From Isoetes taiwanensis (lineage: Eukaryota; Streptophyta; Lycopodiopsida; Isoetales; Isoetaceae): DNA of 64,000 nucleotides. Position 1 is the first letter of the stretch. Every line of letters begins with the position of its first letter. This document shows positions 1 to 64,000 of this stretch, piece by piece. The DNA is taken from the NCBI GenBank assembly GCA_021234155.1, contig JAJEKV010000059.1:2560182-2624181 (forward strand), read 5' to 3'. The notes beneath the pieces were generated by a model that was not told the origin of the DNA, did not search any database, and saw only the letters and a list, made by a program, of their open reading frames with translations. A program made the translations under genes and the position numbers.

Positions 1-975
1 TAGTAATACTCCCCTAAGGGTTATGGAAGAATTCAAAAGAAGGGCTTTTAGTCATGAGGGTTTGTAAAGAAATAGAGTGTGTGCACTGTCCACCAGACCA
101 GAGCTTCTGAATGAGTGAAGCGCAAAACTCTGCTTGCTTAACAATCCGTATAACTTTTAGTTTTGCCATATGGAAGTTTTAAAACAACAAACAACAATGA
201 ATCTACTGCACTAGCCTTGATGTTCGACTATTTTCCAGCTTTCAAAATGCACTGACTTCAGTGCGGGATTACCAAAAAACAAGCTTTTTCTTGTGTGTAA
301 TCTGTTTTTGTGGTTTCTTTGTGAGATATAGAATACCATCTTTCATTAATATTTATACGAAATTCAAGCAAGAAAAATACCCCTCTATATATGGGTGTAC
401 GATTTTGGCAAAAAAAAAAAAAAAAAAAAAAGGTCCCGTACACTTACATGTTTTCTACAGTTTTTACTGAGTGCACCTCGGGACACCCGATTTGCTGGTA
501 GTAAGTTTATTTTGTCTCAGATGCTCATGATAATGTACTATTGGAGCACCAAGTTCTCAAAATCAAGCATAGACATGCCACAGATGTAATCGGGGCAGAT
601 GTAGCTATATGCCTGCATAGTGCTGAGAAGATATGACTACACTTCTTCAATTCACGCCAAGCGTGATCTCGTATTCAGGGAAGTTTGCTAAATCATAATT
701 CTGTTTGTTTTTGCAGTGCCAAAGAGGAAGAGGGTCAACACAATGGCAAGCTAGACTTAACGCTCTTCTCTTCTCCAGGAAGAATGAATCGGACAAGATG
801 ACCAAATAAGGGATCGTAATCTCCTGTGAGGAGGAGGTCGACATTTACTGCGAAGTGCTTTTGGAGTTCACGCACAAGCAAAAGAAGGATCTGGTCAGAC
901 GCACTCACTGTAGAATGACAAAGACGCTGACGCACTCACTGTAGAATGACAACGGCGAAAACCAAGATGAAAGGT
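1..975. other. Noncoding leader region
   Basis: No supported gene. There is an A-tract at about 411-431. A short phrase ending in CACTGTAGAATGACAA occurs twice near 900-951. The minus strand at 735-935 has a 66-residue open frame without recognisable motifs or convincing splice sites. Confidence 0.5.
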
Positions 976-1257
976 ATGAAATCGCGCCAGGCGTGATTCA
1001 GTTTGTCTTTAGTCTGGTATGAAATCGTATCTGGCGTGCTTTAATGGTGTTTGATTGCCAGATTAAATCACGCTCGGCGTGATTTTGTTTGCTCTTTTGG
1101 CTGGAATGAAATCTCGTCTGGCGTGCTTTAATGGTGTTTGATTGCCAGATTAAATCACGCTCGGCATGATTTAGTTTGCCTTTAGTCTTTGTTAAAACCG
1201 TGCTAGCCGTGCTTTTGCTGATTTAACGCGATGAGCAAATCACGCCTGGCGTTATTT
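976..1257. repeat. Degenerate tandem repeat, ~87-bp period
   Basis: The phrase starting CTGGCGTGCTTTAATGG occurs at 1031 and again at 1118, a period of 87 bp, with close identity over about 58 bp. Weaker related units flank it on both sides, each containing AAATCACGC or GCGTGATT. No coding potential is seen. Confidence 0.75.
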
Positions 1258-1574
1258 TGCTGTGTCGATGTTTTATAATATAAGGGTGTGCAACTTTATC
1301 ATTTCTCACTGATTGGATATCATGCTTGATGTATCAACATGCTGTGCATTTCTAGAAAGATCGTGGTGTTCGACCTGGACAGTGTTCTTTACCTGGACAG
1401 TGTTCTTTGCAAGACTTTCAAAAAAAAAATAAAATGGCTCCAGATCAGTTTCAATAAAGTGGCTAGATGAGGAATTGGAGGCACTGGGCGAAATGGATAG
1501 AAGTTCACCAACCCTATCTTCATTAAACTCTTGAGTAACATGATGCTCTTAAATGTTTTTACTATCAAATGCAG

Positions 1575-1772
1575 GCCCTGAATCCACCATCTTATCATCT
1601 AAAGGATTTTACAACAGATGATTTTCTGGTGAAGTTCATGCCCATTATGAATAATTTGGCTATGAGGATGACAGTGCATGAAGTGTTAGATTCACATCCA
1701 GAACTAGATATAACAGCTGACATGGAACCACAACTTATTAAATATGTGGAAAAACATGGATTGGTCCCTTAA
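1575..1772 (+). CDS. 3'-terminal coding exon of an unidentified host gene
   Basis: A polypyrimidine-poor but acceptable acceptor (ATCAAATGCAG) precedes a 65-codon frame ending in TAA. The predicted peptide starts ALNPPSYHLKDF and ends VEKHGLVP. It is rich in charged and aliphatic residues and looks like an ordinary folded protein terminus rather than a chance frame. I do not recognise the family. Upstream exons are not evident in the preceding 1.5 kb, so they lie outside the window, or the exon is an orphan left by rearrangement. A same-frame ATG at 1569 lies in the putative intron and is not needed. Confidence 0.45.
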   Translation, partial: ALNPPSYHLKDFTTDDFLVKFMPIMNNLAMRMTVHEVLDSHPELDITADMEPQLIKYVEKHGLVP

Positions 1773-2110
1773 TTTTTTATTGGAATAAGTTATAATTTTT
1801 TGTGAGATTCATGTGATGTATCCATAATTTCGAGGTTGCAATTGCCTAAGTACTTATGCAATTTTCTATCATCTCACAAAGTATTTTCGTCTCAATGGTC
1901 TTCACTTTTGGTGTCACCTAGCTTAGCAAATTGCCTACTAATTTCGCATATATTAATATGTATCTAAAAAGGCTCATGGTAAATGCAATTTCTTGTGATT
2001 TATTAGGTCTATAAAAGAATACAAAAAATCAAAAACCCCCTAGAAGATTACCACAGGTTGGCGTGCTTTTGGAGTTGACATATTCCCAATTTATTTGAAT
2101 GATGGTTATG
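1773..2110. other. AT-rich noncoding DNA
   Basis: This may be the 3'UTR and downstream flank of the exon that ends at 1772. No further feature is seen. Confidence 0.4.
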
Positions 2111-2334
2111 TTGTCAATCCAACGGCTGATGCAGGAAAGTCAAGTAAGAAAACAAAATGTTAGTAAATGAATTTCATCGAAAAAGGAAGAGGGATCAAAA
2201 GTGCCATGTGGGGGCATAGGATAGGATGCGAGAAGAGAATGGCGCCTATCTGTTTACGTATATCAATATTTTAGCCTATTTGAATAAGTTGACAAAAAAT
2301 ACAAGTTGTAGAAGTTGGGTCCCTTGCCTGCCCA
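2111..2334 (+). repeat. Dispersed repeat R1, copy a
   Basis: About 220 bp match 28325-28546 closely on the same strand, including the phrases AATCCAACGGCTGAT and GAAGTTGGGTCCCTTGCCTG. The part from about 2264 to 2330 also occurs inverted at about 12664-12734, beyond the copia element. The two segments therefore look like terminal inverted repeats of an older element into which the copia element inserted. Confidence 0.75.
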
Positions 2335-2373
2335 TCTTCCCACACCAAACAGCGCCTCTTGAAAGGCAATGTC

Positions 2374-2397
2374 AATGGGCAGATGCATCTGCCCATT
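2374..2397. repeat. Perfect 24-bp palindrome
   Basis: Half-site AATGGGCAGATG is followed directly by its exact reverse complement. It lies 17 bp from the copia insertion site. Confidence 0.8.
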
Positions 2398-2414
2398 CGA
2401 CGACATATTGAAAA

Positions 2415-2979
2415 TAAAGGAATTATTATGTTTATGTAAATATTCAATCATATCAGACTCCAGAGATGCCAGACTCAAGTGCAATTGAGAGAGAAGCTTG
2501 AAGATAAACTTGAAGGTTGAAGTTAAATGTTTAACCTAGGTGCAAGGTTAAACGTTTATGAAGTTTATCTTGCTAAGGTTTAACCATTGGAATTAGAAAA
2601 TGCAGTTTTCGAGCTATGCCTGTGGGATATAAGCTCAACCTAATGCCAGCTCGTCTGGAGACGAGATCGGTCCGGCAGATTGCTCGGATCGGTGCAAAAC
2701 CAACTATAAGAAGGATGTAAATGCTAATCTAAGTGTCTTGATCTCTTAGGTGTTGCAGATCGACCGGAAGAAGCAGCCCGAGGTTGCAGTCAAAGCTGCT
2801 ACAGTAATATGGTCAATGACCATATTAATAGTGTTTTTCTAAGATTTTGAATGATGGTTTGAATATATTTTGAAGAACTTGAGAACTCAATATCTAAGCT
2901 AGCTTGGAGATCATTCTTATTAGTTGAACTTGTGTTTGTTGAGACATTGTATGTTATTCAAGCTAGTACAAAATCTTCA
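2415..2979 (+). repeat. Copia 5' LTR
   Basis: The end CA at 2978-2979 is canonical. The first dinucleotide is TA rather than the TG of the 3' copy, which suggests a point change. It aligns over its whole length with 11937-12501. Confidence 0.96.
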
Positions 2980-2980
2980 T

Positions 2981-2992
2981 TGGTATCAGAGC
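2981..2992 (+). promoter_or_regulatory. Copia primer-binding site (tRNA-Met type)
   Basis: TGGTATCAGAGC begins one base after the 5' LTR. This is the usual initiator-Met tRNA complement of plant copia elements. Confidence 0.93.
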
Positions 2993-3004
2993 TAAGGTGT
3001 AGAG

Positions 3005-6000
3005 ATGTCTACAAGATTTGGAGCTAACCTTTTATCCTCTATTGAAGTGTTTAAAGGTGAAGATGGCTTCCAGATTTGGAAGCAAGGGATCAGACAAGTT
3101 TTAGAGTTTGAAAATTTGTGGCATCTTATTGGAGGAGGTGATGCTAGAACTGTATCAGGGACAAGTTCTAATGATGATGAAGGAGATAGTTCGACTGTCA
3201 AGAAAGCTTCTGGAGATAAGGGAAGTGAAAGTAGTAAAACTATCACTTCTAGCCTGGTTGCAGGACAGAGTGATGAGCTGAAGATTATGGAAGCTCAAGC
3301 AATAATAACAAGTAAGTTGGAGCTACAATCAAACTCCAGCTGAGAGGGAAAAGTCCAAAGGAGATGTGGGATTACATGATAAACCAGTATGAGGTAAAAA
3401 CTTCTTCTCAGATAGAAGTGCTTGAGAAACAATTGAAAAGATTAAAGCTTAAAGAAAAAGATAGTATGACTGAATATTTGGAAAAATTTGACTCGATTAT
3501 AGTTGATCTGGAAGGGGCTGGCATTATTTTGAATGAACAGTATCAGATTTTGTCTTTGGCAAAAGCTGTGTCACACAATCATTATCTTGCCACTTTGATA
3601 AGGAATGTTGCTAGATCAAAGGAACATGCCATAAGAATGATAAGAACTGAGTTTGAGCAGAAAAAAATTGGTTATAATGATGAGGAAAATGCAACTGAAG
3701 TGCTTTATGCTGGCAGAGAAAAGAAAGGAAGAAACTTTGATAAAAATAGGTTGGGACCATGTTACAATTGTAACCAGTATGGCCATTTAAAAAGAGACTG
3801 TCCAGGTGCTATTAAGAGGTGTTATAATTGTGAAGGGAAAGGGCACTTAGCAGCAGAATGCCCTAGTCCAAAAACTGCAGGAAAAGGCAGAGGCAGGGGA
3901 AAGAATGTAAGGTTTCAAAATGAAAAGGGAAAATCAATTCTTAGAGGAAGTCCAACTTTGAATGTGGTGGAGGCAGCAGAAGAAGATGAAGAGCTCGATG
4001 ATACAGCAGAGGTAAAGTTATTTGCTATTTCAGATTATGTTGATAAGGAAGATGACAATTTTGTTATATTAGATTCTGGAGCTGAAAAAACAGTAACATG
4101 CAATCCAAAATTGTTAAAGAAATGCAAAAGATTTGGAGGAGGACATGTACAATTAGGTGATGGAGGTTTGCAAAGGATTGAAGACACAGGAGTGTTGGAG
4201 CTATATGATCTAGATGGAAAAGTTGTAGAATTAAAAGATGTGTTATGTGTGCCAGGCTTAGTCAGAAATTTAATTTCTGTATCCCAGTTGGTTGACCTTG
4301 GATATAAGGTTTTGTTTGAGCAACTTAATTGTAAAGTGTTTCTTGGAAGTGAAATAAAGTTTTTGGAAAAAAGAGTTGGCAATCTCTTTGGTTTGGATTT
4401 GAATGTGATTCCCAGTATAAATGTAACAGAATGTCCTTCATTTAATACATGGCATGCACGGTTAGGTCATACAAATATGAAAAATATAGCTTCAATGGCT
4501 AAAAGTGGATGGATAATTGCAAGGGGGGAGGACTCAGACCAAAGTCTGTGTGTTGGATGTGCTCTTGGCAAGCATACGAGACTACCCTTTAAGAAATCAA
4601 CAAGAGCTAAAAGAATTCTGGATTTGGTGCATTCAGATTTATGTGGTCCAATTAATGTCACCAGTATGACAGGTAATAAATACTTTATAAATTTGTTGAT
4701 GATTTTAGTAGAAAAACTAGATGCTATTGCTTGAAAACTAAAGATCAGGCTTTTGATGCCTTTAAAGCTTTCAAAGCTGAAGTTGAAACTGAAACTGGCA
4801 GAAAAATAAAATGCTTGAGATCAGATAGGGGAGGTGAATATTTGTCTCAAGAATTCAGATCATTTTGTGTAAATCATGGGATCAAAAGACAATTAACTTG
4901 CAGGTTTTCACCCCAGCAGAATGGAGTAGCTGAGAGAAAAAATAGAACTATTTTAGATGCTGTCAGATCTATGATCAAGTTTGCAGGGCTTCCAAATTTT
5001 ATTTAGGATGAAGCTGTCAGAACTGCAGTGCTTATTCAAAACCTATTACCAACCTCAAGCATAAAAGGAGCAGCACCTGAAATGCTATGGTCTGGAAAAA
5101 CACCAAACTTTGATTTTTTGAAGGCATATGGATGTTTGGCATTTGTTCATATTCCTGAAGAATTAAGAAAGAAATTGGACTATAGGGCTTATATATGTTA
5201 CTTGGTAGGGTATGATTCCAATTCAAAGGCCTACAGACTGTATGATCCACAAAGAAGAAAAATTGTGATCAGTAGAGATGTTACATTTAATGAGGAGCAG
5301 TTCTACAGAAAAATCACAATAGAAAATAAGATGGGAGCAAGGATATGTCAGTTAAAGAAGAAAAAGTTGTAGAGCAAAGGGAAATCATACCAACTGCCAG
5401 AATTACAGATTATGATAGTGACAGTGATAATGATGATCATGTCAAAGAAGCAAGGATCAATAAAGAAGATACAGGTGTAGATCAAAGGTCGCATGCTATA
5501 CCAGAATTTGAAGGAGACGAGGGAGAAAGCCATGAAGCTGTAGAACCAATTCAAATACCAAAAAGGAAGCAAAGAAGGTCTGAGGCTCAAACTCTCAAGG
5601 ATGAAAATAAAGAGGTAATAGAACACTTTGGTAGAGATGACACTGGAAGAAGCAAAAGACTTCAGCATTTAGAAGGTGAGATAAACTGTGTATTTGACAT
5701 TGTTGTTTTAGAAAATGTAGAACTGCCAAAAACTTATGCTGAAGCCATTAAAGGTAAAAATGGTTCTAAATGGTTAAGTGCTATGAAAGAAGAAATGAGT
5801 GCCTTTGCAAGAACTGGAACATATGAACTTGTGGATAAACCTGCAGATAAGAATGTTGTAGGCAACAAATGGGTGTTTAGAATTAAACCTGGAAGTGATG
5901 GCAAACCTGATAAGTTCAAGGCCAGATTAGTAGCACAAGGTTTTATACAGAAAAAAGGATATGATTATGATGAAAATTTTTCGCCTTTGGTTAAAATTAA

Positions 6001-6609
6001 TAGTTTGAGAATTCTACTTGCTATAGCAAATGCTCATGATTTAGAAATTCATCATATGGATGTAAGTACAGCCTTTCTAAATGCAAATCTTGAAGAGGAA
6101 ATATATTTGAAGCCTGCTCCTGGATTTGAAACTCATGATGGAAAGGTTTGGAAATTGAACAAAGCTGTATATGGGTTGAAGCAGTCACCAAGGGAATGGT
6201 ATAAATGTATGGATGGCTATTTGCAAGAACAGAAATTTGAGAAATTGAATAATGATGGAAGCTTGTATAGATTTAGAAATGGAGAAGAATGGTGCATCAT
6301 AGCACTTTATGTTGATGACAACATTATGATAGCTAAGGGACAAAAAACGCTAAATTATTGCAAGGAGATTTTGAGCAGAAGATTTCTTATGACAGATCTT
6401 GGAGAACTGTCAAGATTTCTAGGTATTGAAGTGTTCAGAGACAGGAAAATAAGAAACTGGCTTTGAGTCAAAGAATTCATATTGAAAACACGTTGGAGAA
6501 ATTTGCTATGAGAGAATGCAATCAAGCAAACTCTCCAATAGTAGCAGGCCAGAAATTATCCGACTTGCAGAAGCCACAAACACCACAAGAGAAGAAAGAT
6601 ATGGAAACA
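3005..6609 (+). pseudogene. Copia gag-pol, 5' part, broken
   Basis: The frame starts at an ATG just after the PBS. Visible domains in order are: gag; two CCHC knuckles (CYNCNQYGHLKRDC and CYNCEGKGHLAAEC); an aspartic protease (ILDSGAEKTV); a pre-integrase HHCC region (WHARLGH...CVGC); an integrase core with LVHSDLCGP, RSDRGGEY and NGVAERKN; and a reverse transcriptase with HMDVSTAFLN and the catalytic LYVDDNIM. Disruptions are a frameshift near 3343, a frameshift near 4700, an in-frame TAG near 5004, and frame changes near 5345 and 6466. The reading continues to GATATGGAAACA at 6609 and resumes at 11242, beyond the insertion. The gene would make the virus-like particle and replication enzymes of the element. 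Confidence 0.93.
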
Positions 6610-6914
6610 AGGTGCTTGCGCACGGAGGGTTGCCCTCTGTGGCGAAAAAAAAGGGGGGGCAAAGCAAACAAATTCGTCTACTGTTCCTTTGAAAAGGACA
6701 TAATAGAACTGAAACTAATAGAACTGAAACTTAATAGAGTTTCTTAACAGACTAGAAAGAGATTACCTTTCTGAGTTAGCAACAATTTACCATCTTTTTC
6801 ATAGTAATCCCTTATTGAAACTAATGTCTTCTCATTAAAGTTCTGCACAGCTACTTTTTGTCTTCCAGAAAGCTGAACGCATGAATAAAATCTGTATATG
6901 TATACAAGTTACGC

Positions 6915-7040
6915 ACCGTTGGGGCAGGCGCATTGATTTTACGGTGCATGTTCTAGTTTAGCTGGTTCCTAATGAGCAAATCGGGGCAGGCGCATCGGTC
7001 TTACAATGTATGTTCTAACTTAACAGGTTCCTATGGTACG
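6915..7040. repeat. Two-unit tandem repeat, 62-bp period
   Basis: GGGGCAGGCGCAT begins at 6921 and 6983. Both units continue to a similar GGTTCCTA end. Confidence 0.7.
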
Positions 7041-8418
7041 AAGGGGAATGATATGTTGAAGGTAGTATGTGGATTCTGATAGTGAATGTGGAGAAGTGAG
7101 GGTTCATGCGGGTCGAGTTTGTGCAAGCTAATGGTTCATTAAAGTGTGTCTTGAAATTTGTGCGTGTTGATGTTTTGCTAGAGTTAAGCGTGAAGGTTGT
7201 TATATCTGATGTTTAAGGACGGAGCGTGTAGTATGCATGTAGTATGCCTGCTAAGTGTGTGTTGGTGTTGTTACATCTTTCAAGTTGTTACATTTCATTT
7301 AAACAATAATTTAGTTCTTTGTGGCAAGGTGGAGAAAAGCAGCAACTGAAAGATTTAGCTTTGATTACACAACTCTTCATGTCAGTTCATGTCAGGCACA
7401 CAGCAGAAGAGATGCATAAAGCTTGGGAAAAATATAAAGCACCTTTTTCTTAATTCGTTTAAAATTATCAATGGTAGCACTTGTCTGTGAGCACTATGAT
7501 TTGAAAACCTAGGGGAATAACTAGAAATATTGTTGACATCCTCCTAGATTGCATGGGTTGCTCTTTCTCTAATCTTACGTGTTTCTTGGACTATGTGCTC
7601 AAGATAAAAGGACCATGGTTTTTCTTCTAGTCTCTACATGCTACGTAATCCTATAGACCTGCCTTACGTATAAGAATGAACATAGGCCACAGTTCAATGC
7701 TAATGCATCTCTAAGCACCAAACTTATTATAGCTTACAAAATCACATTTCCAAAAATTCAAGCATATTTAATAGTTTGCTGAAGTAAAAAAAATATGCTA
7801 CTATACTTTCGTATAGTGCCTTGAGGCCATCATATGCCACCATACAAACTTGTTCAAAATCTAACATTGTATCTATTGGTAACATCTATGCGCTTGAATG
7901 GTGTCTATGAGAGGGGAAGTATGTTCACTGGGGCATTTCACATAGGTCTAGATGTAATGTGTGCGATGGTTACGAGTCGGTGCCATTTAGCACAATTATG
8001 GAGCCCGTCATCAAAAACGTATCTGCAAATGTACTGAATGTGAATAAAACGGATTATGAAGACTGCAAATAAATTCATAGGTGTTTAACATTCTCTGAAC
8101 TGCTCAAGTGTTGGAAATTGAAAGCTCCAAGCAAGATCCAATCCCCAGTGGTTTAGCCTGCATTAAAAAGTAACGCCGCTTTGTTACAGAACACTTCAAA
8201 TGTCATGCATCAAGCATTGGGACATTTAAGGTCTTCTAGTGGTTGTTACACAAATACTAGCATGTAATATGCTGCACTTTAAATAAGACCCCAGTTGCAG
8301 TTGACATAATATTTTGCTTTAACAAGTCCATCGCACTACATTCTGAAAATAAAACCAAGTGAAAACATATTTATCATCTCTATACCTGTTGACCAGCTCG
8401 CTTTTAAATTGCAAGTGC

Positions 8419-8706
8419 CAAGGATAGGTTCTGTACGTATGATTGCAAAATTTCAGACGTATAAAGTTCAAAAATACGTATTTTTCAAGTTTAATACGTA
8501 TTTTTCATGTTAAATACTTGCCGTCGGAAATTTTTTTTTTCCCCGTAAATGAAACTTCAGGGCCGGAAATGTTCAGGGTCGAAATTTTTTCGGGGCCAAC
8601 AAAGTTTTTTGCCGTATTTTTGACGTATTATACTTCAAAATCTTGCCGTATGAAACGAATAATACTTATTCCGTATAAAACGTATGAAGTATTGAACCTA
8701 TCCCTG
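8419..8706. mobile_element. 288-bp hAT-like MITE (family M1)
   Basis: The ends are CAAGGATAGGTTC and the complement of CAGGGATAGGTTC, one mismatch in 13 bp. The flanking 8-bp duplication is GCAAGTGC (8411-8418 and 8707-8714). The TSD size and the CA-G ends fit hAT. The interior is AT-rich with repeated TACGTAT motifs. A second copy starts at 63879. Confidence 0.92.
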
Positions 8707-9187
8707 GCAAGTGCATTGATTGCATCATGGCGTTGTATTCCAAAGAACTGACCAAATGCATGACAACAACTTGAAGGTCTCCTTAAATACCCATGCACAT
8801 TATGTGGAGTGTTGAATCAGCTTATAAACAATGACAAAAGTCTCATCACAAATGCTTAGATGGCAAGCAGGGCATTGCAAGTGTTCTCTGATACAAATAA
8901 TTTGGTCACACTTGCAAAAACCTCATAACTAGAATACTCACTTCCCCCCCTTATTCTGATACATCAAATGTTGGATTGTACAGTTGTTGTGCTGAATGTA
9001 TGAAATTAGGATGGTTGAATGACAAAGGTAATCGCACACAAAACAGAGCTAGAACATGAGCTGTGTCCAGCAGGCCCAAGTACTCATTTGTATATGTTTT
9101 GACCACAGATAAAAACATCATGTTGTTTATCCTCGGCATTTAACACTGCAGCTGTTACAATCGAATAACTCAAAATGTATAACTTAC

Positions 9188-9318
9188 CTTCATGCATGGC
9201 TGAAAAACTTGCACAAATCCTTGACAATTGGTCAGGCCGATCTTGGTTTCCCATGTGTTTTCTTTGACATCTATAAGCAATGCCAACATGAGCAAAATGG
9301 TTCAAGGCTGCCATACAC
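9188..9318 (-). CDS. Exon-like segment inside the insertion
   Basis: A 131-nt open segment on the minus strand is bounded by ATTCTAG (acceptor) and GAAG followed by GTAAGTT (a strong donor). The peptide includes CMAALNHFAHVGIAYRCQ and DRPDQLSRICASFSAMHE, which looks like genuine protein. I cannot name the family. A neighbouring open stretch at 8951-9139 could hold a further exon, but its splice sites are uncertain. If real, this is a captured host exon. Confidence 0.4.
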
Positions 9319-9704
9319 CTAGAATGCAAGATGATTAGATTACTCTTTAGCACAAATGACATTGAATAACAATCACATGCTTCTTTCAGAGCCTAGATTT
9401 TAGATTTACAGCTACCATGGGCTGTATATAAGGAATCAAAATACAATAATACAATAGCAGGCTTGAACTTACATCAATTTTCAATTTACCAGATTTCTAG
9501 CCAAGCTATGTAAGCCCACAAATAAGTGCTTAAACTGTAGGCACTCTAAAATAGACAGAGATAACCTTTAGATAACCTTGGAATCACAACAAGTTTCAAT
9601 GCATGCAAAGTCATTTGTCCACGCCACATTAAGATTCGCATACCTTGCAAGTGCAAGCTCTATTTCGCCAACAAGACCATCCGTTTGAGAGCTTAAGGAA
9701 AAAC

Positions 9705-10017
9705 CTAAAAGTAACGCTAGGCATATACTTTTCAAATTCCTAGTCTAAATATCTCAAATATGACAAAATGCATTTGCTGCTCTAATTTTACAGCAGAGTA
9801 GTAACAGACCCATAACTTCAACAAGGAAGCTCCGTTTCTTAAACATGAGCATGCATTGGAAAGGTTAAAGGACAGCCTATAAAAGATGCTAGGTACATAT
9901 TTTTCAAATTCCTAATCTAGATATGCCAAATATGACAAAATGCATTTGCTGCTCCAAATTTACAGCAGAGTAGCAACAAGACCGTAACTTCAACAAGGGA
10001 GCTCCATTTCCTAAACA
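9705..10017. repeat. Two-unit imperfect tandem repeat
   Basis: A unit of roughly 125 bp around 9712 recurs around 9886. Shared phrases are TATGACAAAATGCATTTGCT and TAACTTCAACAAGG. A further weaker pair sharing GTAGTGCAATCCA-like text lies at about 10180-10317. Confidence 0.65.
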
Positions 10018-11241
10018 AGTTTCTCTGATGCCTAGAACTCCTTGGATTTTAGTTGATAACCATCACCACATTTCATAGGTTAGAGCTTCACCATTTTTAA
10101 GGAGAGGATCGGACTTCATCCATGGCTTAAACTCAAATGGGCACAAAGCGATCAGAACATGCCGATTTATTTTCTAAGCAGGGTCCTCAATCCCATAGGT
10201 AGTGCAATCCAGTGGGGCTTTACATACAAAATGATCAGAAGATGAAGATACCAACCTATTTCCAAGCATGGTCCTTAATCCCACAGCTAGTGCAATCCAC
10301 AATATGGCTTCACATGCTCATGAAGGGTGCTATCTTCTACATACTGAGCAAAGAGCAGACGACATCCAATTGCAACGAAAGAGTACCTTGTCGCCTTACC
10401 ATAGCGTGCTGAGACGCAGGCCACTCTATGAAATATTCATGGTCTTTGTTGTGCTGCCAATGCGATGCTTCTGAGTGTACAATCCAGGCAAGTCTTTAAG
10501 TTAGAAGATGGACAGTATTAAGATCAGCAGCACAATGTATCAACCATGAGCAATCCCTTCATAAGCACAGCCTTGCCAAACAACAGATAGAACTAGAATG
10601 ACTTCTTTTTTTAAGAAGATAAGAGTTGTAAACCTTCTTCAACGATTATTATATCAAACTGTTATACTCGAATAAGAAAGATTTTGCCCAGCCTAGTTTG
10701 AACCTTCCCTACAATCAAACGGCACACAAAATCAACATAAAACAAAATGCTTAATCATGAATGGGGAAATAGCCTACCTTCCTCAATGTACTATCGCAGA
10801 ATTAACATTCCATGCCCTTTCCCATCCTACTCATACAAATCCTAGAATTGAACGACCCTTTAGCTTAGTCCATCTAATAGTGAAATTCTATCCAACTGCC
10901 TTAAGCAAAATAGATGCAAGACTAGCAAAACCTGTGTTTTATTTTAAGCAAGAATGGCAAAAACCTGTTTTATCTTTAGCAAAGACTCAATTTATTATCA
11001 GCAAGCATATCAGCGGCAGGGGTGCGAGGCAGGACGAAACATCCATGCTTTGCCCAGTCCGTTGTCGTTCATCTCTTCTGCGCTTCCCTAAACCGGTTCA
11101 ACCGGTTGTGCTCTTCTGCATACACATGCATACACAGGTTTACCTGCTATTACCTGTTTTTGGCCATCAACAGGTATATTACAAGCATATACCTACATCC
11201 CCCCAAACAGAGGTTTGCCCCCCCCTTGGGGCAACCCAAAA

Positions 11242-11913
11242 ATACCCTATAGGCCACTAATTGGTTGCTTATCATATGTTGCAAATTGTACAAGGCCTGA
11301 TATAGCTTATAGTGTAAATCTGCTTAGCAGATATAACAATGATCCTGGAATAGGTCATTGGAAAGCAGCAAAAAGAATTTTAAGATATTTGAAGGGAACA
11401 ATGACATATGGTATATTATATGATGCAGAAAATTTGAATTTGCAAAGCGTTTGTGATGCAGATTGGGCTGGGGATTTGGATCAGAGGAAATCAACCTCAG
11501 GATATTTAATGATGTTAGGAGGAGCTCCAGTTGCTTGGAAATGTAAAAAGCAACAAAGCATAGCATTATCAACTGCTGAAGCTGAGTATAATGCAGCATC
11601 CTTGGCTGCTAGGGAAATTGTCTGGGAAAGGAGATTGTTGCAAGAATTAGGGTTCTTGCAAAATACACCAACTCTGTTATATTGTGATAGCACAAGTTGT
11701 ATTGCAATGACAAAAAATCCTGTCATGCATGAGAAGTCTAAACATATAGAGTTGGAAATCCACTTTGTGAGAGATATGGTTGCAAAAAAAGAAATTGAGA
11801 TGCAGTATATTAAAACAGAGTTTCAGAAAGCTGATATATTGACCAAGGCATTACCAGTCTATAGGTTTGAAGAACTCAGAACCCTGATTAATTGCTCTGA
11901 TATATCAGGTTAG
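11242..11913 (+). pseudogene. Copia pol, 3' part (RNase H)
   Basis: The frame continues the interrupted pol: CTRPDIAYSVNLLSRY, then RNase H with VCDADWAGD, STAEAEYNAAS and LLYCDSTSCIAMTKNP, ending in ADILTKALP-like sequence at a stop 23 bp before the 3' LTR. All catalytic acidic residues of the copia RNase H are visible in this part. Confidence 0.93.
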
Positions 11914-11927
11914 ATTGAATATTACAT

Positions 11928-11936
11928 GAAGGGGGA
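11928..11936 (+). promoter_or_regulatory. Copia polypurine tract
   Basis: GAAGGGGGA lies directly before the 3' LTR start TGAAGG. Confidence 0.85.
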
Positions 11937-12501
11937 TGAAGGAATTATTATGTTCATGTAAATATTCAATCATATCAGACTCCAGAGATGCCAGACTCAA
12001 GTGCAATTGAGAGAGAAGCTTGAAGATAAACTTGAAGGTTGAAGTTAAATGTTTAACCTAGGTGCAAGGTTAAATGTTTATGAAGTTTATCTTGCTAAGG
12101 TTTAACCATTGGAATTAGAAAATGCAGTTTTCGAGCTATGCCTGTGGGATATAAGCTCAACCTAATGCCAGCTCGTCTGGAGACGAGATCGGTCCGACAG
12201 ATTGCTCGGATCGGTGCAAAACCAACTATAAGAAGGATGTAAATGCTAATCTAAGTGTCTTGATCTCTTAGGTGTTGCAGATCGACCGGAAGAAGCAGCC
12301 CGAGGTTGCAGTCAAAACTGCTACAGTAATATGGTCAATGACCATATTAATAGTGTTTTTCTAAGATTTTGAATGATGGTTTGAATATATTTTGAAGATC
12401 TTGAGAACTCAATATCTAAGCTAGCTTGGAGATCATTCTAATTAGTTGAACTTGTGTTTGTTGAGACATTGTATGTTATTCAAGCTAGTACAAAATCTTC
12501 A
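11937..12501 (+). repeat. Copia 3' LTR
   Basis: It has TG...CA ends, is 565 bp long and matches the 5' LTR except at a handful of positions. That implies a fairly recent insertion. Confidence 0.97.
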
Positions 12502-12518
12502 GAAAAGCCTTCTTGAAT

Positions 12519-13038
12519 GGCTGCCCTAGGATGTGCATCTGCCTAATTGAATAAGTATGATGTGTACAACCTATTTTTCCCACATCAAACCCCTCTTGAA
12601 GGGTTGAATGGTTGTTCTAGGATGTACATCTGCCTTGCTGTCATAGGTTGTGCGAAAAGGTGGGTAGGCCAGGGACCCAACTTCTATAACTTGTATTTTT
12701 TGTCTAAATTATTCAAATGGGCTAAATTTTGATAACGTTGCCACTATAAAAAACCATATGTTTATATGGTATGCTTTCAATGGTTTGTGGCATATGCCAA
12801 GCCGTATACTTCTGACGGTGGCATCGCGGTTGAGAAATAAGTTGTATCTTTTGTGTTTGCTATGGTCTAGAAGCAGATGGCTTTCTTGGGCAGGTGTCGT
12901 AGTGTCGGCATGCCGCTTGCGGGTAGCTTTGTTAGTTTAGATGCAGACTGCCGGTTTGTGTTATTTGTGTTTGCTTGGTGGAGTAGCTGAGTGCCGGACA
13001 GATCACAGAGGTAAGTGGTAGTTAGATTTTTGTGATTT
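12519..13038 (+). repeat. Duplicated host segment, copy 1 (empty site)
   Basis: This segment recurs as 14356-14651 joined to 23164-23361. Shared phrases include GGATGTGCATCTGCCTAATT and AGTGTCGGCATGCCGC. Here the text runs uninterrupted through GCGGTTGAGAAATAAG, which shows the state before the 8.5-kb element inserted in copy 2. Copy 1 has 27 bp near 12667-12693 that copy 2 lacks. Confidence 0.9.
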
Positions 13039-14050
13039 GGCAGTGTGGACTAGGTCAGGACTAGGTCTTATGATCCGGCCTTCTTGTGGAGGCATCTTTG
13101 TGCTTGAGCTTGTGGGAAGAGTATGTGCTTGTGTGTGGTTATGGCCCAGTGCATGTATGAAGTAGAACAGTGTTGTTATCTATGGCGAGCATGTTCGTCT
13201 TCTGTGTGTATGTCGAACCTTGTGTCTTCTGTGTGTACGCAGAATTGTGTTGCTATTGCATTCTTGTTTTGTTTTTTACTAGAAGGGTTGAGATGCAAGG
13301 GCTTCTGTGTGTATGCCGAACCCTGTGTCTTCTGTAGTGCTTTGGCAGCAGTGGGGTCTTCTTGTTATGACTGCTTGCTGCAGGCCTAGCATGAAAGGCG
13401 ATGAGCAGTCGACAAAGGGAGACGGGCCATCCCGTTTTCAGGCTGGACCCTTCTGTTATAAGTTGCATCTCGTCCTGATCCTATAGTATATCCTCCAAAG
13501 GGTGAAGAGTTGTTTACTGCAGAAGAATTTATAACATGTATTGTTCAAGTTGCCACTGAAGCTCATAGGATTGCAGCTTCACTAGAATTCATAGGAAGTT
13601 GAGTAGTTTCTATGCGTCTATTGACTCTGCCATCTCTAGTGTTGCTTGGGAAACATCTGGGAGCACAGTTGTCTGAATTGCATGCTTTTAGGTTTCATAT
13701 GATTCTTGCCAGGGAGCAAAGCAAATTCGCTCCTGTTTTAGCCTTCCAAGTTCTTCTTTTAGTTATTGAAAGGTCGGACAATTTTAGTTTATTTGTTTTT
13801 TAACCTTATCTTGTTATGTTATGAATACTAATTGAGCGTTGGGAAATGAAGGTCATGGAATAATATGTTACTCCAATGGTTTTCTAACACTATCCTTAGC
13901 TTTGGCAAATAAAAGGCAATAAGAATATGTTTTTCAATGGTTGTGTAACAAAAAAGGCCCGCCATGCCGCAGAGATTTCAAGGGAAGCGGCCGTTGATCT
14001 GCTAATCCATACCAAGGGCACTGCCATGGAATCTGGAATCATTGTTGCAC
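13039..14050. other. Noncoding DNA with one exon-like scrap
   Basis: A phrase beginning CTTCTGTGTGTATG is repeated at about 13199 and 13300. At 13471-13602 a plus-strand frame reads PPKGEELFTAEEF...HRIAASLEFIGS then stop. It may be an exon remnant but has no recognised family. Nothing else is supported. Confidence 0.35.
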
Positions 14051-14161
14051 GGGTGTTACTTCAAAAAAAAAATTTCGGGCCATCAAAATGGCTCGGGTGT
14101 GCGCTACGCCGCACACCCTCGCCATTTTGATGGCCCTCAATTTTTTTTTTCAGTAACACCC
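14051..14161. mobile_element. Near-perfect 111-bp palindromic mini-element
   Basis: GGGTGTTACT at the left is mirrored by AGTAACACCC at the right. The arms continue through an A/T tract and CATCAAAATGGC to a short central loop near 14101-14108. This is the shape of a foldback MITE. No target duplication was found. Confidence 0.75.
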
Positions 14162-14353
14162 TCTGGCCAGGGTGTTATCCACTCCATAAGAACCACTTTC
14201 CAGGTGTGTTTTCTCAATGTCGTGAATATTTACAAGACCACAGCGTCCGCCTACCTCATATATCCTCTTCAAATAACCCAACAAGGGATCCGGCTTCTTC
14301 TCAAACATCTCGAGTACACGTTTCTTCAGATGGCTGAGGTCTTCAGATGCCAC
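14162..14353 (-). pseudogene. Possible exon fragment, unidentified
   Basis: The minus strand reads ASEDLSHLKKRVLEMFEKKP then DPLLGYLKRIYE, followed by GAG and GTAGGC, a plausible donor. Composition is protein-like, but no family is recognised and the frame runs into the palindromic mini-element. It may be a remnant of the host gene that the duplicated segment came from. Confidence 0.3.
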
Positions 14354-14355
14354 GT

Positions 14356-14651
14356 GGGCTGCCGTAGGATGTGCATCTGCCTAATTGAATAAGTATGATG
14401 TGTACAACCTATTTTTCCCACATCAAACCCCTCTTGAAGGGTTGAATGGTTGTTGTAGGATGTGCATCTGCCTTGCTGTCATAGGTTGTGCGAAAAGGTG
14501 GGTAGGCCTTTTTTTGTCTAAATTATTCAAATGGGCTAAATTTTGATAACGTTGCCACTATAAAAAACCGTATGTTTATATGGTATGGTTTTCAATGGTT
14601 TGTGGCATATGCCAAGCCGTATAATTCTGACGGTGGCATCGGGGTTAAGAA
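14356..14651 (+). repeat. Duplicated host segment, copy 2, left part
   Basis: This is homologous to 12519-12834. It ends with GTTAAGAA at 14644-14651, the left target duplication of the 8.5-kb element. Confidence 0.88.
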
Positions 14652-15261
14652 CAGTGTTGTCACGTACTGGACGTACCGTACTTGTACGGCACGTATTTTA
14701 CGTACTGTACCTTGTAACGTTCTGGGACCAAAGGAAACGTACCGAATTTTTATTTTTTTGCGAAAAAATCCAAGGTACAGTACCTGTAACGTACTTAAAA
14801 TACGTACAGTACGTATTTATCATAAAATACCTTGAATTGGTAACCATTTTTCATTAATTAGCATTATTCAATAGTTTAGGTTGTCAACGTTATTCATAAT
14901 TTTTTAGTTGTAAAACATCATAACTTTTTAGTTGTATGATTTAAAATTGTGCATGCATTAAAATTAAATTCAGACATTATGCATAGCATTATATCAGCCT
15001 TGTTTTCATTTTACAGCCCCATAAGAACCAAAATCAATTGTCAATTTTCAGAATTCTAGTACTACTTTTTAAAGCAAATATTAAACTCAGCAATTCAATA
15101 GTTTAAAACATTTTCCTTTGTTGTGCACACACATCCCAAGAGTTTAGAACCTGTATGTATTTGATAACAGTAGCATAACCTGTATTTATCAAACTTGTGT
15201 TTGTTATCAATCAACTATTTAGAATCAACAAAAAGTTGGAAATTTCAGAAATTCACGTAGT

Positions 15262-15682
15262 ATGGAGCATTACCTTTCTGATCCTGGGAGCCCCCTGTCA
15301 GCAGTGTACAAGGCTGCTTATGCTGTCATAGAGGCAGAAGCACCAGAGTTTTTGGACCACCTTACCAAGTATGCTGGAACAGAAATTGGAGTTGAGTTTA
15401 GGAAGTCTGGGCTGACTTTGAATGCAAAAAATTAAAGAATTATTAAGGCTGGCATGTGCTTTAATGTGAATCTTGAGTTTCATATTTTTGAGGCCTGAAA
15501 CTAATAATCGAAAAACACAGGTTTTCTCTATTCTTCTTGCTGCTGGTACTGTAATTGTGAATGACAAAGGACCAGAAAATGTGACAGCAAGCTGCTCAAA
15601 GAGTTATAAAGATGTGGGTTATGAATTAGGGGCAGAAGGTGAAGATGAAGAGCAAATGAAGCTAAATCTGAAGTTAGTATAG
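15262..15682 (+). pseudogene. SPT16: SPT16 (FACT subunit) gene fragment
   Basis: The frame reads MEHYLSDPGSPLSAVYKAAY, then LTKYAGTEIGVEFRKSGLTL and NAKN, then an in-frame TAA, then RIIKAGMCFNVNLEF. After a frameshift it continues with NNRKTQVFSILLAAGTVIV. From memory this matches the end of the aminopeptidase-like domain of SPT16, a histone chaperone that moves nucleosomes during transcription. No intron is visible within the fragment. One stop and at least one frameshift make it non-functional. It lies near the left end of the 8.5-kb element and was probably captured by it. Confidence 0.82.
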
Positions 15683-15702
15683 AAGCTAATGGCTTTAAAG
15701 CA

Positions 15703-15862
15703 ACATAAGGCGTCGATTGATAGGAATTGAGCTTAGGAAATATGCTTTACTATACCTAAGGGCAGATATGAGCTTTTCATGTGAGTGAGCACATAAGGCA
15801 TCGATTGATAGGAATTGAGCTTAGGAAACATGCTTTACTATAGCTAAGGGCAGTATGAGCCG
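15703..15862. repeat. Tandem duplication, 88-bp period
   Basis: ACATAAGGCGTCGATTGATA at 15703 and its near copy at 15791 each continue for about 70 bp. Confidence 0.85.
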
Positions 15863-16341
15863 GTCGAAATTTGTTGTAGCTGTGATCTTCTCAACACAAG
15901 AGTTTTGACCCATGACCTCCAATAGAAATGAATGATTGCAGATGGAAGACAATCATATACTAGCATTGGAGAAACTGGTCAGAGATATGCATGCCTTTAT
16001 GAAGGCCATAGATTGGCAAAATATCAGCTATTGTACAGAGAATGGAGCTTCTAATCACTTTTTGCATTTATTATGTCTATTACTTCCATAGCTTCATATG
16101 ATCCAAGCATGGTATTAGAAGATAGCTATTGCATATGAATGAAGTTATCAGTTATCAATTATCAATTATCTTAGTGGGATATTGTGTGCACGTTGATTTG
16201 TGGCCATAGATTTGGAGCATATTCCTGGAATTGTTCCAAATCCACTGCCATTGGAATTTTGACAAAGAAAGCGCTTGCCAAAACCTATGGTCTGTTTTCG
16301 CATTTGCCAGAACCATGGTCTGAGAAGCAAGCTCTCCCGGA

Positions 16342-17318
16342 CAGTGTGGGAAATTCAATTTATTTGTTGTATTTTTTGTGACACACTTTTTAGAAATGGA
16401 TGTGTCAATTGACACACTTCCAATTTTTTTTTGTCTCATTTGATGCGCTGCGAACGCTATTGACACACATTTTTTTTACATCATCATACGAAGAAAATAA
16501 TGCAAAGTTCCACAACAAAATGAAATATGCTCTGAAAGATAAGTTTATATAAGTAAGAAAAATGTCAAATACAAAATTCTACTGAATATTTATTCTCCTT
16601 GCTTTGCCTTGCTCATTGAGCCAAATGTTATAGATTTATGCCAATCAACCACCCCTTAAGGATTACCTAACAAAAAGATCAACTGACAAAGGATTACCGG
16701 ACAAAATCCGATGGGTTTTTGCATCTACTTTTGCATCGATAGGATTTCTGCATCTACTTTTTGCTTCCAATGGGGTTTTTGCACCTTTGGTAAAGAGATC
16801 CGATTGCAAAAAACCCATGGTGGGCAGTTTCTTAGAGAAATTTGAGACAAAAAAATATCCATGGTAGGCCAATTTTTAGAGAAATCTAAGACAAAAAATA
16901 TCCATGGTAAGCGGTTCCTTCGAGAAATCCAATAGCAAATAGGAAAACAGAATGGAAACACATTATTCTAAATGAGAGAAAATTGAATTAGGGGGAAATT
17001 TTTTAATGGCATAGCTTTTGTGAGCATAAATAACTTGAAATCTAATTTGGTAGCATCCTTACATATATACATTATTAAGTATACACATACATTAGGTCTA
17101 TACAAAGCAACTCTAGTGCATTTGTGACTCTTAATTTTTTTTGACACACTTAATATTTGTGAGTGTGTCAAATGACACATTTAAAAATTTTCAAAGTCTC
17201 TTTTGACGCATTTTATCGAACTAAATATTCTCTTTTGACACATTTTCTCTAGGGAAGGTGTCTCTTTGACATATTTTTTTGCTTTTGACACCCTCTGGGG
17301 TGTCAAATTCCCACACTG
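16342..17318. mobile_element. 977-bp hAT-like element nested in the 8.5-kb element
   Basis: The ends are CAGTGTGGGAAATTC and the complement of CAGTGTGGGAATTTG. The flanking 8-bp duplication is CTCCCGGA (16334-16341 and 17319-17326). Subterminal TTGACACAC / GTGTGTCAA motifs cluster near both ends. No coding sequence is seen. Degenerate related text (GTGTGTCAA, TTGACACC) lies near 21290-21360. Confidence 0.9.
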
Positions 17319-17326
17319 CTCCCGGA

Positions 17327-18730
17327 CGTCATCGCCGGCAGCTGCCCATCGCACCTCTACCCTCTCTCTCTTTGTTTCCCCTCTCTGTTTCCATCTGATC
17401 CCTCTCTCTCTGTTCTGAATCTCTGTCTCTCTCAACTCCGGAGGATGGGCTCTTGAATCCCGCCCTAATCCCGCCCTCAAATCTCGCGTTTAAAGCCCTG
17501 CTGCACCGTAAACATGCCCTGCTGCACTGTAAGAGACAGAGGCTCCCTCTGGTTGTTGGAGGCATGAGCAAGAAGGGCCATGCATGGCAGCCGTTTTTTG
17601 AGCAGAGCATACACGAAGGTTGAAGAGGCGCCGCCCAGTCCCTCTTTCTCTCGCTGTCAGGTGATAGCCATAGCTTGGACAGCAGAAATCCAAGAAGCAG
17701 GCATGCACACGGCACAGACGTCTTCATAGCAACATATTTCTAAACCTGTATCATGGCAGCCTTCCCACCTGCACTCGATAAGCTTCCAATAAGCTGGCCT
17801 GCCAATAAGCTGCTCAAATTCTGGCAAATATACTCTGTATCTACGGTTTCCTCTACTATACAACACCAAAATCAAGGCCCAACCATTGTCAGAATACCTC
17901 CTCCCAATACCATTCAAAATTATTGCAACATACTCATGATCCTTTCTTTTTTAATATATCGGTTATATATACAAGAAATTTATCGCGGCGACCGTGAACA
18001 TTTCTCTTTACCATAAAAAATCTAAGGGCATTTCACATTATAGTAGCAATTTATCAACATGACTGTCCATTCTCTACGTATTCGTACCTAAATAGAAGCA
18101 ATGGAATGGTTTTTGCTTCACAGATCATCTGATGAGCAATTATCACTTTTTATAACAATACCCATAAAGAACAGCAGGGTATCCCTCTTCATTGTGTTGT
18201 TTTCTTAAATATAGGTATTTATCCAACGGGAGTATGGTAGCGCCACATCCTTCACAAAAGAAGCTTGATCAGGAGCAAAACTTCCAAAATCAAGAGTAAA
18301 AGCACGCATTTTTTGGTCCATTCCCTAATCAAGTAGAGTGTGTTTGGATCTTCACAAATAACAAGGTGATCCCTACCACCATGCCAACTTTCTTGCTCTT
18401 CCGACCATGCCATTAAGCAGTGTTGGGTACTTTTTTGAGTAGTTTTGTACTACTATAAGGTAATTTATATGGTACACCCTAGCTTTCTTTCACCCTCTTA
18501 TGCAAGTTTTCTCTCTTTGGAGCATGTGTGTTGTGGAGAATTTGTCATTTTTATGATATTTCTTTAAACTGCCGGTAACTTATGGATTTCTAAGAAGCAT
18601 TGAAAGAAAAAATGCAAATTATAGACCGTGCTTGTTAGAAGAACGTTGAAATTTGAACAATTTAGCGATTCAGAATATGTTTGACAAAAGCTAAGATTAA
18701 GAACATGGAAATTCAGTACATGTGATGAGT
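17327..18730. other. Noncoding DNA 3' of the HSPA12-like gene
   Basis: A pyrimidine-rich CT stretch lies at about 17350-17430 and resembles a 5'UTR. The rest is AT-rich. No further gene is supported. Confidence 0.4.
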
Positions 18731-20647
18731 TCAGGCTGTCTCAAATTTTACGAAGTACAGTTTTTCTGGCTTTGGATCCCCAAAATTAACTCGTCTTGCT
18801 GACACTTCAATTGTGCTGCGTCCAAAATACATTTTCACTTCTACCTTCCTTGCTTTGCCCAGGTGCAAGCCCTTTGAGATATCCAAGCTGTAGCTACATT
18901 CCTTTACGCAACCTGCATCAGTTGTGTAAACTGGACATTCTTCATCTGATGAATATAAGGCCAAGCGCAGCTGTCTCTGGTCATCATAGATCGGAGAGAA
19001 ATTGTGCTCAACACAAGAATCAATTAATACAGATTGATTTTTCTGGACATACTTTTTAAAAATGTCATCACAATATTTCACTCCCTTTCTACCCTTGAAC
19101 ACATGTTCCATAGAATGACAATCATTGAATTTATGCGCTGCTCTTATACCATAGGTCTTTCTCGACTTCCTGGAGAGCACCAGATTCGATTGAAAACCGA
19201 ATCTGACAGCGCCATGCAAAACAGCAGCTCCAGGATTCACCGGAACAATAATATTTTTAATTTCATGGCCAAACTCCGCTTTTATTCTGCTAACCATGTA
19301 TGCATTTTCAGAAAACCCTCCTACAACCAGCAAGCATTTTATTCTGGGACACAATTTCATTTGTTGCCGTATTAGCTGAATTGTCTTCTCCACCTCGGTG
19401 TCAAATAACTCCTTGAATTTTTGGGTGCTTATCTGCAGCTCTTCGTACTCATCTTCTGGCCTAAAAATGCCCTTTGATTTGTCATATGCTTTCCAAGCAC
19501 TGGCAAGCCTAGATGGAATGTCCCAACCCATTCCCACAGACGAAGAAGAGCCATCAAACGAGCATTTTTTTCCAGTCCACCATTTCTGAACCTTAACAAG
19601 AAACTTTGGATCTTCCCGGGTAAAACTTTTAAAACAGCCTATCTTGTCAGCAAGAAAACGAAAGAAATTATTGTCTACAAATGTACCTCCACCAATTTCG
19701 CCACAGTTCCCAGCTTCATGCACTTGGTAGAGATTATGGTTGGCTTTTTTGTGCACAACTAGGTCAATCGTTCCACCTCCAATATCCACAACCATGAATT
19801 CATCCCCAATTTGTAGAGAGATGTCATGAAGCTGCCTCTGGCAGTAAATGGACGCCGCTTCAGGCTCCAGAACTATTTGCAAACTATGAGGGCTTGCAGA
19901 TGAATCCTTGCAGTATTTGCCTTTTATCATTCCGGCCATTTCACAGCAGATTTGCATTTGCTGTTTGGCAGCTTCATCCCAGATTGCAGGCACGGTTACG
20001 CACCACTGCACATCTTGCTTCTTAAAATGCTTTCCATATTTTTCCTTGAGATGATCAAGGATAAAATCCGACATGCATTTTAGATAGTCGGATATAACCC
20101 TCTGGGCAGAGAGCCCATGAGGCCAATCTGGTTTCCCAACACCAGGAGCGAGCCATAACTTAAATCTGGTAACGAAAAAATGTTCACCCACTGGCTGCAC
20201 CGAATCTTCGAGCCCAGCATGGGCACTGCCTTGCGCTTGAATTTGATACAGTGTATTCGGTGACTTGCGCTTGAATCTTCGGAGCCAGTCACTGACTGCA
20301 CCGAATACAGTGACTGGCTGCACCGAATCTTCGAGCACCTCCAAAAAAGTTTCAGGGCCGGAAAAGTTTTTTTCACCGAATCCTGGCTGCGCTGGTGCAT
20401 GGGCAGTGCCTTGCCCTTGAACCGCCTCCAAAAGTGCAGGCCAGCCCCAAGCTTTTAGGTCCAGCGACCTCCCTGCTCTTGTGTAGAACAAGCTCGTTTG
20501 GGTCTTGCAATACGTTTTTCCTGCGGCATCATCAGAGCAAGGCCAATTCTCCAAAACGTGGACATCGTAAGGATCATTTCTATGCGCGAATGCAAAACCA
20601 GAATAAGTGGTGCCAAAATCAAGCCCCACCACCACTACCGGATCCAT
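18731..20647 (-). CDS. HSPA12-like Hsp70-family ATPase, intronless
   Basis: The 638-residue product starts MDPVVVVGLDFGTTYSGFAF, the actin/Hsp70 phosphate-1 loop. Further family motifs are WCVTVPAIWDEAAKQQM (connect 1 region), VLEPEAASIYC, VVDIGGGTIDLVVH (phosphate 2), LLVVGGFSENAYMVSRI (adenosine loop) and PGAAVLHGAVRFG. This layout, about 640 residues with no canonical Hsp70 peptide-binding domain or EEVD tail, fits the HSPA12 branch, ATPases of poorly known role. The start at 20647 is preferred over an in-frame ATG at 20686, because a TATA box at about 20689-20697 would place transcription start downstream of 20686. Residues about 70-165 contain a local duplication (LEDSVQPV twice, AQGSAHA/GQGTAHA). 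The frame is fully open although it lies in a transposable element. Confidence 0.88.
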   Translation of the reverse strand: MDPVVVVGLDFGTTYSGFAFAHRNDPYDVHVLENWPCSDDAAGKTYCKTQTSLFYTRAGRSLDLKAWGWPALLEAVQGQGTAHAPAQPGFGEKNFSGPETFLEVLEDSVQPVTVFGAVSDWLRRFKRKSPNTLYQIQAQGSAHAGLEDSVQPVGEHFFVTRFKLWLAPGVGKPDWPHGLSAQRVISDYLKCMSDFILDHLKEKYGKHFKKQDVQWCVTVPAIWDEAAKQQMQICCEMAGMIKGKYCKDSSASPHSLQIVLEPEAASIYCQRQLHDISLQIGDEFMVVDIGGGTIDLVVHKKANHNLYQVHEAGNCGEIGGGTFVDNNFFRFLADKIGCFKSFTREDPKFLVKVQKWWTGKKCSFDGSSSSVGMGWDIPSRLASAWKAYDKSKGIFRPEDEYEELQISTQKFKELFDTEVEKTIQLIRQQMKLCPRIKCLLVVGGFSENAYMVSRIKAEFGHEIKNIIVPVNPGAAVLHGAVRFGFQSNLVLSRKSRKTYGIRAAHKFNDCHSMEHVFKGRKGVKYCDDIFKKYVQKNQSVLIDSCVEHNFSPIYDDQRQLRLALYSSDEECPVYTTDAGCVKECSYSLDISKGLHLGKARKVEVKMYFGRSTIEVSARRVNFGDPKPEKLYFVKFETA

Positions 20648-20687
20648 ATTGCAGTCCAAGCATACAGTCCAAGCATACAAGAGCAAG

Positions 20688-20697
20688 CTTTTATATA
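20688..20697 (-). promoter_or_regulatory. TATA box of the HSPA12-like gene
   Basis: TATATAAAAG on the minus strand lies about 40 bp upstream of the preferred ATG at 20647. This implies a very short 5'UTR. Confidence 0.65.
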
Positions 20698-20699
20698 AG

Positions 20700-21950
20700 A
20701 AGTGTTAAAAGGCACGTAGCTTGCTTGCCTTTTCTATATTGGTCTTGCCTTTTCTATAAAAGGCACTTCGCTTATTGTATCTTTCACCTATTTTCCAACA
20801 TGTACCTTTTATGGTAGAACATCAAAATGTCCGGAATATGTCATTTGTACATCACAAAATGAAAAGGGTGACAAGTAAATAAATAAACATGTAAATGCTA
20901 GAATAGCCTCTGGTAGCTTACATGGCTACATGTAAACTATTCACATATGGTCTATATAAGTTCTAGATATATATGGAAAAGCCTTTAATATACATCAGTT
21001 TCTCCCATTGCGTTCGAATAACATATCCAATTATATATCTAAATGAATTTTGCAAATCCTATTCCTATGTTGCACAGTAGATTTCTTGCTCCTATTTGCC
21101 AGATTCCTATAAGTGCATTGATTGCCATGAAATTTATTAAAATGACTTAACAAATAAGGTAAAACAAGGAGAATTAGATTATATAAACTTTGTACTAGAC
21201 ATTTCCCAAATTCTCCCTTTCTTTTTTTTCTTCTTTCATTATTGCTTTGGAATATAGAAGGTAATTCTTAATTTGATAGCTTATAAATAAGTGTGTCAAT
21301 GTTGTTTAAAATGCGTTAAATGAGATGCAAAAATTTTAGTGTGCCAATTGACACCAAATTTTGAAATGTGTGTAGACAGACAGAAAGACAGACAGACAGT
21401 ATAGTTTACGTCATGCCACATTGGCAACATCCATGGGGAAATATAATGAAGGTGTGTGTCAATAGAAAAACTCTATAGAATTTGAATTTACTACATTTGT
21501 TGTGACGCACACACCTTTGTCAACTAAGCTACCACCACTCCTTGAAGACATTTCCTTGCATCTTCTTCATTAGGAGTCTCTAGAATATTCTAGAACCTAA
21601 GCGCATGCACGACATCTGGCGTGAACTCACCCTTTGGAGTGGCGCGATCCTTACTGTTGGTCTAGATACATATAGAAGCATCTCATTCTTGCCGAACCAT
21701 TCCATTGAATGCCAGTCTTGAGTCTGCTAGCTCGAGCCCTTGTATTTGCTCTGTTATGTGTTCCAACATAATCTTTGCATATTTTATCTCTTTTTTTAGC
21801 GTAGATTCATGACAGTTTGAACCAGAATGTCTTGATCATTCTTGCTTGCTATGAGCCTAAGTAATTGTCTATCCATATTTGGTGTTTTGGTGTTTCTTGT
21901 CTCTATGGAGGAGGTTTCATCCTTATTACATCAAGTCTAGCAGATTGTTC
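20700..21950. other. Noncoding DNA upstream of the HSPA12-like gene
   Basis: A short GCCTTTTCTAT repeat lies at 20728-20760 and a GACA microsatellite at about 21374-21400. There are scattered GTGTGTCAA motifs. No gene is supported. Confidence 0.4.
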
Positions 21951-21956
21951 AAGTAT

Positions 21957-22245
21957 GCCAGCAATTGCAGCTAGATAATAAAGAGCTTAGAAGACGGGTA
22001 GTGTCTCGCGAGTCAGCCTCTAGCTCCAAAAGGAGGGCATTATTTATAGCCTAAGATTAGTTTATCGGAGAAGTTTGATGGCACTAGATCCAAGCTTTGG
22101 AGCCTTTTGAACCAGATTCTGGCTCGTTATTTAGTTTGTTGGGTTGAAAGACCCTCTCCTTTCTGGGTCACTTTTGGGTTGGTTTGCCTCTTGTTGCTAT
22201 ACAAAGGGGCTCCTGAGTTGCAGAATTATGCATCATTTAACGTTG
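21957..22245 (+). pseudogene. Ty3/gypsy gag relic
   Basis: The frame reads QQLQLDNKELRRRVVSRESA, then a stop and a frame change, then SLSEKFDGTRSKLWSLLNQI. A further frame change gives LLSGSLLGWFA. The FDGTRSK...LNQI and LL.G.ALGWFA pattern is the capsid signature of plant gypsy gag proteins. It is short and heavily mutated. Confidence 0.5.
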
Positions 22246-23163
22246 CACGTGAGGCATGTTTTAAAAATATTGATCTCAGCGCACGTCGGTTACCAAGATT
22301 GGCAACCTCAAACAAGCTTCTCGTTCGCCTTTAGTTTACGCTTCAAAGTTTTGATAAATAAAAACGAGCTCGTCAAAGAGCTTGCACGTGAAAAGAATGA
22401 AAAAACTGCTAGGAGGTTGGCAGCAGATGGGCTGGGTACAGGAAATGGACAAAACTCTGTAAAAACTGTTGGGGAGATTATTGCTTACCGGAATATAGAT
22501 GATATTCATGCAAGGGAAGGTCTTCAATCAATGCCCCATCAATCATGCCTTCAATCAAGCAGGCATTCTTTCTTTCTAACAGTCCAAGTTTATACAAACA
22601 AGAACAAGGAATGCATCAGCATAAAGACAGAAATAAACTGCTTCCACAAAAAATAAACAATACGAAATTGATTTTACCTTATGTTATGATGAAGACTGAT
22701 GCTCTGCTCTGCTGCTTGTGCTCTACTCTGCTGCTTGTGCTCTCTTTTTACCAGATATGGCAGATAGCTACTGAATAAGATCTGAAGAAATAATTGTCAA
22801 TGGAGATCTGAGCGTTCATGGCCGCTGGAAGTCCGAGGTCGCAGGAGTTTAGGGTTTCGAAAAGAAGTTCGAGGCAGCATTTAGGGTTTGAAAAACCATT
22901 TGGGAAATAAACCTAACACTTTTATGGAAAAAAAAGGGATCTTACGAAATTTTTTTTTTTTAACTTCCTATTATTTTAACGTACGTACCATACGTATAGT
23001 GCGTACGGTACCTTATATTTGATTAACGTACGCGTACGTTATCCAACTTGAAAAGAGAATTAAAACGTGCATCTTTTTGAACCGTACGTATTGTACGTCC
23101 CAGACCGGTATGTTAGGTACTTCAAGGGTACCGTACGCGTACTTAACCTACAATGGTTAAGAA

Positions 23164-23361
23164 ATAAGTTGTATCTTTTGCGTTTGCTATGGTCTAGGAG
23201 CAGATGCCTTTCTTGGGCAGATATCGTAGTGTCGGCATGCCGCCTGTGGGCAGCTTTGTTAGTTTAGATCCATAATACCGGTTTGTGTTACCTGTGTTTG
23301 CTTGGTGGAGTAGTTGAGTGCCGGACGGATCACAGAGGTAAGTGGTAGTTAGATTTTTGTG
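23164..23361 (+). repeat. Duplicated host segment, copy 2, right part
   Basis: This continues the text broken at 14651 and matches 12835-13038, including GTGCCGGAC and the final AGTGGTAGTTAGATTTTTGT. Confidence 0.88.
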
Positions 23362-23527
23362 ATCTGCTTGTCTCAGGTGGGGCAGATGGCGAAGTATGTC
23401 TTTAGTTGCTTGGCTAGTAGATTGGAGCTGCAGGTTCAGGTACTGTAATTTAGGTACTTGAAAAAGCTAGAGAGCTCTTGCTGGAAAAGTTTGACTGCAT
23501 CGACTGCGACTGGGACGTCCGTATATG

Positions 23528-23938
23528 GAGTCCGGGATGTGGTATTTCCGGCCTTTTTTCAGTGGTATTTCCGGACATCCGTGATCAGCCAGGTGGTATT
23601 TCCGGCCTTTTTGAGTGGTATTTCCGGACGGCCGGAAATACCAGGTGGTATTTCCGGCCAAAAAATCAAGCGCGAAACTGCGCGGCCGGAAATACCACAT
23701 CCCGGATCTTTGGTCAGATCATGCTTGCAGCTCCGTGGGCTGCTTGAATCGCTTCAAAAGCCCTTCTAATCACTTTGCCAACCTCTTTAATGCTAGTTTG
23801 ATGAAGAGAGGAAGTGATTTGAGCTCAGATAGAGCCGGATTGATCAAAAAATGCCCCAAAACCGTTCGTTCTGCGCTTGAAACTAAGAAGTTCACAGTGG
23901 ATGATCACGGATGTCTGGAAATACCACATCCCGGACTC
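23528..23938. mobile_element. Inverted-repeat element with iterated GGTATTTCCGG
   Basis: The left end GAGTCCGGGATGTGGTATTT is mirrored by the right end, AAATACCACATCCCGGACTC. Between 23528 and about 23700 the motif GGTATTTCCGG or its complement occurs about seven times, with a further complement near the right end. No target duplication is clear. Short palindromic arms suggest a MITE with iterated subterminal sites. Confidence 0.65.
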
Positions 23939-24421
23939 TAAATACAGCCATCCGACTGCATCTTCAAGGAAGAGTTCATAGGAGTTAAATTTAAATGCCA
24001 AGGTCTATACAATTTCTAATGACTGCCAGTTTCTAGTGACTGCCAGTGGGTATAAAAAGCTTTTCTTCTATTAAAGTTGGCTGTGATCCCAACGTTCTCA
24101 ATTCTCTGCATTTGTAGGTGCACATAAGTGAAGCAGCTGCAATTTAAATGATGATGCCTTTCAGATCATTTCGTTCATTGCCATAATAGATTGGCTGTGC
24201 AAGGTTAGCATTGCAACAAAGCTACAACAATAGGTTCGATCACATGTTTTGCCAGAAATGATGTGATATTATTTCGTAATGCTTTAACTTGTGCGTTAAG
24301 ATTCTCATTTTCATGTAAGTAATGGTATGGCAGGGTTTACAGCCAAGCTAGATGGAATGTCTCCTTATGTGGCTGCTGCAATGGAGCTGCATGGAATGTC
24401 TCCTCTGTAGCTGCAAAATCC
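23939..24421. other. Noncoding DNA
   Basis: A short local repeat (TAATGACTGCCAGT, TAGTGACTGCCAGT) lies at about 24018-24050. Nothing else is supported. Confidence 0.4.
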
Positions 24422-24580
24422 ATTTCACAAGACTACTCAGCTTTATCTTGGGTTCAGCAACTTGTCTGGAACAATTCCTGATCGCTATGGCAAAAGTGAC
24501 TGCATAAAGGGGCTTCTTTTAGCCATAACAGGCTAAGTGGCATACTGCCATCTTCACGATTCATCAAACTTCCAATAAGA
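24422..24580 (+). pseudogene. Leucine-rich-repeat protein relic
   Basis: The frame reads TTQLYLGFSNLSGTIPDRYG, and after a one-base shift SHNRLSGILPS. Both are plant-type extracellular LRR repeats (L..N.LSG.IP). It is short, frameshifted and without a surrounding gene, so it is probably a decayed receptor-like gene. An open frame at 24753-24980 downstream has a hydrophobic stretch (MVIAMGIAGAMLLISAFF) that could be a membrane segment of the same relic, but this is speculative. Confidence 0.55.
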
Positions 24581-24980
24581 ATTCATTATATTCAGTTATT
24601 CCATGGAATACCATGGCACTGGTTTGAAAATGTCTATTTTATGGAGACATTATTTATCAAGGGAAGGATGCTTCTCAAAATTTATGCAAAGAGGTCGCGA
24701 GTTCTTCCTTTGCCCTGTTGGCTTGGATTAGGAATGTATATGGACATGGAAATTGAATACAATGTACAAGTATGGGCTGCTGGATCTTAAACTTGGTGGA
24801 TGTGCTTTGGGAATTGTATTTGATTATAGGGAAAAAACTGTCGGGTGTATTTATGGTAGAATGTCTGCACGTAAATTAAATTATATGGTCATTGCTATGG
24901 GTATTGCTGGGGCCATGTTGCTTATTAGTGCATTTTTTGGTAGAATCCTTGAACAATGGTATGACATTTTAATGGGTTAA

Positions 24981-27900
24981 TATAAATGGGTCATTACATA
25001 TGTTGCTAGATATATATATCTACAACATAAACCAATATCACAAGCATGTTTTCTTCCCATCTAAATTTTAAGCAGATTTCAATGCCTTTATGGCATGCAG
25101 CTATGAATAAATTAGAACTTTTCGATCTAATATCAGGTGCAGTTCTTACCTCCCGTTGTAACAACATACGGATAACCTCTACAGGTGCCTTGGATCCCAT
25201 CTCAATATCGCGGATCATACTCTCAAGCTCAGCTGGGTTAACACTAGATTGGTCCCGTGATGGACCAGAAATGGTCCATTTGGACTGTTCACTAAAAAAA
25301 TCATATAAAATCGATTGTGTAAAATCTTGTCAAGCCCTTCCTGGGACATCATATATGGCAGTTGTGCTTCATGGGAAAAATACCTAAAAATGTAGCCGAC
25401 CCCATTGTTGTGACTTATGCTTAGGCAAACTCAAGGGGGTCAAGTATAAAATCCTTCAAGTTCAAACAAAGTGAAACTGTCTTGGCAAAAAGATTTTTTT
25501 GATTTTTTTGATTGTCATGTGATTTTTCTACGGGAGATGGAGAGAAAGTTCCAAAAATCATCATGCCAATCCGAACTCTAGTAAGGGAGATATTGCCGTT
25601 CAAACATGACAGGGTCACTGTCTGCAGGGAACCAGTATTGGTTCCCAGAAGGCAGTTCCATTGTATAAACAAGAACTTTTGCAAGGTTTTGAATTTCGAG
25701 CTCAAATTTGGCATAGTAGTAGTACACAAGTACCTCTACAAACAAAAAATAATGTTTGGTCTTGAAATTGTAGTTTTGCCTTTCCCTTTTCGATTTGAAT
25801 TTGAGGGAAGTTGTGAAAGTGTATAAAAACCTCTCTTTGGAAGAAAAAATACCTTACGTGGTGTAGGAGAAAATCATAGCATGAAAGTGTTGAAGGATAT
25901 TAGACAAATGGAAAAAAAATCACAGAAAAAGACCCAAGCATATGCTCTGAATAATTCATAGAAGGTTTCTGTCTGCAGTCCTATATGCAAACCAGAACTG
26001 GTCCACAGAACCTAGACTCACTTGAAAAATAACAACATGCATATGTTGAAGCAAAAGAAGTCCAAATTAAAAACATAGTCGATCTACTTGAGTAAATGAA
26101 AATATTTGTTGATCATAACCTTGAGATTTGGATTAATCTTTATAGCATCAGCTTCAAATATGTCTTCTATGTTTATTCTAGATTTATGTCTCGAGATATG
26201 ACTTTGAAAAATCATATTCATACAATTTCCCATGTCATGAGATCAACGCAAAAAGATTCAAAGAAAAATATGAAAGTTTATGACCATAAAAAGTCAAGTT
26301 AGAATGCTATGTGCAGTTCTACTTGCAGACCATTATTGGTCCACAGGACTAAAAGTTTAAAAATTAATAGAGGCAACATCTTAATCAATTTTGATCTCAA
26401 CTTTGGAATATATGTTATGCATATAATTCTCTATAGGATAAAATTGGTTGGTTAAGCGAGCTTGCATAATTTGAGGGCAACGTTTAAACACAAACAACTG
26501 TGGATTTATGAGGCACTTATTCACCAATTGAATCTACATGGAGTTCCACTCACACCTTTCAAGAATTATGTTATTAAAGGTAAGAAACCATGGTATTATT
26601 ATAGGGACAAAATGGATAGGGCTAGAGAGAGATATAAGCTCTATACAATTGGTCTAGCTGTGGACCATAAATGGTCCATGCTGAATTATATTCGTAGCTT
26701 CCAAATAACATGTTATTTCATTATGAAATTAGAGAGTTGTATTGCAAAGGAAGGCCCGCATTCATGAAAAAATAATGTACATGAAAGATGACCTATATGT
26801 AATGTTATCCTACAAAAACTCCAATGCTTTGTAGCAGCAATGGATATACTAGTTCTATACAAGTAAGAAATAACAATGTTTCTCCGTATTTTTTTGCAAG
26901 AAGGCCACCCAACCTACATAGTGGACCTATATATATGTCCCTTGTCATATTTTGAACCATTTGGAAGGCATATTTGGAGGAATGTAGCGTATTCTCTACA
27001 AAGCTAATAAGAACACATCAAAGGTCATATGGTCTTATTGTTGATTCTCATAGTTGAACTTCAAGATCTTCACTTCCAATCATCAATAAACATCACTAGC
27101 TATGTAAATGCTCAGTCTTTAGCCTATAATTTTAGAATTAACTCACATATTTAACCTCTAATGTGTTAATCCTGTTTGCTGAACATAATCTTTAAATCCA
27201 GTTAATTGCACAATTAAACACTAACTACACTACTTGCAAGTTGATAAAGTAATCTTCTATATAGATATAAGTAGAATGCATCATTCATTGCCCTAGTGAT
27301 ACTTAACAATTGTGATTTTGAAGCATTTTAACATATAATTTTGTCCAAAATTCTGTATATATAATTCTTTATAAAATTTGGAAGTTGATATAACTTATGA
27401 ACACTCCAAAAAAACATGAGATTGTAGTTCATATAGTTAACAACTCATGGCCACAAGAATTAAGTCAAAACTTGTAATAATAAGAGAGAAATAATTCCGA
27501 AACCGCAAGCAGCATTTTTTAACAAAATGGGGTTTATTGGCTTCCACAGATGTTAGATGATAGCAACCAAAGCTGAAAATATACAAATTAAAGTGTTCTA
27601 TCATAAATAGGCAATTACTTCCAAATTTAACAATGTTTAGGTCATCTTATGCTAGGAAAACCCAAGAATGCAGTTCTGGACTGTTGCAGAAACTGCCAAA
27701 TTCTCTAACTTTTGGACAATCACCACAACGTATAGGTGAGCTCATTGGTTGTGAGATTCTTAAAGGTCATTAAGAATCAAGTAAAGATTAATATGGCGGT
27801 GATATATTGTAAAATTGGAATATCTATTCTCAGATATAATGGTTTAAGTGGCAGTGGGTCAACTGGACCAATTCTGGTCCATGGATCAGGAATGGTCCCC

Positions 27901-28324
27901 GGGACCACTCTAGTGTTAAGATCACACGTCTCTATAAGACTTGAACCCATTTTAGGTGTTGGTCATCCTATTGAGCTCCCAGATCCTATTTTGGTTGCTC
28001 ACTACGAATGCAATGCTCTGCTATTGTGCTGCACAAGAGTGCCTGTATTCCTATGTTAACCTAGTAGAGTATTTCTCAACCTCCGAGCATGTTCGAACCA
28101 CGAAAACTGGCTAGGTCCACGAAAACACGGTGTATTTTATTTGTTTACTGGCTAAGTCCACGAAAACACGGTCTATTTTATTTGGTTCAAACATGACAGA
28201 GGTTGAGAAATACCAGGTTCATCCTGTAATAGAATAACAGAAGAGGTATAAAGAAGAAAGATGTTAAGTAAATGGACTTTTCTATTACGTGAATAATAGA
28301 TAGGCGTCCATTTTTTGCCACATG
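24981..28324. other. AT-rich noncoding DNA with recurrent dyads
   Basis: No gene is supported. The notable signal is the ACCA-N4-TGGT dyad described separately. A/T composition and degenerate phrasing resemble an old, diverged satellite. Confidence 0.45.
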
Positions 28325-28896
28325 TTGCCAATCCAACGGCTGATACAAGAAAGTCAAGTAAGAAAACAAAATGTTAGTAAATGAATTTCCTCGGAAAAGG
28401 AAGAGGGGTCAGAAGTGCCACGTGGGAGCATAGGCTAGGATGCGAGAGGAGAATGGCGCCTATCTGTTTATGTATATCAATATTTTAGCCTATTTGAATA
28501 AGTTGATAAAAAATACAAGTTGTAGAAGTTGGGTCCCTTGCCTGCCATTTAAAGGCACATAGGGTAGCCATATAAACTCTAAAAAATGTTGCAAAAAGAT
28601 GCATCTTGTTAAAATAGACATTGGCACATTTTTATGAAGGACATAAACAACATACTTCCGACTAGTTACTTCAGACAGCACGAAATTTCAGCAATTTTCA
28701 AATAAACTAATAACTATGGTCCACAGTTGATTTTGCTCCAGCAAGAGCTTTCAAAAGCAGGTAGATTCCATACAAATGTTGCTAGAAGGTAGATCTTGCT
28801 AGATAATAGTCCCTTTGACAATGGTCCTTCTGCACTTTTCCTTCGACCACTTTTCCTTCGACTAGTTTGGCAGTCTGCACGGACCACATGTGGTCC
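25261..28896. repeat. Recurring dyad ACCA-N4-TGGT
   Basis: Dyads are seen at 25261-25278, 25627-25646, 25991-26002, 26328-26341, 26661-26678, 27864-27881 and 28881-28896. All have exactly 4 nt between the half-sites. The best versions are TGGACCA-N4-TGGTCCA. A related palindrome TGGTCCC-C-GGGACCA lies at 27893-27907. The first five are spaced about 366, 361, 337 and 334 bp, which suggests a decayed tandem repeat with a period near 350 bp. Confidence 0.65.
28325..28546 (+). repeat. Dispersed repeat R1, copy b
   Basis: It matches 2111-2334 on the same strand with few changes and ends at the same CCCTTGCCTGCC phrase. Confidence 0.8.
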
Positions 28897-29150
28897 AGCC
28901 CCTCACCTCCCACGGCTGCAGCTGGATTATGAGCGCGCAGTTAACTATGCTCAGATGCTCGAATCTGACTTACCGGAGATCCTGCACCTCCCCTCGCTAT
29001 AGCAGCAAACCGACTAGTTGGTTGCACTGCTCTTGAATGCCACGGACACATGCTTTGGTAGAACCCGTCCTCGGGCGGCATCGAAGAACACAACCTTCCC
29101 CCACAATCTGTGGTTTGATGCAGAATGTAGAGGCCTTAAACACATCGAAA
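28547..29150. other. Noncoding DNA
   Basis: A plus-strand frame at 28796-29002 ends QLDYERAVNYAQMLESDLPE-like. It looks somewhat protein-like but has no family match. Otherwise featureless. Confidence 0.35.
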
Positions 29151-29830
29151 ATGATGCCCACATCCTCCTTAAAATCCCCCATAAAAAACCCCTCAAAATC
29201 CCCCTTTTCATGGAATGGACATGATTTTAGGAAACGGGGTATTTGGCCACAATCCCCCCTTGGTGATTTTGTAGATTAATATCCGCATATTTGAATTTTT
29301 TTTATATCCCCCATTTCATATGCAATTTTCATACCCCTTTTCTCACAACTTCTGCTCATACCCCTTTCTACCAACAATCCCCCCTTTGCGAATTTTGTAA
29401 TCTAATTCCCCAGTTGAAAATTTTCTTTATTCGTACCCCATTTCTGACATCGTATCCCATTTTCGACAACCAATGTTCATACCCTTTTTCTCAACAATCC
29501 TCCCATTTTGATTTTGTAGTTTAATATCCCTTTACTTAGTTCATACCCCTCTTCTCAACCATCCCCTTTTGTAGTTTAATATACCCCTTTTCTTAGGTCA
29601 TATCCCTCTTCTCAACCAACCCCCTTTTGTAGTTTAATATAACCCTTTTCTGAACCATTCCCTTATTGTAGTTTAATATCCCCTTAATCAAGTTAATACC
29701 CATTTTCTTAGCAATTCCCCTTTTGTGATTTTGTAGTTTAATATATCCCCTTACTCAAAAAATCTCTCCATTTGTACCCCCTTTCCCTTTCCATATGCAA
29801 TGTTTATACTCCCTCACAACTAGTGCCCTT
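29151..29830. repeat. Pyrimidine-rich degenerate tandem repeat
   Basis: Units of about 50-60 bp combine CCCCTTTTCTCA, CAACAATCCCCC and TTTTGTAGTTTAATAT with many variants. The plus strand is strikingly poor in G across nearly 700 bp. Confidence 0.7.
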
Positions 29831-30377
29831 TATATTATGAGTTATAAAGATCCTCCTCAGTGTTCAAAGATCACAAATTAAAGAAAAAAGGAAATCAAAG
29901 CACAAATTTTGCGTAAGATTCAATAAAATGTGAGCTTAAGATACAACATATGACTTTAGTATACAACACATGTTGGTTGTGTTACATACAAACCTAGTTA
30001 CTACAATTGTCCAAATCTAGTGGCAGTTCAAGTCTCTGACCATGATCAAGTCTCTGGCCATGATCAGATAGTCAAGTTCAAGATCCTTCAATGATGCAAC
30101 AAGGCTTTGTGCAGATCCGCTCCAAGTCTATTGCATATGATGATTTCATTGGGCATTAATCCACTGTGTTTTGATGCTGTTCAAGACTCAAGTTCGTGTT
30201 GGATATATCTAATAATGCCTGCATAACGACAATTGCATTCAGTAGAGTTCTTTGTTCTCATTGTTGTTGGCAAATACAGCTTATTATAAATATGCACCTG
30301 CCCATGTTGACACAACACATATTAAGAGACTTCCTTGCCAGCATTCCAGAGACTTCCCTGCCAGTATTCTCTAAGAA
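29831..30377. other. Host flank left of the gypsy nest
   Basis: No supported gene. The last five bases AAGAA (30373-30377) are the target duplication of the outer gypsy element. Confidence 0.5.
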
Positions 30378-32467
30378 TGTCACGGGGTAAACTACGGAAG
30401 CGATCAAACAATAAAGAGAAACTAATAGTCTACCCCCCACGCCTTGATCTCCCAGAGATCCCCACGACTATTAGATTAGCCTCCCAGAGACTAACTAGAG
30501 AAAACCCGGTTTTCTCTGAATCCTTCCAAAGGATAGACTGGCTCAACTCAAGCCAAAGAATTAACTCCCTGAGTTAATTCAAGTTGCAAGCCCAACTCGC
30601 AACCAATGCTACTGCAACTCAGTAACAGAGTATTGCCAAGAGACAACACAATCAAACCGTATGAGGGCAAATCTGCCTGGTAGAGGTCCTACAACGGCTT
30701 TTGGATACAATACTCACCTCAGAGGTATATCTCTGACAGCAAACCGACCTGCTCAGATCGGATTTAGGGATAGAAACAGACTGTGCAACAGCCCGGGTAA
30801 AACTTTCTGCTGCAACTCCAGCCACTAAATACTTCTGCAGATCGCTATTGAAGGACCCGAAATAGATTAGATCTATTTCGCCCAGCTATTTCCAGCAGAT
30901 CCGGCCAATTCCAGAAGATCAATCTGCTTTAATTAGATAATAGTTCGATTCAATAGGACTGGTCTGCGCAGAAGAAAAGGCTCGTGCCTTTTTCCAATCC
31001 ATTCGAACTATTTTAGTCTTTTTCCTATTGGTTCCACATTAACCAACCACAAGGTGCCACCTATGCATTTTAAACCACTAATTAAATTGCATACCTAATG
31101 TTTATCTAATAAACATTATATTGCGCCCCTAGGGCCAACATTACTAACCCCGGTATAGTTTTTTTTTTTTTTTTGGAGGCAAGCTTTTTTTATTTTCTAT
31201 TGATAATAAAACAGGGTACAAGACCTTATTGGAACAGGCTCCACAATAGGCCAAATAATACATTCACATTCAATGGTCTACCTGATTACTCAGTAAAGCA
31301 CATCAGTCCACAAGACTAGAAATCCAAGAACAAGTATCACTTTTTCCAGCTGAATAAAGAAGGAAGAGATCCCTTTAAGATCTGAAGTTGAAGCCATCTG
31401 AAGCACTCCATCACAAGATGAAAGCAGTTGAAGAAGAGCACCCGACCGCAAATATCATTCTGCGCGTTAACTAGGCCTGTAGCTTCATCCTACCCTGCTG
31501 TACTACAAGTGGCCATACCTCAATTCCAATTCTGTACTAAGGGCCTGGATGCACTCTCTTCTAACAGTGCAGGATCTGACAAGCCTGCCCCAGAAGGGGT
31601 GTCCATTCGCTCTCAAGTGCCTTATCACCTGCCAACATATACTTCAACCTCAATATATTTCAGCTCAGACAGAAATCCATGCTTGAGGTTCCCTAAGGAA
31701 CGCAAGAAACATAGACACTGAGTGAGCAATTGCAGAAAAAGCCTGGTATCCCGCCCCATGCTTCCCCATTTGGCTCTCCCTTAATCCAACTGTCCATCAT
31801 GAATATCCGCCCTTACATCCTAATCTTGCCCCCGCTGGGAAAGGGGAAAGACTTTGATCTCAACCCAAAGGCAAACCTGACTATTAACTCAGAATGATTA
31901 CAAAGAACTAAGAAGCTAGAAAACCCTGAGCCAAGCGACCTGCAGTGAGTGCAGGCCTTTCTGGAGCAAAACCAGCCCTGATATCATTGCCTCCAACTAT
32001 CCTAACCCTTTGCAAAAGAAACCTAGACGAGCTTACCTCTGGGACGACCTACGGCTAGGCCTCAGGAACTTCCAGAACCAGGCGAGCTTCAGATGATCAG
32101 AGAACTTGTGCTCAACAACCTGCACAAGAAGCCCGGCCACCAGAGCTCAAATACAAACTGAGACCGGAAAACAAATCGAGAGGGGGACTAGCTGCAAGCC
32201 CGGCCAGTCAGGCCCTTCCAGCCTCGATTTCTAGAGATCCCTGCACGAGAGTGGGCTGCCGCCATAGGCGGCTGCCCTAAGCCGCTGCCGAAACCCTAAA
32301 CATCCTCAAAAACCCCCAACCCCGGTATAGTCCCCATAACCCGATTACGGGCTTATGGTCCGCCGTGCAGTTCCCATGCCCCTGGCATACTACCGGCGGT
32401 ACTCCCGTGCTCATGGAATTCCGTCAAGGGTCCGTGAAAACGATCACACCTGGAAGCACCTGTAACA
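30378..32467 (-). repeat. G1 3' LTR with insertion
   Basis: The parts 30378-31159 and 32332-32467 together align with 60868-61802. The only clear length difference is a 17-bp block (near 61272-61288) missing here. Ends are TGT...ACA. Confidence 0.95.
31160..32317 (-). mobile_element. Short non-LTR retroelement insertion (1.16 kb)
   Basis: The insertion is flanked by a 14-bp duplication AACCCCGGTATAGT (31146-31159 and 32318-32331). The sister LTR at about 61655-61668 shows the unduplicated site. On the minus strand it ends in a poly(A) tract (plus-strand T-run from 31160), preceded by TTGCCTCC, and starts GGGGGTTTTTGAGG. No reverse transcriptase is encoded. It is a non-autonomous LINE-mobilised sequence or a retrocopied noncoding transcript. 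Confidence 0.85.
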
Positions 32468-32513
32468 ATTCCTCCCTCCTCTAGGACCTTGCCCTCAAGG
32501 TGATTTAACTAGT

Positions 32514-35500
32514 TCAGGTGAGGAACCGCCGCACGAACTCATCCGACTCCCATGTGGCATCCTCGGGAGTCTGGCCTCGCCACAAGACCAAATGTTCTAC
32601 AACATCTCTGTTGCGTAGCTGCCGCACTCTTCTATCCAATAGACGTTCTGGCGTTACGGAGGAGTTTAAGACAAGCGGTATACTCTCAGGACTAACCACG
32701 TTATCCGTATCTAGTATAGCACGCTTCAGTTGACTTACATGAAACACAGGATGTATCCCAAGGTCCTGTGGTAAGCTGAACTCATATGCCAATGGACCGA
32801 TTCGTTTTAGAATCTTAAATGGTCCGGCATAACGCGGGGTAAGTTTAAGCACCCGTCCTTTCACTAAGGGTCGTAAGGTATTCACCCTTAGTGACGAAGG
32901 ATAGACCACTCTCAAATACACATAATCTCCTTCCTTATAGGAGACATCACGTCTATGCTTGTTAGCACTAGACTTAAACCGATCCTGAGCTCTTTGCAAA
33001 TTCAATTTGCATTGTCGCAGTATTGCATCGATATCATGAAGCATACTCACAGCTGCTTCCGCCTTGAGATACTTATGCATCCCAGCGTAAGTTCTCGGAT
33101 TCCTACCCATCATAGCCACAAAGGGTGTCATCTTGATACCTGAATGATGGCTATTATTGTAGGCAAACTCTAAGTAGGGCAAATACTCCTCCCACTTAGT
33201 CTGTTTCTCATGAACAAAACTTCTCAACATATCTTCCAAGATCATGTTGATTCTCTCAGTTTGTCCATCAGTTTGCGGATGATTTCCACTACTCATGCGC
33301 AACCGAACCTTTAACCCCTTCATCAGGTCTCTCCAAAATTGACCTGTGAACTTGGTATCCCTATCACTTATGATAGATAACGGAAAACCAAAAGTCGGAA
33401 ACACGTACTGCATATAAGCTGTAGCTACGTCGAATCCAGTAGCATCACCCCTTAGTGGTATAAACTTAACATATTTAGTTAAGCAATCAATTATCACTAA
33501 AATTTGGGTATGCTGTTTAACAGTCCGGGGTAACAAGACTATAAAATCCATGCACACACATTCCCACCGCTCATTAGGTACCGGAATGGGCTGCAATAGA
33601 CCCGGGGTTTTGCCATGGTCCGCTTTCACAGCCTGACACACCAAACAATGTGAAACCATCTGTTTCACTTGATCTTGCAAACCCGGCCAATAATACTGCC
33701 TTTTAACCAGCTCATAGGTTTTCCACTCACCCCCATGCCCAGCCTGTGGAGTATCATGATGCTCGCGAATGATTGCTTCTCTCAACCCATCGCACAAAGG
33801 AACATATACTCTACTCTTGTAGAAAAACAACCCTTCTTGCTCAGTCCACCAATCCCCAGTTTTGGTGACTGCAGGGTCTTGCTGATCCTTTGCATACGCA
33901 TCCCTAATCTTCTGGAAAAGGTCATTTTCCATAAGAGCGTTCACATGCTTAATCCTAGATAAAGCATCGGCTACTGGGTTATTCTTCCCAAGTGTATGCT
34001 CAATACTAAAGTGAAACTCATGGAGAAAATCAAGCCATCTAGCTTGCCTAGAGCTAATCTCGGCTTGACATTGCAGAAACCTCAAGGGTTTATGATCCGT
34101 ATAGACGACAAACTTACGTGGTTCCTTACTAGTACCACTTCTCAAGTAATGTCTCCATACTTTTAGAGCGTGAACTATTGCCAATAATTCTTGCTCATAC
34201 GTCGCATAATTCCGCTCGGCAGAATTAAGCTTTCGGCTTTCATAAGCCACGACCCGACCTTGCTGCATTAACACAGCTCCGATTGCTTGCCCACAAGAAC
34301 CTCAAATGATTCATTGAGATCAGGAACTTTTAATATGGGACTACTAATCAACAGCTTCTTGACAAGCTCAAAAGCTTCATGCTGTGCCTTTCCCCATACA
34401 TACTCACGATCTTTCTTCAAAAGATCCGTGAGAGGTGCTACTATCTTTGAAAATTTCGGAACAAATTTCCTGTAGTACGTAGCCAAACCCAAAAAACTTT
34501 TTAACTCGGAAACATTTTCAGGTGGTAGCCAGTCTTGCACTGCTTGCACCTTACTTGGATCCGGCGACACTCCCTCCCCCGAAAGATGTGTCCCAGGTAG
34601 GCAACCCTTTGCTTAAGAAAATCGCACTTGGATATCTTAGCATAAAGTTTTTGGGTGCGAAGAGTCTGTAAGACTTTCTCTAAATGAGTAAAGTGCTCTT
34701 CCAACGTTTGTGAATACACCAGTATATCATCAAGAAATACCTCGACAAACATATCCAAGTATTCTGAGAATACTTGATTCATCAACTGCATAAAGGTTGC
34801 GGGAGCATTCGTGAGACCAAATGGCATCACTAAGAACTCATAGTGTCCCTGATGAGTTCTAAACGCCGTCTTGGGCTCATCCCCTTCCCGTATCCTTATC
34901 TGATGATATCCGCTACGCAAATCAATCTTGGTGAACCACTTAGCTCCACCAAGTCGATCCAAGATATCATCAATCCTAGGTAAGGGATAACGATCCTTGA
35001 TCGTCGCCTTGTTAAGCGCATGATAGTCTATACACATCCGCATAGACCCATCCTTCTTCTTAACAAGTAGAACTGGACTAGCAAAATGCGATTTACTAGG
35101 CTTAATAAATCCCCGTACCAGTAGTTCTTTGACTTGATGCTTGACTTCCTCTAATTCAAGAGGACTAAGACGATATGGAGCACGAACCATTGGCTTAACC
35201 CCAGGTTCAAGCACAATCTCATGTTCGACTCCCCGCGAAGGCGGTGGCCCTTGTGGCAACTCTTCCGGGAATACGTCCTTAAACCTTTTCAAAAGTTCAC
35301 GTAATTCTTGATTGCTATTTGAACTCAATTCAATATTAACATCAATAGAATTACAATATTTAATCAAATCATCTTTAGTCATTACATACATCAAGAAAGA
35401 ACTAGCTCTATTAACTTTAAAAGAACGTTTTGCCGAAGTGGCTGACAATAATTTTCCAGGCCTCACATAAGGCAAGCCGTGGAGAGTAACAGTTTTCTTA

Positions 35501-36508
35501 GGTGAAACCTTAATCATAACAGTATGTGATGGCCATAGAATTATCGGCTGAGCCTTTTGCAACCACTGGATTCCCAGAATCACGTCATATCGGTTCAACT
35601 TAGCTATGTCAAAATCTATAACCATAGAGGCAGTTTCTTGCGATGCTTTATCCACCAACTTCAATTTCACGCCCTGCGCTTGTTGATGATGATGTTGAGT
35701 CTGGGACCCCGCCGCAGTCTCGATCACATATGGAGTCACGTCGCTCAGGGCCAAGCCCAACTCCTCTACAACATCTGCAGACAAGAAGTTGTGAGTACTT
35801 CCCGAATCAATTAGGACAATCAAATCCCTACCATTGATTCTACCCAACAACCTTATAACATTATCAGCATAGGCGGGTATAGGACTTACCATGTCCTCCT
35901 CCCGAGCAGTGACTGATAATGATTTCACCTTTTCGTCTCCTTTAGAGGTTTCCGCTAAAACCTTCTTGTCCTTTCGTGGTTTTGTACAATCACGAGCATA
36001 ATGCCCTACAATTCCACAATTATAACATCCCTTGGATGTCTTAGTCTTAGCGCTAGCCTCTTTAGGCTTATCCAGCCACTTTTCCTTAGCCGGATTGTTC
36101 TTTTGCTTTTTGGAAGGAGACCCGGTCTCAGAGGCACTCCCGGCCCTCTTTGCCTTCCAATGAGCATATTTTTGGGCCTTACGAGATTCCTCTCTACCCA
36201 CTAGCTTCCTAGCTAGTTCTACTGCAAGTTCAAAGCTCGCAGGCTCCACTTGCAACAGATGTTTTTGAACGTTGGGATCCTTAAGACCATTCACAAAATG
36301 ATCCACTCTCATCCCAGTTGTCAAATCAGGCAGACGCAAAAACAATGCTCGCAATTCTGCCACATAATCTTGCAGAGTCCCAGTCTGCACAGTCTCTTTC
36401 AACTGGATTAAAGCATGTCGTCGGTCATAGTGGGGAGCGTACTCTTGCCTAAATAATCTACAAAAGTCAGCCCAAGTTCTAATCTTACGCCCATCCTCAG
36501 TATGGGTG
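32514..36508 (-). pseudogene. G1 gag (3' part)-pol, broken
   Basis: On the minus strand, gag continues from 36508 ([20 protein letters not shown]), then the knuckle [14 protein letters not shown], protease [14 protein letters not shown] and RT with [20 protein letters not shown] and [12 protein letters not shown]. RNase H follows, then an integrase with H-H-C-C (HHDTPQAGHGG...CLVCQ), VCMDFIVLLP, SDRDTKF and QTDGQTERIN. A chromodomain-like tail ends LVLWRGQTPEDATWE. Frame breaks occur near 34570 (after AYLGHIF) and near 34274 (in RNase H), so pol cannot be made as one protein. Confidence 0.94.
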
Positions 36509-36856
36509 TGTTAGCCTAAAACTTGGAATTTTAGCCTAACCTCAAAGGAAATGCAAACCAAGTGGTCAGGACCTCCAGATCACTTAGGGTGATCAATCCT
36601 TAGATATATAAAACAAAAAAACTCGAGATGTAATACTAGTTTTCTCAAAATCACTGAAATCCCTGAAGCAGAAAAAACTGTCAGAGCAAAAATCAGCCTA
36701 GCAATCACACCCTTAGGAATTTTTGAGTTCTGATTTTTGGTATGGTTGATCCACAAACAGAAGAAGCTACTGGTGAAAGTCTGACTCAATTTGAATAAGG
36801 GAAGACCAGGAAAATCAATGTCAAACTCGAGTCAAGAATTGGTCAATGCCAAAACA

Positions 36857-36881
36857 AAGCAAAGTTTCATTAAAGTTGGAA
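36857..36881 (+). repeat. Left TIR of the 11.4-kb transposon
   Basis: 24 of 25 bases match the reverse complement of 48187-48211. The mismatch is at position 6. Confidence 0.95.
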
Positions 36882-37178
36882 ATTTCGTGATTCCATTTTC
36901 GCTCGAAATGAAATTGTTCGCTGTTTTTTCGCACATTCAGCTATCAAATCTGCGCTATTTACTTAAAAATGCACAAGGATTACCCTGAAAACCGCTCTAT
37001 TTCACACGAAATGGGGCGAAAATCGACGGGCAAAACAATCTTGTTGCGCCATTTGAGTAAAAACTGTGGAAACAATTCAATAAAGTCGCTCCATTTGAAC
37101 TGAATAACAAGGACAATACACTGGAAAAAGCAAACAAATAGCGCGCCGGCGCAGTCTGTTGCAATATATTCATATTGC

Positions 37179-37200
37179 AAATGGCGCTGCTGCGCTATTT
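37179..37200. repeat. GCGC-type dyad near the left end
   Basis: AAATGGCGC and GCGCTATTT half-sites face each other across CTGC-like spacer. A second dyad, GCAATAT...ATATTGC, lies immediately left. Confidence 0.75.
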
Positions 37201-37341
37201 GCTTTTACAAGTAAGATATACAAAAGGGGCAAATACATTAAGATCGTATGTGTAATCAGTATTCAAACGATTAATCATTACAGTAAGCATCAATGACACA
37301 AAGGTAAATCTTATATACAAGTATGATATGCAAATCACATT

Positions 37342-40300
37342 TCAATATTCATCACCAAAAGCACTAGCATCTGCTTTAGCAATATCATCCGGATTAATCT
37401 TACTAAGATCAATCTGCGACTCTGTCTCTTCCACCACTTTTTCCCCGGATCCTGTGGCCTCTCCTGTACCAGCCTGTGACCCCTCCACTCCACCACCATG
37501 TGACCCATCTCCTCCTCCAACATGTGATGTCTCTCCTGCAGTCGGCCCAGTCAGTGGCAAAGGTCGACGAGAGGCCATGGCTGCTGGATCAAGCAAGGGA
37601 TTGATGATGTTGTCAATTCTTCCAAGAATCCCTAGCATACACTGGATCTTCTTTCCATCATGCTCATAGGCCACACAACACCTTTTTAACTGCAATGCTG
37701 CCCTAGTAAAAGCACCACCAGAAAAAAAGTCCAGAACAAAGTTACCTGGAGGGCAGAGCTTATCGACAAGGTATGCTGCTGTAGCAGGACCAACCTGATT
37801 CTGAACCAAGTGTTGCCCTTCCATATCCTGCCAACCGTATTTGAACCTTTCCCTCATGAGCTTGTGAACCAGATTCTCTGGCACGACATCAACTGCATCT
37901 TTATGGGTCTTAGGAACTTCAGGCGCTTTCCGGGCATGATCACCATAAAACCTGATATCCAGGTGTTCATCAGGCTGTGCTTGGGCTGAGATTCTTGTGG
38001 CTAGAACCAACGCTCTTGGCTCTTTTATGCCACCACCTGGTGCCCACCCACTTTCCTCTTCGTAAAAGCCTACGTAGACTCTAGATCTGGACTCTAGTCT
38101 CTCCAGGGCATTGCAGAGAAGACTCGTATGTTCTGGCCTAGCAAAACATATTAGCCAGTATGTCTCAACATCTGTCATCTTCGAAGCAGCATCAAAGAAT
38201 TTGGCCAGAGTGGCGGAATCCCAAATCGGATTAATTTGCCTCGCATCCAAACAGATCAGGCTGGCAGGCAACACGACCGGATCCTGTACAATCCCACCAC
38301 TAGAAACGCACTCAACACGAAATCTTTTGAGGTCTTCCTCGGCCTCGGGCTTTAGAAGCTTCTTGATGGCTCTGCCTAATGAGAAGGGCACGTTACCATG
38401 GACACCCTCTTTCAGGATGCCTTCAGTGACCCACGTATTATGCACCACACCCCACGATAGGAGGGTGTTGTCTGAGAATCCCTCGGACACCTTTCTCAAG
38501 TCCTCGAACTTTCTGTACTTCATTCCAAGTTCCTTATGGATGTAGCTGAGAATCTCCTTCTTCATGTAAGCAAGAATCCTTAAGTTCTGTGCTCTCGTCT
38601 TGAAAAAATTATCACCCTTATAGTCCGATGTGACCTTAACATAAACGTCCCCTCTGATGGCTTCCTGGAGGACAGTTCTGCAATCTTCATAATCTAGGCC
38701 TCTCATGCATCTGAGGTAGTTCTCGCTGAAATAGTCCTTATCCTTTGCCCAATTGACTGCTATTTGTTGGCCCTTGTTATCTTTCAGCTCCCCCTTTTTC
38801 CATTTATTCCACATTTGGCGAAAGAGAGCGTAAATATCGTCTGGCATGAAGACGAACCTGTTGACATCCTTGGTATGCTTATTCCTGAGAATCTTGTCAA
38901 CCATTTCAAGGTAATGCTGCAAGGCAAACCAAATATGTTAGAGCTTGAATGCAGCAAAGCAGTTTCAAATGGCGCCGCGGCGCCATTTGGCTGTTACGAG
39001 GGTACATACCTTGTATTCGTCGCTTCTTGATTGGCCTTTTCCAGGAGGTGCTGGCTTGCCGCACTCCTCGTATTGCCTACGCAGGTGGTGTATCTGATCT
39101 GCGTAGGGTTCCTTAAACACTGTCCTGGCTACGATGTCATTGACATCCACGCTGAGCTGAAGATAGTCCAAGTCACTCAATGTTCCAGAGAGAACTCTGC
39201 AATTTCTATAAGTGTAAATCTTTCTGAGTTCTACTCTGGCATCTTCTGTACCCAACTTCTGACACACGAGCTGAGCGGCCTTGAGTGTATGGTTGCCATT
39301 GATAGTGAAGTACCTACAACCACGCAGGTCAGATTCTTGCGACCAGGGTACTAGCTGCTTTGTATCTGGATCAAATGGCACCACATCTGCCGGCGTAAAG
39401 ACTGTATGGGGATCTTGAGCAAATGACTTGCACAGATCCTTAACATGTTCAAGATTTACAACTCGTGCTGTCATGTTAGGAGGTGCCTCTTCCATATCCC
39501 AGATAGATATTCTTCTGACATAATCCACACCTAGAGGAAACATGTGACTGTGCTGCTGTATTTTTCTCAGAGTTTCATCTGCCAAGTCTTCCTCTTCATC
39601 ACGGTCCATCTTCAACTCCGGTGGGACCTCCAGACTTTCCATTTTCTTCTTCTTTCTGTCCCTCATCTCCTTCTTTGTTTCCATCCGCCTTTTATGCGGA
39701 TTGCTTTCAGCCGTCGATATCATCCCTTTACCTGTCATTTTCAGAGAGGATTTATTATCACTTAAGGTTTTCTCAGAATCCTGCTTATCCGAGGACTTGG
39801 GAGGAGTAACGATCCTGATAGGAGGAGACTTGGGAGACTTGGGAGCTGACTTGGGAGGAGACTGTTGTTTCTCTGCCGCATGCTCTGTCTCTTCCCTTGG
39901 TTTGTCTTGGCTTTGCCTGCCTTGCCTATTGTTTGCCTTTTTCTTTGCAATCTCCTGTCGAAGCCAAGTGCTGTCCATTAGAGTAGGCATATTACCTGAG
40001 GTCTTGGCCCTGACAATATGCGACACACTGTTCTTTGATGCGTCCATAGCTGAACGGAGAATGGTAAACCCTTTAAGTAGCTCGCCCGTGCCATTAATAC
40101 CAGCTGCCTCTCTGCTTTCGTATGAAGTCAGCAGCCAGCCTTTTCTTTTGGCAGAGATTTGCTGATCCTTGATGCTAGATTCCATCATCTGTGGATCGTA
40201 AGCCTGCCAGTCCATGCAGCACAGATCAATGGTGCCACGTTCGGGATCCTCCACTGTGCAACCAAGGAGGTCTGATCTTCCCTTCTTTGTCACCTCCCGC

Positions 40301-40503
40301 ATGTTGACAATGATGCCAAGCTGACTGACAACGTCTTGCTCACCACTTCTCGACTTTATCAGGAGGCAAAGTTCTCTCCGCTTGTCCCCCTTTGTTGGGT
40401 CGACCCCTGGCTTCAATGGAATTGCCCTGACAAGTTCCATGCACCATGGCCTTCCAGTCATGACCACTGTCTTCTCCGTCACAACATTTTGGGCTTTGGC
40501 CAT
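37342..40503 (-). CDS. ParB-like / DNA methyltransferase-like fusion protein
   Basis: Two coding exons, 39010-40503 and 37342-38916, join in frame across a 93-nt intron (AAG followed by GTATGT; TTGCCTTGCAG before CAT) to give about 1022 residues. The N-terminal ~190 residues are of unknown fold. A lysine/proline-rich linker follows. Around residues 400-412 is TINGNHTLKAAQL, the GNHR-type motif of ParB/sulfiredoxin-like domains. Near residue 892 is NFVLDFFSGGAFTRAALQLK, resembling the SAM-binding motif of beta-class DNA methyltransferases, in which it lies C-terminally. A clear DPPY or SPPY catalytic motif was not found. The tail is glycine/acid-rich. Start MAKAQ is chosen because a 5'UTR acceptor (TTGTGCAG) lies 5 nt upstream. 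The frame is intact, while the neighbouring transposase is broken. Confidence 0.8.
38917..39009 (-). other. Intron of the ParB/methyltransferase gene, with palindrome
   Basis: Strong donor GTATGT and acceptor TTGCCTTGCAG. The intron contains a perfect 24-bp palindrome at 38966-38989, made of CAAATGGCGCCG and its complement. Confidence 0.85.
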
Positions 40504-40508
40504 CGAAG

Positions 40509-41530
40509 CTGCACAAGAAAACAACAAAACAACATTCAAATCATGAAACCCAAACCCGACCCACTACGCCATTTCCATGGAAATGAAACCCATCGCCATT
40601 TGCATAGAAATATATCGCGCCATTTGCATACAAATGGCTTCCCGTAAATGAAGCCCGGGCCATTTGTATGCAAATGGCGCCGATGGCGCCATTTCTTGAC
40701 TTCTTGGTCGGGCATCCCTCGGCACACGCCAACAATCGTAGTATACACTCCTTATTCTTCGCCATGAGTCGAGGCATTCTCGGCGATTCGATAATAAGGG
40801 CTGTATACTTTCCGATTGTTGGCGAGGGATGCCCGACGGCCGCGAAATTTTCCAAAATAGCGCCAACTGCGCCATTTGCATACAAATGGCGCCGTGGCGC
40901 CATTTACATTACACTACACTACATTACACTACACTATTCTACACTTACTATCCAAACCCGACCCACTACGCCATTTCCATGGAAATGGCGCCACTGCGCC
41001 ATTTGCATAGAAATGGCGCCACTGCGCCATTTGCATACAAATGGCTTCCATGAAATGCCACGGGCGCCATTTGTATATACAAAAGTGATGGCGCCATTTC
41101 TTGACTTGCGAGTCGGGCATCCCTCAGCCTGCCAACAATCCAGAGTATACACTCCTTATTCTCGCTTCGCGAGTCGAGGCATTCTCGACGCGCGATTCGA
41201 TAATAAGGCCTGTATACTTTCTGATTGTTGGCAAGCTGAGGGATGCCCGACTCGCAAGTCAAGAAATGGCGCCACTGCGCCATTTGCATACAAATGGCGC
41301 CGTGGCGCCATTTACATTACACTACACTACATTACACTACACTATTCTACACTTACTATCCAAGAAACTTACTATCCTAGCCACCTGGCTACATGAAACA
41401 GCGCGGTCGCGCTATTTCTTTCAGACGGAACCATAAAAAACTCACTATCCTAGACACATGGCTACATGAAACATCGCGGTCGCGCTATTTCAATACCCTT
41501 GACCTAGAAAACAGCTAAAAACGAACTAAC
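40509..41530 (-). other. 5'UTR intron of the ParB/methyltransferase gene
   Basis: Donor is TTCAG followed by GTTAGT (exon ends at 41531). The acceptor TTGTGCAG ends at 40509, 5 nt before the ATG. It contains two tandem ~400-bp units with hairpins and most of the GCGCCATTT dyads. The model is inferred from splice signals only. Confidence 0.65.
40555..41361. repeat. Tandem pair of ~400-bp units, each with a long hairpin
   Basis: Both units start CCCGACCCACTACGCCATTT (40557 and about 40957) and end in a CATTACACTACACTA run. Within each, an inverted repeat bounded by GGCGCCATTT spans about 40685-40865 and 41090-41273. The arms include GGGCATCCCTC and GTATAC paired with their complements around a loop. 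Clusters of CATTTGCATACAAATG palindromes sit between them. Confidence 0.88.
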
Positions 41531-41531
41531 C

Positions 41532-42245
41532 TGAACCCGATGCCATCGTATATGCGACCGTACAGATACCGTACAGGGACCGTATAAATTCTACTCCACT
41601 TTTTTCCCTCGAGCTCCCGGATCAACAGGCGCTAGTGAGAGAATTACGAAGGCGCTAGAGAGAGAATTATGAAGGCGCTGGGCGCTGGGCGGAAGGCGCA
41701 AGGCGGAAGGCGGAAGGCGGAAGGCGGTGGGCTGAAATTGAAATGAAAGGAATGAAATAAGAGAAAATAAACCCCTCGAAGTTAATGGCGCGACAGGACT
41801 TGGCACGCCGGCCAGCCCGTCCGTCGCTTGAATTTTAAAATCTGAATTTGAATTTCCCGCCCGCCCGCCCGGCCGCCCGCCCGCCCGCCGCTTGAATTTT
41901 AAAATTTGAATTTGAATTTCCCTCCCGTCCGCCAATTGATTCTAAAATTTAAATTGCCGTTCGCCCTTGCGTCGCCAGCCTTCCCCACCACCGTCTTGAA
42001 TTTTAAAATTTGAGCTGTCTTTCTTTGTCCAGCAGGCGCTTCTTTGGGCGCTATATTCAGTTGCAGTCGCTTCTCTTGGTTAGCAGGCGCTTCTTCATTT
42101 CATTGCAGGCGCTACCTTCAGTTGCAGGCGCTTTAGTTCGTTACAGGCGCTTCTTCATTTCTTATCAGGCGCTTCTTCATTTGATTGCAGGCGCTTCCTT
42201 TATTTTGAAGGCGCCTACTTGATTCAAGGCTCTTCCCTTCTTTCA
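41532..42245. promoter_or_regulatory. Divergent promoter region with GC-rich minisatellites
   Basis: This lies between the two divergent genes. It contains GGCGGAA iterations (about 41680-41730), two copies of a block with GAATTTTAAAAT and GCCCGCCCGCCC (about 41826-41930), and about six copies of a CAGGCGCTTCTTCATTT-like unit (about 42030-42200). No convincing TATA box is seen for the transposase gene. Confidence 0.6.
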
Positions 42246-43760
42246 ATGGCAGATTCTCGATCTACAATGATCCCAAGGTTAGTGACTGTTCTGTTTTAGT
42301 TTAACTGTCAGCAATTTCTCCTATAAGTGCAGAATGATGTTTCTACCCTGTAGTAATCTGTAGTAACCTGTAACAATCCAGGAAATAATCTGTAGAGTGT
42401 TGTAATCTGCAGTAATATGTAACAATCTGTAATAATCTTGTAGTCTGTAGTAATCTCCACTAACGTGTAATCTGTAATCCTCAATAATCTGTTGTATCCT
42501 GTAGTTATATGTAGTAATCTGTCACACGCAGCACCTATTAGGTAAAATACTGCACCCCATAAACTTTGGGTTGAAGCATAGTGTCTTTGCTTAATAAGAG
42601 AAATGATCATAATTGAATTGAGAGCGATCTATGATCAATTCACTGATTAAGCACAGCTATTATGCTTCAGCCTAAGTTTATGTGATGTAGTGATTTCCTC
42701 GTCTGCAAGATTAGTATGAATGTGGAGTGTTTTCCAGACCAGAAACCAGGTTCTGTACTGTGTAATCTGCTGTCCTAAATTTTTCCTGTTTAAACACTCT
42801 TAAGAAAGCCAAATGGCGCTGGTGCGCCATTAGATCAAATAGCGCAGCCGCGCCATTTGCCTATTTTGTGAATATTTTGTGGTCATTTCCGCGGGGTTTC
42901 TAACAATGTGTGTGTCATTGTATGCTTACAGGAAAAGGACCTTGCGGGACTTCCTCTGTGGGGACGTGGTTGTTGCTAGGGGGCATGAACTGCACAGATT
43001 GCACCTGCATGGAAAGACCATTGACTACTCTAAGAACGCCGTCGTTGAGGTTACTGAAGCCATAATTCCATCCCATGTGCTTCCCATTCCATGTGCAGGT
43101 GCGGATAACGTTGCTGAAGCCGTAGGCACATTTATCGAATGGCCTAGACTTGACGTGAGAACCTGTCCAGATGCTTCACCTGTATCATCATCTGAGACGG
43201 AAACTCCCAACCTGCCTAGTAGTTCCTCGTCATCACCCAGTTCTCCTTCATCTCAGCCAATGAGCAACACGGAGAACTTGGTGAACTTATGCAGTGATAA
43301 TATTGTTGTTGGCAGAGGTCATTGGCTGAATAGAAGTAGCATCCATGGGAAGGATGTGGATGCACAGAACGTGGTTGTGCAAGTTACCGAGGCTGTGGTG
43401 CCAACTCAGGTGCTTCCGATTGCATGTGCGGGTGCAGATAATATTGCAGAGGCTGTGGGCACATTCATCGAATGGCCTCGAAGCGATATACGTTTTCATG
43501 GCATTGATGCAGCCCATGATGAGACACCAAGACCAGACATGGGGACACCTACCTCATACATCTCATACATAGAATCTGTGGAGGCAGTATCAGATGCAGA
43601 TGAAGAGATTGATCCATCAGTGGATTTAGCTATCGGTTTGCCCGCAGAATACCATCAGATGATGATGAGCCACCACCTTGTTACTCAAGAACAGAACTCT
43701 TGGAAATGCAGTGCCACATTCTCCATTCTTGTACTAGAACTAAATATCACGAAGCTATAA
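42246..43760 (+). CDS. Transposase gene, N-terminal exons with two DUF8039-like domains
   Basis: Exon 1 (42246-42277) encodes MADSRSTMIP and splits a codon. Donor is AAG followed by GTTAGT; acceptor TGTATGCTTACAG ends at 42931. Exon 2 continues RKRTLRDFLCGDVVVARG. Two tandem domains of about 65 residues follow, each with HLHG/SIHG, VxVTEAxxPxxVLPIxCAGA and AEAVGTFIEWPR. They resemble DUF8039, a domain common in plant transposon proteins (name from memory). A Ser/Pro linker separates them. The frame then meets a stop at 43758, and the likely continuation (EMQCHILHSCTRTKYHEAII) lies in another frame, so a frameshift is probable near 43690. Confidence 0.72.
42278..42931 (+). other. Intron 1 of the transposase gene
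   Basis: It holds a degenerate GTAGTAATCT / TGTAATAATC repeat (about 42345-42520) and two dyads built on AAATGGCGC and GCGCCAT(TT), at 42811-42831 and 42837-42858. Confidence 0.75.
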
Positions 43761-46506
43761 TTCTATTCGGTGATCCTCGGGATCTTTGTTGATGATGAAT
43801 TCTTAGGAGACACAAAGGTTGGCCTTTGTGTTGGAAAGGTGCTTCGAGAACTAATGAAAGAGGATCCGAGATGTCATGCTTGTGCGAAAGGCCAAGTGAG
43901 AATGCACTTGTTTGATTGGGAAAATAGCGATGTGATCTTTCTTTGGATGGAAGGACTGTCTCACAACACATCGCAAGCTCGAGAAGCTAAAGAAAATGAG
44001 GATCTGAGCTTGAATCATTTGAGGACAACATTCGGGCTCAATTCAAACCTAAAGAGGAAGTATACTTACACACATAGGATTCCAAGAGAGCCCAAGGGGA
44101 AAAGCAAAGAGGAAAGGCTATGCTCCACAACTTCAATCAATAAGTTCATGAAGTCAAGCTGCTGCAAAAATACTTGCAACAAGAAACTTACCAAGCATCA
44201 AGTGCATTGAATTAAGAAAAGAATTTTTATCCCAACCATACAATGCAAGGGTTACCTTTTTTTGGCGTCTTTGAGTGTGACTTACACAGGAGAAGGAGAG
44301 GACGGGGATAGTGCTCAAGGGGATGGAATTGCAATGCATTTGGGTGGCGCATGGCTTTAGGTATCGGTCGATCAACATTTTACAATTGGAGAAAGAGATA
44401 TGAAGCGGGTGCAAGGGTAGTGAACATGGTAATCTTGGCTCTAAGAAGCCCGGATCCACTACAGCAGCCCTTTGAATGTGTGCTAGACAGATTCATCGAG
44501 GAGAATCTTTGAAAGTATTCCCATCGCCATAGGAGCAAAAAGAGGCAAAGATGATGTAAGAGAAAATGTACATAAGCTTCCTTCCATTCTTAATAAGAAG
44601 CTTATACATAAAGAAGTTGGAAAAATGGTTGAAGAGCTTACGGGAACAAGCTGTAGCCTTGAACTCTTTTTATAGTATATGGAAAAGGGAATTTCGGATG
44701 TTAGCATTGCAAAAAATACAGCCTTCTCTAAATGCAACATCTCAAGCGTGGTAATTAAGCAAAAGCTTCGAAAAAACAAAAGATATAAAGAGAGAGGCGA
44801 AATCTTGCAATTCAACGTCGGGCTCATATGCTAGAAGGAGCGTTCTTGCAGGAAGTCAATATTGGCATTGGAGAGCATTGTCTGGCCGGTCTCGAGAAAA
44901 TCATCTATGTATAATACATGATAAGATGGATCAGGTTAAGACTTTAGTGCCTAGAAGTCATCATCTAGCAAAAATCGTATGGAGAGGTGACCGCTTGAAG
45001 AGCAGTTTGACAGGAGCTCTAACTCATGGGCATGGTGGTCGTGCCTATGGTCATTTCTCACTTGATTTATGGAAAGATGATTCAAACTTCCATATTGGTT
45101 CACTTTCTAGGATATTGCATAACTTGGAATTGGTGCAAGAGGACAAGATAGGTGACTTATGTGGAAGTAAGCCCTGCCAGATTGCGAGATGGATGCAAGC
45201 AGATCAAGGATACCAATCCTTTGAAGAACAAACTTGCTTCTATGGCGTAAGTATTGCCAAATGCTTCAACTACAACGAATCTTTGAGGTGTTCAACCCTC
45301 TCCCGAAATCTCTATTTGCAACTTGATAATGCACGGGGCAAAACAAAAATAGGTATGTCTTTTCATACTTATCTTATTTGACTTGGCTTAAGGTCTTTGA
45401 TGAGATCCAAGTGGGCTTTATGATGGTCGGCCACACCCATGATGATATTGATGCTTTATTTGGAAATTTTTCAACCTTGATGAGTTCATCGGATGCTTTG
45501 ACACTACGAGCTACTTTACTTGTTAAAGCAAGTGCAATGCGAAATCTCCAATTCCATACTTTATTGATGAAGTTCCAAATTGGAAGGCTTTTGTGAAGGG
45601 ATTCATCCACGATAAGGAATAACCTTTGGTTGGGCATCTTGAACCATTGCTCTTCAAATTTAAGATGGCGGGGAGATTGGCCCTGTTATGCAATACAAAA
45701 TCGTCCTACACATAAAGAGTGGCTTCCGGCCAGATTCTCCGGGAGTTAGAATGTGGAAAGAGGATGAACATGGTCAGCCAATGATACCAAGTGGTGTGCC
45801 ACAAAATATTCCTCCTAGACCAACCTTGAAAGATCTTCCAGGGTTGAAGGATAGCATCAACAAATACATCTCCCTATGGAAGGACATATGTAAGAATCAA
45901 GAAAGTAGCTTGTTTGCAAGGCAATACACGGCAAGTGTTGAGTATTGGAGCCAGCTTCTTATCTCTTTGGAGGATGTTGCTCCAGGACGTCCTCAAAATG
46001 ATGCATTTTGGCCACAAACAAGACAAGCTCCTCTAGAACAAACACCATTTGTTCCAGAGGTCGACGTATCTGCCTTGGTCACACGACCTTTACCATCTTA
46101 TTGTGGCCCGTCAGATGGCCGTCCAGTGTTGCCTCTTGAAGAGTTTGATCCTCACGTACATGTGACAAAGGGTATGTTTGTTCTAGTCAGACCTGGAGAT
46201 GATAACACTGCCACTTGGTTAGGATATGCAGAGGAAAATGCTATTCTTGATCCAGAATCTACATATTTTGGCCATATTTTTGTATCGTGGTGGAAGCCTA
46301 CTGGAAGGGACTACAAAGACTGCTTGACTAAGCGTTGGCGGCCTAATCCTTCCGATCCTTCAAGGTACGAAAATTTAGATGCCATTCATTATGCTTGGGA
46401 TGCCAATGGCAAGAGGCCGAAACAAGTCAAATTCGAAATATATTGTAGACATGTGGAAAGACATAGCACATTGTTCATCTTAATACATGAGATCTTGTAC
46501 TTGTAA
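43761..46506 (+). pseudogene. Transposase core (DUF7869-like), frameshifted
   Basis: Fragments in order: GIFVDDEFLGDTKVGLCVGK and CHACAKGQVRMHLFDW; a helix-turn-helix-like GIGRSTFYNWRKRYEAGARV near 44355; GAKRGKDDVRENVHKLPSIL; LNSFYSIWKREFRML. The nuclease-like core has HDKMDQVK (about 44920), LTGALTHGHGGRAYGHFSLD, LYLQLDNARG (D near 45325) and VGFMMVGHTHDDIDALFG (D near 45441). The C-terminal part 45688-46506 is SH3/BAH-like in texture (FVLVRPGDDNTATWLGYAEE). The D/LDN/HTHxDID set matches the RNase H-like DUF7869 family (name from memory). At least five frame changes and an in-frame stop indicate a dead copy, unless some are unrecognised introns. Confidence 0.78.
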
Positions 46507-46649
46507 TACATATCTTTCATCTTAATACATAAGATCTTGTACATTACTATATTTCTGATCATATATAACTGCTTACATCTTTAATATATAAATGCATACA
46601 TGATTCATAGATAAGATGGTCAGAAGTGCTTATATGTTGAACAGGTGAT

Positions 46650-46892
46650 TCAATCATCTTCAGGATCTGTAGTAGTGATCCCTGATATCTCATAGCTCAT
46701 GCGCTCAGGAAGCCATATCAGATGGATCATAACACGAATTGATGCAGGGCAATGAATCTCAGCGCCCAAAGCTTTTTCTCGCAAGTAGGGATCAAGAATA
46801 ATATGCCTATCTAGGCAACCAACAAGATCAGAGTGGCTCATTGAGCACTTGATCGCCTCGATGTGGTGAATAGAAGAAGGCAAGGAAGCCAT
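46650..46892 (-). CDS. Small acidic protein A (80 aa), transposon paralog family
   Basis: It starts MASLPSSIHHIEAIKCSMSH and ends ISGITTTDPEDD. It shares with proteins B and C the pattern I.C-x-(M/L)-(S/N)-x-x-D, a following Cys, L(D/E).(W/Y)L, then VxIHLIWLPE and a Gly followed by an acidic tail. A TATA box (CTATAAAAAC, about 46927-46936 on the plus strand) lies about 40 nt upstream. The longer frame upstream of M33 would include the promoter and is rejected. The function is unknown and no family is recognised. Confidence 0.65.
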   Translation of the reverse strand: MASLPSSIHHIEAIKCSMSHSDLVGCLDRHIILDPYLREKALGAEIHCPASIRVMIHLIWLPERMSYEISGITTTDPEDD

Positions 46893-47264
46893 GGGAGATG
46901 AATGACCTCTAGCCCCGAATGGAGCTGTTTTTATAGTGAAGTAGAAATTATTGATGTGAATTATTGGGGTGGACTGTAGCGCCATCATTGAGCGTATACA
47001 AGTATCATGTACTCAGGTATGATTCTATCATGTACTCAGATTCTATACATCAACTAATATTCACTATGCTTATATTATACATATATCCTTAACAGATACA
47101 CAAATCATAAGTGCTTATATTATTATATCCTTAACAGGTATACATATCATAGATGATTCACTCGTCATTGCTGCTTGACTAATATAGGTGTGATTGAAAA
47201 TAAAAGACAGCTTGCATAGTTCATAGGTACTCATGTCATTATTATATCCTTAGCAGATACAGAT
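46893..47264. other. Spacer between small genes A and B
   Basis: It contains the TATA box and upstream text of gene A, which resembles that of gene B (GATGTGAATTATTGG in both). AT-rich phrases such as ATATCCTTAACAG recur three times. Confidence 0.6.
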
Positions 47265-47501
47265 TCACTCATCATCAACATCAATTTGCGTGATGCCATT
47301 CAGCTCAAAGATCTTCTGATCAGGAAGCCAATAAAGGTGGACCTTAACACGAATGAGCTTCTTGCAAGCACTCGCAGGACCATGTACTTTGGACTGCAGC
47401 CATGGATCAAGTTTGACACCATCTGTGTAGCATTCACACAGATCATTATAGCTAAGGTAGCACGTGAAGGATCGGATGTTCTCTGGACGATCGGAAGCCA
47501 T
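47265..47501 (-). CDS. Small acidic protein B (78 aa), transposon paralog family
   Basis: It starts MASDRPENIRSFTCYLSYND and ends GITQIDVDDE. It aligns with A through the C-x-x-S-x-x-D-L-x-x-C block, LDPWL, IRVKVHLYWLPD and the acidic end. Its promoter is like that of A: CTATAAAAGCAGCTCCAT lies about 40 nt upstream, and CTCATTCATCTCCCATGGC at the start is nearly identical. It is transcribed divergently from C across about 206 bp. Confidence 0.65.
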   Translation of the reverse strand: MASDRPENIRSFTCYLSYNDLCECYTDGVKLDPWLQSKVHGPASACKKLIRVKVHLYWLPDQKIFELNGITQIDVDDE

Positions 47502-47707
47502 GGGAGATGAATGAGCTCTACCACCGGATGGAGCTGCTTTTATAGTGAAGTAAAATGATTGATGTGAATTATTGGTGTACATTGCCATTATACGAGTACA
47601 AGTATGTATATGATCCAATAATTTCTATGTATATACCATCAATAATTTTGGTGGGTATAAATATACATCAAATTGCCGAGTGCAGCAACATTGGCCTCCG
47701 TCTAACT

Positions 47708-47953
47708 ATGGCGCATTCTGGTCCTGAACGTGATTCTATCACTTGCAAGATGAATCATGAGGACTTCAAGCAGTGCCGTGAGCGACATATACCGCTTGAA
47801 GACTGGCTCACCACTGTTGCTCTCAATCCTCGCCATTATCCTGATCCCTTCGATGTTATCATCCATCTTATATGGAATAGAGAGCATCAAATGTTCATGA
47901 TCGAAAGGATCTCTGGAGCGCCTTCTGCTGGTTCTGATGATTCAGAATCGTAA
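47708..47953 (+). CDS. Small acidic protein C (81 aa), transposon paralog family
   Basis: It starts MAHSGPERDSITCKMNHEDF and ends APSAGSDDSES. It shares ITCKMNHEDF...C, RHIPLEDWL and VIIHLIW with A and B. The TATA-like GGTATAAATATA lies about 50 nt upstream of the chosen ATG, so the longer frame from 47555 is rejected. Retention of all three frames in a transposon with a dead transposase suggests late duplication or a selected role. Function is unknown. Confidence 0.65.
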   Translation: MAHSGPERDSITCKMNHEDFKQCRERHIPLEDWLTTVALNPRHYPDPFDVIIHLIWNREHQMFMIERISGAPSAGSDDSES

Positions 47954-48002
47954 GAGTAGAAGAATAATAGTACTTATCATCTTGTTGTAATCTGGTTGTG
48001 TT

Positions 48003-48140
48003 AGTATACAACAGGTATATATAACCTTTTGTAATACACATAACCATACTATATGTATTGAGGTATACTAGTATGCAACAGGTATACATAACCTTTTGTA
48101 ATACACATAACCATACTATAAGTATTGAGGTATACATAAC
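48003..48140. repeat. Two-unit tandem repeat near the right TIR
   Basis: CAACAGGTATA(T/C)ATAACC begins at about 48009 and 48077, a period of 68 bp, with ATACACATAACCATACTATA in both units. Confidence 0.85.
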
Positions 48141-48186
48141 CCTCCAAGGTATACTATATAAAAATTATTCCAACTTGTCTTCAGAA

Positions 48187-48211
48187 TTCCAACTTTAATG
48201 AAACTCTGCTT
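48187..48211 (-). repeat. Right TIR of the 11.4-kb transposon
   Basis: Inverted match to 36857-36881, directly followed by the target duplication AAACA. Confidence 0.95.
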
Positions 48212-50615
48212 AAACAGAGAGTCAAAATCTGCAGATGGATCTTGGTGAGGAATTTTGGGTTGAGATTTGGGTAGACAACTTCAGAATGGACTCTAGATCA
48301 CGTACATAGGGTCTAAGTGGCAAAAAGATGTTATGTTTTTTGTCTGAGAAAGACCACAGTGCTAAATTCTGTCACAGTCTGTAACAGTCATAGGGAACAA
48401 CTAATTTTTATGTTTTCCTTACTTCCCTTAGATGTATATGCTAATACAACCATGTTGGGGATGAAATATAAACATTTAGTTTGGGTGCAATCTAAGAAAA
48501 ATACTCCTATCCTATATTTTGAGTTTTTTGTGTTTGGTTTTGATTCTAACAGCAATATCACATAAAGAAATGATGGCACTAGTTTTCCAGGCAAGGAATA
48601 AGCATTATAGCGAAATGTTACGGGGAATTAAAGAGTTTTCACAAGTAATACCGGGGAATGATGCACGAAAATAAATCTCGAGGGCATCACAAGTTTCTGA
48701 AAATTCACAAATTATCAATAAAGCATGATCAGTCATAGAACTTGAGTCGGAATCAAAGTCATTCGATATTGAGCAGGTCACAGCAGGTCACAGCAGGTCA
48801 CAGTATAACAAATCTTCAATCTTCGAGCAGAATGAGTCGGGGTTTCTTGAGCAAAACAGAGTAATATATCATAAAAATAGAATGCGCCAGGATCACAGAG
48901 GTATTTCTCTGAGGGGTCGTGTCAAAATGCTTTGTTTTCCTGGATTAAAAACTGTCCTTCCCAAAAACCAGCTCGGTTGAGTGATTTCAGGCTTAATTTG
49001 AGCAAATTTCCTTAAATCAAGTGCCACAGGGGGTTCCAGAGGTCTCGGAAAAGGTTCAAGAGATGATTTCGGGAGCAAAAGGGCGGGATTCAATCCAATT
49101 TTGGCACGAATTTGCCAGATTTAGCATTATCCCAGTTTTTAGGGTTTACAGAAGAATTTTGAGGCTCGAAATATCCCACAGGCCTAAATGGGTTTGGGAG
49201 ATAAGGATATATAAAGAATAGTCTGAGTCACCCTTTCGAATTTGCATGCCACGCAGAGGGGTTGTGCCAGCTCGTGTTCTGGAGGCCCTGCCCTGCTGCC
49301 ACGTGGACCAATGGGGGGGGCTAAGGTGGAATTTAAGGCTGATGTGGAAAATAGAGGATAGGGTAGATAGGCTAGAATAGGTTTTTTTTTTTTTTTTTTT
49401 TTTTTTTTATTTTTGGCACGCATTCCAAGAAATGAATTTTGAGAGGCTTCCCAAGGTCTTTTTTGGATTTTTAAAAGGCCAACATAGCTTATTTTTATCA
49501 AGCTTCAAATCTGGAGTGTTTTCAGGTCAAGCTGAAATACTTGAAATTTTGGCCCTTTTGACCATGGTCAATGAATTTTCAAACTTGGAAATGGTGGAAA
49601 AATCATAGGAAAAGAATGGGAAAATGGTGAAAATAGGCTATGGTAGGGTTTATGAGGATAGGATGAAGGTAAAAACCAAGCTTATTTGCTCTTAAGGTTT
49701 TCCAAGATCTTTTAAGAGCAATTCAAAAGTGGAGGTGGGATCAAATAAAATATGTGTAGTAAAATAGCATCAAAGTGAAAGAATTCATGGAAAAGGGGCC
49801 TTTTGGGGGTTTTTTGAGTATGTATGGGAAGATATGGAATGAATGGGATAGAAAAGGATGGAAACCCCTGTAGCACATGATCTTACTTCAGATTACTCAA
49901 AAGCTCAAATCATACCTTATAGTGAAAAATAACTTTGCTCAAGCCTAGAGGTCTTCCAATCTTCTAAAAGGGTCTTCCAATCTTCAAGGCCAAAATGAGA
50001 GCAATTTCACTTCCAAAGTGGCATCCTCAAAAGTGTGACCTCTAAACCATTGATGTAACTCATATCAAGCTCATATAAGTGAATTTGGCAAAAATGCTTT
50101 ATACTCCTTGTAAACTTGCTATATCCTTTGCCTGGTCTTCAAATTAGAAGAAAAATGCTCAAATAGATAAGTTTTAGAAATTTACTTTACCCCAAGGAAA
50201 GACTAGGCTATATTAGGGGATCCCTGATGTCTTCCAAACTTGGTCAAATGTCTTCCAAACTCTAATGGGATCTCAATGGCCTAGAATTTGTCCTTAGAGG
50301 AAGTATGAATGAACAAAAGGTCCAATGCAAAGATGTTGTCCTCATGTTGCCCAAAATGGGCAACATCTCCTCAAAGGAAAGAAGGAGGCTGGTCCCCTCA
50401 GCCTCAAAGGAAAGAATGCTAATTGAATGGTCTTCAGAATGCCAACAAGTGGTGTAAGGTGTAGAATCTCTTTGCAGTGATGGAAAATATGAAGCAGAGT
50501 ATAGGATGATGAAGTAGATAATAGGAGAAGAAGATCAAATGGGGGGTAGGACAACTCAAGACAGGTGAATATGGAGAAGAAGGAATGGATGAACCTACAT
50601 ATGACAATGATAACC

Positions 50616-50870
50616 AAGTTAGCATGAGTGCTAAATAAATGATGAGTGGCAATATAGGATTAGCACTCTTAGGATTGCATATGGAAGCAAGGGCTAGATG
50701 GAAAGGCAGGTCAACTTAGGACAAGTGAGAATTCAAAACAAGTGAACCTGCATATGGCAATAAAAGCAAGTTAGCATGAGTGCTAAATAAATGATGAGTA
50801 GGAATATAGGATTTGCACTCTTAGAATCTCATATGGAAGCAAGGGCTAGGTGGAAAGAGGCCAACTGAAG
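50616..50870. repeat. Tandem repeat in G2, 152-bp period
   Basis: AAGTTAGCATGAGTGCTAAA begins at 50616 and 50768. Both units continue through GCATATGGAAGCAAGG-like text. Confidence 0.85.
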
Positions 50871-51100
50871 ACAAGTGAGAATGGTGAGCAAATGGACCTG
50901 AAATGGCAACACTCAAATCTGTTAAAGCATAGCAAACCTCTATTTATTTGACTAGGTCATAACCCTTAGAAGTTTCACACACAAACCTTTAGACCATTAT
51001 AAACATCCAAAATTCAAAAAATTTCTGATAACCATCGAGTTAAACCCTAATTCACCTCACTCTGTTCTGTGCTCAAAAAACTCGAACTCCTGCTCTGATC

Positions 51101-51847
51101 ATGGCTCCATTTTCCTACAAAACACCCATCTGGGACAATTTAACAGCTGATCCAAACCATTTAGGAGTTTTTCCCGAGATTGATCCAGCAACAGGTATTC
51201 CAATTCCTTATGGTGTGATCAGGCCAGTGCAGGAAATTCATACAGATGCAGAATGGGATGATATCCTGATCAATGGAGAACCTCTACCAGCTTCAAATCT
51301 GGCTATGGCACATGCATTTTTGAAACAGAGTATGGCAGTGGGAGGTAACAGTTTTGACATAGCATTTCCTGATTTCGAGAAGGAACTATACAGGGGAAAC
51401 TTAAACCATGAGCACCATGCAATGTGCAATTTTCTTGGACAAGAAACTTACAGAGAAAAACTGACAGCTTTGAACAGGTACCGAGACACTAAGGTTCTTT
51501 GGGCCAAGATTTTTGGAAGGGAATTTATACAGATGCTCCATGTTTACTATTTTTTATGTAAACATCACCAAGAGATGACAGATGCCCAATTCAGCAGGTA
51601 TAGGCAGTTGTATTATTCTCACAGGATGCTAACAGACAGCTATGGTTCTCTGATGCTCCTGATGGTAAAAAATAGGCATTTTGAGCTACTCCAAGAGAAC
51701 CTCTGGAAAGAAGAACATTATGTTTTTGGTACTATGGACAGCTTTTTTGCAAGGTATAACAGTCTCTTGGATGCAGCAGATGGATCCCCTTCAAACAAGA
51801 TCCCTACCATCCCTTCAAGAAATACTGATAGTATTGGTTCTCTCTGA
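51101..51847 (+). CDS. Antisense accessory gene of gypsy G2 (248 aa)
   Basis: It is an intact frame starting MAPFSYKTPIWDNLTADPNH, opposite in direction to G2 gag-pol, between integrase and the 3' LTR. A TATA-like CATTATAAACAT lies about 105 nt upstream and AATGAA-type sequence follows the stop. The protein is mostly helical in composition, with no signal peptide or membrane segment. I do not recognise the fold. Tat-type plant gypsy elements such as Grande carry an unrelated-looking antisense gene at the same place, so this is probably an element accessory gene, possibly affecting RNA or host response (inference). Confidence 0.6.
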   Translation: MAPFSYKTPIWDNLTADPNHLGVFPEIDPATGIPIPYGVIRPVQEIHTDAEWDDILINGEPLPASNLAMAHAFLKQSMAVGGNSFDIAFPDFEKELYRGNLNHEHHAMCNFLGQETYREKLTALNRYRDTKVLWAKIFGREFIQMLHVYYFLCKHHQEMTDAQFSRYRQLYYSHRMLTDSYGSLMLLMVKNRHFELLQENLWKEEHYVFGTMDSFFARYNSLLDAADGSPSNKIPTIPSRNTDSIGSL

Positions 51848-52166
51848 GAGGATCTACTCATTTGTAACCTGTGTACCTTTTCTGATTAATGAAAAATTTT
51901 CTTGCTCTTTTTTTTGAAATTGTCTGGTCTGTGAAAATATCTCTGCTTCAAAAAAATTACACATTAGTTCACCTCAAAGGAAAGAATGGTCTTGATGGCA
52001 CAAGTATAAGGAAACTTCAATACAACTAAACCAAAAATCAATCAAGCAAATCCAACAAACAGAAATCTAAAGCTTAAACCTCAAAGGAAATGAGCAAATC
52101 CAATCAAAAGAAATTTAAATCTTCAACTTTAACTAAAATTAGCCTACTCTAAGCTAGAATAGGTGT

Positions 52167-55100
52167 CTATATGGAAGCAAATAGGCCCAAACATGCATGT
52201 TGAGGCCAATATCTTTTAAGATGCTGAATGTTAATAGGATTGGGCAACTCTAAACCTGTACTGAGATCTATCAATCTATAAGATGAGCAACCAGCCTCTC
52301 CTAAAATCTGATAAGGGCCTTCCCAAGGATTTTCAAACTTAGAAAGCTTCCCCTCATCTGCAGCATTCCATTTTAACACTAATTCCATAGGTGCAAACTT
52401 ATCCTGTAACTTGTGAGCAGCTTTGAAAGCTGCTGCACTCTTGGCCTTTTTCAGCAAATTGTAATTTTCTGCAGAAATTCTCTCCTCATCTAGTTTTAAC
52501 AGCACTTCATACCTGTGCTTTAAGGCTTCAGAGAACTCCAATTCCAATTTGAGTGCCATCCTTAGGGAAGGTATCTCCACCTCGACTGGTATGACAGCCT
52601 CAACTCCATAAACCAAACTGAAAGGTGAAGCATTAGTAGCTGTTTTGGAGGTAATTCTATGAGCCCAAAGAGCATCATATAACTTCAAGTGCCAATCCCT
52701 TTGGTTTTGACAAACTGTTTTCTGCAAAATACCCTTAAGCACTTTGTTAGTAGATTCAGCTTGGCCATTTCCCTGAGGATAATAGGCTAAGCTTTTCACA
52801 TGCTTGATCTTGAGACTTGAGACAAGGAAATTAATAACATCATTAATAAAAGTGGAGCCTCTATCAGTCAAAATTTTAAAGGGAATGCCAAACCTAGAGC
52901 AAATGTTCTCATGCAAAAATCTAGCAGTGGTATATGCATTTGCTTTTCTCAAAGGTGCTGCTTCAGACCATTTGGTAAACAAATCTGTAGCTATAATTAT
53001 ATATTCATGCTGGGTTGAAGATGGGGGATTTATAGGACCAACATAATCTAACCCCCATACTTGAAATGGACTTGGGGACACAATTCCTGTGAGAGGGGCA
53101 GGATGCAAAACTTTTTTACCAAAGATTTGACATTGGTGACAAGTTTTTATAATATCATAACAATCTTTGAACAAATGGGGCCAAAAATAACCAGACCTCA
53201 GTATTTTCTTGGCAGTTGTATCTGCTGCAAAATGACCACCACAGACTCGTTTGTGATTTTCAGCAAGTACTAGGGCAGCTTCATCTTCATCAACACACCT
53301 TAAAAGAACTCCATCCCTGCTACCTTGCACAAAATATCTCCAACCAAGGTGTAAGTTAAACATTTGAGCTTAAACTTATAGGCTTGGCTCTTAGTAAATT
53401 CAGGAGGTATCTCCTGATACTGAAGAAACCTCCTAATAGATTGTTGCCAGCCTGGAACCTGTTTATCTGAAGGGTCTTGTTCATTTACAACAAGGTTAGC
53501 CATTTCTTCTCCTTCCTGTACAACTTCTTCATGCTCAAAATAGGCAGCAGGTAAATACAAACTCGGGTTATTCACAACATGGATAACTTTTACCTTTAGA
53601 TCATAAGATTGGAGCCTACAAGCCCATCTATGAAGCTTGGGTTTTGCCAATTTCTTACCATATAAATAAGGCATAGGATTCTGCTGCATGTAGACAGTGG
53701 TCTGAGATTTTTGCAGAAGATGCCCCCGTCTTTCTATCAAAAAAATAAGAGCAGCTGCACTTCTTTCAATCTTGGCATACCTCTCTTCAGTTTGAGACCA
53801 TTGTTTGCTTGCAAAAGCAATGGGGTGCTTTTCCTGCAAAATAGCAATTCCAACAGCTTTTTTGGTAACAGTAATATAGACTGTGAATGGCAGTGAGAGA
53901 TCTGGAGTTTTTAAACGTGTGGCATGGCAAATAGCTTCTATAATCTGCACAAAGGCTTTCTCACATTCATTAGTCCAAACAACAGCTCTGTACTTACTTT
54001 CTTTTTTACTAACATGGCCTATTCTGGTTAGTTTGGAGATAGGACTAACATGGTGAGAGAAATTAGGCACATAAATTCTCAAAAAAGAAGTCATCCCCAT
54101 AAATTCCTTGACATCTCTAAGTGTCTTGGGAGTTTGAAGCTTCTTTAAGGCAATGATTTTTTCTTCAGCTACTTGAAGACCCTGGGCAGAAACTTCATGG
54201 CCTAACAGTTGGCCTTTGGATGATAAAAAGATGCACTTCTTGGGATTTAGATTAACTCCAGCTTGTCTGCACAATATAAATATCCTTGTTAGCTCTGAAA
54301 TATGGTCACTTACTTCAGTACCTAGGCATAAATCATCCAGAAAGACTCTAAATTGTTCTGGAGTCATGCTTGCAAAGACAGTGTCCATGGCTCTCTGAAA
54401 TGTAGCAGGGGCATTCATTAAACCAAAAGGCATCCTTTTCATTGCAAAGGTTCCCCATGGAGTGATAAAGGATGTCTTGGGCTGATCTTCCTGTTTGATA
54501 CTTATCTGATTAAATCCAGAGAAACCATCCAAAAATGAGTACATGGATTTGCCAGCTACTGCATAAAGAATTTCTTCTAAAAAAGGCAAAGGATAGCAAT
54601 CCTTAATAGTAGCCTTATTAAGATCTCTATAATCTACACAAATTCTCAAAGAACCATTCTTTTTTAAGACTGGGACAATGCATGAAACCCAGGAAGGGTT
54701 CACAATAGGCACTATCAAACCTGACTCCTGCATTTTAAACAACTCCTGTTTGATAAGATCCAAAAGTGAAGAATTAATTCTTCTCAATTTCTGCATAACA
54801 GGTTTAGCATCTTCTCGAACTTTTATCTCAAACTCACAAATATTTTTATCAACCCCTTTCAATTCTGAATATTCCCAAGCAAAAACATCCGCCCAATCCT
54901 CAAATAACTCAATCATTTTACCTTGATCATCTTCATTATATAAGTCTCCCATTTGCAGGGTCCTGGACATACCTCCTTTATGCACTTCAAGTTCTTTATG
55001 TGATTCCTCTTGTGCTAAGTTGATAGTTAAGATGGGGTGGAATTGGGAGAGCTCCTCTTCATCTAAGACATCTTCTTGGATAGCTCCTTCAGACAAATAC

Positions 55101-57625
55101 TCCATAAGTGTTTTCCTGCACAATGAGTCAGCCTCAAAGTTTTTAGATCTAGGAATATGGGAAATCTCCCAATGATCAAAAAAAGTTAGCAGTTCTCTGG
55201 CTTGGGCACTCAGATCCTCCATGTCTTGATGCTTGGTTTGATATTCTCCCAAAACCTGTCTGCAAACAAGTTGTGAATCTCCATAAATAACAATATAAGA
55301 AATATTCATAAACCTTGCTTCTTGTAAGCCTACAATGAGGGCCTTGTACTCTGCTGCATTAGAGGAAATATTAGGATGAATTCTCCCTATCTTAGTCATC
55401 AACTTAAGATCTGCATCCTTCAGAATAGCAGCAGAAGAAGCAATCCCCAGTTTTTTTGACATACCTCCATCAAACCAGAGATAGGCTTTTTTTACCTTCA
55501 GATCAGGGGACTCAACATGCATATGAGCAAAGTTGACAACCTCTTCATGTATACTAGCATCTAGGCCTAAACTGTAAACACCTAAATCTTCTTCCTGCAG
55601 TATGTCCACATCTATGAACCTAATGTTGGCAGATGGATCAGTTTTGTTTGCCAATTTGACAGAAGTTGCTCCATTTGAAATGGTGCAAGTGCCTTCAGAC
55701 CATACAGGTCTGGCATCTACTGTTTTCATCCATCTTCTTCCTAATAATAGATCATAGATGTTAGCTTGGTTAACATTTTCAAAATCAACAACCACAAATG
55801 TGGCCAACACAATGATTCCCCCTGTATTCACAGACACATTTCTTACTATTCCTTTAGGCACTACTTTAGCATTGGAGAAAGATTTTAGAACAATGGAAGT
55901 ATTATCTTCTACCTTGAGATCCAGGGCCTTCATAACATGATAAGGCATGACATTTAGAGAAGAACCTCCATCCAGCAAGACTTTGTCTAGATGAGAAGTT
56001 CCTATAGTAGCACTACAAGTAAAAGCACCTGGATCTTCAGTTTGTTCAGGCAAGGCCACAGAAATATTGTTGCAGGTTTCAGCAGCAATCTCTTCAATAT
56101 CTGGAGTACTCTTGATTAACTTTTCCCTGTATGATGGTGCAATCCTCAGTAGAGTTAGTAAATCTACAGTAACTTTAAAATTTTTCATAAGCAATTCAAA
56201 TTCATCAAGCTCAGAATCTTTCTGTTTATACCTTTGAGCAGGAGGAGGAGCTATATTTTGAGGATCTGACTGAAATGTTACCTTATGAGGTGGAACAGAA
56301 CCTGCAGATGCATTTGAATGAGCCCTGGCACGTGTCTGCACAACCATAACATCTTGCTCTTCTTGCTCTCCTGCACAAGTCTCAATAAAACTTACATTTG
56401 ACACTTGTTTACCTTTATCTTGCTTTTCAAGATAAGCTTTAACACTGCAAAACTTCTCTTCATGACCTATTTCTTTGCAAAAAGAGCAAATAGGGCATTC
56501 TTTACCAAAATGACCCCTTCTGTGACACTTAGGACAGGGCCTTGCAAAACAGTGCTCAGCCCTATGGTAAGGCTTACCACAGTTTGTGCATTCAGGAGGT
56601 GGGGCATCTTTACTGTTTTTTAATTCAGTAAGTTGTTTGGTAACTTCCAAAAGTGCTTCAGATACCTTACTGATCTCAGATTTCATCTCTGAAACCTGAG
56701 GGTCCAATTCTTCAGCCTTTGGCTTCTTCTTCTCTTTCTGTACTGCATAAACAGGGGCAGCATTAGCAAAATGTAAATCCTGTTCAGTTCCATGATGAGG
56801 AGGATAAAATGGATCTCTGATCTCTTCATCAGGCAGATAGCTTAACAGTTCTGCCAGATCTACAGCTTTTACAAATGTTTTATGGATAGAATCTAGCTCA
56901 CCAAGCTTTTGTAGTTTTAATAATTTTCTATAGATCCGAGGCCTAGACATCAAACCTCTGATAAATGAAGCAACTAGGTGCAATGTTGGATGGAAAACTT
57001 GGTTTCTGTTACACACTAGCAAATAAGAGTTATATCTTTCCACATACTGTTTCATACTTTCACCAGATCTAATAGAAAATGAGTTGAGTTCAAAGACAAG
57101 ATCTTGGGGTGAAGTGGCCTTACCAAACCTTGATAGAAACCTTTGTTCCAATTCATCTCCTCTGGTACCTATTGACAGCTCAAAATCAAGCCAAGACCTG
57201 GCCTCATCACCCTTCATGCATTTGATGAATTCTGCAAACCTGGTTCCCTTCTTTCTCCCATGTTCTTCATAATAATCTTCAAAGTTTTTTAAGAAATGGT
57301 TGGCATTCATGGAGGAATCATAGCAAGGAGGAGAAACAGGTACAGTCAACTCAAAATGATAAGGGGCTGGTGGGGGAATAGGCAAAGTAGGGACATTTGG
57401 CTCAAAAAGATTAGGAGCTTGTGAAGAGGTAGGCAGAGTGGACACATTTGTAATATTTGTTGACTGGTAGAGAGCTTGTGGAGGAGTAGGCAAAGTAGAA
57501 GCATTGGCAGCATTTGTTGTAGATCTGGTAGCCACCCTCATGCTGACTCCAACCATTTCTGGTTGATTTGCCACTTCAGGTGTTTCAGCAGGTTCAGAGG
57601 ACTCAGAAATCTTCCTGGGTGCCAT
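52167..57625 (-). pseudogene. G2 gag-pol with aRNH before RT, one frameshift
   Basis: From MAPRKISES at 57625 on the minus strand: gag capsid (FAEFIKCMKGDEARSWLDFE); knuckle region CTNCGKPYHRAEHC and CPKCHRRGHFGKEC; protease VLLDGGSSLNVMP; an extra RNase H with YLWFDGG, SSNAAEYKALIVGL, IYGDSQLV and SKNFEADSL. RT follows with [20 protein letters not shown] and FRVFLDDL, then a second RNase H-like stretch lacking the usual acidic residues. After a frame change near 53320 comes integrase with HKRVCGGHF, CHQCQ, GLDYVGPI, LTDRGSTF and GNGQAESTN. A single frameshift separates RT from integrase; the rest is open for over 1400 codons. Confidence 0.94.
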
Positions 57626-57650
57626 AGAGTTCAACTTCCAGGTAAAAATC

Positions 57651-57665
57651 TCGGTAGGACCTCCA
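57651..57665 (-). promoter_or_regulatory. Probable primer-binding site of G2
   Basis: On the minus strand TGGAGGTCCTACCGA lies four bases after the 5' LTR end. It starts with TGG as expected for pairing to a tRNA CCA end. The tRNA was not identified. Confidence 0.55.
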
Positions 57666-57669
57666 AAAA

Positions 57670-60154
57670 TGTTAGCCTAAAACCTGGAATTTTAGCCTAA
57701 CCTCAAAGGAAATGCAAACCAAGTGGTCAGGACCTCCAGATCACTTAGGGTGATCAATCCTTAGATATATAAAACAAAAAAACTCGAGATGTTATACTAG
57801 TTTTCTCAAAATCACTGAAATCCCTGAAGCAGAAAAAACTGTCAGAGCAAAAATCAGCCTAGCAATCACACCCTTAGGAATTTTTGAGTTCTGATTTTTG
57901 GTATGGTTGATCCACAAACAGAAGAAGCTACTGGTGAAAGTCTGACTCAATTTGAATAAGGGAAGACCAGGAAAATCAATGTCAAACTCGAGTCAAGAAT
58001 TGGTCAATGCCAAAACAGAGAGTCAAAATCTGCAGATGGAACTTGGTGAGGAATTTTGGGTTGAGATTTGGGTAGACAACTTCAGAATGGACTCTAGATC
58101 ACGTGCATAGGGTCTAAGTGGCAAAAAGATGTTATGTTTTTTGTCTGAGAAAGACCACAGTGCTAAATTCTGTCACAGTCTGTAACAGTCATAGGGAACA
58201 ACTAATTTTTATGTTTTCCTTACTTCCCTTAGATGTATATGCTAATACAACCATGTTGGGGATGAAATATAAACATTTAGTTTGGGTGCAATCTAAGAAA
58301 AATACTCCTATCCTATATTTTGAGTTTTTTGTGTTTGGTTTTGATTCTAACAGCAATATCACATAAAGAAATGATGGCACTAGTTTTCCAGGCAAGGAAT
58401 AAGCATTATAGCAGAAATGTTACAGGAATTAAAGAGTTTCAGCAAGTAATACCCAGGAATGATGCCTGAAAATAAATCTCAGGGCATCACAAGTTTCTGA
58501 AAATTCACAAATTATCAATAAAGCATGATCAGTCATAGAACTTGAGTCGGAATCAAAGTCATTCGATATTGAGCAGGTCACAGCAGGTCACAGCAGGTCA
58601 CAGTATAACAAATCTTCAATCTTCGAGCAGAATGAGTCGGGGTTTCTTGAGCAAAACAGAGTAATATATCATAAAAATAGAATGCGCCAGGATCACAGAG
58701 GTATTTCTCTGAGGGGTCGTGTCAAAATGCTCTGTTTTCCTGGATTAAAAACTGTCCTTCCCAAAAACCAGCTCGGTTGAGTGATTTCAGGCTTCATTTG
58801 AGCAAATTTCCTTAAATCAAGTGCCACAGGGGGTTCCAGAGGTCTCGGAAAAGGTTCAGGAGATGATTTCGGGAGCAAAAGGGCGGGATTCAATCCAATT
58901 TTGGCACGAATTTGCCAGATTTAGCATTATCCCAGTTTTTAGGGTTTACAGAAGAATTTTGAGGCTCGAAATATCCCACAGGCCTAAATGGGTTTGGGAG
59001 ATAAGGATATATAAAGAATAGTCTGAGTCACCCTTTCGAATTTGCGTGCCACGCAGAGGGGTTGTGCCAGCTCGTGTTCTGGAGGCCCTGCCCTGCTGCC
59101 ACGTGGACCAATGGGGGGGGCTGAGGTGGAATTTAAGGCTGATGTGGAAAATAGAGAATAGGGTAGATAGGCTAGAATAGGTTTTTTTTTTTTTTTTAAT
59201 TTTTGGCACGCATTCCAAGAAATGAATTTTGAGAGGCTTCCCAAGGTCTTTTTTGGATTTTTAAAAGGCCAACATAGCTTATTTTTATCAAGCTTCAAAT
59301 CTGGAGTGTTTTCAGGTCAAGCTGAAATACTTGAAATTTTGGCCCTTTTGACCATGGTCAATGAATTTTCAAACTTGGAAATGGTGGAAAAATCATAGGA
59401 AAAGAATGGGAAAATGGTGAAAATAGGCTATGGTAGGGTTTATGAGGATAGGATGAAGGTAAAAACCAAGCTTATTTGCTCTTAAGGTTTTCCAAGATCT
59501 TTTAAGAGCAATTCAAAAGTGGAGGTGGGATCAAATAAAATATGTGTAGTAAAATAGCATCAAAGTGAAAGAATTCATGGAAAAGGGGCCTTTTGGGGGT
59601 TTTTTGAGTATGTATGGGAAGATATGGAATGAATGGGATAGAAAAGGATGGAAACCCCTGTAGCACATGATCTTACTTCAGATTACTCAAAAGCTCAAAT
59701 CATACCTTATAGTGAAAAATAACTTTGCTCAAGCCTAGAGGTCTTCCAATCTTCTAAAAGGGTCTTCCAATTTCAAGGCCAAAATGAGAGCAATTTCACT
59801 TCCAAAGTGGCATCCTCAAAAGTGTGACCTCTAAAACATTGATGTAACTCATATCAAGCTCATATAAGTGAATTTGGCAAAAATGCTTTATACTCCTTGT
59901 AAACTTGCTATATCCTTTGCCTGGTCTTCAAATTAGAAGAAAAATGCTCAAACAGATAAGTTTTAGAAATTTACTTTACCCCAAGGAAAGACTAGGCTAT
60001 ATTAGGGGATCCCTGATATCTTCCAAACTTGGTCAAATGTCTTCCAAACTCTAATGGGATCTCAATGGCCTAGAATTTGTCCTTAGAGGAAGTATGAATG
60101 AACAAAAGGTCCAATGCAAAGATGTTGTCCTCATGTTGCCCAAAATGGGCAACA
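57670..60154 (-). repeat. G2 5' LTR (2485 bp)
   Basis: It is complete, with TG...CA ends on the plus-strand reading. It aligns with the split 3' LTR and lacks the DNA transposon. Features include a CAGGTCACAG triplication near 58575-58605 and a T-run near 59182-59198 (28 T in the other copy). Confidence 0.95.
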
Positions 60155-60159
60155 GGGTG

Positions 60160-60851
60160 TCCCACCATTCAGCCGCCCGACCCTTTAACTTAAGTGTGGC
60201 ATACAATAAACGAGCTGGCTCGCTTTTCTTTGTAGCCGAGAAGTATAACTTCATTTGGTTAAACCAAAGCATAGCCTGCTCTGGAGTAACATCCTTGCCT
60301 TAGAAGTCCGGCATCTTAACCCTTTCTAGAGCTTTAATCTCCTCTTCTGACAATACTCCCAGAGTATCCTCAGATGGGTTAACTCCGTCAAGACTTCCTA
60401 TATTCATAGGTGTGCTCTCTTCCGTAACTCCAAGTTGCTTATTGATAGCCCCACCTGCAGCCCAGGTGCTTAACTGCTCTTGAAATTTTGTCAAAATTTC
60501 TTTGAGCTTCACCTGCTCATTCTGAGTTTTCTTAAACTCCTCGCTAAGCTGACGGAATCTTTGCTCCCACGGTTGCTCAGTTCCAGAAGACTTTCTAGTA
60601 CCAGAAGACGGTTCTCCTCCCTGAGGATTCCCTCCTTTGGTAACCACTTCCTGAGGTCCCTTATTGGGAGCATCTTTTTTGGCCGCCTCAACCTCTGCCT
60701 CAAACTCAAATTCAGGCAGTTCATCATCCAGATGAATATTCTGGAGTGCTGGTAATAATCCATCATCATGCTGGATTACTGGCAGACCATCCACACGCGG
60801 TGGAACATATTCCGGTCCATACTCCGGTTGTTCAGGTCCATGGTCCGACAT
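60160..60851 (-). pseudogene. G1 gag, 5' part, with nonsense codon
   Basis: The frame starts MSDHGPEQPEYGPEYVPPRV right after the primer site. It runs through a Glu/Lys-rich region to KMPDF, meets TAA at 60300-60302, and continues in the same frame with GKDVTPEQAMLWFNQMKLYF and GRAAEWWDT up to the G2 insertion. The rest of gag resumes at 36508. Confidence 0.9.
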
Positions 60852-60864
60852 GGCTCTGATACCA
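60852..60864 (-). promoter_or_regulatory. G1 primer-binding site (tRNA-Met type)
   Basis: TGGTATCAGAGCC on the minus strand, three bases inside the 5' LTR and abutting the gag ATG. Confidence 0.92.
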
Positions 60865-60867
60865 AAA

Positions 60868-61802
60868 TGTCACGGGGTAAACTACGGAAGCGATCAAACA
60901 ATAAAGAGAAACTAATAGTCTACCGCCCACACCTTGATCTCCCAGAGATCCCCACGACTATTAGATTAGCCTCCCAGAGACTAACTAGAGAAAATCCGGT
61001 TTTCTCTGAATCCTTCCAAAGGATAGACTGGCTCAACTCAAGCCAGAGAATTAACTCCCTGAGTTAATTCAAGTTGCAAGCCCAACTCGCAACCAATGCT
61101 ACTGCAACTCAGTAACAGAGTATTGCCAAGAGACAACACAATCAAACCGTATGAGGGCAAATCTGCCTGGCAGAGGTCCTACAACGGCTTTTGGATACAA
61201 TACTCACCTCAGAGGTATATCTTTGACAGCAAACCGACCTGCTCAGATCGGATTTAGGGATAGAAACAAACTGAAGACGCTCAGCTCAGATGCAACAGCC
61301 CGGGTAAAACTTTCTGCTGCAACTCCAGCCACTAAATACTTCTCCAGATCGCTATTGAAGGACCCGAAATAGATTAGATCTATTTCGCCCAGTTATTTCC
61401 AGCAGATCCGACCAATTCCAGAAGATCAATCTGCTTTAATTAGATAATAGTTCGATTCAATAGGACTGGTCTGCGCAGAAGAAAAGGCTCGTGCCTTTTT
61501 CCAATCCATTCGAACTATTTTAGTCTTTTTCCTATTGGTTCCACATTAACCAACCACAAGGTGCCACCTATGCATTTTAAACCATTAATTAAATTGCATA
61601 CCTAATGTTTATCTAATAAACATTATATTGCGCCCCTAGGGCCAACATTACTAACCCCGGTATAGTCCCCATAACCCGATTACGGGCTTATGGTCCGCCG
61701 TGCAGTTCCCATGCCCCTGGCATACTACCGGCGGTACTCCCGTGCTCATGGAATTCCGTCAAGGGTCCGTGAAAACGATCACCCCTGGAAGCACCCGTAA
61801 CA
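60868..61802 (-). repeat. G1 5' LTR (935 bp)
   Basis: Uninterrupted LTR matching the split copy at 30378-32467. It shows the empty target of the non-LTR insertion near 61655-61668. Confidence 0.96.
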
Positions 61803-61893
61803 AAGAACCTCTGCAAATCCCTTGCTTAATATTCATTGCAGACCAAACGTAATGCATGAAAAGCTTTAGAATGAAGCTGGACTTACACATTAC

Positions 61894-61930
61894 CAGCCAA
61901 CTTTGCCAATGTGGCCGCACCAACGAGGCT
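61894..61930 (-). CDS. Possible small host exon
   Basis: On the minus strand, CATATTGTGCGCAG precedes a segment reading SLVGAATLAKLAG, followed by GTAATG. The splice signals are plausible but weak, and no family is recognised. If real, the outer gypsy element sits in or beside this gene. Confidence 0.25.
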
Positions 61931-62851
61931 CTGCGCACAATATGCAAATAAGCAACCAGAAATCAACTGTGTTCCTCTTCAGCAGAAGTTAAAGGACAAA
62001 ACTCTGGTTTCTTGTCTGGTCTTCAATAAGGCTCATGCTGAGATAGCATGTGAGTTCCCATTATAATAACTAGGCACAATGAAAAGCGGCCTGAACTCGA
62101 ATTCAGAAACCTTACCGGATCTATAGATTACCAGACTTACCTCTACTAGACGATCACACTGTGCTATTATGATAAGAAGCGAGTTCTCCAGAGAAAAGCT
62201 CCCAAAGTGCCACAAATGCTATAGTTACACGATTTGGTTTATAACACATGCAAATAAAGCCAGAAACATCTTCCCCGCATGATACATTTACACCTTTCTT
62301 TACATCGACATGCAAATGCATCCAAGAACCACCTTTCCTGCATTTGACAACAAATAAGTGGCTAAAGATGTTGCAGACATAAACAAAAATAGAACTATTT
62401 TAAAAGGACTCAATATAGACATTCGGCTTACAGTTACAAGGGACGCATCAACAACCAGCTTGAAGATCTAACCTCCCAATGCTTGTGATACACAGTTTTG
62501 CAAAATGCTGGCAGCTTACAGACCAAGACATCATTAAGCTGCTACACTAGAATGCATAACCCTGCCAATGATCTACCCGAAGTATCTTCATGCATAAAAT
62601 CTGGCGAAGCAGTTCATAATAAAAAGGCTTTGGTACCCTGCCAAAGATACACAGACTGCACTCTTGGATACAATCTTCACCTGTAAAATATGGATTCAAC
62701 CTGCAGGGATGGATGATCGAAAATTTAGAATCCTCCTGCATGGATGATGATCTAGCATTTAGAATCCTCCAAGTCTGTGACAATCTGATATGGTTGTAGA
62801 AGACAATCTGCAGGAAGATTCCTGCTTCGAATGACGTCTGTAAGCACTTAC
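61931..62851. other. Probable intronic host DNA
   Basis: A further minus-strand acceptor (TTTTACAG, near 62682) precedes VKIVSKSAVCVSLAG-like reading in the phase of the upstream exon. This is suggestive only. Confidence 0.3.
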
Positions 62852-62893
62852 CTCCTGCGGCAAAAATATCTGGATGCTGCCCGCTTTGGCCAT
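62852..62893 (-). CDS. First coding exon of an unidentified host gene
   Basis: On the minus strand, ATG opens MAKAGSIQIFLPQE (14 codons) and ends at GAG followed by the strong donor GTAAGTGC. The preceding TTTAGGGTT...AACCCTAAAC-like text resembles a plant 5'UTR. A tandem copy of the start region, with its own ATG reading MAKAGTIQIF, lies directly upstream. The gene family is not recognised. Confidence 0.4.
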
Positions 62894-63011
62894 CGCCGTC
62901 ATTGGCTGAACTGAACCCTAACCAAGTTTAGGGTTCGAAATATCTGGATGGTGCCGGCTTTAGCCATAGCCGTCGGCTGGACTGAGCCCTAAACAAGTTC
63001 AGGGTTCGTGA
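62864..63011. repeat. Tandem duplication covering a gene start
   Basis: Two units of about 74 bp (62864-62938 and 62939-63011) each contain AATATCTGGATG, GCCAT.GCCGTC and an AGGGTTCG end. Confidence 0.85.
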
Positions 63012-63878
63012 ATTTAAGCGATTATTTCACCTAACTAAATATGTTTATAATTTTATAAATATGTTTATAATATGTATACCTTTTTTTCGTAAAAAAATAT
63101 GTTTACCTAACTTATTTCACCTAACTAAACATATTTATTTTCTCAGCCGTGATTGGTTTAGGTGACACAATGCAATAATTTGCCCTATTCTCATAGTTTT
63201 ATCTATTCATTAACCTGGATTAAAAGTTGCACACGTCTCCCATATTAGCCCCTTGAGTCCCTCAAGATGTCTGCTCTGTGCGCCCCCTGTATATGGAAAT
63301 ATCCTTATGGGAATATCCTATATATTTCTTGCAAACTTTCATCCACAAATTAATGCAGACCAAGGCTATGTTTACTACAAAAGAAACGACATACTCATTT
63401 TCCTTAGTGTTCCACCATAAATCAGACTTTGAGCTATCTTGGAGTATCTGCCATACTGTGGCCATTAGTGTATTATTGCAAACAACCCCTTGGTCATTTT
63501 TCCTACCTTGTTTCCCAAAACCTTCATTATTCCTTTCATGTTATTCACGAGGTGCCACCATACCAAACTACTCATTGACTGACTTTACACTTATTAAAAA
63601 GAAGTGCAAGAGTTTTTAGTAAGCCTCGTGTAATTCCTTGCCCAACCGAGGCACACGGAGTCTATTTACATGCAGATATAGGTGCCACAACTTTATGCTA
63701 GCATCTTTCACAATTCACATGTGACCTGGTTATAAGTAAGTAAAGTGGCACAAATAAGTACTTTTGAATCAGTTCAGCACCTATTTCTTGATGCATGTTT
63801 ACTCATTTACCAATACATGTGTGTCCATGAGTGAACCAAGTAGCTTATGTTTTAGAGTTACAATCTACTGATACTTAC
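63012..63878. other. AT-rich noncoding DNA
   Basis: A short local repeat of CACCTAACTAAA(T/C)AT lies near 63028-63130. No gene is supported. Confidence 0.4.
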
Positions 63879-64000
63879 CAGGGATAGGTTCTATACGTAT
63901 AATAGCAAAATATTAGACGTATAAAGTCCAAAAATATATATTTTTTGATTAAATACGTATTTTTCGTATTAAATACTCTCCGGCCGGAAAAAAAAAAATT
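63879..64000. mobile_element. Second M1 hAT-like MITE, cut by the window end
   Basis: It starts CAGGGATAGGTTCTATACGT and matches the left 120 bp of the element at 8419-8706. The expected left target duplication would be ATACTTAC (63871-63878); the right side is outside the window. Confidence 0.85.

Follow-up and report, generated by a model that had tools for sequence, protein, structure and literature searches.

A DNA transposon family in Isoetes taiwanensis that carries a ParB/methyltransferase-like gene and palindromic sites

Does a transposon in which a transposase gene is joined to a ParB/methyltransferase-like gene and three small paralogous genes represent a coordinated system, or a single copy that captured its cargo once? 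The question is raised by an element in a 64,000-nucleotide stretch of Isoetes taiwanensis DNA (here termed the window; Table 1). The window transposon is real. As the initial annotation had proposed, the unit is bounded by exact 25-bp inverted repeats (AAGCARAGTTTCATTAAAGTTGGAA; none found in 100 shuffles), by AAACA on both sides and by an empty site at 57718-58317 in the sister LTR, which the joined flanks of the element match with 99.5% identity over 600 bases. Inverted ends, a short target duplication and, for the window copy only, an empty site are features of a DNA (cut-and-paste) transposon. The Sola superfamily, considered as a possible home for this family, is characterised by a Sola-type transposase and 4-bp target duplications. 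Both ends and a duplication were present in all five of the other copies in which both ends were read; the duplication was 4 bp in these five, and the 5-bp duplication of the window copy is unusual for the family. The duplication of copy L030 can be read as 5 bp if the end is shifted by one base.

Table 1. Positions of the features of the transposon within the window
Feature	Position	Strand	Basis
Target site duplication AAACA	left 36852-36856, right 48212-48216	.	Empty-site comparison
Left terminal inverted repeat	36857..36881	+	Repeat comparison with right end
Palindrome, left subterminal region	37179..37200	.	Motif scan; more half-sites at 36952, 37046, 37136
Exon 2, ParB/methyltransferase-like gene: methyltransferase-like half, including stop	37342..38916	-	Profile search and alignments
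Intron (GT-AG), ParB/methyltransferase-like gene	38917..39009	-	Splice-site reading and comparison with other copies
22-bp palindrome in this intron	38967..38988	.	Motif scan
Exon 1, ParB/methyltransferase-like gene: uncharacterised N-terminal domain, basic linker, ParB-like motif NGNH	39010..40503	-	ParB label by motif only
Non-coding region between two divergent genes, main palindrome cluster (40672-41417; 42811-42858)	40504..42930	.	Motif scan
Broken DUF7869 transposase gene, N-terminal domain duplicated (copies near 43068-43145 and 43401-43478)	42931..46450	+	Profile search, repeats, homologue alignment
Small gene A, 80 aa	46650..46892	-	Open frame and paralogy
Small gene B, 78 aa	47265..47501	-	Open frame and paralogy
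Small gene C, 81 aa	47708..47953	+	Open frame and paralogy
Tandem duplication, 67-bp, right subterminal region	48002..48135	.	Repeat analysis
Right terminal inverted repeat	48187..48211	-	Repeat comparison with left end

The element had been described as carrying a DUF7869-like transposase and duplicated DUF8039-like domains. PF25273 (DUF7869) was matched above its cut-off, in two pieces (E = 1.2e-8 and 3e-21) that gave 1.2e-32 when read through, while homologues of the transposase matched the same profile at up to 1.4e-111. The acidic residues of HDKMD, LDN and GHTHxDID were invariant in nine aligned homologues, and were also present in the window's broken frame. The assignment to DUF7869 was confirmed, but the frame itself is broken many times. 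Over 2380 bp it has 14 frameshifts and 2 stops, and an alignment of 2,690 bp showed 23 private indels that break the frame; the window copy is without a working transposase. The N-terminal duplication was confirmed, but profile searches found no match to DUF8039 in the window itself; PF26133, which we take to be DUF8039, was precomputed for four of ten transposase homologues. A structure model of a DUF7869 homologue (pLDDT 47) was too poor for its fold to be read, and estimates of dN/dS from the codons of a frameshift aligner were set aside because they conflict with a direct alignment of the transposase (5.3% substitutions).

The ParB/methyltransferase-like gene lies on the minus strand as one spliced frame of 1022 codons with a GT-AG intron, and in the window there are no frame-breaking changes in its 3,066 bp. 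The two LTRs differ by 19 mismatches and 4 gap openings over 1,833 aligned columns, and dating supports the conclusion that most of the damage to the transposase is older than the insertion of the window copy. Because the transposase is broken, the ParB/methyltransferase gene is intact and most of the damage preceded insertion, the window copy appears to have been mobilised in trans, i.e., moved by the transposase of another copy, a conclusion that the dating supports.

The proposal that this gene encodes a fusion of ParB with a methyltransferase-like half was borne out in part. It is a single gene, and an (I/V)NGNH-type motif, which we take to be a mark of ParB, was kept in five aligned members, with NGNY in L047. 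However, no profile or structure match to a ParB/Srx domain was found in Pfam, NCBIfam, PHROGs or PDB, and the match to the methyltransferase profile PF01555 was weak (E = 0.0017), its 18.8 bits being below the cut-off of 26.7; a PF01555 match of any kind was seen in one of seven members. As in N6/N4 DNA methyltransferases (PF01555, RsrI), there is a C-terminal SAM-pocket sequence, VLDFFSxGAF, which aligns with VLDFFAGSG of RsrI and with phage enzymes. Unlike in those enzymes, the canonical methyltransferase motifs were altered in all 12 aligned genes, with a change in the glycine spacing of motif I, and (D/N/S)PP(Y/F/W), the catalytic (DPPY-type) motif of N6/N4 DNA methyltransferases, was absent from the exon-2 alignment of these 12 genes. 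Its expected position is probably occupied by LDARQ or LDTRG.

Exon 2 is under purifying selection between families, omega being 0.07-0.13 wherever dS could be computed, which was possible for nine of the 44 cross-family pairs; dS was near saturation (1.8-3.0) in those nine and saturated in the remaining 35. No homologue of residues 300-1000 of the protein was found at E 0.001 among 7,990 candidates scored from a large protein database. In viral contigs, neither a relative of the methyltransferase half nor a match to the inverted repeat was found. The best result of a phage tblastn search (E = 4) paired the C-terminal SAM-pocket segment with mycobacteriophage methylases, and for the ParB half there was a single match, attributable to chance (E = 1). 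A structure model of a ParB fragment (pLDDT 34) was too poor for fold reading. The small genes A, B and C are, as first described, a family of three paralogous frames of 78-81 aa, and a TATA/5' leader stretch common to A and B is 92% identical; a search with an alignment of the small proteins brought up three candidates, all of them weaker than E 0.1.

In 16 of 20 further copies retrieved, the DUF7869 transposase was accompanied by the ParB/methyltransferase-like gene. The ParB/methyltransferase region was at least partly present in every one of the 20 and small gene A in 15, and all three small genes, often decayed or as traces, were found in the five copies read to their right ends. The initial annotation had reasoned that a one-off capture would be indicated if copies with the same inverted repeats consistently lacked these genes, and this was not the pattern observed. 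In a divergent family, with 47% protein identity, the gene order was unchanged. The idea that the cargo genes were captured once by a single transposon copy was rejected because both main genes recur in most copies and their order is kept in that divergent family. We regard it as extremely improbable, even though, among the copies read, an unbroken whole ParB/methyltransferase frame was found only in the window copy; the frame was broken in all 19 that were readable among the 20 others, and intact whole genes are rare. The copies form a multi-gene transposon family whose elements are about 10-11 kb long, end in 25-bp inverted repeats and are flanked by target duplications of 4-5 bp. The gene set comprises the DUF7869 transposase, a ParB-like/methyltransferase-like gene in divergent orientation and as many as three small genes.

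A coordinated system had been suggested for these genes; their recurrence in other copies and in the divergent family agrees with this, although the transposase of the window copy does not work. The strongest evidence for such a system is new here, i.e., a set of palindromic sites that the initial annotation had missed. Exact copies of the half-site AAATRGCGC number 29 within the element, always in non-coding DNA, and there are none in the remaining 52.6 kb of the window. With one mismatch allowed there were 58 half-sites, 16 of them outside the element and 2 in coding sequence. Paired half-sites form a 22-bp palindrome (AAATRGCGC-N4-GCGCYATTT), in which the spacing of 4 bases is almost constant and the letters of the spacer vary.

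The palindrome was present in the intron of 9 of the 10 ParB/methyltransferase genes examined (19 palindromes in total; under the null, the mean number of introns with a palindrome was 0.002), and absent from 11,862 bp of exons. The intron of L046 lacks a full palindrome and has only a shortened form. Outside the palindromes, three cross-family pairs of introns gave no significant alignment. Genome-wide there were 2,899 palindromes, and a reversed-motif control gave none. All five genomic clusters tested adjoin an element gene, which was a ParB/methyltransferase gene in four cases and a transposase exon in one; the flank picked first was the correct one for three of the five. The test covered five of six groups, the other one being three sites at C33:190894-192996. 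Four of the nine cluster flanks fetched had no element gene (L062, L065, L066 and L069, with L066 and L069 tested with proteins only). Exon 2 comes after the last palindrome at C33, but this order was not seen at C17 or C28. Rough coordinate interpolation put one palindrome each in an exon of L021, L022, L027, L035 and L036.

On balance, we favor the explanation that the family's ParB/methyltransferase-like protein recognises the palindromes, thereby marking the control region of the element, and that the window copy moved in trans. The protein would recognise the 22-bp palindrome both in the non-coding region of the element and in the intron of its own gene. Binding as a dimer would mark the control region, which would be kept expressed or shielded from host silencing, and the protein would also regulate its own gene. 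Because its catalytic motifs are altered, the methyltransferase half might conceivably now serve to read or hold DNA, in place of conventional methylation. More tentatively, this could be a parS-like marking system in a eukaryotic transposon, in which the fusion of a ParB-like part with an altered methyltransferase loads onto palindromes, one of them in its own intron, and has a protective or activating effect on copies in trans; selection would then maintain the gene even where the transposase of a copy is dead.

It seems unlikely that the palindromes are bound instead by the transposase or by some host factor (as subterminal sites or an enhancer-like control array), with the ParB/methyltransferase-like protein acting elsewhere. 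Sites do occur close to the left end and ahead of the transposase exon, a transposase exon is the neighbour of one of the genomic clusters tested, and Spm/En-type elements use repeated subterminal motifs. However, the motif scan found no sites in the right half of the element in the window, and subterminal transposase sites would not be required to lie in the ParB/methyltransferase introns, where nine of ten genes have them. The palindromes might also act as RNA, each being able to form a hairpin that, in an intron or leader, would control splicing or yield small RNAs; their location in introns and non-coding DNA fits this, but in another family the control region has thirteen palindromes, mostly 28 bp apart, which resemble a protein array, and we consider an RNA role quite improbable. 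We give still less credence to passive, hitch-hiking micro-repeats that spread within elements and are functionless for them. There are tandem arrays, spread partly by local duplication, but the absence from exons, the retention in introns that otherwise show no significant alignment, and the near-constant spacing around variable spacers all argue against it.

The preferred reading, i.e., recognition of the palindromes by the ParB/methyltransferase-like protein, can be compared with known systems. Bacterial ParB-parS is similar in its clustered palindromic sites and in the ParB-like motif of the protein. The letters of parS differ from those of the Isoetes palindrome, and the Isoetes protein, unlike ParB, matches no ParB profile. 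In the available text of PMC8494293 parS is 16 bp, versus 22 bp here. The protein is perhaps best read as a self-targeting factor comparable to the VANC proteins, which, in the accessible parts of PMC5735166 and PMC10398659, are described as binding short motifs that recur in the non-coding DNA of the VANDAL elements encoding them. As far as those parts extend (PMC5735166; PMC10398659), both systems have an element-encoded factor and short non-coding motifs, often in tandem, that differ between related families. By contrast, the Isoetes motif is palindromic and lies also within the candidate factor's own intron, and the likeness is not based on a relationship between the proteins; VANC is an anti-silencing factor that removes methylation, whereas for the Isoetes family such a role is putative.

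The initial annotation knew of no described plant transposon with this gene set. The portion of PMC12477816 available already reports ParB plus DNA-methyltransferase genes in transposons of brown, green and red algae, including a ParB-like plus DNA-methyltransferase accessory protein of 1104 aa in Ectocarpus Sola1-1_Ec32. The same portion (PMC12477816) covers transposases that have become pseudogenes and elements mobilised in trans, and proposes that the ParB plus methyltransferase genes of eukaryotic transposons are possible self-marking factors, naming no target. By description, the Isoetes family is set apart by its DUF7869 transposase and non-canonical methyltransferase motifs, and by its small genes and palindromic arrays, neither of which that portion (PMC12477816) mentions for the algal cases.

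The palindrome is a concrete target site, dense, specific and kept in the gene's intron across divergent families, and it makes the idea of self-marking directly testable. The window copy is a dated example of a move made when the transposase was already dead and the accessory gene still intact. The presence of a bacterial-looking gene, DNA-binding and methyltransferase-like in character, alongside arrays of a palindrome suggests that copies of the element may be recognised and marked by the element itself.

The ends of the element are as exact as the initial annotation proposed: its 25-bp termini match in inverted orientation, the 5-bp duplication AAACA flanks it on either side, and its flanks, when joined, match the sister LTR with 99.5% identity over 600 bases. 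An alignment of the two LTRs (1,833 columns, up to the end of the excised stretch) shows 19 differing sites and 4 gap openings; the transposon was inserted later than the LTR pair was formed. Between both LTRs, on the opposite strand to a gag-pol-like frame, is a 267-aa open frame (51044-51847, plus strand) that had no Pfam match. Elsewhere in the window, a 657-aa frame (18731-20704, minus strand) has a weak Hsp70 match (PF00012, 1e-9, residues 211-500), and we presume that it may be an HSPA12-like protein.

Features of the window copy (window positions)
Feature	Position	Strand or location	Remarks
DNA transposon unit	36857-48211	inside LTR	25-bp inverted ends, AAACA duplication, empty site
ParB/methyltransferase gene	ATG 40503, exon 1 to 39010; intron 38917-39009; exon 2 to stop 37342	-	GT-AG intron
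DUF7869 transposase gene	broken frame in 44052-46431	+	profile match 1.2e-32 when read through
Small gene A	46650-46892		80 aa, paralogous frame
Small gene B	47265-47501		78 aa, paralogous frame
Small gene C	47708-47953		81 aa, paralogous frame

Within the element, the three small paralogs were found as annotated. The DUF7869-like transposase was recognized when read through, but its frame carries 14 breaks and 2 stops, so that this part of the annotation holds for a broken gene. No break interrupts the 1022 codons of the ParB/methyltransferase frame. Small genes A and B have in common an 84-bp stretch around the start (46884-46967 and 47493-47575; 92% identity) that includes a TATAAAA box, whereas their coding parts are 56% identical (dN 0.62, dS 0.82), which suggests that either the proteins changed fast or the leader underwent conversion.

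The element belongs to a family. A search of the 1.66-Gb genome with its left end gave 349 candidates, of which 40 were scored; the top non-self match was only 94% identical, and the source copy of this young insertion was not seen among them. From each of the 20 best non-self copies we fetched 10 kb. All 20 contained the ParB/methyltransferase region, whole or in part, 16 had this gene together with the transposase region, and 15 had small gene A; two (L028 and L032) are partial copies, and two others (L022 and L023) carry insertions and lack the transposase within their 10 kb. Five copies were also fetched at the right end, and all had both ends and matches to all three small genes, with varying decay. 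Their target duplications were of 4 bp (TTTT, AACT, CAAA, TAGG and AAAA), although that of L030 can be read as 5 bp if the end is shifted by one base; the annotated 5-bp duplication, although real at the window copy, is therefore atypical. The gene set itself recurs in other copies, and its order is kept in a family on contig C1045 with 47% protein identity in exon 2: a left end related to that of the window element is followed by the ParB/methyltransferase gene, by palindromes (described below) and by a DUF7869 gene, itself broken, and then by one small gene (6e-19), after which the fetched stretch ends. A family on contig C1031 (64%) has the left end and palindromes in common with the window element; of the transposase, only the first exon was found in the stretch read.

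In the window copy, 2,690 bp of transposase sequence contain 23 frame-breaking indels that are absent from six other copies. This sequence differs from that of L030, which has 2 private frame-breaking indels, at 5.3% of sites. The LTRs have diverged by about 0.5% per copy, which can explain only a small part of this damage; most of it therefore predates the insertion, and the window copy must have been moved by the transposase of another copy. During this time, the ParB/methyltransferase frame (3,066 bp) acquired no break. Among the other fetched copies, this frame was broken in all 19 where it was readable, and the transposase had 2 to 26 frameshifts (16 copies with good coverage).

In the genome, exon 2 had 86 matches, with 82 of the 4,305 candidates scored. 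Those that were free of stops and covered most of the exon were 46-85% identical, and the most divergent of them spanned residues 2-450. Between families, dN/dS was 0.07-0.13 at dS 1.8-3.0 (computable in 9 of 44 cross-family pairs, synonymous sites being mostly saturated), and within families it was 0.24-0.61; because of these ratios we take exon 2 to have been under purifying selection over long times. The annotated fusion of ParB and methyltransferase should be read with more reserve. The methyltransferase label is founded on the SAM-pocket segment, with matches to a PHROG methyltransferase (3.4e-4) and to phage enzymes (1.6e-6, one-sequence search), but PF01555 matched below the cut-off (0.0017), the top PDB profile match was RsrI at 0.25, and the DPPY-type motif was missing in all 12 aligned genes. 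Where that motif would be expected stand LDARQ (nine genes), LHARQ (L039), LDTRG (L042) or LDTKG (L043); motif I is D(F/Y)(F/Y)SxG(A/S)(F/L), with G, A, C or D at x. The ParB label is founded on a single motif, NGNH; for this half the Pfam, NCBIfam and PHROGs scans and the PDB profile search returned nothing.

The element contains the half-site AAATRGCGC at 29 places and the rest of the window at none; whole-window shuffles gave 0.6. All 29 are non-coding: some lie in the left subterminal region or in the ParB/methyltransferase intron, others between the divergent genes or directly before the transposase exon. Allowing one mismatch raised the number of half-sites to 58, of which 42 were in the element, 2 of these in coding sequence. 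Paired on the pattern AAATRGCGC-N4-GCGCYATTT (22 bp), with up to one mismatch per half, they form 12 palindromes, all in the element, with spacers of 4 (10) or 5 (2) bases whose letters vary. Palindromes were absent from the element's right half, close to whose end lies a 67-bp tandem duplication (48002-48135).

All 20 other copies had palindromes (1 to 13 each), none placed in the transposase part; in five copies, one palindrome fell in an exon by rough placement. Both window exons and exon 2 of six divergent genes (11,862 bp) had none. The ParB/methyltransferase intron contained 19 palindromes in nine of ten genes (null mean 0.002 introns, 1,000 resamplings), and a shortened one in the tenth (L046). 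Three intron pairs compared across families gave no significant alignment once the palindromes were masked. The intron palindromes of the C1031 family have AGCT spacers, and the C1045 family often has CATG spacers; spacers vary with the family and half-sites stay. The C1031 family (L057/L053) also has thirteen palindromes, mostly 28 bp apart, at element coordinates 6848-7202. Genome-wide, there were 2,899 exact palindromes and no site of the reversed pattern. Among 50 sites listed were five clusters of at least four, for each of which flanking stretches of 1.2-1.7 kb were fetched: four (contigs C33, C9, C26 and C28) adjoin a ParB/methyltransferase gene and one (C17) a first transposase exon, while four of the nine stretches had no element gene.

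The initial annotation knew of no described plant transposon with this gene set. No paper on DUF7869 or DUF8039 was among the literature matches listed, but the accessory gene is not new: PMC12477816, in the part available, reports that in the Ectocarpus element Sola1-1_Ec32 the gene opposite the transposase encodes a 1104-aa ParB-like plus N4C/N6A methyltransferase protein. It also cites examples from green and red algae and puts forward the idea that proteins of this kind bind, and modify, the transposon that encodes them. Titles and abstract openings among the matches listed described no target sites for them. Beyond the gene set, ends, palindromes, their positions and their link to the ParB/methyltransferase gene, all directly observed, we suggest that the encoded protein may bind the palindromes as a dimer, and that binding could control its own gene and the element. 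Such binding and regulation might serve against silencing, on the model of VANC proteins, which, in the parts available of PMC5735166 and PMC10398659, bind repeated motifs in non-coding regions of their own copies.
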